The translations under genes and the position numbers were made by a program. Positions 1 through 64,000 of a DNA stretch of 64,000 nucleotides are shown here, in pieces. The number at the start of each line of letters is the position of its first letter. Position 1 is the first letter of the stretch. Under the pieces are notes generated by a model. It did no database searches, was not told the origin of the DNA, and saw nothing but the letters and a program-made list of their open reading frames with translations. Source of the stretch: Polytrichum commune (Eukaryota > Streptophyta > Polytrichopsida > Polytrichales > Polytrichaceae). The DNA lies in contig OX485808.1 of assembly GCA_950295325.1 (NCBI GenBank), positions 6,820,501-6,884,500 of the forward strand. Reading direction: 5' to 3'.

Positions 1-79
1 TATTTGTGATTTGGTTAAGGTAGAAATTAATTATGAATTTTGAAAAATGAAATAGAAAAAACGGAGTGTTCTTTTAGGT

Positions 80-660
80 ATCAACTACTGGATCAGACTT
101 GCTAGCCCAATAAAATTTTTAATTTTAAAAAATTATATTTTCCCCAAATTAATATTTTTTCTAGTTTTCTAAGGTTGTTTCAAACGTTCTATTTGAATGA
201 GATATGAATTAGATATGGATTTTTGAAGGCGGGATACATCGTTTGAGACTCCCTCGTTGATTGCTGCATTACAAGGAGTCTGCTGGATTTATTTTGGCTT
301 AATTTGCTAATAAAATATTTATTTTTAATATTTGTCTAAAGTTATTTAAAACATTTGATTTGAATAAAAAAATAATTAGATACGAATTTCTAAGGACGAG
401 ATACGTAATTTAAGACTTCATGGTTCACTGTTGTATTACAAAGAGTCTGCTAGATTTATCTTGGCTTAACTTTCTAATATCATATTTTTTCATGTAGACC
501 TTCTTAAAAGCTTTCCAATGGTGTTTGAAAAGCCCAGATCTAAGTAGTAATGAATTTATTAAGTATTTTTTAAGTTGGAACTTGGATAGGTGCGTTGGAA
601 GAATTGGTTGAATCAACCTCGCACTTCCAACCCTCATAACTTTTGCATTTCTTATCTGAT
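80..660. repeat. Three degenerate direct repeats of about 165 bp
   Basis: The stretch shows a recurring pattern, with the phrase ACAAGGAGTCTGCTGGATTT near 271 and ACAAAGAGTCTGCTAGATTT near 438, and related but weaker sequence near 90-110. The AT-rich text between them also repeats. It resembles untranslated sequence of an LTR retrotransposon, but no boundary or coding region is visible. The rest of 660-1,100 shows no gene and no structure that I can name. Confidence 0.5.
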
Positions 661-1109
661 TAAAATGATTTTTTGATGGTTAGAAAGATAATGACGTGCA
701 TTAAGTAAGTTTATTATGCTTAGGCTTAAATTACAATGCAAAAGGAAAAAAATTAATGTTTTAATCGATAAGTAATGTAAGCTTTACAATCAAACTAGCT
801 ACAAGGAGGAAGATAAGATCAACGTCCAGGAAGTGGAACAAGGGAGGAGGTAGCGGGTCGGCCTACATCGACCCCAATCAACTAAGGAGAATTGAGCTAA
901 ACTAATTAACTCTAGTCTTCTATTTAGGGTTGGAGGGAACGCGGCCAAGATATGCATCCCTAAACCCACTTGCCTATCTCGTAAGATAAAGTGATTTGAC
1001 CACTTGACCGCCTAAGGGGTATAGAACTTACATTATACACCTATCATTTGAATTCAGCTTGGGCACCTACAAGTGCAGGCCACCTTCACCAAAGGGCTTG
1101 TGTGATTTT

Positions 1110-2043
1110 TTAGGCTCCCTTGGAAGAGGGTGGCCTAAAAGCGCCACAAAAAAATGTACATGTTGCATCATTGGTGGTTACGTTTGGGAGTGTACGTCGA
1201 ATGCCAACCTTCTTAACCCTATTACGTTTTTTGGTTTGTATGGTCGCACCTTCATGCATGGGTTTGAAACCAACCTTATTGGTTTCAATTGTATCTTGCG
1301 ATGCATCAAGGGGCGTAATTCCGATCACAGCCCTACGCTCAATCTCTTCCTTTGCTAGGTAGAAAGTAGCAAAGCAATTCACAAACCAAGGACACTCTTG
1401 AATAACATTACAATCATAAAATTTAAATTATATGAGAATGTAAATGAAAATTTTATGGGTTTTGTCAACCCAAGCATTTAAGAAAACAAACAAAGAGATT
1501 TTTCTATTACTTTCTTTGCGAACAACTCTCTTTGCAAGTACTCAAATTTAACAACTACACTAACTGAGTCTTCGCATTGCAACTAGGAAAATTGTAATAA
1601 AATTATTCAAAAAAATCAAATGCGGTATTAAAATTTAAATTACATGTAGAAAACTCTCTTTATTGCTATCTCTCCAAAAGGAAAATTTAAATTCTTGGTG
1701 CCTTTAGAGAATGGAGATACTGCACGTATTAAAATAAATAATGTTTTATCCCATAGCATAATACGCCATTTCTTGACATAATCAGAGGCCTTGACTATAT
1801 CATCCCTCCACTTGATTTTAACCAACTTTTTCTCAATATTCACGAATTCATATACAACATCCTCTTCCAACTATAGAGTAAAGAAAATATAAACATACAT
1901 TAAATTTATAAATAAAAATAAAAATCACATTAAGGAATCAACCATTTATATGTGACATGGAATTGAAATATTTTGAAGTATTTACACCCACAGAGATGCC
2001 CGAGCAAGAAATGAATCCAAAACATTTTCCTTTTCTGGAGAAG
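1110..2043 (-). pseudogene. Copy D of the ParB-like/methyltransferase gene, 3' side fragment (central exons)
   Basis: Read on the minus strand, three remnants align in order with exons 5-7 of the intact gene at 48.9-63.3 kb. About 1,985-2,038 encodes ENVLDSFLARASLW, matching DTLKPWLNKATFW. 1,640-1,870 encodes DYVKKWRIMLWDKTLF, matching DYLEKWRICLWDKAFI. 1,110-1,400 contains ECPWFVNC, matching ECCWYLEC at the start of the methyltransferase exon, followed by a basic stretch (KKRNRVKKVGIRR). No methyltransferase motif is visible further left, so this end is lost or diverged. The Ty3-type element beginning at 2,044 splits the fifth exon; the rest of the gene lies at 13,715-15,560. The gene is clearly broken and the order of pieces is well supported by comparison inside this window. 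Confidence 0.75.
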
Positions 2044-2744
2044 TGTGAGCCCAAAAGGGTGCCCACAATTAGTCTTAGACCCTTGAAACGTTAGTTGATG
2101 CACTTTGAAGTAGCATGTTACTTCACAAAAATATAAAAAGAGTGAAATGTTAGTCTTAGAAGTACCATGTTGTAAGAGGCTAGGATGTGAGTTGTTATTG
2201 TGTTTTTACCTTCGGAAGGATTTGAGTGAATGAGGATAGGTAAGGAGAACTTGGATTGAGTAGTTAGTGAGTAGGCTAGTACAAATGGATGGAGACAACC
2301 AAAGTGACTCAAGAGGCAAGTGCATTCGAATTGGGATGAATGGAGGATCACATGGAGCGCACAAGTGGACCACCTCATCATGGCCACTTAATGGGGAAGG
2401 CCCAAGGAAGAATGCAAGGTGGAGGATAAGCAAATTCTCAAAGCACCAATCAAATCACGAGTTAAGCATCGTGGTTTGAATTAAGTGGTGAGCGACGATT
2501 TGGGAAAGTAAGGGGAGAAAGTTATGGCGGCGGAAAGCGAAGGAGGCTAAGTTTGGGTTGAAGCATCCCAAGTTTGGTAAAGTGTGGTAGGTAGAAAGCC
2601 AAGGCTAGTTAAATGTTCGAATTAGGATCCTTGTTGATCATTTGAGGGAGGAAGGCTTAGAAGATAGGATTGGCGCCTACTAAGTAGGAGGAAATCTCAA
2701 GGGCTTATCGTGAGCCTTGAGGGTGCTCACCCCCTCAAGCTTAC

Positions 2745-2752
2745 TATATAAT
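2745..2752 (+). promoter_or_regulatory. TATA box of the LTR promoter
   Basis: TATATAAT lies within CTTACTATATAATCCC, followed by a pyrimidine-rich stretch (CTCATTCTTCCCTCACTCATCC) that suits a plant transcription start. The same block occurs in the 3' LTR (offset 9,438) and, reversed and diverged, near 32,560 in the related LTR. Confidence 0.6.
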
Positions 2753-3259
2753 CCCTCATTCTTCCCTCACTCATCCTCTCTTTCCTTTGTGCTCCAAGGC
2801 ACCCCACGAGTTATAAGTGTGGGTGTGGGAAGCCATATTGGAGCACATGTGTGTGCTTAGTTTTTAGTTTGAGAGCCAAGGCTTGTTAGCCTTGAAGAGG
2901 GCTTGACCTCTTGGTAGAATTAGTGTTGACGTGAAGGATTTTAAAGTTAATTCATGATTCCAATTTGTGGTACTTAAAGTTCATGTTTTGAATACACGTG
3001 GTTGCAAGTTCCATGTTTAAGAGTTGAGCACTTGATGTTGTGATGAGTGCAAAAATATACTTGTGTGGATTAGTTAGTCTTAGTGAAGTTAGGAAATTCT
3101 CTCTCCCCCTCTCCTCTCTAGGATTTTAGGATTTTAGGATTAGAGAAGAATTGTGTGATTAGAAAGGGGTTGTTAGTAGAATTAGGGAAATTAGGTAGGA
3201 AGATTAGTTAAGGGCTTGAATAATTAGTGAGGTAGTTGGGGATTACAACTACAAAGTTG

Positions 3260-3590
3260 TGGGTTCATGAAGGAGCTGGGTTTATGAAGGAGCTGGGTTT
3301 GTTTAGTTAGAAAGTAAAGAGCTGGGTTTATGAAGGAGCTGGGTTTGTTTAGTTAGAAAGTAAAGAGCTGGGTTTATGAAGGACCTGAGTTTGTTTAGTT
3401 AGAAGCTAAGGAGCTGGGTTCATGAAGGAGCTGGGTTTATGAAGGAGCTGGGTTTGTTTAGTTAGAAGCTAAGAAGCTGGGTTTATGAAGGAGCTGGGTT
3501 TATGAAGGAGCTGGGTTTATGAAGGAGCTAGGTTTATGTAATTAGAAAGTAAAGAGATGGGTTCATGAAGGAGCTTAGTAGATAGCCTAC
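3260..3590 (+). repeat. Tandem GAGCTGGGTTTATGAAG repeats inside the LTR
   Basis: Around ten or more copies of a 17-bp unit (GAGCTGGGTTTATGAAG) alternate with a longer unit that includes GTTTGTTTAGTTAGAAAGTA. The same array is present in the 3' LTR at about 12,698-13,028. It lies downstream of the TATA box and so would be in the transcribed leader. Confidence 0.85.
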
Positions 3591-3855
3591 CTAATTAGCT
3601 CATAGACAAGTAGTTAGTTACATTATGCTAGTTAGTGTTATGGTGGCTTTCACAAGTAAATGTATTTGAGATTGACTATAGAGAATAGTGTTTTTTTTTA
3701 ACACTTGCATCCTCTCTTTAAAAATAAATCACGTGCACAAATTAATGGAGAATGTGGAGCACTCTCGCGATGGCAAGACAAAGGAAGCAAAGACCAAAGG
3801 TGCGAGGGAGAGATTGACATAAGTCACATAAGTATTTCTTAATACTTAAAGGCTT

Positions 3856-4068
3856 ATGTACGGTATGGAGACACCAAGTGAGACCTCTTATAGTAGCGAT
3901 ACGGAATACACAAGTGATAGTTCAAGTGGTAGTATAGAGTCAACGGCACGGACTCCATTTAGGAGAGGGATATCCTTAAGGGCTTGTGTAGCTAAAGCGG
4001 CCGGATGGACGTTAGAAGCAAACAAAGACAAAATAGCACCCGAGCATAAGGAGGTTAAAATAACATAG
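3856..4068 (+). CDS. Small LTR-encoded ORF, possibly a real peptide
   Basis: This 70-residue frame lies downstream of the LTR TATA box; it is copied in the 3' LTR at 13,294-13,506. Its N-terminal half is Ser/Thr-rich and acidic. Its C-terminal half (about residues 30-56) contains RGISLRACVAKAAGWTL. A diverged, reverse-oriented LTR at 31,446-31,640 encodes RGISLKACLAKAAGWTL at the equivalent place. Many of the nucleotide differences between the two fall at third codon positions (for example GGG/GGA, TCC/TCT, GCT/GCC), which suggests that the protein sequence is maintained. The function is unknown to me. It could be a short upstream ORF, or an N-terminal piece of gag joined by splicing. Confidence 0.45.
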   Translation: MYGMETPSETSYSSDTEYTSDSSSGSIESTARTPFRRGISLRACVAKAAGWTLEANKDKIAPEHKEVKIT

Positions 4069-4271
4069 TTAACTTGTGCATTCTCCACATACGTATTGAA
4101 ATCGTACATTGAGTTGTTAAAAGTGAAATTCCAGTTAAATCCAAGACCACTTGAAGGGTGAACCTTGCACTATGGACTCATCCAAGTCCAAATCCAATAC
4201 CGCGGAGGAATGTGAGCCCAAACCCACTACTCGGACTACGGACGCTTAAGGGTGGGGGGTTTGGCCTCACA

Positions 4272-5180
4272 TAATTGGTGCGTCCGCCGGGAGCGAAGCG
4301 GAAGGTAGTTACAAGACTTGGAGGCGACTAGGAGACTTGGAGGCAACTAGGAAAAATTGGAGACACAAACTTGAGAGAAGGGAAGGAGCACCCGAAACTC
4401 GGTAAGTATTCTCTCTTTGGGTTACATTTGAATTCATTGTATTTCAACTATTCCTTGGAATGAATTGCATTGTCAATTACGCAAATTCATTTTTGAGGAA
4501 GGAGCGCGGCGAAGGTACGTCCTCAACCTTTTTGGGGATTTGCTAAGAACTTAAAAGGAACCTATAACCGAGTAGCTCATTAAAACATTAGAGGGTAAAT
4601 TCACCTTAGGACATTGAACTTTGACACTCACCTCGGGGTGAGTCTCAAAGTTTTGGGAGTTGTCATTTCATGCTCTAGATTAAATTAATATTTCACAAAG
4701 TTTATGGTGTTGTTACATTGAGTCACGATTGAGGGGAGTGCTAACTCACAGGGGGATGCGATTGCTCAAGGTATGTTTATTTCTTTAAAGTGAACTCATT
4801 AACTAATTAAGGAATGCCTTTTGTACTCGTGATTGTTGTTATCCGTTGTAGAGGGTAATTCCCGAATTGTGGATGGTGTGAGAAGTTGAAGGGTGAAGCC
4901 TCGACTTTTAACATAATCTATTCGGAAGGTCACCCCCTCACAATCGGTATTGTGGTGAGTGTTAATTTGCGGGAAGGTGCGGAGGTGATGCTCCGACTTA
5001 ACCAAAAAATTAACATGAACATGCCTATCCCCTATTGGGATTCTTTCACCTAAGTGGGCTTGCAGGTTCTTTTCCTCACCTCCTAAAAAAATTATAACCA
5101 CACCAAGACAAGTGAAAATATTAAGAGGGGAATTGCTAGGATTATGTGTGGTCAAGTGAGGGTCGATCGATTCTTATGGA
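4272..5180 (+). promoter_or_regulatory. Primer binding site and untranslated leader of the Ty3-type element
   Basis: Four bases after the 5' LTR the sequence reads TGGTGCGTCCGCCGGGAGC (from 4,276). The TGG pairs with the CCA end of a tRNA and the rest resembles the GC-rich primer sites of plant Ty3-type elements; I could not assign the tRNA. About 0.9 kb of leader follows with no long open frame. The gag-pol frame begins at the ATG at 5,181. An earlier ATG at 5,176 opens only a very short frame. Confidence 0.55.
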
Positions 5181-8100
5181 ATGCAAGGTAGGACTCGCTC
5201 ACAAAAACCAAGTTTGATAGTAGGACTAGAGAAATCTACTCGAAAGAGGCGGTCCTCTAAAATCAGTGATAGATTAGAACAAGATAATGTTAGAATAGAG
5301 AGTTGTTTGAACGTCGAACCTAGGACTAGGTCAATTCTAGACACCTTAGAACTTGGAGCTCAACTTGAAGAGGAGATCACTCCCTCCAAATTGAGTGGTG
5401 AAACTTCTTCGGAAAATTACACACTTAGAGAAGAATTCCCGGTAGAAGTTGATAGGGGATTGTTGAATAGTTCACCGGTCACCATGGCCGAGGAACGGGG
5501 GATGGATCCACCACCCATACCCCCAATTCCGCCCATACCTCCTATACCTCCAATAGACCCATTGGTTAGGCCAAGAGGCCTACCAATTGTGGTTCCACAA
5601 AATTTAGCGGCGATGGATATGCCATCTCATCTCCCTAAATTTTATGGGACCAAGGATGAGGACCCCTCTCGGCACATGGAACGGTATATCGAACGGTTGG
5701 CTAGCTTCCTCATAACCGACCCGGGTTATTGGTTAGTGTGGTTTCCTACCACTCTAGAGGGGGAAGCCTATGAATGGTATCGGGATCATGCCGAGGGACA
5801 TTTTAGGGGATGGGAACAATTACAAAGGGAGTTTCTTAACGAATTTAGGCCGGAAGTGGGTCAAAGTACCGCATTAAGGGCATTGTCGTCATTGAAGCAA
5901 GGAAGGGAGGAAGAAATTTTGGCTTACATTAGGAGGTTTGATTTAGTGTGCACTAGATTTGTGGGTACCATGCTCAACGACGACACGCTAAAGCAATTTT
6001 TCATTCAAGGGTTTTTTAAGTCCGGAACTATTAGGGGTGTTCTAGAAAGGAATCCCTTGACCTTGGCGGATGCCAAGCGTGCGGCTAGAGATATTGAAAA
6101 CTTGGATAAAGATCACGAAAGGCTATGGAGAAGGGAGGATGAATTGATCCCACAATTCATCCCCATACGCCCTAGGGTGGTAGCGGTAGAACCCGCTAAG
6201 TATGAGAACCAAATTCCATATGCCATTGTGGACACCGGTCCCCGACCTTTAGCGGTTAGGGAACCGGCACCTCTTTTGGCACTACCGGCCCCTAGAACGG
6301 ATCCACACTTGGAGGAGGTTGAGAGAAGACTAGGTGCTAGCCAACTAGGATTCCAAGAGGCTATGATAAAACAAATGCAAAGCCTCACGGATCAAATGTC
6401 ATTAATGATCCGGAGTCAACAACCGGGGCCTCCACCCCCGTTTGAGTCGGGTAGGCATTCTTCCGGATTATGGTGTGTCCAATGTGGCCAACCGGGCCAC
6501 ACGCGTCAATTTTGTAGAAGTGGACAAAACCGTGACCAAAGAGGAAACGGTAACCCACCTCAACAAAATCAACGAGGTCAAGCGCCACCTCACTATGGAA
6601 ATGGAAGCAATAGAGGACCACAACCTAGAGGGCAAGGTGGCCAAAATTTAGAGAAGAAGGAATTTCATCCCTTTTGTGGAAGGTGGCACGCTCAAGGACA
6701 ATGTTGGTCCGAAGGTCAAGAGTTTAATTGTAGCAATTGTGGAGGAAGTCGTCCCTCGGATACGTGTCGCCAACCGGACAAAATAATTAATGTCCCTTAC
6801 CCGGTGGCTAATCCACAACAACAAGCAAGGGATAATATGCGAGGTGCTAGGCCACAAGGAGTACCGGCCAATGAACTTAGGCCACCTAACTTATACTATG
6901 ACCATAGTAATGCTAGGCAAACTTTTCATCCACCGGCGGGCTTGCAAACTACAACCGGTTACATTCCAATACAAAATAGACAAGGAGTTCCACCTAATGG
7001 TAGTAACGGGAGACAAGCGCCTCCAACGGATCCGGGACCATCTAACTCCCAAGATGTTAGGTTCATGGATGGAGTGTTGGAGGCCACATGTGATGACATG
7101 CTTCCTCTCCCAACGAGAATTGGAGAGGAGCAAAGTCAATGGCCTCCTCACACCAATGCTATTACATATGAGTTAGTGAAGGGTAAGGGTGTGGTTGAAG
7201 AAGCACCTGCACTAGCGGTAACTACTAGGGCTAGGAGAGGGGATGCCCCGTTGGAGGTAGGAATAGGAGAGCAAGGAAATTACTCTTCGGATGAAGAGAT
7301 TAATCTCTCCGAGTTGGATAGGGTAGCTAGAAGAGCTACTAAGGATGTGGAGAGGGAAAATATAATTTTACAAGATAGGGAGAGGACTAATGCGGTACAT
7401 GACTTGGATAATAGCGATGTGGGTGAATGGGAAGGACCGGGGGTTCCCGTAGACGAATTCGACGTAGTGGGTAATTCTAAGGTGGAAAGATCTACCGGGT
7501 ACGACTTGTGGGCGGACCTTAGTACACTCAAGGCGGATATTACTTTCGGCCAACTATTGGAAATTTCACCCACGGCAAGGAAAACATTAAAGGAGGGAAT
7601 GCCGGTACACAAGAGGATGAGGAAGGTGAAAGCTAAAATAGCCGCTAGGATCCAATCACAAGGTGGAAGACACGTGAAAGCTATAGAAATAGAAGTTGTT
7701 ATAGTAGATAAGGTGGTTCCTAATGTGCTAGTCGACGGAGGGAGTAGTCTAAATATACTACCGGAGGATACTATGAAAAAATTGGGACTTGGACTCACGG
7801 GGCCTTCACCTTTGGTCATAAATATGGCAAATCAAAGTTCGACTACGCCTTTGGGGATGATCAAGGATTGTAGAATGACTACGGGAGGTGAGGAGTACTT
7901 GGTCACCTTCCATGTCATTAAAATGCACTCCAACAAGGACACCTTCCCCATTTTGCTAGGTAGGCCTTGGTTGCGGATGGCGAATGCTATGGTCAATTGG
8001 GGTGGACCTAAACCATCCATCACTTATGGTCCGGAGGGTAATAGGGTCATAGTGTCCATTGGTTCATTAGAAGGATGGATGGAGAAGGAGATGTATTTGC

Positions 8101-11100
8101 CATTGGAGAAGGAAATTGATGACTTAAACGAGAATGAGATTGGCAAGGCATTGGTGGGAGTCGTCCATCCCGAAGGTCAAAGGGTTGTTATAGATTCGGG
8201 CTCGGGAAGTCTAGGTCCTAATTTTTACAATTATGGGGATAATGGGGATTATGCCCAATGGCTAAAGGAGTACCCCGAGTCCGAGGTTGATGTAATGGTT
8301 ACATTTCACCAAGTAGGCTTAGGGAGTGAATTTCCTAGTGTTAGTTTAGGAGAGGGCTCATTGTTGGAGCCATGTGAGGTGCTCACCGAGGAAGAGTGGA
8401 TTAGCGGTGGGTTAACACCTTGGGTAGATGACGTGGAAGAGGGTGAGGTTAGTTTAATTCATGTAGATGGGACTCAAGAGGAGGATGTGATTATTGAGTC
8501 ATCGAAATTGGAGGAGCCTTTACATTTCAAGACCACGTCTACGGGGATAGTTGTAGGTCAAGATGTGAAAGATTACCCCAATGTGCCTTCCGATTGGTAT
8601 CGGAACAAAGAGGAACAAGCACATGTGTCGGAAGCGGATTGGCGGTACGTGGATGTGAAATTAAAGAATGGAAAAACCCGACAAATGAAGATGGGCTCCA
8701 AATTGGGGGAGAAAGAGGTTAGGGAGTATAGCAATTTGGTGGATGAGTTTAGTGATACTTTTGCATGGTCCTACGATGAGCTTAAGGGAATTCCTAGGGA
8801 AATGGTAGAGCACCGGATTCCTTTAATTCCGGGGGCGAGGCCAATTAGACAAAAGGAGAGGAGGATGAATCCTCAATTGCAATTGTTGGTGAAAGCGGAA
8901 TTGGAAAGGTTATTGAAGGCCGGGTTTATCAAGCCGGTGGAAATCACGGATTGGGTTTCTCCTATGGTCTTAGTAAAGAAAAAAAATGGGAAATTAAGGG
9001 TTTGTGTCGACTATAGGAAATTGAATTCGTGCACACAAAAGGATCACTTCCCCTTACCTTTTATCACCTTGTTGCTTGAGGAGGTTGGAGGTCATTCGCG
9101 ATATACCTTTATGGATGGGTATGCGGGTTATAATCAAATTTCCATAGCCCTCCAAGATATCCATAAAACGGCTTTTACTACACCTTGGGGTACTTTTGTG
9201 TGGGTAGTGATGCCATTTGGGTTATGTAATGCCCCGGCTACTTTCCAACGATTAGTAATGTATATCTTCACCGACTTGTTGTTCAAATCCATGACCGTCT
9301 TTGTGGATGATTTTAGCACACAAAGTAATGTGGATGATCACCTACATTGTGTTAGGGAGGCATTGGTTAGGTGTAGGAAGATGAGGTTAGCATTGAACCC
9401 GGATAAGACATTTTTGGGAGTGAATAAGGGAGTGTTGTTGGGTTATGTTGTTAGTGAGAAAGGTAGAGAACCCGATCCGGATAAGATTGCGGCCATAAGC
9501 GACTTGGCAACTCCAACCAATTCCAAGGGGATCTCTAAGTTGTTAGGACATGTGGGATGGTACCGGGAACTTATTCCTAATTTTTCAAAGATAGCGGTGC
9601 CCATTACCCATTTGCTCAAAAATGATGTCAAATTCGAGTGGACGGATGCTTGTCAAAAAGCCTTTGAGGAATTGCGGGATAGGTTGAGCACCTATCCGGT
9701 GTTGATACCACCCAATTGGGGTAAACCTTTTCACGTCTATTGTGATGCTAGTAATGTGGCAATAGGGAGTGCGCTTTGTCAAGCAACGGGAGAAAAAGAG
9801 AAGGATCAACATATAGCTTATGCGAGTAAGCAATTGACCCCCGCCGAAAGAAACTACTCTACAACGGAGAGGGAATGCCTAGCCATGGTGTTTTCCGTTA
9901 AAAAGTTTAGGCATTACCTCATGTGCAACCCGGTTGTATTTTTTGTTGACCACATGGCTATCAAGTATCTAATTAACAAGGCTGAGTTAAGTGGTAGGTT
10001 AGCTAGGTGGGTTTTGTTATTAGAAGAATTCGACTACACGGTGGAATATAAACCGGGTCGTATGCATTTACAAGCGGACCACTTGTCTAGGTTGTCGGAG
10101 GAGATAGGAAAAAATCCGGTAAATGATATGTTAGTAGATGATAGCCTCTTTGTGGTCACTTCTACACCGGAGTGGTATGCGGGCATAGTGGAATTTCTAA
10201 CAACCCACAAGTTGCCCAAAGAGTGGACAAAAGAAGAGAGAAGGAAGGTGAGGGTAAATAGTAGGCAATTTGTTGTAGTGGGCCATAGGTTGTTTAGAAG
10301 GGGGTCCGATGGTATTTTACGACGATGCGTGTCAAAAACGGAGGTTGAAGCGATTTTAATCGCTTGCCACGATAGCGCTTGCGGCGGTCACTTCTCGGGT
10401 CAACTCACCGGGCAAAAAATACTTAGAGCGGGCTACTTTTGGCCTACACTATTTAAGGACGCCCATGACTATGTAAGGAAATGCGACGCTTGCCAACGGT
10501 ATGCCCGAAACGACCTTAGAATGGAGATGCCTTTACATGTATCATTACCCTTAATTCCTTTCGAAAAATGGGGCATCGACTATGTGGGTGAGGTCCATCC
10601 CCAATCTTCAAAAGGAATGAAATATATTGTGGTGGCAACCGAGTACCTCACCAAGTGGGCGGAAGCCAAAGCGGTGAAGACCGACACGGCGGAACACGCG
10701 GCAACATTTATGTACGAAAACATAATTTCGCGGTTCGGGGTGCCGAAGATCCTAGTAAGCGATAGGGGTACTCACTTTTTGAATGACTTGATTCGAGAGA
10801 TGACAGAGAAATTTAAAATTGATCACCGGAAGACTACTCCCTACCACCCACAAACCAATGGACAAACGGAAAGGGTTAACGGAATTTTGGTGAGTATACT
10901 ACGCAAGACGGTTATAGACTCGAAGCGGGATTGGGATACGAAACTAACGGCGGCACTTTGGGCATACCGTACAACCTATAAGGTAACTACGCGTGCTACA
11001 CCATTTTCCTTAGTCTATGGTCTTGAAGCGACACTACCAATCGAATATGAAGTCGAGTCACTTAGGGTGGCCGTGAGTACGAGACTTACCGAAAGTCAAT

Positions 11101-11420
11101 CCTTACGAAATCGACTAACCGATTTGGAAGCACTTGACGAAGGGAGGAGAATGGCGGCTCAACATATTGAGGCAATCCAAAGAAGGAGAAAGATTACTTT
11201 CGACAAACGACATAAGAGAAGGGCCCTAACACCGGGAATGATGGTCATGATTCAAGACGCACGAAAGCTTGAATTTCCGGCGAAATTCAATGCGGTATGG
11301 TTAGGACCTTACCTTGTCTATGAGGTCTTTCCTAATAATTCAATTCAATTGGAAACGTTGAATGGTGAGCTCTTTCCTACCCGTACATCGGGAAGTAGAT
11401 GTAAGGAGTACCGAGCTTGA
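5181..11420 (+). CDS. Gag-Pol polyprotein of the Ty3-type retrotransposon
   Basis: This single uninterrupted frame of 2,079 residues encodes the packaging and replication proteins of the element. Gag capsid-like sequence lies at about residues 145-300 (LPKFYGTKDEDPSRHMERYI). A CCHC zinc knuckle, CVQCGQPGHTRQFC, is near 432-445, followed by a second Cys-rich patch near 500. An aspartic protease motif, LVDGGSSLN, is near 850. The reverse transcriptase has MPFGLCNAPATFQ near 1344 and the catalytic FVDD near 1373. RNase H begins near 1515 (VYCDASNVAIGSAL). The integrase has a CxxC zinc end (CDACQR) and D, D, E residues in GIDYVGE, SDRGTHF and PYHPQTNGQTERVN. No chromodomain is seen at the C-terminus. 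Gag and pol are fused in one frame with no visible stop or frameshift. Its intactness fits the near-identical LTRs. Confidence 0.95.
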   Translation: MQGRTRSQKPSLIVGLEKSTRKRRSSKISDRLEQDNVRIESCLNVEPRTRSILDTLELGAQLEEEITPSKLSGETSSENYTLREEFPVEVDRGLLNSSPVTMAEERGMDPPPIPPIPPIPPIPPIDPLVRPRGLPIVVPQNLAAMDMPSHLPKFYGTKDEDPSRHMERYIERLASFLITDPGYWLVWFPTTLEGEAYEWYRDHAEGHFRGWEQLQREFLNEFRPEVGQSTALRALSSLKQGREEEILAYIRRFDLVCTRFVGTMLNDDTLKQFFIQGFFKSGTIRGVLERNPLTLADAKRAARDIENLDKDHERLWRREDELIPQFIPIRPRVVAVEPAKYENQIPYAIVDTGPRPLAVREPAPLLALPAPRTDPHLEEVERRLGASQLGFQEAMIKQMQSLTDQMSLMIRSQQPGPPPPFESGRHSSGLWCVQCGQPGHTRQFCRSGQNRDQRGNGNPPQQNQRGQAPPHYGNGSNRGPQPRGQGGQNLEKKEFHPFCGRWHAQGQCWSEGQEFNCSNCGGSRPSDTCRQPDKIINVPYPVANPQQQARDNMRGARPQGVPANELRPPNLYYDHSNARQTFHPPAGLQTTTGYIPIQNRQGVPPNGSNGRQAPPTDPGPSNSQDVRFMDGVLEATCDDMLPLPTRIGEEQSQWPPHTNAITYELVKGKGVVEEAPALAVTTRARRGDAPLEVGIGEQGNYSSDEEINLSELDRVARRATKDVERENIILQDRERTNAVHDLDNSDVGEWEGPGVPVDEFDVVGNSKVERSTGYDLWADLSTLKADITFGQLLEISPTARKTLKEGMPVHKRMRKVKAKIAARIQSQGGRHVKAIEIEVVIVDKVVPNVLVDGGSSLNILPEDTMKKLGLGLTGPSPLVINMANQSSTTPLGMIKDCRMTTGGEEYLVTFHVIKMHSNKDTFPILLGRPWLRMANAMVNWGGPKPSITYGPEGNRVIVSIGSLEGWMEKEMYLPLEKEIDDLNENEIGKALVGVVHPEGQRVVIDSGSGSLGPNFYNYGDNGDYAQWLKEYPESEVDVMVTFHQVGLGSEFPSVSLGEGSLLEPCEVLTEEEWISGGLTPWVDDVEEGEVSLIHVDGTQEEDVIIESSKLEEPLHFKTTSTGIVVGQDVKDYPNVPSDWYRNKEEQAHVSEADWRYVDVKLKNGKTRQMKMGSKLGEKEVREYSNLVDEFSDTFAWSYDELKGIPREMVEHRIPLIPGARPIRQKERRMNPQLQLLVKAELERLLKAGFIKPVEITDWVSPMVLVKKKNGKLRVCVDYRKLNSCTQKDHFPLPFITLLLEEVGGHSRYTFMDGYAGYNQISIALQDIHKTAFTTPWGTFVWVVMPFGLCNAPATFQRLVMYIFTDLLFKSMTVFVDDFSTQSNVDDHLHCVREALVRCRKMRLALNPDKTFLGVNKGVLLGYVVSEKGREPDPDKIAAISDLATPTNSKGISKLLGHVGWYRELIPNFSKIAVPITHLLKNDVKFEWTDACQKAFEELRDRLSTYPVLIPPNWGKPFHVYCDASNVAIGSALCQATGEKEKDQHIAYASKQLTPAERNYSTTERECLAMVFSVKKFRHYLMCNPVVFFVDHMAIKYLINKAELSGRLARWVLLLEEFDYTVEYKPGRMHLQADHLSRLSEEIGKNPVNDMLVDDSLFVVTSTPEWYAGIVEFLTTHKLPKEWTKEERRKVRVNSRQFVVVGHRLFRRGSDGILRRCVSKTEVEAILIACHDSACGGHFSGQLTGQKILRAGYFWPTLFKDAHDYVRKCDACQRYARNDLRMEMPLHVSLPLIPFEKWGIDYVGEVHPQSSKGMKYIVVATEYLTKWAEAKAVKTDTAEHAATFMYENIISRFGVPKILVSDRGTHFLNDLIREMTEKFKIDHRKTTPYHPQTNGQTERVNGILVSILRKTVIDSKRDWDTKLTAALWAYRTTYKVTTRATPFSLVYGLEATLPIEYEVESLRVAVSTRLTESQSLRNRLTDLEALDEGRRMAAQHIEAIQRRRKITFDKRHKRRALTPGMMVMIQDARKLEFPAKFNAVWLGPYLVYEVFPNNSIQLETLNGELFPTRTSGSRCKEYRA

Positions 11421-11481
11421 CTAGGCAACTTACCCTTGGAGCAAGAGATGTTTGGATTCATCCCCCGATGGTCGCCAATTA
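11421..11481 (+). other. Short 3' spacer without an obvious polypurine tract
   Basis: Only 61 bases separate the gag-pol stop from the 3' LTR. The last 15 bases (GGTCGCCAATTAT) are not purine-rich, whereas plus-strand priming in this element class normally uses a purine run directly next to the LTR. The nearest purine-rich stretch is GGAGCAAGAGATG near 11,438. Confidence 0.5.
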
Positions 11482-13709
11482 TGTGAGCCCAAAAGGGTGC
11501 CCACATTTAGTCTTAGACCCTTGAAACGTTAGTTGATGCACTTTGAAGTAGCATGTTACTTCACAAAAATATAAAAAGAGTGAAATGTTAGTCTTAGAAG
11601 TACCATGTTGTAAGAGGCTAGGATGTGAGTTGTTATTGTGTTTTTACCTTCGGAAGGATTTGAGTGAATGAGGATAGGTAAGGAGAACTTGGATTGAGTA
11701 GTTAGTGAGTAGGCTAGTACAAATGGATGGAGACAACCAAAGTGACTCAAGAGGCAAGTGCATTCGAATTGGGATGAATGGAGGATCACATGGAGCGCAC
11801 AAGTGGACCACCTCATCATGGCCACTTAATGGGGAAGGCCCAAGGAAGAATGCAAGGTGGAGGATAAGCAAATTCTCAAAGCACCAATCAAATCACGAGT
11901 TAAGCATCGTGGTTTGAATTAAGTGGTGAGCGACGATTTGGGAAAGTAAGGGGAGAAAGTTATGGCGGCGGAAAGCGAAGGAGGCTAAGTTTGGGTTGAA
12001 GCATCCCAAGTTTGGTAAAGTGTGGTAGGTAGAAAGCCAAGGCTAGTTAAATGTTCGAATTAGGATCCTTGTTGATCATTTGAGGGAGGAAGGCTTAGAA
12101 GATAGGATTGGCGCCTACTAAGTAGGAGGAAATCTCAAGGGCTTATCGTGAGCCTTGAGGGTGCTCACCCCCTCAAGCTTACTATATAATCCCTCATTCT
12201 TCCCTCACTCATCCTCTCTTTCCTTTGTGCTCCAAGGCACCCCACGAGTTATAAGTGTGGGTGTGGGAAGCCATATTGGAGCACATGTGTGTGCTTAGTT
12301 TTTAGTTTGAGAGCCAAGGCTTGTTAGCCTTGAAGAGGGCTTGACCTCTTGGTAGAATTAGTGTTGACGTGAAGGATTTTAAAGTTAATTCATGATTCCA
12401 ATTTGTGGTACTTAAAGTTCATGTTTTGAATACACGTGGTTGCAAGTTCCATGTTTAAGAGTTGAGCACTTGATGTTGTGATGAGTGCAAAAATATACTT
12501 GTGTGGATTAGTTAGTCTTAGTGAAGTTAGGAAATTCTCTCTCCCCCTCTCCTCTCTAGGATTTTAGGATTTTAGGATTAGAGAAGAATTGTGTGATTAG
12601 AAAGGGGTTGTTAGTAGAATTAGGGAAATTAGGTAGGAAGATTAGTTAAGGGCTTGAATAATTAGTGAGGTAGTTGGGGATTACAACTACAAAGTTGTGG
12701 GTTCATGAAGGAGCTGGGTTTATGAAGGAGCTGGGTTTGTTTAGTTAGAAAGTAAAGAGCTGGGTTTATGAAGGAGCTGGGTTTGTTTAGTTAGAAAGTA
12801 AAGAGCTGGGTTTATGAAGGACCTGAGTTTGTTTAGTTAGAAGCTAAGGAGCTGGGTTCATGAAGGAGCTGGGTTTATGAAGGAGCTGGGTTTGTTTAGT
12901 TAGAAGCTAAGAAGCTGGGTTTATGAAGGAGCTGGGTTTATGAAGGAGCTGGGTTTATGAAGGAGCTAGGTTTATGTAATTAGAAAGTAAAGAGATGGGT
13001 TCATGAAGGAGCTTAGTAGATAGCCTACCTAATTAGCTCATAGACAAGTAGTTAGTTACATTATGCTAGTTAGTGTTATGGTGGCTTTCACAAGTAAATG
13101 TATTTGAGATTGACTATAGAGAATAGTGTTTTTTTTTAACACTTGCATCCTCTCTTTAAAAATAAATCACGTGCACAAATTAATGGAGAATGTGGAGCAC
13201 TCTCGCGATGGCAAGACAAAGGAAGCAAAGACCAAAGGTGCGAGGGAGAGATTGACATAAGTCACATAAGTATTTCTTAATACTTAAAGGCTTATGTACG
13301 GTATGGAGACACCAAGTGAGACCTCTTATAGTAGCGATACGGAATACACAAGTGATAGTTCAAGTGGTAGTATAGAGTCAACGGCACGGACTCCATTTAG
13401 GAGAGGGATATCCTTAAGGGCTTGTGTAGCTAAAGCGGCCGGATGGACGTTAGAAGCAAACAAAGACAAAATAGCACCCGAGCATAAGGAGGTTAAAATA
13501 ACATAGTTAACTTGTGCATTCTCCACATACGTATTGAAATCGTACATTGAGTTGTTAAAAGTGAAATTCCAGTTAAATCCAAGACCACTTGAAGGGTGAA
13601 CCTTGCACTATGGACTCATCCAAGTCCAAATCCAATACCGCGGAGGAATGTGAGCCCAAACCCACTACTCGGACTACGGACGCTTAAGGGTGGGGGGTTT
13701 GGCCTCACA
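11482..13709 (+). repeat. 3' LTR of the Ty3-type element
   Basis: The repeat is 2,228 bp long and nearly identical to 2,044-4,271, including the internal tandem array and the small ORF (13,294-13,506). It is followed by the target duplication AGAAG at 13,710-13,714. Confidence 0.95.
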
Positions 13710-15560
13710 AGAAGGCAGGAACTGATTAGATACACGCAACATAGGGCTAGAATTCCACAACCTCAACCACCGCATCTTATATGTGCTAGAACCGTTGATG
13801 TAGCAATTTTCTGTAATTTTTCCAATGTCATTTCCAGTTTTGGATTGGAATTCTAATACATATTGATCTGGATGAATACTTAAATCATGAATATATATCA
13901 AGTTAAGAATAGACGAGAATCGGAATCAGGAAGGTGAAGAGTGAGTGTCTGTCTGTCTTCTCTGTCTGTTTGTCTGCACATGCACTGGACGGTGGAGATT
14001 AGGGGAGAGGGTCAGATCTGACGGTCAAGAAAGCACGGGCGACGTGGCCTCACCAGAAGCCAGAAGTTGTTTTCATCGCCCATAGACTTCTTCTCGATAA
14101 GATTAATATATGAAATAATAAAAGTTTATAAAAATAAAGTATTCAATTCTGCAAAAATTAAAGTATAAATGAATTAAAGTATTCTAGAATCGAATATACA
14201 ATAATTGAAGTATGTATAAAATCAAGCATGCAAAGTTCAAATATACATAATTTAAGTATGTTTCAATCTATAAATTTTAAAAGTTAAATTTGCAAAAAAT
14301 AAAAATATAAGATCCAAACATGTAAGAAATTAAGTATGAAAATTTATAATAAATGAATCATAATAAATGACAATACAAATAAGGAATAAAATTCACCTCC
14401 TCCAAAAATTCCATCCCATTTTCCGGATTTGCAACAACCAACAATTTCTCAAATTCTCTGGTTCTGATACTTTTGATAATTTTTATATGTGTCTTTGATA
14501 TTATCTCTTCTAATTCCTATTCTATCTTCTTCACGAAAGAAGTAGTTTCATTATAAATTCTGCATGCTTGTCTATGGCTGCAACAACTTCACGCTGCACA
14601 CACAAACACATAATAAGACTTTAACTTTCAATATAAATATGAAAACAAACGTACAAAAATCAAACAAAGGTTGGAGATTGTATCTTGCATAAAAATCCCC
14701 CAAAGACATCAATTGTTAAAGCATACCAAGTCAAATTAGTTTTTTATTTTTATTTTTGTAATCACTAGTTGAAATTATCGAGAGGTAGAAGACCAAAATG
14801 GCGAATGTGATGAAGTTTGTGACCGAGGATGGTCTTCACATGGTCACTTTCAGTGTACCTAGAAAAAAAAATGAAAATATTAGTCAAAATAATAAAAATC
14901 AATCAATGAAACAACTTGTTAAAAAAATGAAATTTATACATGTTCACGTTTTGTATTTTTTATTTTAAATTCAACATTCCTATATGCATTCAAACATATG
15001 CAATCAACTGCATAATATCATTCTGGATCCTCAGCATGGAAACGCTCTATATGTCGTCGCCATATAATCACCCGGTAATTTATTTCGTGAACAAAAAACA
15101 TTTTCTTGCGCAAACTGACGTAGTCATCTTCAACATTAAAATTCTCCTCAAATGAGGCATTAGCTGCACGCCAATGAACACTCCAAGTTACTTCCATTTC
15201 AATATTCATTTCAAATTGATTGAATTTTTTTATCATAAATTGATACATAGAAAACCATGTCGCCTTCTCTATAGCCATTGATGAATTCATTATCTAAGAA
15301 TTGCATGTCAACCTCAAACACATGTCGAATCACAACAATTGATATCAAACGACATATAGGAATGAAAATCCTAGACTTCCCTATTGGTTTAATGCACAAA
15401 CTGCTAATCACAAAATTGAAGTTTGTTTTTTGTGGTTTTTGCATCTCATTGAAAATCTTGTCAACATCCTCCAATGATCTAACATTTGCATCATCATTAT
15501 CATCACAATCACTGGCATTTAAATACCAAATAATAAAAAATTACAAATTATTAAAGATGA
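13710..15560 (-). pseudogene. Copy D of the ParB-like/methyltransferase gene, 5' side fragment (ParB-like and following exons)
   Basis: The pieces line up, in order on the minus strand, with exons 2-5 of the intact copy. About 15,018-15,520 is the ParB-like exon (FIPICRLISIVVIR; later KKMFFVHEINYRVIIW). 14,774-14,857 encodes DHVKTILGHKLHHIRHFG, matching exon 3 AHVKTSLVHTLHRIQKYG. 14,396-14,590 retains the start (REVVAAIDKHAEF) and end (VVANPENGMEFLEE) of exon 4 but has stops between. 13,715-13,850 encodes YKMRWLRLWNS, matching YKVRWLKWWNS of exon 5. The key motif DGNHR is changed to HEINYR, so the ParB-like site itself is degenerate. The gene is disrupted by stops, frameshifts and the retrotransposon. 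The first exon was not found; a LINE and other repeats lie to the right. Confidence 0.75.
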
Positions 15561-15740
15561 AATATTAAAATTCAATCACAAAAATGGTAATGACAAAATA
15601 AATAATCTAATATGCAATTAAGTAAGCTTTAAATATTTAAAATTCATATATACTAAGCAAATATGATTTCACTCTCAAACACACACAGGCGTTATTGGTG
15701 AAGACATTAGGTTGTACAGTCTAAGTTTTTCGCTTTAAAC

Positions 15741-15990
15741 TTGTCTTTCATACCCATATTCACACTCTCAATCTTATGCTTACAAATATATTCTCATTCA
15801 CACTCTCAATCTTATGCTTACAAACATATTCTCATTCACACTCTCAATCTTATGCTTACAAACATATTCTCATTCACACTCTCAATCTTATGCTTACAAA
15901 CATATTCTCATTCACACTCTCAATCTTATGCTTACAAACATATTCTCATTCACACTCTCAATCTTATGCTTACAAACATATTCTCATTCA
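15741..15990. repeat. Minisatellite with a 38-bp unit, about 6.5 copies
   Basis: Tandem copies of CACTCTCAATCTTATGCTTA plus ACAAACATATTCTCATT follow each other with almost no divergence. The repeated translation (HSQSYAYKHILIHT) in several frames is a by-product of the repeat and not evidence of a gene. Confidence 0.95.
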
Positions 15991-16300
15991 CATTCTCACA
16001 CACACATTTTTATTCAAACTTACACACACACACACACACACTCACACATATATGTTGTTATTTATAATCTTACAAACTTATACTCTCATACATACACACT
16101 CACACATGCACATTCTCATTCACACTCTCTTATACATACATTCACATATATGCATACTCTCATATTTACATACGCACACAAATTCTCATTCACACTCTCT
16201 CATATTCACACACATACATTCTCATTCATAATTTCATACACACACATTCTCATTCACACTCATACCCACACACACATTTTCATTCACAAACACATACCTT
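15991..16300. repeat. CA/TCACA-rich microsatellite
   Basis: This imperfect stretch of ACAC, CTCATTCACA and CATACA units continues from the 38-bp minisatellite. A shorter complementary GT-rich patch (GTGAGAATGTGTG) is seen near 16,765-16,815. Confidence 0.9.
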
Positions 16301-16397
16301 TGTCATTGAATTTGGTGGAGACATTGGGTTCCACATTCTAAGTTTGTAAAAAACATTGCAGAACTTTTTGTGGGGTTGATTGTTTGTTTTTATGAAA

Positions 16398-16656
16398 GTG
16401 ACATCTCGGATATGAGATGCCACTTATTTAAAATAAAACAATCACCCCCCTTGGAAAGTGTCCCAAATGATTCATAGGAATTCAAAGAAAATTAAGAAAA
16501 TTACAAATGCATCTTTACACATAAGTTCAATAGTTTTGAATGTTTCCAAAAATTTGAGGTGTTTTTGTATTTTTATTTATTGAATTGTTTGTGAAACTTT
16601 TCGGTGGGGAGATCGATATGTTGTTTCAAATTGTCATCTCGGATCCGAGATACCAC
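16398..16656. repeat. Palindromic repeats of copy D (TCTCGGATCCGAGA type)
   Basis: Two palindromes lie about 237 bp apart within related flanking sequence: an imperfect one at 16,398-16,423 (GTGACATCTCGGATATGAGA and on) and a perfect 16-bp core ATCTCGGATCCGAGAT at 16,636-16,651. A half-like site GGTCCGAGATATGC lies near 16,865. They sit about 1 kb upstream of the ParB-like exon of copy D, the same relative place as the palindrome arrays of copies A and C, and the core TCGG-NN-CCGA is shared with copies B and C. Confidence 0.7.
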
Positions 16657-17070
16657 TTTGAGAGATAAACTTGACCCCCGTTCTCTCAACCTTCGGCTCG
16701 TGAAATGTAAAATAAAAATCACATATTAGGTGTTCAATATTAGGGTTAATCATAAGTGTATGAGTATGAGGGTGAGAATGTGTGTATATGTGTGAGAGTG
16801 AGAATGTGTGTGTGAAAGACGGATGGAAAGCTGAAAGACGGCTGGAAAACCAATTTTAGATGTAGGTCCGAGATATGCAAGAAACCGATAGCTAGTTTAA
16901 ACATAATATTCCAATATCAATAAAGCTATAGAGGTGGTCGTATCATATACACACACAAGTTGTTATGTTTACATAACTACAAATAGTAGAATCCAATAAC
17001 ATGCATAGATTCTAAACATGATAGTAGGTATGGAATTAAAAATTCCAAACATTAGAATGGTACATTGTGA

Positions 17071-17427
17071 TTAACGACAAAGACGCTTATGGGGCCCTTT
17101 GCCATTTTTGTCACCGTCATGTTTATGACAATGGTCAATCCCTAAACTATGAACTGCAGTGCATCCTGCGCAACCGAGTCCCTGACCTTTGGGATGTGGG
17201 GAACTCCGTAATAGAGATCTAGAGTAAGTGCCCGGTTTAATAACCCCTACTCTAGAATAGGCATGAGTCGGTAAAGTAGACTTGTCATCTATCAGCGTTG
17301 CATCATCCGCATGCAAAGATGGAGTCCGTGGATGTGGAGTGTGAACCACGACCGCCGGAGTAACGGAGCAGTCAGATGGGTTGGCAATCTTCATGTTGTT
17401 GACGTCTGCAAAACCATCGATGGACAA
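17071..17427 (-). other. Unassigned open frame, 118 residues, with a TATA-like box upstream
   Basis: The frame is open on the minus strand and ends in a Cys/His/Lys-rich tail (GCAGCTAVHSLGIDHCHKHD). Its first ATG is internal; the 5' end of the frame has only a TTG, so it is not a plain single-exon gene. GGTATATAATAC at about 17,485-17,496 (minus strand) could be a TATA box. I recognise no family. It may be a gene remnant, an exon, or chance. Confidence 0.25.
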
Positions 17428-17609
17428 CGTGGTGTGAATTTGAGATGAACAAGGAGAAGAAAAGAAAAAATAACGCCAGTATTATATACCGGCATGAATG
17501 CGAGCCCGTTAACCCTGTATTGATCACGGTGTCCTGTGATGTAATATAGGGCGTTATGCCTCCTTTGGGAGGTGGGCTCTTGTTTCCATATTATATTAGT
17601 TAGTTTTAG

Positions 17610-20330
17610 TTAGGGTGGGGGGACCGGGGTTTGTTTGTTATCAAGTTTTCTTTTGTTTAGAACTAGGTATGTGAGGTATTTAATGGCGTTTTCGTGTATT
17701 TTCTTCATGAGGGATTTAATGTTGTGCTTTGGGATTTTAAGTTTGGTTAATTTTTCTATGGAATGTTCGTGTATAGCTCCTCTTACTCCGGTTGTGATGG
17801 TAATTAGGGGGTTGACTTTCCAGCCGATGTTTTGTATGTTGTTGATTAGTGGATCGTATTTGGTGTGTTTGTGGATGAGGGCTTCGTCCGGGAATCTGTC
17901 ATGGCAGTATGTGAACTCAATAAATTGGATTGTGTGGTTGGGAGAGGGTAGGATGGGGGTGGGTGATTGGTTTTGGGCTCCTATAATGCATAGTATGTCG
18001 GGTTTTAGCTGGGCTAGACATTGGCATTTCGTTTGTGGGCATGTGCATGCTAAGAGCCAGTCTGGTACTGTGTGATCTTGTGGTTGATTGTTATGGTTAC
18101 CCGCATTGACCAATGTAAAAAACCTTGTGTTGTTGTTGGCTTGTAGTGTTTGGGTGATCAGGTGGACTGCCTTGTTGTGTCTTGCAATTCTTAGTCCTTT
18201 TAAGTACGGGTGTTCGCATGTGGATAGTAGGTGGGGCCATGTGTCTCTGTCATTTTTTTGGCATAATGTGCAGTTAGGGTTCTGGAATTGGAGGGGCCAG
18301 AATATATGTTTTCTATGGTTGCCCATATATTGTGCATATCTAAATTTTAGAGTTTGGGTAATTTGTGTGTCGGGGACCTGTTTGCTTTTCCAAAAGTGGT
18401 TGGAAAGTTTTTGGTTGATTTGTTTATTTGATATCCATTTGTCGACGTAAGGGTATTTTTGGATGGCTAATGCGCATTCTCGGTTTTCGTGCTCTTTAGT
18501 TATAAATGTGCGAAGGTTTCGGATTGCTCCGTCGTGTGTGCCAGTTGGGCAACTTGCTAACCAATATGGGGTTGTGCGGGCTATGTGTATCCGTGGTGTG
18601 GTGTCGGGTTTGTCATTAAGTGTTCCCATATTTGCTAGTGTATCTGCCATTTCATTGCCATTAATGCCTGTGTGCGCTCGTACCTTATGTATGTGGACCA
18701 TGTGTGGGGTCCAATATATTTGGTTGACAATGGCTGCGATAAGAAGTTTGTCCGGGTGGTGGTGTTGGGATGTTGGGTGTTGTATATGGTTGTTAATTAA
18801 GTATATGCTATTGAGGCTGTCTGTAAATATATGGGTGTCTCTTTGGGTGATTTGTATGGTTTTGATGGCTATGAGAATAGCATTTAGTTCGGCTCTTAAG
18901 ATGTTTTGGTATCCGGGTAATCTTTCGGATATTTGGGTGTTGTTGTTGGGGCTATATACTCCCGAGCCTGCGGTGTTGCCCACTATTTGTCCCTCGGAGT
19001 TTTTGGATGGTGGGATGAATGATCCATCTGTGTATATGCATGCTTGTGGGTCGTATTTAAGGGGGTGGATGTGGTGATATGTGAGGGGTAGGGGTGTGGT
19101 GGTGGTGTTGGGGGAGGGGGGGATTATTACGTGGGGGGTGTTTTGCCATTTGTTGGAGAATTTAACGTTGTAGTGTGCATGGGTGGGTTGTATGTGGTGT
19201 GTTTCTATATGTGTGTTGGTTAGTCTTTTTAGTATGTTTTGTAGTTCTTGTGCGGACCTTGGGTTTGGTGTTATTGTTATTTGGTTATGTATGCAGATGA
19301 TGGACGTAAGTGATGGTTCAATGTATTGGTAATATTTGGGCCATTCTGGTGTGGGGTTATATTGGATGCTATGTGGTGGGATGGTTACTATTGTGTGTAT
19401 GTCTGGGTGGTTGTTGAGTGGTATTTTTTGTGGTGTCCAATCGGTGTGGTTGATTATTAGTATGGTAATGGTATTTGTGTCTTCTTTGGCTGCCATTCTA
19501 GCCCAGTGTATGGCTTCGACGGTTGTGTTATGGTCAGTGGGGAATGCTAGGCCTATGCCATTCCATTTAGAGGAGTGGGCATGTCCTAGTGAGCCAAATA
19601 TTATGTCTCGGGTGTGTGGTGAGTTGTATTGTGTTAGTTGTGTAGGACATGTGAGTGGGGATGAGTAGTAGGAGTATGTGATGTTAAATGTTTCTATGAG
19701 GAGTTTAGTTATATCCGGGTGTAGTGTATGGTGTTGGTTTTGGGGTTGGATGGTTTTTGGCTTTTTCTTAGGTAGTATGGATATGTATCTTTGCATGAGC
19801 CATATTATCTCAGTCTCAAAGTCTTGTGGGGGTGGTTGTAGGAAGTTGGTTATGTGTGGTTGGTTGTTATGGTTAAATTGGTTCCATAGCCAATGTAATC
19901 GTTCCGCGGTGATTGTGGCTATGTATTTCCCATTTTGGTCATATATGTTGGATTCAAGGTTGTGTATTTGTATGGTGGGTTTATTACTAAGGATGTCTTT
20001 GTCCGGGTTGCATTCTTGTATGTTGGTGTGTAGGTTGGTGATATTGAGGGGGGGGCGTATGTATTTTTTGTCTTTTGTTTGTGTGTGAGTGGTGTGGGTG
20101 GCGTATTTTTGGATGGCTAGTTGTTCCGTTGTTTTGTTATGGAATTGTGTAATGCGTAGGAGGTTATGGTCTAGTAGGATGTTATCGGGGTGTAGGAGGT
20201 CCGTCTCCTTTCGCCATTGTAGTGTGGGTCCTTGTGGATTTAGCCATTGACATAGGTATTGTTTTGTGATGGCTTGTGCTCCCCATTTGTCTTTTCTTGT
20301 GGAGGTTTTGTCTTTGATTATGGCGTGGAT
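17610..20330 (-). pseudogene. LINE ORF, C-terminal part: RNase H, zinc motif, endonuclease-like domain
   Basis: The frame is open from about 20,330 down to the stop at 17,610; the 728-residue portion from 19,796 is part of it. RNase H is shown by IYTDGSF, then RAELNAILIAI, IFTDSLNSI and a final VRAHTGINGNEMADTLAN, giving the D-E-D-D set. Next comes NCTLCQKNDRDTWPHLLSTC, a CxxC...HxxxxC zinc motif common in LINEs. The C-terminal part has LKPDILCIIG, then IQFIEFTYCHD and KYDPLINNIQ, which fits the PD...E-x-T layout of restriction-like endonucleases. RT plus RNase H plus such a C-terminal nuclease recalls Dualen/RandI-type elements, but an N-terminal AP endonuclease cannot be checked because the 5' part is missing. 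Confidence 0.75.
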
Positions 20331-21113
20331 TGCCCGTCCGAGGGTGGGTTGGGGGAGGGGGGGGGATATGGGGGGGGTGGTATGTTTGTGGGTGTTTGTT
20401 GTGGTAGGTGGGTGTGGTTTAATTGTTGTGTGGGTGTTGGTGTCGGTGGGAATATTGTGGAAGCGTGTTGGAGTGCCGCTTTGATGGTTTTGGTGATGTG
20501 GTTATAGGTGGCCCGAAATTCTTCGGGGGTTAGGATGGCCGAGTTTTCTTTGTTTTGAATTTGCTTTATTGTTGTTATTCCGTGTGTGTAGAGTTTGTCG
20601 AGGTATTTATGTGATTTTATTTTGGAGGTGTCGGTGAGGTTGGTGTATGTTTGTTGTGATATCCACATTTGTTCTAGTGGGGTTTTTCTGAGGGGGAATG
20701 CGCGATTTGTTGTGGTGACGTGGATCTCATATTCTCTTTTCAGGAGGAATAGAGTTCTTGCTATGGGGGATCTAATGCATGTTTGTTGTTTTAGTTTGGG
20801 GAGGTGCAATGATCCTCTGTATTTGGCTACGATATATTTAGTTAGACCTTGGTAGATGTGGCCTAGTTGTCCGGGGTCGTTTAAGGCTTGGATGAGTTGT
20901 TGACCGATGCAATGTATGTAGTCCGGTAGGAGGGAGGTTACGTTTATGCCGAAGTTTTCGTGTGGGAGGTGTGTTAGTATGTTGGCCGTGCTTTTAGGTA
21001 TATTACATATTTCTTTGGTTAATCTTCCTATGATTTTGTCTAGCTTTATGATGTCGGGTTTGGAGAAGGGGACTGCGTAGTATGCATAGGCTATGCGGGG
21101 TTTTATGACCGTG

Positions 21114-21998
21114 TTAAGGATGTTGATTTTTTTGTTTAAGACTAGCTGGGGAGAGGGTTAGCAATTTGCATTGTTGTTTGGTCCTTTGGAGTGTAGTTTC
21201 TTTTTGGATGTTCCATTTTAGAGATGGTATGAGTTGGATACCTAGGTATGCGTATGGTTCATTTTGTGTGAGGGTGGGAAAGGTTTTTGTTTTGTAGGTA
21301 ATGTTTTGGGATTGTATGTAGGCTTTGAATGTGTTGGGTTTAAGTTTCGATTGGTTGGGGCACCCGGTAATGGCGCATTTGGAGAGGTTTAGGTCCATGT
21401 GGGACCATTCGGCAAATTTTTGTAACTTGAGTATTTGTGGTTGTATGTGGTTTATGTTGTCGGATATGATTGCTAGGTCATCCGCGTAGGCTGTAGTGGT
21501 GCACGTGGAGGTGGATGTACTGAAATGGTACCCCATGTCATCTTTTTCTAGCCATCTTAGTAGTGGTTCTAGGAAAATGATGAAGAGGTAGGGGCTAAGT
21601 GTATCCCCTTGGATGGTGCCTCGACTAATTGTTACTAGGGGTGTGGTACCAAATTGATTACCTGTGAATGAGGTTGTTGAGTGTGTGTATATGTTTCCGA
21701 CTAATTCAACTGCGTCTAAGGGGTAACCCATGTCTTCCATTAGGGCTAGTAATCTTGCGTGATCAATGGACCCGAAAGCGTTACGAAAGTCAATGTAGGT
21801 AAGATAAATGTCTTTGTTGGTGAGTTTGGCGTCTTCCAGGGCTGCAATTATCATTTGTAATTGTCTTGAGGTGTTTCGTTGTGGCCGGAAGCCCTCTTGA
21901 CTGAAGTGTATTATTTTGTGTTTTTCCCCGTATCTTGTGAGTAGGGCCGTTAGGGTACTAGTGTATAGTTTATATATGGTATTAGCTAGTGCTATCGG
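21114..21998 (-). pseudogene. LINE reverse transcriptase fragment
   Basis: The frame includes RPQRNTSRQLQMIIAALED, IDFRNAFGSIDHARLLALM, RGTIQGDTLSPYLFIIFLEP and TAYADDLAIISD, which are the successive RT palm motifs with the YADD catalytic pair intact. Upstream the frame is cut by a TGA at 21,999-22,001 where the family normally has the Arg of NYRPI; CGA to TGA is a typical methylated-CpG decay. Downstream it shifts frame near 21,150; the thumb continues in the next frame (KINILNTVIKPRIAYAYYAV). Confidence 0.85.
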
Positions 21999-22040
21999 TC
22001 AATAATTGGCGAGGTGAATAAGGTCGTCTTTCTTGTGGGT

Positions 22041-23713
22041 GGCCCTCCATGAAGAAAGATGTCCATCTTTATTGCACTCAATGCGATATCTGCCAGAGGG
22101 TTGGCCCAAAAATCTCAACCAATCTCCAACCCTTATTTCCCACAATGGCCATAGAGGTATTTCAGAAATGGGGGTTGGACTTCATCGGACCGGTCAACCC
22201 GCCAACTAAAGGTACCAAGAATCGGTACATTATCATGGCTACCGACTACACCACTAAATGGGTGGAAACCAGAGCCTTAAAGGATAACACGGCAAAATCC
22301 ACAGCCAAATTCCTTTTTGAGGAAATTATTACAAAATTTGGTTGTCCATTGGAGTTCGTGAGTGACCAAGGAAGTCACTTTATCAATGACACTATCAAAG
22401 TGCTTACTCAAGAGTTCATGATTTTACATCGGAAGTCAACCACTTACTACCCACAAGCAAACGGGCAAGCAGAGAGTACCAACAAGGTAATTAAGATTGC
22501 CTTGACCAAAATGGTTAACGCCAATCGAACAGATTGGGACACCAAGTTACATGCAGCACTTTGGGCCTATAGGACAGCCTATAAGGTTACCACCAAGCAC
22601 ACTCCGTTCTCATTAGTGTTCGGGACGGAAGCCTTGTTACCTATGGCTTACCTTCACCCCGACGTCTATCAGAAACGGAATCAAGAGTTTCATCCCATAC
22701 TCGAGAAGAGAATGGAACAACTCAAAACTATGGATTTAACCAGACATGAAGCCGAAGAAAACATGACACATATGCAGCTATTACGAAAGGAAAGACATGA
22801 CAAACCTCGGGCGAAGAGACAATGTCAACATTGTGACCTTGGGATAACCAAGCCACCACGAAAGGAGGCTAAGAAACACGACACTTTGAAAGAGGATCCT
22901 ACTCGAGCTATGGAGAAAAGTCAAAACTCTCGAAGTAACGAAGATGGGGAGCAAAATACTACACCCAAAACACATTTTTATCCGGGCCAACGAATCTTAT
23001 GGCACTTGCGCCATAAAATACCCAGGCCGGGCAAGTTCAAAATACGATGGGCAGGACCTTACCTAATTCAACAAGTCTATGATAATGGATCGGTGGATGT
23101 TACCACCCTACAAGGGGATAGTTTGGGACGAGTCAACATGAACAAACTAAAACCATACCAAGAGCCCGAAACGACTCAGGCTTATGCCTTACAAATTCTA
23201 GCATGCCACCTTTTAGAAACGGAAATACGAGCAAAACAAAATCCTTTATACAAAGGGACTAGTACTACACCAATTCCCATCACCACATCTTCTCAATCAA
23301 ATAAGGAAACCATTTCACATACTGGTTCCACCTCTTACCAAAGTCAAGAAACCTTAGATGTTGAAGATTTGGAAATTCATAGGGTCATGCTAGAAGTATA
23401 CCACGTACATCCCTCAAAACAAAAGAATGTCCATCCAAAAGATACCTTAAACCTCATAAGGTATGACCAAAAGGATGAAAAAGAAACCAACCTACATACC
23501 ATACAACTACAACAAAACAAAGATACCTTAAACCTCATAAGGTATGACCAAAAGGATGAAAAAGAAACCAACCTACATACCATATCCCAATGGGAATTAC
23601 TATCAAGTTTAAGAGAAAATTCGGGAACCACAACACCTACGAGGGATACAACCCATGCCTACCTTGCCTTACCTGGCTTGGAGCCAACTGGGGTGAAACT
23701 AACTCCCAAATGA
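22041..23713 (+). CDS. 3' end of pol (integrase) of a second Ty3-type element
   Basis: This is a 5'-truncated pol frame. It opens inside the integrase zinc domain (WPSMKKDVHLYCTQCDICQR), so the His pair is lost. The catalytic core is present with D (GLDFIGPV), D (VSDQGSHFIN) and E (YYPQANGQAESTNK). The C-terminal domain ends with FKIRWAGPYLIQQVYDNGSV. The tail beyond is Ser/Thr-rich and contains an in-frame 81-bp tandem duplication (23,441 and 23,522; NLIRYDQKDEKETNLHTI twice). RT and RNase H are absent to the left, where the LINE begins, so the element is incomplete here. The layout of integrase, then a long spacer, then a large extra ORF recalls plant elements with an additional 3' ORF (Tat/Ogre group); that placement is inference. 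Confidence 0.8.
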
Positions 23714-25525
23714 AGATCTTGAGAGAATAAAACCCAGGTAAAGACTCACCTGGGACAAACCACTGGCGTAGTAAACCAGTTAGAGCCCTATTGCCCCACT
23801 GAAAGAGGAAAGGAGTCAATAGGAAATGAATTTACCCAAGCAGGCACAAAAAGGATGTAGCCAAAATAGATTTAACCTAGGATCAGTAGAAGTCAATAGC
23901 AACCAAGTAAAGAAGAGAGAAGATTCCCAAATAAACAAATGACATGGGGACGTGTCACCACCCACCCTATTAAGCGACGACTCAACTAAGAAGACCTGCC
24001 TTTGTGACCACATATTCCCATGGAGTGATATCACGGAAGGAGACTAAGTTACAACCTCGATTAACGGAGTTAGATAAAGATAGAGGACACCATCTTAATT
24101 AAAATCAATTACCAAGCAGTTGGAGTGGAAAGAAGGAAACTACAATCTGGTTCGTAAAATGGATGGCACTAAGGGCCTACTCTACAGGTGCGGGAAGGAT
24201 GCTGCAATTACTTAAGAATGTACCGGAGGAAATGCATTCGTCAAAATACGGATTACTACCATTGAACACGGAAATGGGGGGGAAACAATTAAGGAGACCA
24301 ATAGTGCTTTAGCTTCTGCCACAGGAAGGGATGTTAAACATATGGATTCAATTTAAAAAGGCGAAGTTTTTACTGAGATCAAAGTTTACTTGCGAACCAA
24401 ATTGGGCAGTGTGAATAATTTTGCAAGAAACTAATCCCATGGATTTTGAGTACTCCAATCAACGTATGAGTAAGACGAAGAAGGTTCAGATTTTTCAAAT
24501 TGCGAGAGGGAATGGTTCCCAAATGGACGGATTAAGTTAACCACTAGGGTACGAATTGTTTGTGAAGAAACATGTAGGCAGTAGATATATCAATTAAAAA
24601 GGGTCGTTGAAGGGGGATGAAGGTGGTTAAGGTTGCCACCAGATGAAGACCGAGGAACGCTATTGGATTTTGCTAAGAGACTACGGATGAATGTTGTGGA
24701 TGAATACCGAATGAAGGCCAGGATACTCTCAAGGGTCAACAGTGCACTTGGAGTCAAAATATTGCAGCACAGACAATACCTTCATACATAAGAATAGTTG
24801 TTGATCTTGGATGGATGAAAATAATGCCTGATAGCAGCTTACCCACAGAATCCTCATTCATTCACGTAGAAATATTCAAATTCAGTCACGACTAACATAC
24901 CTTCAAAACAAGTTAGGGGAAGCCAATAAAAAAAAAAATCGCACTCAGAAGAGGTGCAACCAATGCGGAATGCCAGAGTTTACACAGTTACCTAAGACGG
25001 GAAAATTTCAAGACACTGATACGCATCCAGAACTTTTGTAACAATAACTAGTGGAACTCAAGCATGTGGAAATTCCCTAAGACCAAGCAAAGACATTCCA
25101 ATTTGTTTTTGTTGGGAGGGGTCCAACAAGTGGACCCCAAAGAAATGGGGATTCAACCCACCGAGGTGGGGAATCCCGCGAACAAGAGGACTGACCATAC
25201 CTGCAAAGGGACCACTGGCACCAAGTCAATAAGAAAGTAGAAAGAAAAACCTGAAAAAACAGTAATCGGGTTGAGGGGATTACCTGTCCCAGGAAGTCCA
25301 GCGTGGACAAGGACCACCACCCAGCTGGCAGAAGCACAAGCCAGCTAGAGCTCTCCAAACCCTAAACAAGAACCTCAACTGCCAAGTTCAGCTGAACATC
25401 TAAGGGAGTGGCGCACCACAGGCTCAACCCTTTTCTGCACAACAGTTGCCACCAATGATACCAGAACAGAGGAAGTTGTAGCGGTTTACCGGATTTACTT
25501 CCCCGCAACAACAAAAGAAACTGTA
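23714..25525 (+). other. Non-coding spacer of the second Ty3-type element
   Basis: About 1.8 kb separates the integrase frame from the extra ORF. I see no convincing frame, RNA gene or strong repeat. Purine-rich plus-strand text (for example GGAAATGGGGGGGAAACAA near 24,270) is common. It is best read as the internal untranslated region of the element. Confidence 0.5.
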
Positions 25526-26813
25526 ATGGCAGACCTATATGAGATGACGCCGCAGCTGAGAGAACAGAAGATCTTTTGGACAAACTTTCGAGTCAAGTGC
25601 TTACAAGGGTTTGCTTCAGTGCGTTGGAGCACCAGCGAAGAGCAGTGGTACCCTCAGGCGTGCAAGTTCCACAATTATCAAAGATTACTAGAGGCAGCAG
25701 TAATCAATCTCGAAGAGGCAAAACTTATTGCAGAAATGAAGAGGAAACCAGGAGAAGAAGAGCCAGAGCGGTACTTGTTCGTTGTGGACGCACTTCTTCG
25801 ACACCAGGAGTTCTCGATGGAGGAGGTCCAGTTCCTTCGCCAAGTCAACTTAGAAGGATTTATCCTCCGTCTTCCATGGGGGGTATTACATGAAGCCCTG
25901 GTTCGCGAAGCGTTAGCAAATCTACAGGAGGACACGATGTTGACCACGGTACGGGAGAAGGCGATTCCTTTAATTGCTGCAGATTGGAGAACGCAATTCC
26001 GGGAGGTCTTTGAACTCACCAAACGGAAGGTCAAGGCAAACACCCAGTGGAAACTCTGTGAGCTGTTTCCATCGCTTAAAGCACCCACCGAAGGACAAGA
26101 AACGGTCAAAGTTACAGACTGTGCATATCCAGGTGCTCAGAAACCACTCAGAATATTGAGTTCTTTATTCTGCCTTAATACAGTTGGACAAAATCACCTT
26201 GCTATATCATTTGCAGAATTGATACTAGCAGCCTTGAATGGCCACACCGTGGATTGGCCTAAGGAACTCTACCATGAACTCCGGGAAGAGCTTCTGAAAC
26301 TCCACAAGAAGCATGGCCAGAATTCAATAAAGGTGGAACGCACCACCGTCGGCCCCCACATTACCCTCCTGATCAAAGCCGCCGGGGCTATGCACTTGCC
26401 ACATGAAATCAAGGCAGGCTTCCATGCGACCCAGCCATTTACCATAGCTGAAACCAAGAACCCACCCAAAAAGCCAAGATATGCCAAGGCACCAACAACA
26501 CTTCCAAACTTACAGAGCACAGTCAGGGTGGTGAAACTTGGTTCAGAGCGGCAGAAGGACCCCTCCACATCTGCCAACCCCCCAATATCAGAAACCCCTC
26601 GATCTGCGGTGTTGGAAACAAAGGAGCTATGGCAGGCTCCGGAGGCTATACCCAACATTGTTCGACAAGTAAAGCAGGTGCACAAAAGGTTGGAGAACTT
26701 GCTCACCACCTTAGCAAGCAAAGCACCCCCAAAGTTATTGAGGGAATTAGACACTCAGTTCTACAAACTCCAGTGGGAAACGATTCTGAAGGAGGATGCA
26801 AAGTTACCCCACA
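25526..26813 (+). pseudogene. Extra ORF of the second Ty3-type element, N-terminal half
   Basis: The frame from ATG 25,526 encodes a helical, charged protein of unknown function (LREQKIFWTNFRVKCLQGFA; later GVLHEALVREALANLQE; later LNTVGQNHLAISFAELILAA). The middle part resembles, by pattern only, the retroelement-encoded proteins related to plant mobile domains; I would not insist on it. The frame runs into a solo LTR at 26,814 after KLPH and picks up immediately after it at 27,792, with the same phase once one copy of the 5-bp duplication is discounted. Thus this and the next feature were one ORF of about 880 residues. Confidence 0.65.
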
Positions 26814-27786
26814 TGTCGCGCACCTCTCCATGAGGAGTGCCCGAAACACCGTGGGCACAAGGGGGACCCCGGAGTGACACCCGGGACTTGTGGCGCCGTT
26901 GGTGAGAGGGCCCAAGTGATCCTAGTGTGGGTGAGGGCCCCGGGCGTTGGGAACGCCTCCCACCCACAAAGACTAGGAGGCATGAGGGTGAGGCCATGAG
27001 CTATGCGTAGCTCATGGCGTGGTGATTTTAGAATGCTCAAGATCACCTCAATCGGAGGTGTGAGCTAGGAGTTATGGCCATTTGAGTGGGGCGCTGTCCC
27101 GGGACAGCGCCCTGGTACAGCAGTGCCTGGGAGTGATTCCCGGGACTGCCAAGGTTCAAACAGGCATAACGTCCTCAATACTTGCCCGAATGGGGCAAGT
27201 GAGGAGTCCATCGGCATCTACGTGAAGCGTAGATGAAGATGAAGTGGTTGGTTGTTATGATCAGACATCATACAAGGAAGTTATGATGGTCTGAAGATGC
27301 TGGGGGCTTCTAGGTCCAGGAGCTAAAGGAAAATGTCCACTTGGCCCCAACTCTTGGTAGAGAGACAAGAGGTTGGTTGACGGTGGGGTAGGGGCCCCGC
27401 ATGAAGTCCTAGAGGCTTATATGGGTGAGGTGGTGTGGCCTCACCCACCCGAGGCCGAACGGCACGGCCTCCATGGGCATTGGCCCATTGTGAGGCCATA
27501 GTTGCCTAGTATGGTTCGGGTTGTTGTAGTGTTGCTCCGGCAACGCGATGATCAACATAGGATTGGACTTCCATGGATGGAAGTCCACATTGGGGAAATG
27601 GGTTACCGATTAAGGGGTGAGTCCCGAAAGCAAAGTAGGAGGGTTGGTTCCCTCCTATGAACTATTGGTCCGGGGTAAGAGGAGCTATCCATTAGCATGG
27701 CGGAATGTGAAGGGTTAGCGACTCGTAACCTTTGCTAGAATTGAAAATTGGCAAGATTATTAAGGGACCTAGCAAGGGTTGCGACA
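26814..27786. mobile_element. Solo LTR, 973 bp, splitting the extra ORF
   Basis: The insert begins TGTCGC and ends GCGACA, giving six-base inverted ends with the TG...CA of an LTR. It is flanked by a perfect 5-bp duplication CCACA (26,809-26,813 and 27,787-27,791). No coding sequence is present inside. The two flanks are consecutive parts of one reading frame. It is therefore a solo LTR left by recombination between the two LTRs of a former full element. No second copy occurs in the window. Its orientation is not determined. Confidence 0.85.
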
Positions 27787-27791
27787 CCACA

Positions 27792-29143
27792 GCAACACAA
27801 GCACATTACAATCTGAGATTTTTAAATTTCAGAACCACCAGTTTCAGAGACTCGAGAAAAAGCTCGCTGATGCAGAGGAATTAAACAATGTGTGCATTGA
27901 GGACTCTTTTGAATTACATAAAAAGCTGTCAGAAATGCAGGAAGAGACTGACAGGTTGCAAAAGGAGATTCAGATCCTCACACGTACGAACCAGGACCAA
28001 CTCACGACAATCCAGGACTTAGAAAACACTAACTCGCAACAATTCAGAACCCAAGAAACGGAATTGGCAGCAATGCGGGCACAAATCAAAAATCTTACCG
28101 AAACATCGGAAATTCACACCCTGTATGCGGATCAACCCCCAGACCCATTTCACAGCGGACAACAACACGAAAGGATCGAGATTACCGCTTTGCAAGCCGA
28201 GAATCGCGAACTTAGGGCAGCCCTAGTGGCCAGGAAGCCGATTTCAACCACCAACTCGGACTCCCCTTTCGGCCCCCGTCTGCACCGACCCATTGATCGC
28301 GCGGAGAGGCAAATCTTGACGGAGGGAGCAGCAGAACAGCTGCTTAGTGACCTGCAACAAGAACTCCACACAATTAAACAAGAAAAGGAGGAGCTCCAGC
28401 ATCAACTTCAACAAAGGCCAATTCCAATTGGGCAGATGGGTTTACCTCAATCCTACACCCACCCTAAATCTGAGGTTTTTCGGAGGCTGTTGAATCACAC
28501 TGAGCCCTCCAGATCGATAATGCAAGGTTATCATGCGCACGGGGCACTCACTTTGCTTACCAGCAGTTTACCCATACTCCGCAAAGGAAGTTCACTCAAC
28601 CAAGACCAATTCGGCGAACTATGGGGGCAGGCTGATTCCAGGGCAAAGGATACTCTGGCTTTCATGTGGGCTTTGGGAGATCTCAAACTACCATTAGGAT
28701 GCATAGAGGTAGTAACTGGATCTCCTCCCTTTTTCATCAGGAGGTACATCTTGCGCAGTATAGCCTCAATGGGACAGCATCAGGCTAACCAAATGAGGGG
28801 ATACAACATTAATCATGCCTTACCCTCACTGCGCCCTTACACACACAGCCAAAAGATGGAAATTGCCAAATTACAACATCAGCATAAGGCAATTTTTCAG
28901 CAAGCAATTAGCGTTTTGCGAGGAGAAGATACAACCGTATGCTTCGAGGCAGCACGACGCCACCAATGGCTCCTGGAACATCTCCCAAATCACTCCACGC
29001 AGGTGACTCTTATCCAACTCAAAGATTATGTAAACCAGGCACTGGAGGAGCAGCAAATCACAGTCACCACCGGGCGTTTTGGTGCTATCAACCACGGCAC
29101 GGTACTTCGAATCGGGTTACCAGATCGACCAGGACTTCACTGA
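27792..29143 (+). pseudogene. Extra ORF of the second Ty3-type element, C-terminal half (coiled coil)
   Basis: This continues the frame interrupted at 26,813. The first 140 residues are a long coiled coil (LEKKLADAEELNNV; LHKKLSEMQEETDRLQKEIQ), followed by another helical stretch (LLSDLQQELHTIKQEKEEL) and a more globular C-terminal part (GELWGQADSRAKDTLAFMWA) ending in GLPDRPGLH. A coiled coil suggests self-assembly or binding to the element's other proteins. The function is unknown. Confidence 0.6.
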
Positions 29144-31302
29144 TGAACACTATGGGAAGCATGGGGACATGCTTCTTCCCAGGGAGGGAAACGACTCGGT
29201 GTGTAGCCACAAGGGATTGCAGTGCAAGACAGGAGTAGAGTGTGGGAGATCAGTGCAACAAAAGAAGCAGGGTGCCAGAGGAGCCGAGCGACCGAGGACC
29301 GGAGCACCAGGACCCGAGCACCGAGGAAGCAGATCGGCAAAGGAACGGCGGGCTAGGCGAGCCTCGACAGGTGAGAGAGGGAAGGATAGCTGGTAAGCCA
29401 GGAAGCGGCGAAGGCCTTGAAGACCGCTGAAGGAGCAGCGTAGGAGGGCCAGTAGAAGGCGGGCATCGGTAGCATGACAACTGGGTACCCGGGGAGAGAA
29501 GAAAGGACAGGTGGCGAATCAAGGACGAAGAAGGCCTTGAAGACCGGATGAGGATCGGCCTTCCGGTTATATGGCGGCTTGGGAACGCGGGAAGCACCGG
29601 GAACGAGGGGAACGCCCGGGAACGAATAGCCACATCAGGAACGCCCGGTAACGAAGGAGTCACATCGGGAACGCCCGGGAACTCCGTCATCATGCCGGGA
29701 ACGGACAAGTTAGTGAGATAGGATAGTTAGTAGTCTAGTGAACACCTAAGCAAAGGTAGATGAAGGACATGCCTAAAAGGATGAAAGTCCTATTAGATGA
29801 ACATAAACTATCCCTTTTAAATGAATAGTTGCATTCCGGATGAAGGAGGTCCATGGATGGTAATCGTACCAAGAGGCACATCTAGGTTAAGCCAAGAAAT
29901 CCAACGAATGAACTTCATAAGTACATTTTACATTCGGACATTATAACTGCTGTAAATAGATCCGGGCAGCCTAAAATTAGACTGTAACCGGATACAGGGA
30001 TAAAAATAGCCTGAAATGAACATGTGGCATTAAGGGAAGTTAGGACTAACCGCCACATCTAATTAAAGATAGATGTTGAACACTATATAAGAGGCCAAAC
30101 TTAAGGCACCTAATACACTTCATTTGAACACGCAAACTCTACATGAGTGTCGGAGCCTCTAGCACTCCCTCAAGCTAGTATATTTAGCCGAGGTTTTCGT
30201 GCCCTAACTCGGAGGGCAATCGAGCTAGCATCACAATTAGCCGAGGCATTCGAGCCCTAACTCGGAGGGCATTAGAATTTCGAGCCGAAGGACCCGAAGG
30301 GAAATAATTACAGAAAGGAGGAAATCTCATTCGGCAGTACACTCGAGTTAATCCCCGACCTCAAGCCGGCCAAGTAAGATAAATTATTACAGTAAAAGCA
30401 CAAGTCACTCATATTTGAGGAAGGTAAGTTGTGGGCTTACCGGCTTACCATCACGTCATACCGGGTATGACTAGATACTAAATTATTACGCGGTGTCAAA
30501 TCCAAATCAAAGGGAATTAGCCTAAGGGGATTTCAAAGCATCTAAGGGGAACACTTGGGGAAATTTAGGCCATGAGTTTAATACCTCATAAATGAGGGTG
30601 ATAGTAATCAAACATCTTTAAGTGGAAATCGGTTTACCATATACATTAGGATCAACAAGGATTCTAATCCCTCAAATATTCTCAAGTGAATTTGGAATGT
30701 TGAAGGACCAAGGATACCATCAAAACAATATAATCAAGGTTAAAGAGGCAAGATGATTCTCAAGATTTTCATAATGTTAAAGAATATGTTTTGAACTAGA
30801 AACTCTTTATGAAGACATTCTCGGAATATTCTTAGAAAGTAATGAAGATTAGATGCATTCGAACCATGAAAGATATTGTTTGCAACATTTAGAGTTTCCC
30901 TTGAAACACTTAACCTCGACATTAGGATTTCGGGGAACATAATCTTGAAAACCTAAGGCACTTTCTCCTTGGAGATTTATAAAAGGGATATTAAAATACA
31001 ACATTCTGGATTTGAAGAAATAAGATTATCTTGCGAGATCTTTCAAACCATGAAAGATGCAAGAGCGAATAGATGATTAAGAACTAGGGAAAGTAGTTTC
31101 TTAGAGAGCACTTTAATATTAGATTTCGGGGAATATAAACTTGTAACCTCAGGTCAACGATTCCAAGAGGAATCAAGAGCAGTAAATTAAAGATTACAAG
31201 AATTAATCAACAAAGAGTTAGCGGACACCTTCACAAGTTTTGGAAACTAAGAGAATCTAATTTTGGTGGGAGTAACTTCCATGTAAACCGGTCAGCAGCG
31301 GG
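29144..31302 (+). repeat. Probable 3' untranslated and LTR sequence of the second Ty3-type element
   Basis: No gene is seen in this 2.2-kb stretch. It begins G-rich, with a short direct repeat of GGAACGCCCGGGAACGA-like units at about 29,580-29,705. A TATA box (CTATATAAG) lies at 30,083-30,091. Two direct repeats of about 35 bp (TTAGCCGAGG...CTCGGAGGGCA) lie at 30,184-30,218 and 30,237-30,271. The promoter-like TATA box and the position after the extra ORF suggest an LTR, but I could not fix its ends, and the other LTR is not in the window. Confidence 0.4.
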
Positions 31303-32910
31303 TGTCACCAAAAAGCCTCCACCCTTCAATTTCGTCCTAGCCCGAATGGAGAAGTTTATAATGACATGTAGAGATTTCTCTCTTTGTAACACAATGTATG
31401 ATTCCAATCTATCGTTGGAATATACGCAACTTAGCCAAGTCTATACTATGTCTTCTTACACTCCTTAATCCCGGGTAATGTCACATCCTTGTATTTATCT
31501 AAAGTCCACCCGGCCGCTTTGGCCAGGCATGCCTTCAAAGATATTCCTCGTGTGAATCGAGTCCTCGCCGTTGATTCCACACTACTGCACGAACCTTCGC
31601 TTGTTGATTCCATGAAGCACATAAGTTTAAGTATTAACAAATACTTGTGTAACTTATGGTGGCCTCTCCTTTACATGCCTTCACATTTCATTATTAAGTT
31701 CAACCTCAATGGTCAATCACCAATACATTCAAAAGTTACACACACCCCTTCCTACCTAATGAATCCAACACTTTAAGTCTAAACATCATAAGTCAAAAAC
31801 TATAAGAGTGTGTCACTAGTTTTTGGAAGTTTGGACATAGTCTCGGTTTTTTGGCTCTAAAAAATTCATATGAAGTCCAAAAAATGAGTTCTTGGTATCC
31901 ATGGATAGGTAATGAACTCCTCTACATGAATATGCAATAATATTTCTACTGCCAAAAAGTATATGGTTGCAATTCTACGCTGTTCCCTTTGAATCTGCAT
32001 TTTTTTTCACTAGTTTTTGGAAGTTTGGATATAGTCTCGGTTTTTTGGCTCTCAAAAATTCATATGAAGTCCAAAAAATGAGTTCTTGGTATCCATGGAT
32101 AGGTAATGAAGTCTTCTACATGAATATGCAATAATATTTCTACTGCTAAAAAGTATATGGTTGGAATTCTACGCTGTTATCTTTGAATCTACACTTTTTC
32201 ACTAGTTTTTGGAAGTTTGGACATAGTCTCGGTTTTTTGGCTCTCAAAAATTCATATGAAGTCCAACAAAACTAAATGCTCCAATAAGAGACTTTGCACA
32301 TCCGCATAAGTATAAGGCTAATCAATGTAAATCCAAGTATTCAAACAAAGCCATAAATTGAACTTTAAATCATTCACGCCCAACTATTACTAACAAGAGG
32401 TCAAGCCGTCTTCAAGGCCAACTAGCCTTGGCTCCTAACCTTACATCCATGCACACACACGTGCTTCTATCTTGCTTCCCACGCACCCACACTTATAACA
32501 CGTGAAGTGCCAAGGAGCACGAAGGAAAGAGAGGATGAATGAGGGAAGAATGAGGAATTATATAGTGAGTTTGAGGGGGTGAGCACCCTCAAGGCTCACG
32601 ATAAGCCCTCGAGATTTCCTTCTACTTTGTAGGCTCTTATCCTATCTCCTAAGCCTTTCTCCCTCAAATGATCAACAAGGATCCTAATTCAATCATTTAA
32701 CTAACCTTGGCTTTCTACCTACCACACTTTACCAAGGTTTGTCCTTGTCTTACTTAAATCCACTACACAAAAGCCTAATGCTTCAAACTAAGCTTTCTTC
32801 AAGCTTCACTTTTTTTATATTTTTGTGAATAATCATAAATCACCAAAACACCACTTGTAATGTTTTACAAGTGTTAACAACCAATGTGGGCATCAATTTT
32901 GGGCTTTACA
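31303..32910 (-). repeat. Reverse-oriented LTR related to the young Ty3-type element
   Basis: Read on the minus strand, it starts TGTAAAGCCCAAAATTGATG at 32,910, comparable with TGTGAGCCCAAAAGGGTGCC of the young element, and ends ...GGTGACA at 31,303. In between it shares the TATA region with GAGGGTGCTCACCCCCTCAA-type text (32,560-32,660) and the small ORF at 31,446-31,640. It is 1,608 bp long and clearly diverged. No matching 5-bp duplication flanks it (GCGGG and CCGTC), so it may be an old solo LTR or a fragment of a rearranged element. Confidence 0.75.
31813..32270. repeat. Tandem repeat with a unit of about 195-200 bp, 2.3 copies
   Basis: TCACTAGTTTTTGGAAGTTT starts units at 31,813, 32,007 and 32,209, and the text between them is almost identical, apart from small indels. 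It lies inside the reverse LTR, in the half that in the young element holds the GAGCTGGGTTTATG array. Confidence 0.9.
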
Positions 32911-33404
32911 CCGTCTAAGTTTGCTGAGGATTTGAAGGTGACCTCGACACTCGGGGTTGCTAGTATATGAGCATGCGAGCGTGAACATGTGAGCCTTCAA
33001 TTTTTTCCCGGTTATGGTTTGTAAATCCGTTGGGGGCCTATGACTGTGGAATTACATATAAGGGTCTATAGTCCAAATGAACAACAAATGAGAATGTTGC
33101 TAGAACAATTTTGTACTAAAAATGAACTAATATACATTTAATTGTTGAGATAATAATAATGTAATTGGAGACAATGTGTAAGCAAACTTATGTTGAAAAC
33201 AAGCGTAGCATGTTAGAATGTCTCACTATAATACACATCAATGTAAAATTTAAATACATCATAACACCATCATGAGGGTGACATTTACGAAGTCCAAAAC
33301 ATAAAGAATAACAAAAATGGATTGTAGATATAAATCGGGTAGTACATTAAAATTGTTGAAGTTCTTGGAAATCAAATTTCAAAAATCAAATCATGAATAC
33401 AAAC
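32911..33404. other. Sequence downstream of copy A, with possible unit-end motifs
   Basis: No gene is seen. GCATGCGAGCG at about 32,973-32,983 and CCTATGACTGTGG at 33,037-33,049 resemble motifs that recur just downstream of copies B and C (TGCGAGCGG with CCTATAACCGTGG). These could mark the 3' end of each repeated unit. Confidence 0.35.
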
Positions 33405-33869
33405 TTATATATCGTCGGACTCAGATGCACTGAGTTCAAAATAAGCACATACTCTAGTATCGTAATATCTACGAGGTGAAGGTGAAATTGAAGATGAAGT
33501 AGATGAAGCATTAGCATAAGCTTCAGCTAAAGCCTCAGCATACACAGGGAGGCTCTGAGGACTAAGAGAGGGGCTTCTCAATAATCCACGGTGCCGATAA
33601 AATGACGAGATTTGTATCGGCGATGGATTCATCCAACTACAAACAACAAACCATGTATTAGAATATGTAACAACAAATTAGAATACAAAATCTAGAATTT
33701 GCAATTGAAGTTGTTGAGAAAAAAACAATGAAAAAACTTATTCACATAAGTTAAGAAGTGCGGCGTCTTTTATTGGAGTATCATCATCAAAGTCCATACC
33801 ATCGCATGAGGTATCATTTGTAGGTGTTTGAAGAGGTTTAAGTACCTCATCAAAGAGTTCGGCATCACT

Positions 33870-34410
33870 CACGGGTAGGTCACTTAGTGCATTTTAAAAA
33901 CGACGTGCGGCATAATATAGAGAGGATTAAAATCATTTGAAATAAAAATTATAAAGGAATTCCAAATAATGAAGGGGCCATTAAATGTAGATAATCCCAT
34001 TATAAGTAAGTTAGATGGACATAAAATGTGGGCCATTATTTTTTTATAAAATTAATATAGGGGCTGAAGATAAGGATCCTAGAAGGTATGTTTGCTATGT
34101 TTGCTATGGTCTCCTATATGTTTTCTTCATAACTTTGATTGCAATGATATTACTGTTTGCACCCTTCTTTGTTTCCATGGTTTCCCTTAACACTCGTCAA
34201 TGCGTTAGGAAGTAGATTAGCTTTTATTACAAAAAATTCCAGTGACTTGGACAATATAAGTAACAGAAGGGTGCAAACAAATGGGCCATTTTTGAAATTT
34301 AAGTAATTATAGGGAGGCTTTAATTCAGCCCTTGAAGGTAAATAGCCCCAAAACAAAAAAACCCCAGCCGCACGTGGTGCACAAAAATGCCTTAGAGTGA
34401 CCTACCCGTG
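33870..34410. mobile_element. MITE with 8-bp target duplication in the methyltransferase exon of copy A
   Basis: This 541-bp element has 15-bp inverted ends: CACGGGTAGGTCACT at the left and the complementary AGTGACCTACCCGTG at the right. It is flanked by a perfect 8-bp duplication GCATCACT (33,862-33,869 and 34,411-34,418). It carries no transposase. It splits the codons for ALESDAELF of copy A. The 8-bp duplication fits hAT-like transposases, although the ends are not the usual hAT ends. Two related copies are at 41,718-42,781. Confidence 0.9.
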
Positions 34411-37400
34411 GCATCACTTTCTAATGCTAGAATATGACGATTAGATGAATGAGCCGCTCTAATAGAAGAACCTGGATGAAGCAAAACATTAATTAAAAAC
34501 ATACGAACATTGAAGTATGAATTAAAAAACATATGAACGAATAATTGGATACTGTAATATACAATACATGTAGAAGCAGTCATGTCTGCCACAATACCGC
34601 CTACAGGACTCAAACCATGAACAAATAACTTCATTAAAACTTAAGACTTCTGCTTTGCACCCCTCCATGGCTTGCCATCTCTTTGTCTACATAATTGAGT
34701 TTCCATAGTAATAGAGTTGAAGAGAACGTCATCTGTGGCTAAATCGACCTCAAGAATTGAAGGATGCATGGTGATCAGAAGTTCTTGAGGTTGCCTCGCA
34801 ATGGGAATTGAAAATGATCGAACCAATAACAAAGCCTTGAACTTCAAAGTCTGAAAGTCAATATAAAATTGAAATTAAAAAATATACAACACATAAAAAC
34901 AAATTCAAATATGAACCAATCAAAATGAAATGTCATAATTGCTACTTACATTTTTGGACGGATTCATAGGATTTGCCAAGTGCAAGGAATTAATGATAGT
35001 CCACTCATCATTGATTTTGAACTTATAGTTCTTGAAAAATCCTGCCACTTCTCTCTTCACGGCAGAACTGTCAGGATAAAACAAAATGAATGCTCCATCA
35101 TCATGAAGATAGGTAAGAACAAATGCCATCAATATGTTGAGAAAACTTGGAATGTTGGCATTCCAAGGGGGAATTTGAGATGGCGGACCCGAGACACCTA
35201 GAACCCGAAGACCATCTGGGTAATCCGCAATAATGAGGTCCACAGCAAGTTTCTTTTGCAATTGGCCATAAAAAAAAATTGTCTACCTTCACCAACCTAC
35301 AAAGATAAAATATAAATATTACAATTCATGAATAAAGACGACAATTAAAAATAAAAAATGAAATAACGTAACAAAATACGAGTGAAACTTTATAAAACTT
35401 GAATAAAGTAAAAACTGTAAAATAAAATGAACTCACCTTTGATAGAAAAGCCATAATGTCGTCATATGGTGCACGAAATGTACCTGTTTGATTCTTATCC
35501 TCGATAATCCTCACAAAAGAATCATTCAAGATTAAATCCGAAGATGTATGATTTGCAGGTAAAGGAGGCAAGATATTCATCATACCTCTAAGCTTGGGAG
35601 GCATATCCAAGGTAGGAGAAGGGGTTGTCTTCTGCCGCTTTGAAGTATGAAACGTTGCCTCTAGATTTGAAGAAGAAGGTTCAGTAACTACAAGGTTGTT
35701 GAGACTGCTTTGAATTGAAGCATCCTCATCGCTATCATGAATGAGGAGGATTGGTCTTTTAGGCTTAGACTTTTTTTTGGCATCTTGGCTGCATCCTCAT
35801 CCATTATAGAGGGAACAATTTTAGTTGTACCCTTGAGGGCGGGTTGAATGGAATCTCGAAGGGCAATATCAAAAGTGGGAGGTGATTTAAGAGGACAATC
35901 CAAATACCACCCACATTTTTCAAAATGCACAGGATCCCAAGATTTCATGATCCCCTCTGTGAACATGCATTCTTCACTTTCGATATCCAAATAATTAGCC
36001 AAAAAAACGGGAGATTTGGAAATGGCTTTCACAGGAAATAAGACATATTTGAAGTACCTATAAAACACCCTTCGCATGGCCGGATAAAAATTGAGTTGCT
36101 TGTCAATGTTATGATTTTTGTGAACTCCCTTATCCACACCGAATTCACGAAAAAATGCAGTATCCCACAATGATATGCGCATTGCCTCCACATAATCAAA
36201 AATAGTGGGCAAAGGATCCATACCATCTGAAAGGTAGTTGATGGACACATGCATATCAGCCACAGTAGCATCAAAGAGCTACTCGGTCTCAATAGCCAAC
36301 TGCCAAATACAAAATAAAGATTAGAAGAATTAAATGATTGAAAAAATATTAAAAATAAATTAAAAACATAGACAAAAAATAAATGAACCAAACATAATAG
36401 AAGGACAAAAATTATCACCTGAGCCCACCAAGTAGCTTTATGAAGCCACTTAGGAAACTCTATATCATTGAATTTTGGTTTCGGAAACTTGAGAGCCTCA
36501 CGAAGAGCAGGGGGACTGTCCCACCTCTCAAGCCACTTAATCTTCATAGATGTGTCCATTGCCGAAGTTGCTAACATCCAAAGTTTTTCTTGAATCATCT
36601 CAAGGTTCTCATCGTGAGTTTCATAATGAGACTTCACCTGCTCTAAGAACATAGAAGAATGTTTAGGATCTGCAATGGGAAGTTGTTTCTTCAATTCCGA
36701 ATGAAAAGTCAATCTCACCCTCTCAACAGCTTTGGAAACAAATTCATCTACTGCACTCGAAGTCCAATGCGCAGGATCAGGATATTTCTTATAAAATATC
36801 CTTTGAGCAGTAGCAACAGCATCTCCCAACTCTTGCTACACCAACCAAAAAACATATAAGAGTATGAATAATCACACACTACAAAAATAAGATGCAATAG
36901 AAAATATAGTTATAGAAATCGAAATAAAAAGAAAACAAAAAAAATATACAAGAAAACAAAAATCGTGAAAAACGAATACTTCAGAAAAAATAACCTGGTA
37001 TAGAAATCAATTAAGAGCCTCAACAGTCAAAGTAAACCAAGTCCTATGTTTGGATTTTTATTTGGCATCAGCGGCAGTAAGATCTTCTTTGGAAAGAAGT
37101 TTGTCAAAATATGAAAGTGGTTGTCCAGCAATGCTTTGAATGCGGAAAAACTTATGAATAAGATTGGTACAAACATGAGATTTTTGGTTCCTCCTGTCAA
37201 AACAAAACATCCAATGATAAGCCAAAGAAAAGAGATATACAATAAAAAAAAAAAACTAAAAAAAAAAAAACCAAATGAACCGAATAAATAAAAAGAGAAG
37301 AATGAAGTAGATACCAATTGACTTCATGTAAAGCTGCCAACATGGTTGCAATATCTCCTTTGACATCCAAAATAATACTTTCAATAGCATAATGCCAAAC

Positions 37401-38043
37401 CGGATCATGTGTGTGATCTCGATTAATAATGGGCAACCATGCTTGTAAACGGTGATTTCCGTCCCACACCATGAACATTTTGCCAGAAAAAACTTTGAGG
37501 TCCTCATCAGCTTGCAATATTTTTTCAAAGGCATCATTAGCCCTCACCCAATTTTCACTCCAAGATTCAATGATACTATCGGTAACATCTACTGTTTTCC
37601 CCTTATTGTTTTCCAAGGCCACATAAAAAACCCCATTGCCCTCCATATAACTACAAGCAACAAAATGTGCAGCCAGGTTCATAACGTCATTTTAAAAAAA
37701 ATGCCTTACAACAGGCAATGCAATCATTCGACATAGTGGAATTTTGATTTTGCCCTTGGTTGATACCTCAACCGTTCAAGACGGGAAGATGTGTTGACAG
37801 TTTCTTTCTTAAAAAATGCATGCAATTGCATCTTCAATTGATCTTCAGAAAGATGTACAACTTCCAAATCTAAAGCACAAAACATATCACCCACTTGAGA
37901 AACAAAAATAAATCAAAAGAAATATATACATAGGAAAGAAATCATATATGCAAACTAAAACAAAATGAAAAAACATTAAAGAAAGTGAGAGTATACATAA
38001 GAGAAAAAACCACATATTCTCCAAAAATCTAAATTTTAAATAT

Positions 38044-38601
38044 GGGTGGCCGTTAACGGCCACTCTTCTTGGAGAAAAAAAATGAAGGAAATGAATGCAT
38101 ACACACATGCATGCATACATGTAGAAACAAAATTTGAAATATGAATAAGGGTGGCCGTTTAACGGCCACCTTTTTTTAAGCCAAAAAAAATGAAAGAAAT
38201 GGGTGTATACATGTAGAAAGAAACCCTTATAAACAAAAATCCGAAATGTGAATAAGGGTGGCCGTTAACGGCCGCCCTTATTGAAGGACAGAAAATGAGA
38301 GAAATGGGTGTGTACATGTAGAAAGAAACCCTTATGAACAAAAATCCGAAATGTGAATAAGGGTGGCCGTTAACGGCCACCCTTGTTGGAGGAAAAAAAA
38401 TGAAGCAATTGAGTGCATACACGAAGAAAAAACACATATGGAGAAGAGCCTGAAATTTCAAGGACAAACAATTTAAAGAACACATATACTCAGAAATATA
38501 AGATTCAACAAAGGGTGGCCGTTAACGGCCACACTTTTAGATGAAACAGACTACAACACAGAAGTGGGCATCATAGAAAGGGTGGCCGTTAACAGCTACC
38601 C
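38044..38601. repeat. Array of six palindromes (GGCCGTTAACGGCC type), copy A
   Basis: The palindrome GGTGGCCGTTAACGGCCACC, extended by one G and one C outside, occurs at 38,044, 38,149 (with one extra T), 38,256, 38,361, 38,513 and 38,580 (the last two imperfect). Spacing is 105, 107, 105, 152 and 67 bp. The spacers are also partly repeated (GAAATGGGTGTRTACATGTA). The array lies between the N-terminal exons and the ParB-like exon of copy A, so it would be in an intron. Confidence 0.9.
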
Positions 38602-40069
38602 ATTTGGAAGAGGAATTCACCTTCATTTGAGTCGCTTTCCGGAGTTGCAGCTTCTTTGTCGCTCTTGCTCGTTTTGTCTATATGCCCACGTCGCCGTCTG
38701 GAACTTATACCAACATCTGCATCCTCCATGGTGCGCGTTCTTGCTTCTTGCGTATGTTGTTGCCGCCGCACTTCGAAAGAGGATGTCTGAAGACATTACG
38801 AAGAGTATGGCTTCAAGAGATTAGGGTAAGTCGGACTCTAAAAATAAAAATAAACAAGTAAAAATTTTGGTAGATTTCAGTCTATGGAATCTTTGCTATA
38901 ACTTTTTCAAATATCCTAATTAATATCCACAAAAATCTAGTGCATAAATTTAAGCCTTGCTATTCATTCCATTTTTTTCCAGAATTATTGGAGATAATAT
39001 CAATTTTACATAAATCGTCAAAGTCTACTAAAACTAATATGGTTAGATTTCCTGCATAAAATCTTCATGGTTTGAAGATTTTAGAAGAATCTAAGATGCT
39101 CTAATTGTTTTTTGGCTCTAAAACATGCAACACAAAATTATTTTGTTCATGCTATATACCATTGGAATCATATTTTTGGTGTGCACAATATAGTATATAT
39201 TATATACCTCTAAATTTATTTTCATTTTAAATTTCTTCTCTTATCATTTCTTTCGTATAACTTACCTCCAATTCTGCCTTAGAAGATTGTTCTTTTTTTT
39301 CGTATTGTGTGGCTTGCTCTTCGTCGATGCCTTTATCATAATCTTCCTCGTCTTCCTCTTCTTCATTGCATTCAGAGACGATATGTGGTTGAGCTTCACA
39401 TGTAGGAGTTTGGTGTTCGAAGACATCTTCCGTTATCATTTCGCATGCCACAATATCTTCGTACGTCAAATTCCTTGTTGTACCTGATAGGTCCACTCCT
39501 TTCATTCGAGGAATACGTCTATTCATTCTAGCCCTTGACAATTGTCTCTTACTTGAAAAACGAAAGCTATTTTTTCGCCTACTCTTTTTCCTACCCTTCA
39601 CTGGAGTAACCACTGCTAACATGAATAAATGACGTTCTTTTACATTTAAACGCATTCAGCTACCCTCTGCACTACATTGTTACTCTCAACAACATGCATT
39701 TCATGGATGTTAATAATGATTCGGCCACTAAATTTATGAACTCCAAACAGAAGCCACGGTCTCAGCATAGATAGGGAGGCTTCATGAAGGTAATGGACTT
39801 GCTAGAAATTTTGGTTCTTCAAAAGAAGATCGCCAACGTCACATTACTAGCACCTGACAACATAGATGTGTTAATACCCATCATAATTCAACTAAATACA
39901 TACATAATATAATACAAATAAAAATTATACAATCAACCATATGAATATTTCGAACAAGATAAACAAACAACATCTTGTTAAGGAATACATAACAAAATAA
40001 TTTCAAATCAAACAATTTCAGAAGTTGACTTACCTTTTTGTTTCTTCTGTTTTGTGAACTCGTCTTCAT

Positions 40070-40817
40070 TTCCGACTCCGAAATACCATCGTTTGCATAC
40101 TCTCTGCACCTTCATCATCCTCCGCCTTCCTATGTCTTCTCTTCCGCCTCACTAATGTTCTCTCTACATGTTCCACTATCATTGTTGTCTATGATATATC
40201 TTCTACCACTCCACTTTCATACATTTGTTTAGTGTTTAGAGCTCACTTAAACCTAGCGCACATTACGATCATCAGTGTTGCAATTGGCGTCCAATGATCA
40301 AGTTGTTTTAACGCGTCTTTCACTCTGCTTCTATTTTTATTATATCCGCCAAATTTCTCTGATATCCCAACCTACCACATTGACTTTGTTCTATTTATAA
40401 TGGCCAATCATTTACTTTGCCGGCCAATTTTAATTGTTCCTGCATCTACATCCAGCCTACACAGTCATATTTTAAAACTCTGCCAACTTGTTTATTATTT
40501 GACGCCGTTTTCTCTATGATATCCGTGCCCGCATTTCTCCCATGTGATAATCTTATATTAGACAACTCCTTTGTGGGTTCAAGTTTCCTATGGCTTAGTT
40601 TCTAAAGGAGATATTTTTTGGGATCTAGTTTAGGATTCTATGTCTTCCTTGCAAATATTCTCTGTGTACTATTATGACCCGTCTCCTTTTGTATTATTGG
40701 ATGCTATGGTATCACCTCTTTTAATTTACATCCATTATTATATTCTCCATCATTCAATACAAAAGCGATGTTGATCTAAAATTATTGTCATGTGTTATCA
40801 TCTTTTCCTTCTTCTCC
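40070..40817. promoter_or_regulatory. Divergent intergenic region between copy A and its partner gene
   Basis: About 750 bp separates the ATG of copy A exon 1 (minus) from the ATG of the plus-strand gene at 40,818. TTATTATATTCTCC near 40,734 could serve as a TATA element for the plus-strand gene. The head-to-head layout is the same as at 63,276-63,848 for copy C, so a shared bidirectional promoter is likely, by inference. Confidence 0.45.
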
Positions 40818-43160
40818 ATGGCTACCATTAGAGCTCACGGATCTTTTGTTCCCTTCATTTTGCCACTTGAAGATGATGGTCATGTCAATGTCTCAGAGGA
40901 TTTACTTAGTCTGAGATTCAACCTCCAGATAGGAACCATGTATTTAGAGCAGGAGATGTATTCTGCAGATGGAGAGGTGTATGAAACGGTTTTGGTTCAA
41001 AAAAACAGAACCGAGGTTGGTTTTATGTGGATCTTAGGACCTGGTTCATTTAGGGTAATAGGTCTTTCTGAATCTCAGATGCAAGCTTCAACTGTCATCT
41101 TGACAAACGAATCCGGTACATCCACCGTTCAAATTTCCTATGTCGCACCTGTTAAATTTGAGCCCACTGATGACTGTGTGTTTGTGCTATCAGATTCGGA
41201 AGATGACATTTGTGCATCTGTTGATCTTTCAAACACATCGCCATTTCCATTTAAAAGTCTTCATTCCACTTCTTCACAGCTTCCTATACATGTAGCCAAA
41301 TCTCCATGCGGTCCTATGTACAAGAGTTTGGTTCCCCAGCTCTCACCTTCTCAACGTCCTCCACTACACCCTTCACCTTCATCTATAGGGTTGACTATCG
41401 TTGATGCTTTGAAGCTTACAAAGTCTAGAAAAAGATCAAAGTCAGATCTTGCATCCATTGATTTTGATAGTATAGATGTTCATGATGTCAACTACTTACC
41501 ATCTTCTTTTAATGGTGATGTTTTGTTTCTCTTACCCCCTGTGACACTTAAAGCTCCAAATACGTATGGCCGCTCAATGGACGGCATGGATAAGATGTGC
41601 GATGGTCACCCTTGGTGCACCACCAAAACCACCAATATCCAAAATGATTTTGGATTGTCCTTCCGGCGCTCCACTTGTGCTGGTCATCTCCAATGTCCTA
41701 ATGACTACTGTGATTACCACGGGTAGATCACTCTAAGGCATCTTTGTGCACCACGTGCGGCTGGGGTTTTTTTTTGTTTTGGGGCTATTTACCTTCAAGG
41801 GTTGAATTAAAGCCTCCCTATAATTACTTAAATTTAAAAAATGGCCCATTTGTTTGCACCCTTCCATTACTTATATTGTCCAAGTCACTGTAATTTTTTG
41901 TACTCTATATTCCTTTTAACAATGGCGCATTCCATTTTCATCCATTTTGGACAGACAGAAATCCCAATTATCATCCATCTCCGTGAGTCCTAAACCCATT
42001 TACATACCATACTAAACATACCTTCTAGGATCCTTATCTCCAGCCCCTATATTAATTTTACAAAAAATAATGGCCCACGTTTTATGTCCATCTAACTTAC
42101 TTATAATGGGATTGTCTACATTTCATGACCCCTTCATTATTTGGAATCCCTTTAAATTTTTTATTTCAAATGATTTTAATCCTCTCTATATTATGCTGCA
42201 CGTCGTTTTTAAAATGCACTAAGTGATCTACCCGTGCTTGGAATATGAAGAACATGTATTGCATGTTTTATGACCTTTGTCCCACGGGTAGATCACTCTA
42301 AGGCATTTTTGTGCACCATATGCGGCTGGGTTTTTGTTTTGTTTTGGGGCTATTTACCTTCAAGGGTTGAATTAAAGCCTCCCTATAATTACTTAAATTT
42401 CAAAAATGGCCCATTTGTTTGCACCCTTCCATTACTTATATTGTCCAAGTCATTGCAATTTTTTGTACTCTATATTCCTTTTAAGTAATTTTGGATAGAC
42501 GGAAATCCCAATTATCATCCATCCCCGTGAGTCCTAAACCCATTTACATACCATACTAAACATACCTTCTAGGATCCTTATCTTCAACCTCTATATTAAT
42601 TTTACAAAAAAATAATGGCCCACGTTTTATATCCATCTAACTTACTTATAATGAGATTGTCTACATTTAATGGCCCCTTCATTATTTGGAATTCCTTTAT
42701 AATTTTTATTTCAAATGATTTTAATCCTCTCTATATTATGCCGCACGTCGTTTTTAAAATGCACTAAGTGATCTACCCGTGGTGATTACATGAATCGCAA
42801 TGGGGGCCTCCGGAACAACACTGAATGGGCCGGTTCAACTCCTCTCCCATTTGCTGTGGGTAATGTTCCTCCTTCTAGGTCCACTGTCGAGTGTAAGGTA
42901 TGTCGTTCCACACCTGTGTGCATTGCTTTATGTCATGCTCGAATCCTATACATCCATTCCACATCTGTTGGAATGTCCAGGGCTTGCATTCATATTGGTG
43001 TACATGATCACCCTGTGGCCAATGGCACATACCGTTAGTCATTGGATATGGCATACCAGTGCGTTGCAAATGAAGTATTGAAAACACCCACAGCCAAAAA
43101 TTCAGCCATAGTTATGGCAGCAAGCAAACAATTCTTGGCCGATTACCTTCTCAAATGGGA
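40818..43160 (+). pseudogene. Partner gene of copy A: Cys/His-rich protein, interrupted by MITEs
   Basis: The frame starts at ATG 40,818 (MATIRAHGSFVPFILPLEDD). The same first residues occur in the partner gene of copy C (63,849), which supports this start over the ATG at 40,785. The middle is low-complexity, with a basic KLTKSRKRSKSD patch that could be a nuclear signal. From about 41,570 a conserved-looking module begins: CAGHLQCPNDYCDY, a composite MITE, then VECKVCRSTPVCIALCHARI and ACIHIGVHDHPVANGTYR. Its ordered Cys and His residues suggest zinc binding. A TAG at 43,036-43,038 follows, but the frame clearly continues (NEVLKTPTAKNSAIVMAASK) to about 43,150, where sequence belonging to the next unit begins. 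The gene is thus broken by an insertion, a stop and truncation. Function is unknown; DNA or protein binding is a guess. Confidence 0.65.
41718..42781. mobile_element. Composite of two MITEs inserted as one unit
   Basis: Copy 1 (41,718-42,236) and copy 2 (42,283-42,781) are both about 500-520 bp with ends CACGGGTAGATCACT and AGTGATCTACCCGTG, in the same orientation, separated by 46 bp of unrelated DNA. Only the outer ends are flanked by a perfect 8-bp duplication GTGATTAC (41,710-41,717 and 42,782-42,789). The inner flanks (CTTGGAAT and CTTTGTCC) do not match. So the pair seems to have moved as one 1,064-bp unit. Related to the MITE at 33,870. Confidence 0.85.
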
Positions 43161-43896
43161 AAAGCTATTTTGCGAGCGGTGAGCGGTAAGTTTTCTATAA
43201 TATTGAAATTTTGTGTGGTGAAACATGCCCTATGACCGCGGTGTAGAGCTAACTTTTGAAATATTTATTGACAAAAAGAACCTATAACCGTGGTTGAGGA
43301 ACCTATACTGTATTTGCTTGCACCTTCTCTTATAAGGTTTGTAGGTTGGGAATGGGTCTCGGATGGTTACAGGTTGTCAATTGAGGTGGACTAAGTCCCA
43401 GTGGGAGAACGCCTCGGATTTCTTGGGGTTTGATGTTTGATTTGAACAAAAAACATAGGATGATGTACATATGTTATGCACAAGCCTTTTTTGGGTTATT
43501 CCATTCTTCTTCCATTCTATCTTCTGATTTTTTTATTCTTCCATTCTTCTTCCAGTCTATCTTCTTATTTTTTGTAATTCTAAAAAACGTATTGATATTC
43601 TATACTTATCATCTTTAATTTTTTGGTTTAGTTTTTCGGTTTAGTTTTCCTTAGTCTTTGTTTCATGTTTTGATCTATATGTTTACAACTACATTTCTTT
43701 ATCTTTTTTGGGTTTGGTTTGAATTTTGTTACATGGATGATGCTATGGTAGATAATGAGGTAGTTTACCTCTATGTCTTATTGAATAATTGAGTGCAAGG
43801 AGGGTTTAGGGTAAGAGTGTAAGAAGGCATTACAAAATATAATTCACTGTCTAAGGAAAACCATGAAGATTACCGCACTAAACGGACAATTAACAA
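43155..43896. other. Sequence downstream of copy B with subterminal-type repeats
   Basis: No gene is seen. From about 43,150 the text GGGAAAAGCTATTTTGCGAG begins a block that resembles TGGGGAAAGTTAGTATGCGA at 46,994, next to copy C's unit. CCCTATGACCGCGG (43,228) and CCTATAACCGTGG (43,281) repeat within it and recur at 47,097 and 47,161. It probably marks the outer end of the unit that carries copy B. Confidence 0.4.
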
Positions 43897-45549
43897 TCAA
43901 ATGCAAAAATATATTATTATGCAAGCAATAAGACACAAAATTCTTCCATTAGACATATAATCGAAATCACAATTATCAGATAATGCTACAGAGACTTTAG
44001 AATCTGTACTATCTGCATCTGAAGAGCCTTCATCCTCAGACTCAACAGCTTCTAAATCAACATACTCTATACCGCTTAGCATCAACTCCTTAGGTCTAAA
44101 TGTACGATATGAACCTTCCGCTAATTCATTGGCAACGTCATTTGCGTATGAAGGGAGCCGCCATGACTTTGGAGGACTTGGATAAAACGTAGGGTCACAG
44201 AAGAAAGGGTTGTGACTAGGATAGGTCATTGGTCCATATCTGCAAATTCCAAAAGTACCATGTTTAGGGCTCGATATTCGATACAATGACGCTCAAAAGT
44301 AAAAGTAATGTATGAGAAATTGTTCAACAAACTCACTTACTGAATCGAGACTTCTTCACAATTCTCGGGACCACAAGTACATCGCCCTCCGGGTCCTCAC
44401 TAGTTGCCGTTGCTCCAGAAGTGACGTCAGGAGCAACACTCGAACGAATCAAGGGTTTAAGCAAGGCATGGAAAATGGCCTCATCAGCCTCTAATGCCAC
44501 GATGTGATGCTCGACGTTGCGGGACGCATGGATGGAAGATCCTACAAAAAAAAGAATGACAATAAAATTAGTGTGATTTCTGTGGAACTAAAAACAAATA
44601 GTTAAAGATGTGATATGGAAGATTGAATTAACATACCCGTAGCAGCAGTGCAGTCTAAAACAACATCCCCAGGAGAGGTAGAACTCTGAATTAACATCTG
44701 CATTAAAAGAGTAGACTTCTCTCTTGGACCTCGCCACGGCGTGGGTCCATTCATGAGCTGATCCTCACAAGAGACGAGGTTCTGTAGAATATCATCTCTT
44801 GATACATCTACCCCGTGTCGGTCAAGAGCGGGGACAAGCTGAAATGAGAATTTGGAAGCAGGCTTGCCAGGCATGGTCCTCACCACCAATGTAATCCCGA
44901 AACGCATAGTCTGGCATGGTCCAAAATTATTGAGTTCAATATACAGAACAAAGCAGTTCAGAACTCCACATGAGCCAATTAGATTCCAAGACCTATGGAC
45001 TAAGTTATACACCAGCCATTGGAAGCAGCACTCGACAACTGAAAACAATGAACCTAAAATATGAGAAAATCATTATGTAGCCTTTGTGTCAAACAATGTT
45101 TTAAAAATGTTAAAAAATAAAGAATAAATTAAATTAGAGAATTAACTTACAGTGACAGTTTGGTTAATCGGAGATGTCAGATGAAGGCGGTTCATACCCC
45201 ACCACTCCTTCCGAACTTGAAAACCGAAACACTCACAATATCCAAGAATCATGGCTTTTGTAGTCATTCGAAAAGGGTGAAATAAAATGATGGCCCCGTC
45301 ATCATGCAAATGGTTATCTGCAAAATCAAAGATTGGCTGAAGCCACTCGTGAGTTTCTTGATTCTAGGCAGGAATCGACGTTGGTGGGTTGGAGATCCCT
45401 GGAACGGGCAAGCCCTCCGGGATATCAGCAAGTATCAAGTCCAAACAGGGCTGGACACCGGTAGTCCCCTTATAGAATCGAACTTTGCTTTTGGAATGCT
45501 GCTCAGTATATAAACACACCCATAAATTAGTACATCTACCAGAATTCAT
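43897..45549 (-). pseudogene. Copy B of the gene: methyltransferase half only
   Basis: Only the C-terminal half is present. From the right: 45,549-45,151 encodes LDLILADIPEGLPVPG, then a TAG at 45,364-45,366 where copies A and C have the Trp of PxWN, then LHDDGAIILFHP, with a GTAAGT donor at 45,150. About 45,050-44,637 encodes NGPTPWRGPREKS and GDVVLDCTAATG, with a GTATGT donor. 44,541-44,341 encodes SSIHASRNVEHHIVALEADE. 44,239-43,897 is an acidic C-terminal tail. The SAM motif reads DCTAATGSS across the splice. The ParB-like and helical exons are missing. The phase between the last two exons does not seem to match. The repeat array at 45.5-47.0 kb lies directly upstream, where copy C has its array-filled intron. 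Confidence 0.8.
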
Positions 45550-46990
45550 TCAACCCACTAATACACTCAACTAAAACATACTAACCTCATTTCAGATCAC
45601 ATTCAATCCACTAATACATTCAACCAAAAATCCAACTAGCCTCATTTCAGAATACATTCAACCCCCTAATACAGTCAGCCTAAACATAAGTAACCTCATT
45701 TCAGAATACATTAAATCCAATAATACACTCAACCAAAACCCCAACTAGCCTCATTTCAGAATACATTCAACCCACTAATACACTCAACCTAAACAAAACT
45801 AACCTCAATTTCAGAATACATTCAACTCACTAATACACTGAACCTAAACATACTAACCTCATTTCAGAATACATTCAACCCACTAATAAAGTCAGCCTAA
45901 ACATAACTAACCTCGTTTCAGAATGCATTCAACCAACTAATACACTCAAATTAAACATAATAACCTCATTTCAGATCACATTCAATCCACTAAGTCACTC
46001 AACCTCAACCCCAACTAGCCTCATTTCAGAAAACATTCAATTTCAGATTACACTCTACCCACTAACCCATCTGCCCCATAAAGGGTGTCTCGGTCCCGAG
46101 ACACCTATTTCCATGACTAGAATTCAATTTCAGAATATATTAAACCCACTATCAACTCAACCTAAACATACTAACTTCATTTCAGATCACATGAACCCTC
46201 CAATAGACTCAACCTAAACATAACTAACCTCATTCCAGAAGGCATTCAAGCCACTTATTCACACAACCTAAAACCCAACTAGCCTCATTTCAAAAAACAT
46301 TCAATTTCAGATTACACTCAACCCACTAAACCATCTACCACAAAAAGGGTGTCTCGGTCCCGAGACACCTTTCTCCATGACTAGAATTCAATTTCAAAAT
46401 ACAATCAACCCACTAATACAGTCAACCTAAACATAACTAACCTCATTTCAGAATACAATCAACCCACTTATACACTCAACCTAAACATAACTAACCTCAT
46501 TTCAGAATTCATTAAATCCACAAGTACACTGAACCTAAACATACTAACCTCATTTAAGAATACATTCAATCCAGTAATACATTGAACCTAAGCATAACTA
46601 ACCTCATTTCATAATACATTCAAGCCCCTAATACAGTCAGCCTAAACTAACTACCCTCATTTCATAAAACATTCAACCCACTAATACACTCAACCTACAC
46701 ATACTAACCGCATTTCAGAATACATTCAATCCAATAATAGACTCAACCTAAGCATAACTAACCTCATTTCATAATACATTCAACCCACTAAGTCACTCAA
46801 CCTAAACAAAACTAAACTCAATTTCAGAATACATTCAACCCACTAATACATTCAACCTAAGCAAAACTAACCTCAATTTCAGAATACATTCAACCCAATA
46901 ATACAGTCAGCCTAAACATAACTAACCTCAATGTCAGAATACATTCAACCAACTAATACACTCAAATTAAACGTACTAACCTCATTTCAG
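45550..46990. repeat. Tandem array upstream of copy B (unit about 55-60 bp), with two palindromes
   Basis: Units resemble CATTTCAGAATACATTCAAC followed by CCACTAATACACTCAACCTA and AACATAACTAACCT. More than 20 diverged copies are present. Two palindromes, GTGTCTCGGTCCCGAGACAC with one extra G and C outside, lie at 46,084-46,105 and 46,348-46,369, 264 bp apart. The unit shares CATTTCAG and TCAACCCACTA with the array in copy C introns, so the two arrays are probably related. No gene is present. Confidence 0.9.
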
Positions 46991-48855
46991 ATGGGGAAAG
47001 TTAGTATGCGAGCGGAGAGCAGAGAGCAGAGAGCGAAGAGCAGAGACCGAAGAGCGGAGAACTCAATTTGAGACATGATATGAGAGAGAAAATGCACCTA
47101 TAACCGTGGGATTGAGGGAAAATGGAAGAACTATTTTTAGAAAATGTGGAGAGTTATGGACTCTATTACCGTGGAAATAAAGTAACATTTCCCTATTCAT
47201 AAAGTTAATAGATTTTTGAAACATAGAAATATTAAAATAAAATACAAAATTAGGGCTTACATCACTATGATGTCACAATTATAATTACCGAAATGGTGTG
47301 CTATATTATATAATACGGTAAATTAAATAATATTTACTATTTGAACGTGACACGAAGGAGGTTGGCGAAAACAAATCTCCACATACGGTCCACCCTCTAT
47401 TACTGTTACACCTATAAGTGTTAACCATTTCCAAATGCTTACTTTATTCTACTCCATACATATTGCACACTATAAATGTTAAACCTGTTAATTGTTAACA
47501 AAATGGTGTTCACTTCTTTGTGAAGTTGACTCTATAAATGTTAACGACTGAAATACATTCATAAATACATGAGGGTAAACAGTATAAGATTTAGAAAGAT
47601 CTGTTGTCAAGTATCGGACTTGTTTTTGGAGGGGGCTAGACAAATGATAAATCCCATTCGCAAATGCCCACAACTGGCACATATTCTCCTACCGACGAGT
47701 CTGCAAATAAAACTAAACACCTAACCTACCCAAACAAACACAAATACAACCTTATGACCAATAAACTGAATTCTAAAAAATTCAAAACAGATATCTAAGT
47801 TACCACCTGGATTAGCAAACATTGGCAGTGTACTTGCGACCATTTATTCAACCCAGCATCTGCCTAAGATCGCAAGAAATCATTGAAAAAATGTATGAAA
47901 ACGATAATAGAAGCCAGAACCATTATCATCAAGATTGCCTTCTTCATCTGCATCACTATCACCAAGGATAGTAATTACGCCTGCCAGGTTCTCAACCTGT
48001 ATGCCTTCCTCTACCCCCAAGGCTTCCTCCACACTGACAACATCATCAATGTCTTCCTCCTCCACGTCATCAACCTCAACCTCAACCTCATCCCCGGAAA
48101 CCAAATACCAAGCCAGAACCATTATCATCAAGATTGCCTTCTTCATCTGCATCACTATCACCAAGGATAGTAATTACGCCTGCCAGGTTCTCAACCTGTA
48201 TGCCTTCCTCTATCCCCAAGGCTTCCTCCACACTGACAACATCATCAATGTCTTCCTCCTCCACGTCATCAACATCAATGTAGACCATTGTGTAATATAG
48301 GTGTGCACCTCATATCATTTTTGATAATTGGAATATTGAAAACCACACCACACTTTATAAATCCAAATACCAATCAATCAAACCCAAAATCACTCAACCA
48401 TGAGGTCGTCACTACTAGATTCCCTACTTCCAAAGATACTACCCTCATGGCCGCCCTCATTTTGTTAATTGTTAACAAAATGGTGTTCCCTTATTTGTAA
48501 AGTTGAATCTATAAATGTTAACGACTGAAGTACATTCATAATTCACACATGATTTGTAAACTTGATATTGAATAAAGTTTTGATTGGGTTTGCAATTTTG
48601 TGTATGGTATTCTCTCAGAATTACTCTTCACAATTGCTTATAGTTAGGACATGTTAAGATTTGTATATTGCTCAACATTTATAGATGGTGAACATTTGAG
48701 GGTGAACATTATAGATGGTGATCAAAAATGAAGAATGCAATGCGGGAACAACGAAAAGATGCATTCAATGACATAATTGGAATATTGAAATCCACACCAC
48801 ACTTTATAAATCCATATACCGATAAATCAAACCAACAAATCAATCAAACCCAAAA
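46991..48855. other. Patchwork between copies B and C: unit-end motifs, duplicated acidic exon-like sequence, duplicated gene end
   Basis: No intact gene is seen. The left part holds TGCGAGCGG followed by GAGAGCAGAGAGCAGAGAGC-like simple sequence and CCTATAACCGTGG at 47,097. A 199-bp tandem duplication at about 47,913-48,290 encodes, on the minus strand, an acidic stretch (VDDVEEEDIDDVVSVEEALG) twice. About 48,323-48,455 repeats the end of copy C's last exon and flanking sequence (48,775-48,930). TGTTAACAAAATGGTGTTC also occurs twice (47,493 and 48,472). Serial local duplication explains most of it. Confidence 0.5.
47913..48290 (-). repeat. Two-copy 199-bp tandem duplication encoding an acidic segment
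   Basis: The copies begin near 47,913 and 48,112 and are nearly identical. On the minus strand both encode VDDVEEEDIDDVVSVEEALG and GVITILGDSDADEEGNLDDN. The acidic composition recalls the C-terminal tails of copies A, B and C, so this may be a leftover tail exon of a lost copy. The frame is not continuous between the two copies. Confidence 0.6.
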
Positions 48856-51800
48856 TCACTCAACAATGAGGTCGTCACTACTAGATTCCCTACTTCCAAA
48901 GATACTACCCTCATGGCCGCCCTCATCTGAAGTGGAATCTAAGCTATGGCACTCATTATCCACCTCCGCGGAAAGGTCGAAGAAGTCTAAGGCACGGGGG
49001 TCATAACCCGGAGACGGAGTACTAGCTTCGGTAGGAGAAGGTTGTGCCGCTAGTACCATCGCCATATCATGGGCATAGATAGGCAATGTGAAACCCATGG
49101 TGGGAGTACCCAACACATCCGCACCAACGCCAAGTCTAAAAAAAAACACGAAAATTGTAAGAAAGAGGATGGAAAGTGTAAAAGCCGAATGGACAAGGAA
49201 AATAAGCGAAGAAGGTCATCATACTCACTTACTGCGAGAGCTCTGGCCTCGATCGCTTCAAGGCCGGCTGCCTCTTCTGCGTGCCTTGTGTAGCCTGCGT
49301 GGGAGCAACAACAATGGATGGAGCCTTCACTGCAGGCTGAACACTCTTGAGTGGCTTAAGGACACGGTTGAAGGTGTCCTCGTCCTCCTCAAGAGCAACG
49401 ACATGGCGCCCAAGCTGCCTGCATGCATGGATACAAGTCCCTGTTGCGGAGTAAGCCACATTTCAGTCAGCCCCCTTACTCAATTACCCACAAAATCAAC
49501 ATTTCATACCTCATTCAAGGCCTAACTAAGGCCACATTTCAGACAGCCCCCTTACTCAGTTAGCCACAAAATCAACACTTTGAGCCTAATTCAAGACCTA
49601 ACTAAGCCACATGTAAGTCAACCCCCTTACTCAGTTACCCACAAAATCAACCCATCAGACCTCATTCAAGGCCTAACTAAGGCCACATTTCAGACAGCCC
49701 CCTTACTCAGTTAGCCACAAAATCAACAATTTGAGCCTCATTAAAGACCTAACTAAGCCATATTCCAGTCAGCCCCTTACTCTGTTAGCCACAAAATCAA
49801 CATTTTGAACCTAATTGAAGGCCTAACTAAGGCCACATTTCAGTCAGCCCCTAACACAGATAGCCACAAAATCAACACTGTGAGCCTAATTCAAGAACCA
49901 AGTAAGGCCACATTTCAGTCAGCCCCTTACTTAGTTAGCCACAAAATCAACAATTTGAGCCTCATTAAAGACCTAACTAAGCCACATCAGAGTCAGCCCC
50001 TTACTCAGTGAGCCACAAATTCAACATTTCAGACCTCTAACATCTAAGGCCAGATTTAAGTCAACCAACTAGTTCATATAGCCAAATTTCTAAGTTTTTA
50101 GAGGTTCTCAACTAGGAATTAGGACATACCAACGCCCGCATTAACGTCCACCACAACCTGTCCAATGTCCGTAGTGGCCATTATCAAGGAGGACATGAAA
50201 GCAATATCTTTCTCACGGGGACCACGCCAAGCTTTGGAGCCGTCCATGAGAGGAGTTGCGGTATAATTCATGATCGCATCATCCATGTCGAGCTCAATGC
50301 CAAGAGCCTTGAGCTCATTGGCATCGCGAAGCCGAAATGACGAGTGCCGCGGCCGCTTATCAAGGTCGGATCCAATTGTTTTGGTGGCACGAACAAGTAG
50401 TACAACCTGGAAGAGGTTGGTGGTCTTGTCCTTATGCTTAGCTGAAGATAGGCGAAGACGGTTGACTCCCAGCCACTCCTTGAAGATCGTGAACCCAAAA
50501 GCAGCAAAGTGGTCTTCAATGCTCTCCCTAAAGTCACCATTGTCATCAGGATGAAAGAGGAGGAGAGCTCCATCGTCATGCAGGATCTCATCCGCAAAAT
50601 CAAAGAGCTCACCTAGAAAATCGCTATCCAATGCATTCCACGAAGGTACACTATAGGAAGGATGGGAGACATTAGGTACAGGCAGGTTCTCCGGGATGTC
50701 GGCAATGACAAGATCAGCCATGCCCACATCTGACCTCGCAACACCTAGAGCTCTCTTGGGATGGGAGGGTGGAAGAGAAAGAATGAAGTTTGAAATCTCA
50801 TGAAAATGACGACGTTGATGAACAATGGAGGAATTCAACATGAATTCTGAAACAACGGGAGGACGCCTAACAGATGAAAGAATGGGCGGAGGAGGCGGCC
50901 TGGATAGAGTAGGTAATTCACTTAGAGTTGCAGTGGATGCAACTGCCGCCTCAAGTGAAGCAGGGGGAGGGGGATCATCCTCCACAGGCTTGAGCTTCCT
51001 CGCGCGCTTCTTGAGTGATGACTCGTCTTGAGTCGCACGCTTCCTCCTCTTGGACTTCTGAGTGTTGGGCTCATCGAGAGTCGCAACAACCTCATCCACC
51101 TCCTGAAGCTCACTCTCTAGAAGAACAACCTCATCGCTTTGAGCAGGAGGCAGGTTCGGCTCTCCACCGGAGAGGCGAATCTTCAAGTCCGCCTCCTCAT
51201 CCGGTTGCCACGTCTTCTTACATTCCAAGTACCAGCAACACTCGCGGAGATGCGGGAGGGAAAAGTTGCGTTTTTGAGCCGGGGAAAAAACGAAGGTGGG
51301 TGAAGAGGAATCTGACCATGCGTCTAGAAATGGAGGGAGCTTCTTCAAAGCCTTCTTCTTGAAAAGCTCGTGCTTGATGTACCTTCACAACCAAGGAGTG
51401 AGGCCAATCAACAACTTATAAAAGAACTAACGTATCGAAAGATTAAGCGATTGAGACTTCCTCACACCTCACTCAGACCTCGCAAACTAGGACCTCTAAA
51501 TGATATGGCCAGAAATTTAAATACTTAGTACTTAAGTAAGCCACATTTCATTCTGCCCCGTTACTCAATAAGCCACAAAATCAACAATTTGAGCCTACCT
51601 AAAGGCCACATGAAGGCCGCATTTCAGTCAACACACTAGTTAATATAGCCAAATTTCTAAGTTTTTATAGGTTCTGAAGTTGGTCTCAGATGGTTTATCG
51701 GATCTTACAATGCCCTGTAGGCCCAACCTGAGACCTCACAAACATGCACCCCTCAACCATATGGCCAGAAATTTGAATCCCTAAGAACTAACTAATGCCT

Positions 51801-54800
51801 CATTTCAGTCTGCCCCTTACTCAGGTAGACACAAAATCAAAACTTTGAGCCTCATAGAAGACCTAACTAAGGCCACATTTCAGTCAGCCCCTTATTCAGA
51901 TAGCCACAAAATCAACACTGTGAGCCTAATTCAAGAACTAACTAAAGCAACATTAAAGTCAGCACCTTACTTAGTTAGCCACAGAATCAACACTTGGAGC
52001 ATAATTGAAGGCCTAACTAAGGCCACATTTCAGACAACCACTAACACAGATAGCCACAAAATCAACATTGTGAGCCTAATTCAAGAACCAAATAAGGCCA
52101 CATTTCAGTCAACCCACTAGTTAATATAGCCAAATTTCTAAGTTTCTAAAGGTTCTGAAGTTGGTCTCGGATGCTGTATCGGATCCGACAATGCCCTTTA
52201 GGCCTTACCTGAGACCTCACAAACATGCACCCCTCAACCATGTGGCCAGAAATTTGAATACTTAGGACCTAACTTAGCCCACATATAAGTCAACTCACTT
52301 ATGGAGTTAGCCACAAAATCAAATTTTCAGACCTCATTCAAGGCCACACTAAGCCAACTTTCTAAGTTTTTAGAGGTTCTCAACTTGGTCTTGGATGCTT
52401 TGTCGGATCCGACAATGCCCTTTAGGCCTAACCTGAGACCTCACAAACATCCACCCCTCAACCATATGGCCAAAAATTTGGATTATAAAGACCTAACTAA
52501 GGCCACATTAAAGTCAGCCCCCTTACTCAATTAGCCACAAAATCAACACTTTGAGCCTCATTAAAGACCTAACTAAGCCACATCAAAGTCAGCCCTTACT
52601 CAATGAGCCACAAAATCAACATCTCAGACCTCATTCAAGACCTAACTAAAGCCATATCTCAGTGAATAACTTACTCAGTTAGCCACAAAAGCAACAATTT
52701 GAGCCTCATTCAAGACCTAACTAAGGCCACATCTCAGTGAATAACCTCCTCATTTAGCCACAAAATCAACAATTTCAGCCTCATTCAAAACCTAACTAAG
52801 GCCACATTTCAGGCTGCCCCTTACTCAGTTAGCCACAAAATCAAAACTTTGAGCATCATTAAAGACCTAACCAAGGCCACATCAAAGTCAGCCCCTAACT
52901 CAGATAGCCAGAAAACAACACTGTGAGCCTAATTCAAGAACTAACTAAGGCAACATTTCAGTCAGCCCCTTACACAGTTAGCCACAAAATCAACAATTAG
53001 ACCGTTACTGAAGGCCACATTAAGGCCACATTTCAGTCAACCCACTAGTTCATATTGACAAATTTCGAAGTTATTAGAGGTTGTGAAGTTGGTCGCGGAT
53101 GCTTTGTCGGATCTGACAATGCCCTTTAGGCCCAACCTGAGAACTCACAAACATGCACCCCTCAACAATATGGCCAGAAATTTGGATTCCCAAGAACTAA
53201 CTACTGCCACATTTCAGGCTGCCCCTTACTCAGTTAGCCACAAAATTAAAACTTTGAGCCTCATGAAAGACATAACCAAGGTCACATAAAACTCAGTTCC
53301 TTACTCAGTTAGCCACAAAATCAATATTTTGAGCATAATTGAATGCCACATTAAGGCCACATTTCAGTCAACCAACTAGTTAATATAGCCAACTTTCTAA
53401 GTTTTTTAGAGGTTCTCAACTTGGTCTTGGATGCATTGTCGGATCCGACAATGCCCTTTAGGCCCATCCGGAGACCTCACAAACATGCACCCCTGAACAA
53501 TATGGCAAGAATTTTGGATTCCCAAGAACTAACTACTGCCACATTTGAGGCTGCCCCTTACTCAGTTAGCCACAAAATCAAAATTGCAGACCTCATTAAT
53601 GGCCACACTAAGGCTACATTTAAGTCAATCCACTAATTCATATAGCTAAATTTCCAAGTTTTTATAGGTTCTGAAGTTGGTCTCGGATGGTTTATCAGAT
53701 CCGACAATGCCCTTTAGGCCCAACCTGAGACCTCACAAACATGCACCCCTCAACCATATGGACAAAAATTTGTATACTTAGTACCCAACTAGCTCACGAC
53801 GAGCTCTAAAAGGGATAGATTAAATGGTTTTAAATAAATGAGGAGAACAAATGATGTCTCAACTAACGTATCGAAAAATTAAGCGCTTGACAATGTTGTC
53901 AGAGCCTTTGACATCCTTCCACCACGTCCCCTTTCCGTAGATATCTGAACCTGAAAAGTGACCTATGAACGCCTTATCCCAAAGGCAGATCCGCCACTTC
54001 TCCAAGTAGTCCGGCAATGAATCAACTTCGACATCTCCGTCAAGCCCACCCAATGCGTGAAGTATATCAGGTAACTCCTTGACCACTGCATCCTCAAGCT
54101 GTGGATAAATTCAAGGCCAAGATAAGAATCGGCATAGAATGAAGAGTTGATTGGTAAGTAAGGATAAGGAGGATAGACGTACCCCTGCCCAGAACGTTGC
54201 TTTATTGAGCCAAGGTTTCAAGGTGTCCTCGCTTGCAGGACTTTTGGGGAACCGGATAGCTTCACGATTGAAATTTCCACTGTTCCACCACTTTAGCCAA
54301 CGGACTTTATACTCTGGCTCCACAGCAGCTGTGGCAATGAGTTGCAATTTCTCCAATGTCATCTCAATCTTCTTAGAATGGTGGGCGCTATAATGCCTAG
54401 TAACCTGAAACAAATGTCATAAAAAAAGAAGGCGGAGTAAATTTAATCATGAATTTACGAGAAAGTGCTGAAATGAATGCGAGCAATACCGAAGGTATAA
54501 TTCCGAAGGTTGGTGAGAAGGAAATAACCTCTTCCAGAAAGTCTTTTCCAAGGGCCGGGTTTGCGATTGATTGTTGCTTGTTGAACTTGTGTCCAAGTTC
54601 CTCAGTCGTCTTCTTTATCACAGCGTCCAATACTTCACCCAACCCGTTCCCCGACTGCTCCTCTGGAGGCACTTCCTCCTTGTATATTTGGGTAGCGTCA
54701 TCTACCGCATCGGCTATCTCTTGCTGAACATATATTCTAAATTGTTAGATCACGACTAAGAGTAATGAATGCGAAGTAGAGGGTTGAGAAATTTGGAGTG

Positions 54801-57800
54801 ACTTACATTGAAAATGAAGGACACCATAAGATCCTGGGTCAGCGGGTACCAAGGGCTCTTGGGGCCTCTGCTTTTGCACGCTTGGAATTGCTCCTCGGTC
54901 AATAAGGGCTGGTAGTAGCTAAGATCATACGAACCGTATTTTTGAATGCGGTGTAGAGTGTGTACGAGGCTAGTCTTAACGTGCGCGGTCTGGTTAGCCC
55001 TGTTGCGGTAGAGACAAATGTCATTAAATGCAAATCAAAAAATGAAGGAAACAACGATATGAAAAATTATCATACTTACTTATTGATGTCGTGCATTGCG
55101 TTAAGGACGTCCCCACGCCCACCCGTTGTGTCCAAGATGACACATTCTGGGCAACCATGCTTCTCGTACCAGAGTGCATCGTCCTTGTGATCTGTTTCAA
55201 TACACTCCTTCCAGGCTAACAAGCGATGGTTACCATCATACACAAAGAACATACATCCATTGAGGCTCATCAAGTCCTTATCTTTGCGCAAAAGAGACTC
55301 AAACTTATCATTTTCTGCATTCCATAGGTCTCCCCATTCACGCCTATCTTTCGCTGAAATGAATCGATTATCTCCGGACTCATTTGTAGTAGATACATAA
55401 AAAGTGGCTGACCCAGCTCGGTATCCAAATTGAAATGCCGACATGAGCTTTGTAACGTCGCTGCGGAGGGTTGGGCGAACCAATGGCATGTGAATCAACC
55501 TGCACAGGGGGATTCTCATGGAGGACTTTTCTACCGGTAGGATTCTCATGCCCTCAACAACTGAAAAGCTATCTTTCTTTAAATTGTGGCGAATTCGATA
55601 TTCCATTGCACGAACACCCAAATCCGAATCTGCAGGTGAACCGCAGAGTGGCATCCCGGGTGTCGGCGCCTCGCTACTACCTGGTGTAAGCCCAGTATTT
55701 TGATCACATGACAAGGGAGACCCTTGCTCCCTATGCTCCTCAACACTAAGGGATGACCCAGCGCAAATACGACCCCCAACATCCACAGACTCACGATCGG
55801 CATCCATCTCAACGATCTGCGCACAACCAATTTATTGAAAAAATGAGGAGCATTCAAATGAACCCAACTAAGGCCACATTACAATCAACCCCCCAAAACC
55901 CTAAAAAATCAAACCTCATTCACGCCATAGTACAGTCAACCCCCTAGTTCAGATAGCCAGAATTATACGCTTTTAGAAGTTCTTAAAGCTGTTTCAGAGG
56001 CAATGTCGGATCTGACATAGCCTTTAAAGCCTAACCTAAGACCAAACAAACATGGACAACTACACCATATGGCCAGAAATTTGAATAGTTAGTACCTAAC
56101 TATGCCCACATTTCAGTGAGCCCACTTATAGAATTAGCCACGAACTCAACATTTTGAGCCTCACTTAGGACACACTAATGCCTCATCTCAGACGCCCCCT
56201 AGTTCATATAGCCAAATTTCTAAGTTTTAAGAGGTTCTCAAATTGGTCTTGGATGCTTTGTCGGATCCGACAATGCCCATTAGGCGTAACCCAAGACCTC
56301 ACAAAAATGCACCCATCAACTATAGGGCCAGAAATTTGGATTATAAAGACCTAACTAAGGCCACATTAAAGTCAGCCCCCTTACTCAATTAGCCACAAAA
56401 TCAACATTTCAGACCTAAGTAATTGACACACTAAGGCTACATTTAAGTCAACCCCCTAGTTCATATAGCCAACTTTCCAAGTTTTCAGAGGTTCTCAACT
56501 TGGTCTTGGATGCATTGTCGGATCCGACAATGCCCATTAGGCGTAACCTGAGACCTCACAAACAACCACCCCTCAACTATATGGCCAGAAATTTGGATTA
56601 TAAAGACCTAACTAAGGCCACATTAAAGTCAATTCACTTATGGAGTTAGCCACAAAATCAAATATTCAGACCTCATTCAAGGCCACACTAAGCCAACTTT
56701 CTAAGTTTTTAGAGGTTCTCAACTTGGTCTTGGATGCTTTGTCGAATCCGACAATGCCCTTAAGGCATAACCTGAGACCTCACAAACAACCACCCCTCAA
56801 CCATATGGCCAGAAATTTGGATTCCCAAGAACTAACTACTGCCACATTTCAGGCTGCCCCTTACTCAGTTAGCCACAAAATTAAAACTTTGAGCCTCATG
56901 AAAGACATAACCAAGGTCACATAAAACTCAGTTCCTTACTCAGTTAGCCACAAAATCAATATTTTGAGCATAATTGAATGCCACATTAAGGCCACATTTC
57001 AGTCAACCAACTAGTTCATATAGCCAACTTTCTAAGTTTTTAGAGGTTCTCAACTTGGTCTTGGATGCATTGTCGGATCCGACAATGCCCTTTAGGCCTA
57101 ACATCAGACCTCACAGACATGCACCCCTCAACCATATGGCCAAAAATTTAAATACTTAGTACATAACTAAGGCCACATTTTAGTTAGCCCCCTTAATCAG
57201 GTAACCACAAAATCAACATTTCAGACCTAAGTAATGCACACACTAAGGCTACATTTAAGTCAACCCCCTAGTTCATATAGCCAAATTTCCAAGTTTTCAG
57301 AGGTTCTCAACTTGGTCTTGGATGCTTTGTCGGATCCGACAATGCCCTTAAGGCCTAACCTGAGACCTCACAAACAACCACCCCTCAACTATATGGCCAG
57401 AAATTTGGATTATAAAGACCTAACTAAGGCCACATTAAAGTCAATTCACTTATGGAGTCAGCCACATACTCAATTTTTCAGACCTCATTCAAGGCCACAC
57501 TAAGCCAACTTTCCAAGTTTTTAGAGGTTCTCAACTTGGTCTTGGATGCATTGTCGGATCCGACAATGCCTAGTAGGCGTAACCTGAGACCTCACAAACA
57601 ACCACCCCTCAAGTATATGGCCAGAAATTTGGATTATAAAGACCTAACTAAGGCCACATTAAAGTCAATTCACTTATGGAGTTAGCCACAAAATAAAATA
57701 TTCAGACCTCATTCAAGGCCACACTAAGCCAACTTTCTAAGTTTTTAGAGGTTCTCAACTTGGTCTTGGATGCATTGTCGGATCCGACAATGCCCAGTAG

Positions 57801-60800
57801 GCGTAACCTGAGACCTCACAAACAACCACCCCTCAACTATATGGCCAGAAATTTGGATTAAAAAGACCACACTAAGGCCACATTAAAGTCAATTCACTTA
57901 TGGAGTTAGCCACAAAATCAAATATTCAGACCTCATTCAAGGCCACACTAAGCCAACTTTCCAAGTTTTTAGAGGTTCTGAACTTGGTCTTGGATGCTTT
58001 GTCGGATCCGACAATGCCCAGTAGGCGTAACCTGAGACCTCACAAACAACCACCCCTCAACTATATGGCCAGAAATTTGGATTATAAAGACCTAACTAAG
58101 GCCACATTAAAGTCAATTCACTTATGGAGTTAGCCACAAAATCAAATATTCAGACCTCATTCAAGGCCACACTAAGCCAACTTTCTAAGTTCTTAGAGGT
58201 TCTCAACTTGGTCTTGGATGCATTGTCGGATCCGACAATGCCCTTTAGGCCTAACCTCATACCTCACAGACATGCACCCCTCAACCATATGGCCAAAAAT
58301 TTAAATACTTAGTACATAACTAAGGCCACATTTTAGTTAGCCCCCTTAATCAGGTAACCACAAAATCAACATTTCAGACCTCATTAATGGCCACACTAAG
58401 GCTACATTTAAGTCAACCCCCTAGTTCATATAGCCAAATTTCCAAGTTTTTAGAGGTTCTCAACTTGGTCTTGGATGCATTGTCGGATCCGACAATGCCC
58501 ATTAGGCGTAACCTGAGACCTCACAAACAACCAACCCTCAACTATATGGCCAGAAATTTGGATTAAAAAGACCACACTAAGGCCACATTAAAGTCAATTC
58601 ACTTATGGAGTTAGCCACAAAATCAAATATTCAGACCTCATTCAAGGCCACACTAAGCCAACTTTCCAAGTTTTTAGAGGTTCTGAACTTGGTCTTGGAT
58701 GCTTTGTCGGATCCGACAATGCCCAGTAGGCGTAACCTGAGACCTCACAAACAACCACCCCTCAACTATATGGCCAGAAATTTGGATTATAAAGACCTAA
58801 CTAAGGCCACATTAAAGTCAATTCACTTATGGAGTTAGCCACAAAATCAAATATTCAGACCTCATTCAAGGCCACACTAAGCCAACTTTCTAAGTTCTTA
58901 GAGGTTCTCAACTTGGTCTTGGATGCATTGTCGGATCCGACAATGCCCTTTAGGCCTAACCTCATACCTCACAGACATGCACCCCTCAACCATATGGCCA
59001 AAAATTTAAATACTTAGTACATAACTAAGGCCACATTTTAGTTAGCCCCCTTAATCAGGTAACCACAAAATCAACATTTCAGACCTCATTAATGGCCACA
59101 CTAAGGCTACATTTAAGTCAACCCCCTAGTTCATATAGCCAAATTTCCAAGTTTTTAGAGGTTCTCAACTTGGTCTTGGATGCATTGTCGGATCCGACAA
59201 TGCCCATTAGGCGTAACCTGAGACCTCACAAACAACCAACCCTCAACTATATGGCCAGAAATTTGGATTATAAAGACCTAACTAAGGCCACATTAAAGTC
59301 AGCCCCCTTACTCAATTAGCCACAAAATCAAAATTTTAGACCTAAGTAATTGACACACTAAGGCTACATTTAAGTCAACCCCCTAGTTCATATAGCCAAA
59401 TTTCCAAGTTTTCAGAGGTTCTCAACTTGGTCTTGGATGCTTTGTCGGATCCGACAATGCCCTATAGGCCTTACCTGAGACCTCACAAACATGCACCCCT
59501 CAACCATATGGCCAGAAATTTCGATTATAAAGACCTAACTAAGGCCACATTTAAGTCAATTCACTTGTGGAGTTAGCCACAAAATGAATTTTTCAGACCT
59601 CATTCAAGGCCACACTAAGCCAACTTTCCAAGTTTTTAGAGGTTCTCAACTTGGTCTTGGATGCATTGTCGGATCCGACAATGCCCATTAGGCGTAACCT
59701 GAGACCTCACAAACAACCACCCCTCAACTATATGGCCAGAAATTTGGATTATAAAGACCTAACTAAGGCCACATTAAAGTCAGCCCCCTTACTCAATTAG
59801 CCACAAAATCAAAATTTTAGACCTAAGTAATTGACACACTAAGGCTACATTTAAGTCAACCCCCTAGTTCATATAGCCAAATTTCCAAGTTTTCAGAGGT
59901 TCTCAACTTGGTCTTGGATGCTTTGTCGGATCCGACAATGCCCTATAGGCCTTACCTGAGACCTCACAAACATGCACCCCTCAACCATATGGCCAAAAAT
60001 TTCGATTATAAAGACCTAACTAAGGCCACATTTAAGTCAATTCACTTGTGGAGTTAGCCACAAAATGAATTTTCCAGACCTCATTCAAGGCCACACTAAG
60101 CCAACTTTCCAAGTTTTTAGAGGTTCTCAACTTGGTCTTGGATGCTTTGTCGGATCCGACAATGCCCTTAATGCCTAACCTGAGACCTCACAAACAACCA
60201 CCCCTCAACCAGTTGGCCAGAAATTTGAATCCCTACGAACTAAGCAAGGCCAAATCAAAGTCAGCCCCATGCTCAGTGAGCCAAAAATTCAACAATTTCA
60301 GACCTCATTAATGGCCATACTAAAGCTACATTAGAGGTTCTTAACTTGGTCTTAGAGGCATTGTCGGATCCGACAATGCCCATTAGGCGTAACCTGAGAC
60401 CTCACAAACATGCAGCCCTCAACAATATGGCCAGATATTTGGATTATAAAGACCTAACTAAGGCCACATTAAACTCAGCCCTTACTCAGTTAGCCACAAA
60501 ATCAACATTCAGACCTCATTAATGGCCACACTAAGGCTACATTTAAGTCAACCCCTTAGTTCATATAGCCAAATCTTTAACTTTTTAGAGGTTCTCAATT
60601 TGGTTTTGGATGCTTTGTCGGATCCGACAATGCCCTTTAGGCCATACCTGAGACCTCACAAACATGCACCCTCAACCATATGGCTAGAAATTTGTATCTC
60701 TAAGAACTAATTAAAGGCCATATTAAAGTCAGTCCCTTACACAGTTACCCACAAAATCAACATTTCATACCTCATTAATGGCCACATTAAGGCTACATTA

Positions 60801-63275
60801 GAGGTTCTGAGGTTGTTATCGGATCCTTTGTCGGATCCGACAATGCCCTTAAGGCCTTACCTGAGACCTCACAAACAAGCACCCTCAACCATATGGCCAG
60901 AAATTTGAATACTTAGTACCTAACCAAGCCCACATTTAAGTCAACTCGCTTATGGAGTTAGCCACAAAATCAATTTTTCGGACCTCATTCAAGGCCACAC
61001 TAAGCTAAATTTCTAAGTATTTAGAGGTTCTCAACTTGGTCTTGGTTGCTTTGTCGGATCCGACAATGCCCTATAGGCTTTACCTGAGACCTCACAAACA
61101 TGCACCCCTCAACCATATGGCCAGAAATTTGGATTATAAAGACCTAACTAAGGCCACATTTAAGTCAATTCACTTATGGAGTTAGCCACAAAATCAAATT
61201 TTCAGACCTCGTTCAAGGCCACAGTAAGCCAAATTTCCAAGTTTTCAGAGGTTCTCAACTTGGTCTTGGATGCTTTGTCGGATCCGACAATGCCCTGAAG
61301 GCCTAACCTGAGACCTCACAAACAACCACCCCTCAACCATTTGGCCAGAAATCTGAATCCCTAGGAACTAACTAAGGCCACATTTCAGTCTTGCCCCTTA
61401 CTCAGTTAGCATGAAAATGAACACTTTGAGCCTCATTAAAGACCTAACTAAGCCACATCTAAGTCAACCCCTTACTCAGTTATCACAAAATCAACATCTC
61501 CCACCTCATTCAATAACTAACTAAGGCCACATCTAAGTCAACCCACTATTTCATATAGCCAAATTTCTAAGTATTTAGAGGTTCTCAACTAGGTCCTGGA
61601 TGCTTTGTCGGATCCGACAATGCCCTCTAGGCCTAACCTGTGACCTCCCAAACATGCACCCCTCAACCACATGGCCAGAAATTTGAACCCCTAAGTACGA
61701 ACTAATGGCTCATTTCAGTCAGCCCCCTTCCTCAATTAGCCACAAAATCAACACTTTGAGCCTCATTAAAGACCTAACTAAGCCACATCAAAGTCAGCCC
61801 CTTACTCAGTGAGCCACAAAATCAACATCTCAGACCTCATTCAAGACCTAACTAAAGCCATATCTCAGTGAATAACTTACTCAGTTAGCCACAAAAGCAA
61901 CAATTTGAGCCTCATTCAAGACCTAACTAAGGCCACATCTCAGTGAATAACCTCCTCATTTAGCCACAAAATCAACACTTTCAGCCTCATTCAAAACCTA
62001 ACTAAGGCCACATCAATGTCAGCCCCTACTCAGTTACCCACATTCCAAGTATTCTGAGGTTCTCAGGCTGGTCTTGGATGCTTTGTCGGATCCCACAATG
62101 CCCTCTAGGCCTAACCTGTGACCTCCCAAACAAGCACCCCTCAACCACATGGCCAGAAATTTGAATCCCTAAGTACTAACTAAGGCCACATTTCAGTCTT
62201 GCCCCTTACTCAGTTAGCATGAAAATGAACACTTTGAGCCTCATTAAAGACCTAACTAAGCCACATCTAAGTCAACCCCTTACTCAGTTATCACAAAATC
62301 AACATCTCCCACCTCATTCAATAACTAACTAAGGCCACATCTAAGTCAACCCACTATTTCATATAGCCAAATTTCTAAGTATTTAGAGGTTCTCAACTAG
62401 GTCCTGGATGCTTTGTCGGATCCGACAATGCCCTCTAGGCCTAACCTGTGACCTCCCAAACATGCACCCCTCACTTCATATGATGACTACATAATTCATA
62501 TAACCACAAAATAAACCTTTTTGACCTCACCTCAGACCTCTCCACGGGGCGACCACTGCCCTCCCCTCGAATCCCTCCCCCTCTCCAAATTGAGGCTGCA
62601 ACCTTGAACTTTGTGTTCACTCCTCGTATTTGGAGGAATACCCTATTTCTGAGGTTTGTTGTAATGCGGGGAACGATGGTATGTTACTGTTGCGTCAGTC
62701 TTGTTCCCTTCCTCTTCCGAGTCATTGTGACCACCCTTTGCATTGTGAGTGCTTCCACAGGCCCACACTTGCTGCCTTGTTTACCTCACGATTACTACCC
62801 CTAATTTCTAGTGCATATATATTAACAATGTCTAGTGCCAAACTTGCAATGATGCGACAAAGCATCGAAAATATCATTACTCGAATGCATAGGATAGTTT
62901 CCTCTCATGCCATAATGTTTCCTTTCAAGCCAACTATACACGGGACTCATAAAATTTAAATAAATTCAAACTAAATGTAATGTAAGCAGAGCATACCTTA
63001 ATTTCTTCATTGTCCAAGGAGGTGTCTTCCTCTCCTAATGAGAATAACCTAATGGGAGCAACCTCCGCCTTTTCAAATGACTCAACATTTCGTTTTGAAC
63101 GACTGTGAGTAGCCTTTGTTGAATTATCCCCTTTTCTTCCCATGGTTGACCTCAATTTGTACGGGGTCACTACCTTATCTATAGTAGCGAACCTCTCCTT
63201 TCTCTCAATGCGCCTCTGTTTCTCATTAGTCTTCCTCTCTTCTCGATCTGCTCTCGCTCTCGACCGAGTGTTCAT
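48856..63275 (-). CDS. Copy C: intact nine-exon gene for a ParB-like/DNA-methyltransferase fusion protein
   Basis: Exons (minus strand): 63,275-62,997; 55,816-55,080; 54,999-54,807; 54,723-54,529; 54,404-54,183; 54,098-53,868; 51,372-50,130; 49,440-49,233; 49,135-48,856. Every junction is GT-AG, phases agree, and there is no internal stop, giving about 1,195 residues. Residues 1-93 are basic. About 195-295 fit a ParB/Srx-type domain: MRIPLCRLIHMPLVRP, then GCMFFVYDGNHRLLAW (DGNHR near 287). 340-620 is helical with no known match. A bipartite basic signal (KSKRRKR...KKRARK) lies near 725-745. The methyltransferase has a motif IV-like ADIPE near 843, LHDDGALLLF near 883, WRGPREK near 1001, motif I VDVNAGVGT near 1028 (spanning the exon 7/8 splice) and RHVVALEED near 1046, the order of the beta class. 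The tail is acidic. By family it should bind DNA and methylate an amino group of A or C in the nucleus; DPPY itself is absent, so activity is uncertain. Confidence 0.85.
49441..50100. repeat. Tandem repeats filling intron 7 of copy C
   Basis: The repeats are units of about 80 bp built on AAGGCCACATTTCAGTCAGC and CCCTTACTCAGTTAGCCACA. They belong to the same family as the arrays in introns 6 and 1 but carry no palindrome here. Confidence 0.9.
51480..53820. repeat. Tandem array in intron 6 of copy C with about six palindromes
   Basis: The array has the same unit family as intron 1. Palindromes of the TTGTCGGATCCGACAA type are centred near 51,703 (degenerate), 52,183, 52,407, 53,111, 53,443 (perfect over 22 bp, 53,433-53,454) and 53,700. 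Each is followed by a GCCCTTTAGGC-like phrase. A stretch of about 250 bp around 52,530-52,800 is nearly identical to 61,730-61,995 in intron 1. No gene is present. Confidence 0.95.
55850..62470. repeat. Large tandem array in intron 1 of copy C with about 26 palindromes
   Basis: Units of mostly 220-260 bp each carry one palindrome, CATTGTCGGATCCGACAATG or CTTTGTCGGATCCGACAATG, framed by GAGGTTCTCAACTTGGTCTT on the left and AACCTGAGACCTCACAAACA on the right, then stretches such as AAGGCCACATTAAAGTCA. There is higher-order structure: about 57.85-58.55 kb is repeated at 58.55-59.25 kb with a 705-bp offset (three units), and about 59.30-59.55 kb recurs some 483 bp further on. Many short frames (LSQLSKFLEVLNLVLDALSD) are translations of the unit and not genes. 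Confidence 0.95.
62471..62996 (-). other. Unique 5' part of intron 1 of copy C
   Basis: This is the end of the array and about 500 bases of non-repetitive intron that follow exon 1 (donor GTATGC at 62,996-62,991). Small plus-strand frames here have no support. Confidence 0.6.
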
Positions 63276-63848
63276 CTCTAACCATGCTCAAGCATCTATG
63301 CGCCATCATTATGTTCCTATTGTCTTGGATTTAGATAATTAACCTGCAGTTTCCTTATTTATTCCTTGGTTTATGCACACTCCATTCAAACACTAAAAAA
63401 GGCGCCGTTATTGTCTACTCTACCTAATCGGTGTCAGCTATATTGTTGTGATTAAGGGATGACTACTATTGTAGTACATCCTATTCATACATGACACTGG
63501 TTGTCTAGAATTTACATAAATAACTATTGATTATTAATTGATCTAGCGGGTTATCATATATTCGGACATTGTTGTCCACCCTAGGTGTATATAATACCCG
63601 ATTACTTGTACTTGGCTGATATAATTTGGAGTATCGTGACCTACTTGCCGCTCTCTTTCAGACTCCTTGGTTTAGGGTGTTACACATTTAGAACTATCAT
63701 TCATGCTTTCCTTCATAGATCATCCGTCGTTTGGATCTTGTCCATCATCGTTGTCTTTGGCAATGCATTCCTAATATATAGGTATCCCACTATGTCGAGA
63801 AACCTCTTTCATATTTCCGTCATCGCGCAAGTCCTCATTCCCCTCATC
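63276..63848. promoter_or_regulatory. Divergent intergenic region between copy C and its partner gene
   Basis: This region of 573 bp lies between two head-to-head ATGs. TATATAAT at 63,588-63,595 could drive the plus-strand gene, placing its start about 220 bases before the ATG. No clear TATA box is seen for copy C on the minus strand; that side is AT-rich only near 63,340. The same arrangement is found at copy A. Confidence 0.5.
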
Positions 63849-64000
63849 ATGGCTCATGTGCCTGCTAACGGAGAAGTGCCCATGGCAATCCTCTATGCTG
63901 ATGGACAGAGCGTCCCACTTACCTTTCGGATGGAGGACAGCGGTCTAGCTTACGTGACGTCCCAGCGTTTGAGTAGTCGGTTCGGTTTCAGAGAGGACAC
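63849..64000 (+). CDS. Partner gene of copy C, 5' end only
   Basis: The frame starts at ATG 63,849 and is open to the window edge (50 residues, MAHVPANGEVPMAILYADGQ and on). It is related to the partner gene of copy A: VP(L/F)...MEDSGLAYVTSQRLSSRF against LEDDGHVNVSEDLLSLRF. The relation and the same divergent position 574 bp from copy C's start codon support a real gene. The Cys/His-rich part expected from copy A would lie outside the window. Function is unknown. Confidence 0.6.
   Translation, partial: MAHVPANGEVPMAILYADGQSVPLTFRMEDSGLAYVTSQRLSSRFGFRED

Follow-up and report, generated by a model that had tools for sequence, protein, structure and literature searches.

The window, that is, the whole 64-kb stretch of DNA analysed here, contains a spliced gene (gene A below) that encodes a domain of predicted ParB/sulfiredoxin fold and, in the same 1,195-residue protein, a beta-class methyltransferase domain in which the base-binding motif DPPY is replaced by a largely conserved DIPE. 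Gene A belongs, as judged from the alignments, to a large multi-copy family that the first-pass annotation of this DNA had missed, both as decayed copies in the same window and as relatives in metagenomes. We think that the chances are about even that gene A specifies a multidomain protein derived from a ParB-methyltransferase of phage or bacterial type, with a nucleotide-binding ParB domain and a methyltransferase domain that works without the standard catalysis.

The gene model is our own reading of the sequence, which was then compared with relatives. It comprises nine exons and eight GT-AG introns on the minus strand (48856-63275, Table 1) and is open over 1,195 codons up to a single terminal stop, which reproduces the nine-exon gene of about 1,195 residues proposed previously. 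The motifs quoted at that time (DGNHR, ADIPE, WRGPREK, VDVNAGVGT and RHVVALEED), as well as the nuclear-signal-like patch, were all located in the joined protein: DGNHR is at residue 287, DIPE at 844, WRGPREK at 1001, DVNAGVG at 1028 and ALEED at 1049, with the basic patch starting from 725. A tblastn comparison of the protein with the window gave a best match outside the gene of E 8e-55, whereas the best values in the controls were 0.99 for the reversed window and 0.71 for ten shuffled queries, so the signal is far above chance. Counterparts of exons 2-7, including the region of residues 340-620, were found in copy B and that of exon 8 in copy C. Gene A is, in this model, a spliced eukaryotic gene.

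Table 1. Exons of gene A, its decayed copies and the satellite arrays, in window coordinates.
Feature	Coordinates	Strand	Content	Basis
Exon 1	62997..63275	-	Basic N-terminus beginning with ATG (residues 1-93)	Open frame and GT donor
Exon 2	55080..55816	-	Residues 94-339, ParB/Srx-fold domain with DGNHRLLAW	Metagenome relatives, exon edges, predicted structure, PDB fold matches
Exon 3	54807..54999	-	Middle region	Copy B match (tblastn)
Exon 4	54529..54723	-	Middle region	Copy B match (tblastn); copy B likewise begins QE after TAG
Exon 5	54183..54404	-	Middle region	tblastn matches in copies B and D; joined to exon 4 in copy B
Exon 6	53868..54098	-	Middle region	tblastn matches in copies B and D; exon 7 junction uncertain
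Exon 7	50130..51372	-	End of middle region, basic nuclear-signal-like patch, motif IV (DIPE) to start of motif I	52 metagenome relatives, Pfam N6_N4_Mtase, CcrM alignment
Exon 8	49233..49440	-	Remainder of motif I and motif II (TCIHACRQLGRHVVALEED)	Copy C tblastn match; inside Pfam, PHROG and PDB matches
Exon 9	48856..49135	-	Acidic C-terminus and stop	Open frame; similar C-terminal segments in copies B and C by eye
Decayed copy B	34563..37757	-	Stops in ParB and following exons	tblastn, six-frame reading
Decayed copy C	43900..45441	-	Methyltransferase part and C-terminus	tblastn to 44345, remainder by eye in ORF list
Decayed copy D	1697..15498	-	Split by LTR retrotransposon 2044-13709	tblastn, LTR pair, AGAAG target-site duplication
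Satellite arrays	49452..62420	+	Units of 75, 224 and 257 bp, located within introns 1, 6 and 7	Tandem repeat finder, unit alignment

Among P0053-P0086, the 34 metagenome proteins closest to gene A, 33 match as far as the exon-2 donor at residue 339, in most cases because their frame runs into the stop created by this donor. At the acceptor side of the same exon, 18 of the 34 proteins continue upstream of the match, which starts at the acceptor (92-96) in 11 of them and at 99-158 in seven. Exon 1, placed 7.2 kb upstream of exon 2 across a satellite array, is the least supported exon, with its own open frame as backing; tblastn of the 64-kb window returned no match to it besides itself. The weakest junction is that of exons 6 and 7, for which an in-frame alternative acceptor, AAG|CAC, located 10 bases downstream, restores the frame with the loss of two residues; in the relative P0021 an R precedes YIKHEF, as at the gene A acceptor before RYIKHE. 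Exons 4 and 5 of gene A (54183-54723, -) are separated by an intron that their copy B counterpart (36032-36835, -) lacks according to tblastn and six-frame reading, a difference that reads as an intron gain or loss between gene A and copy B.

The assignment of a ParB/Srx domain by the earlier annotation is borne out for residues ~190-338 by structure prediction and fold comparison. The best PDB matches of the predicted exon-2 fold are ParB/Noc/KorB CTPases, which places the predicted model in the ParB/sulfiredoxin (ParB-CTPase) fold superfamily. In the exon-2 model, strand 129-133 and helix 135-148 flank the DGNHR loop, and by this position we equated it with the ParB phosphate loop, the one that holds the nucleotide phosphates in the ParB/Srx superfamily. 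The metagenome search for the ParB part gave 330 relatives at E 0.1 or better; in the alignment built from the best 120 of them (122 rows), G288 of this loop is present in 122 of 122 rows and R291 in 118 of 121. Pfam ParB_N (PF02195) recognised none of 30 family members, a failure that reflects a limit of the library and not the fold. Nor did profile-profile comparison match the ParB part to phage ParB. A search of the full-length gene A protein with the Pfam sequence profiles found no helix-turn-helix, the parS-related module that follows the CTPase domain in canonical ParB. In the accessible text of PMC12704722, ParB folds are described as binding CTP, ATP or GTP, and 17 of the 28 proteins tested there bound none of the three. 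The conserved DGNHR loop suggests nucleotide binding for the gene A protein, the ParB domain of which would probably bind CTP, ATP or GTP.

A permuted N6/N4 methylase had been claimed for the C-terminal part. The beta-class domain itself (~835-1070) stands, on several independent scores, but motif IV is DIPE and not the canonical DPPY. Pfam N6_N4_Mtase scores 27.5 bits against a cut-off of 26.7 over 871-1054 (numbering of a 1,193-residue version of the model), the best relatives of solved structure are DpnA (E 4.7e-4) and CcrM (E 0.0021), and PHROG methyltransferases match down to 4.2e-8 once exon 8 is joined, exon 7 alone and the relative P0043 each giving no PHROG match. The CcrM profile alignment spans the whole domain with a weak E value of 0.019 (the unrelated GAPDH appears from 0.11) and pairs DIPENL with DPPYNL and DVNAGVG with DPFFGVG, and an hhalign comparison with seven ParB-methyltransferases from phages, of which one was cut, covers 181 columns with E 0.0012 and a probability of only 20%. 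The methyltransferase homology is well supported by these scores; the structure is not, the prediction for exon 7 alone having a pLDDT of 44 and being too poor to use. By homology, the motifs follow the permuted order IV-X-I-II of the beta class. The metagenome search for this part yielded 52 relatives at E 0.1 or better; motif I, with its G-x-G, is DVNAGVG in gene A and in 11 of them and DVNVGVG in 4, is not covered in 27 and varies in the others. The acidic residues of motif II are also retained in gene A. Since motif I is kept, the domain is considered likely to bind SAM.

In beta-class enzymes, the aromatic residue of motif IV stacks the flipped base. This motif is covered by 43 of the 52 relatives, with D in 41, I in 38, P in 37 and E in 38 (otherwise K in 3, D in 1 and N in 1), and an aromatic residue at the fourth position, as in (D/N/S)PP(Y/F/W), occurs in none of them. 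Outside motif IV, 12 of the 43 are less than 60% identical to gene A; half of these divergent relatives (P0035, P0043, P0046, P0047, P0049 and P0050, with 29-55% identity outside) have exactly DIPENLPVP and P0044 has DVPENLPVP. The motif is changed in the other five (P0036, P0039, P0040, P0051 and P0052), which are probably decaying copies, P0039, P0051 and P0052 resembling by eye frame-shifted close relatives. Among the copies in the window, C has DIPE and B has DYPD. We read DIPE as a selected replacement of DPPY, since a single new motif would not survive over such distances in a dead enzyme that decays neutrally.

The presence of DIPE where DPPY is expected argues against a working N6-A/N4-C methylase. 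The motif order, the Pfam score above threshold, the G-x-G of motif I, the acidic residues of motif II and the motif IV Asp kept in 41 of 43 relatives are what an active eukaryotic beta-class DNA (or RNA) methyltransferase would retain, if its motif IV tolerated DIPE and the ParB domain regulated it; nevertheless, with the aromatic absent from all 43 covering relatives and the phage ParB-methyltransferases having DPPY in six cases of seven and DAPY in the seventh, we consider such an enzyme unlikely. A kept SAM motif combined with the absence of the base-stacking aromatic would rather point to a nucleotide-regulated factor that binds nucleic acid than to a standard methylase.

Copies B, C and D lie on the same strand as gene A. 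Copy B has, further down to ~33.4 kb, pieces similar by eye to exons 8 and 9, copy C has a stop codon where gene A has Trp, and copy D gives tblastn pieces at 15.5-13.7 kb and 1.9-1.7 kb. The LTR element that splits copy D sits in its exon-5 counterpart, has 2,228-bp LTRs with one mismatch and a 5-bp target-site duplication, and carries an ORF of 2,086 codons (5160-11417) with gag, reverse transcriptase, RNase H and integrase matches of Ty3/gypsy type; its insertion is apparently very recent. An LTR element interrupting copy D with its target-site duplication indicates that the DNA is eukaryotic and repeat-rich. Single-linkage clustering of the 122 ParB rows at 60% identity gives 13 clusters, the largest with 61 rows (including copy B) and 36 rows (including gene A). 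Searching with the full-length gene A protein gave no relative at E 0.01 or better among the 8,000 candidates with the most words in common. Three pattern matches in GTDB genomes left one candidate, in an Acidobacteriaceae MAG (L001), which was rejected, since an open frame of 959 residues runs opposite its match of 30 residues.

Decay of the three neighbouring copies raises the question of whether gene A, within a real family, has itself recently become a pseudogene that has a broken frame at exon 6/7 and makes no protein. The acceptor before RYIKHE indeed does not keep the frame of the exon-6 donor, intron 1 is ~7.2 kb long and largely satellite, and the conservation of 37 of 37 conserved ParB columns in gene A is compatible with decay, given that the decayed copy B still keeps 30 of 31. 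On the other hand, all nine exons of gene A are open over their 1,195 codons, whereas copies B, C and D have stops or broken frames, and gene A is up to 96% identical to its metagenome relatives. A pseudogene is, in our opinion, improbable. It is still more doubtful that the gene A protein was carried and spread by a mobile element, either a large transposon or a region from an endogenised giant virus, as the many copies, the pairwise identities of 58-95% among the 33 rows around gene A, the repeat-rich DNA and the enrichment of ParB-methyltransferase fusions in prophages (accessible text of PMC12704722) could suggest, because the 13 inverted-repeat pairs of at least 25 bp (exact seed 14) found at 43-64 kb in a search for transposon ends around gene A all involve a satellite palindrome, the two IMG/VR scans with ParB and methyltransferase profiles gave 173 and 22 pattern matches with none confirmed, and the copies share one strand, the arrangement expected from tandem or segmental duplication.

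That palindrome, TTGTCGGATCCGACAA, belongs to the intron satellite units (51695-62430) and is exact in 25 of the 32 units detected at 49-63 kb with up to 4 mismatches. We do not claim it as a parS-like site, its flanking positions being nearly equally conserved, and the satellite core was not found in IMG/VR. Several other features of the window were observed. The 3' end of gene A and its downstream flank are duplicated (48324-48460 and 48773-48926, 88% identity), and there is a tandem repeat of ~199 bp (47899-48278) the minus strand of which would encode an acidic stretch. An RNase H ORF (17613-20501, -) matches Pfam PCIF1_WW at residues 224-311 with E 1.2e-6 and 28.7 bits, below the cut-off of 31.1, and adjoins a reverse-transcriptase ORF (21117-21998); the pair may represent a LINE that contains a PCIF1-like domain. 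There is a second open frame with integrase at 22022-23710 (+), and two ORFs of 494 and 456 codons (25349-26830 and 27773-29140, both +) have no Pfam match above cut-off.

Going back to the derived ParB-methyltransferase that we propose, its origin would be a ParB-DNA-methyltransferase fusion of phage or bacterial type acquired horizontally, and its product would probably be nuclear. The ParB-fold domain with its DGNHR loop would provide the binding of CTP, ATP or GTP. The methyltransferase domain, with the beta-class order and the SAM-type motif I kept and the base-binding DPPY turned into DIPE within DIPENLPVP, would have lost standard adenine or cytosine methylation and, perhaps with SAM bound, may recognise nucleic acid or perform another reaction. 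METTL14, which lost catalysis and kept a role, is a useful analogy for this domain. More tentatively, and with clearly less confidence, the family may be a large and diversifying eukaryotic one, acquired from ParB-methyltransferases of phage or bacterial type, whose methyltransferase-fold domain has DIPENLPVP as a new and conserved active-site or reader signature and is controlled by a ParB NTP switch. Its product would be a CTP/ATP- and SAM-dependent nucleic-acid factor without a described counterpart and would add to the sulfiredoxin-dominated ParB folds of eukaryotes.

According to the accessible text of a survey of this fold published in 2025 (ParB-CTPase fold, PMC12704722), the domain analysis of which relies on PF02195, sulfiredoxin is the commonest eukaryotic representative and N6/N4 methyltransferase fusions are among those more frequent in phages. 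The accessible parts of PMC9477723 and PMC5512222 mention no such eukaryotic ParB-methyltransferase family, the terms plant, moss, fern and streptophyt- being absent from those of the latter, and a literature search on ParB domains in mosses, ferns, hornworts and lycophytes, with closed journals and preprints outside its scope, showed nothing among the papers listed. Phage fusions are already known; of a eukaryotic family with DIPE we found no earlier report in the literature searched, as far as the sources could be accessed. If the proposal is right, a eukaryote took over a phage fusion, lengthened and amplified it, changed its catalytic motif and constrained the new one. This would make a ParB nucleotide switch in the nucleus testable and offer a natural example of how a DNA methyltransferase can become something different.

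The closest known systems are the ParB-N6/N4 methyltransferase fusions of phages and prophages, such as that of Streptococcus phage Javan575 (QBX21472.1), with which gene A shares the order of an N-terminal ParB and a C-terminal beta-class methyltransferase. The Javan575 protein has a ParB_N match over residues 8-95, with 23.8 bits against a cut-off of 26.3, as well as N6_N4_Mtase and DPPY at 200, and is 34% identical to the gene A methyltransferase query over query residues 2-82, with an E value of only 0.03. Its interdomain spacer, from the ParB match to DPPY, is ~105 residues, compared to ~500 in gene A (338 to 844), and motif IV of the remaining six proteins from phages is near residues 192-225. 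Gene A also differs from the phage fusions by its introns, its gene family and a ParB part not recognised by sequence. As an aside, the Javan575 methyltransferase (L002:922-3033) contains an intein-like insert, with Intein_splicing and Hint_2 matches both below the Pfam cut-offs.

With canonical ParB/Noc/KorB CTPases, gene A shares the predicted fold and the Gly and Arg of the phosphate loop, but this loop is DGNHR rather than the canonical GERR, the domain is fused to a methyltransferase, and Pfam found no helix-turn-helix. The catalytic Cys of sulfiredoxin, which lies in a GCHR loop, is absent in the gene A family, where 120 of 122 rows have Asn at the loop; being part of a 1,195-residue protein distinguishes the gene A domain from sulfiredoxin and from the free serine kinases (SerK, SbnI). 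The beta-class adenine methyltransferases CcrM and DpnA have the same motif order, IV ... X, I, II, yet with respect to CcrM the motifs are replaced in gene A, DPPY by DIPE, HPTQK by WRGPREK and DPFFGVG by DVNAGVG. Gene A is, by its predicted fold, a member of the ParB fold superfamily that falls, by its motif IV, outside the working N6/N4 methylases.
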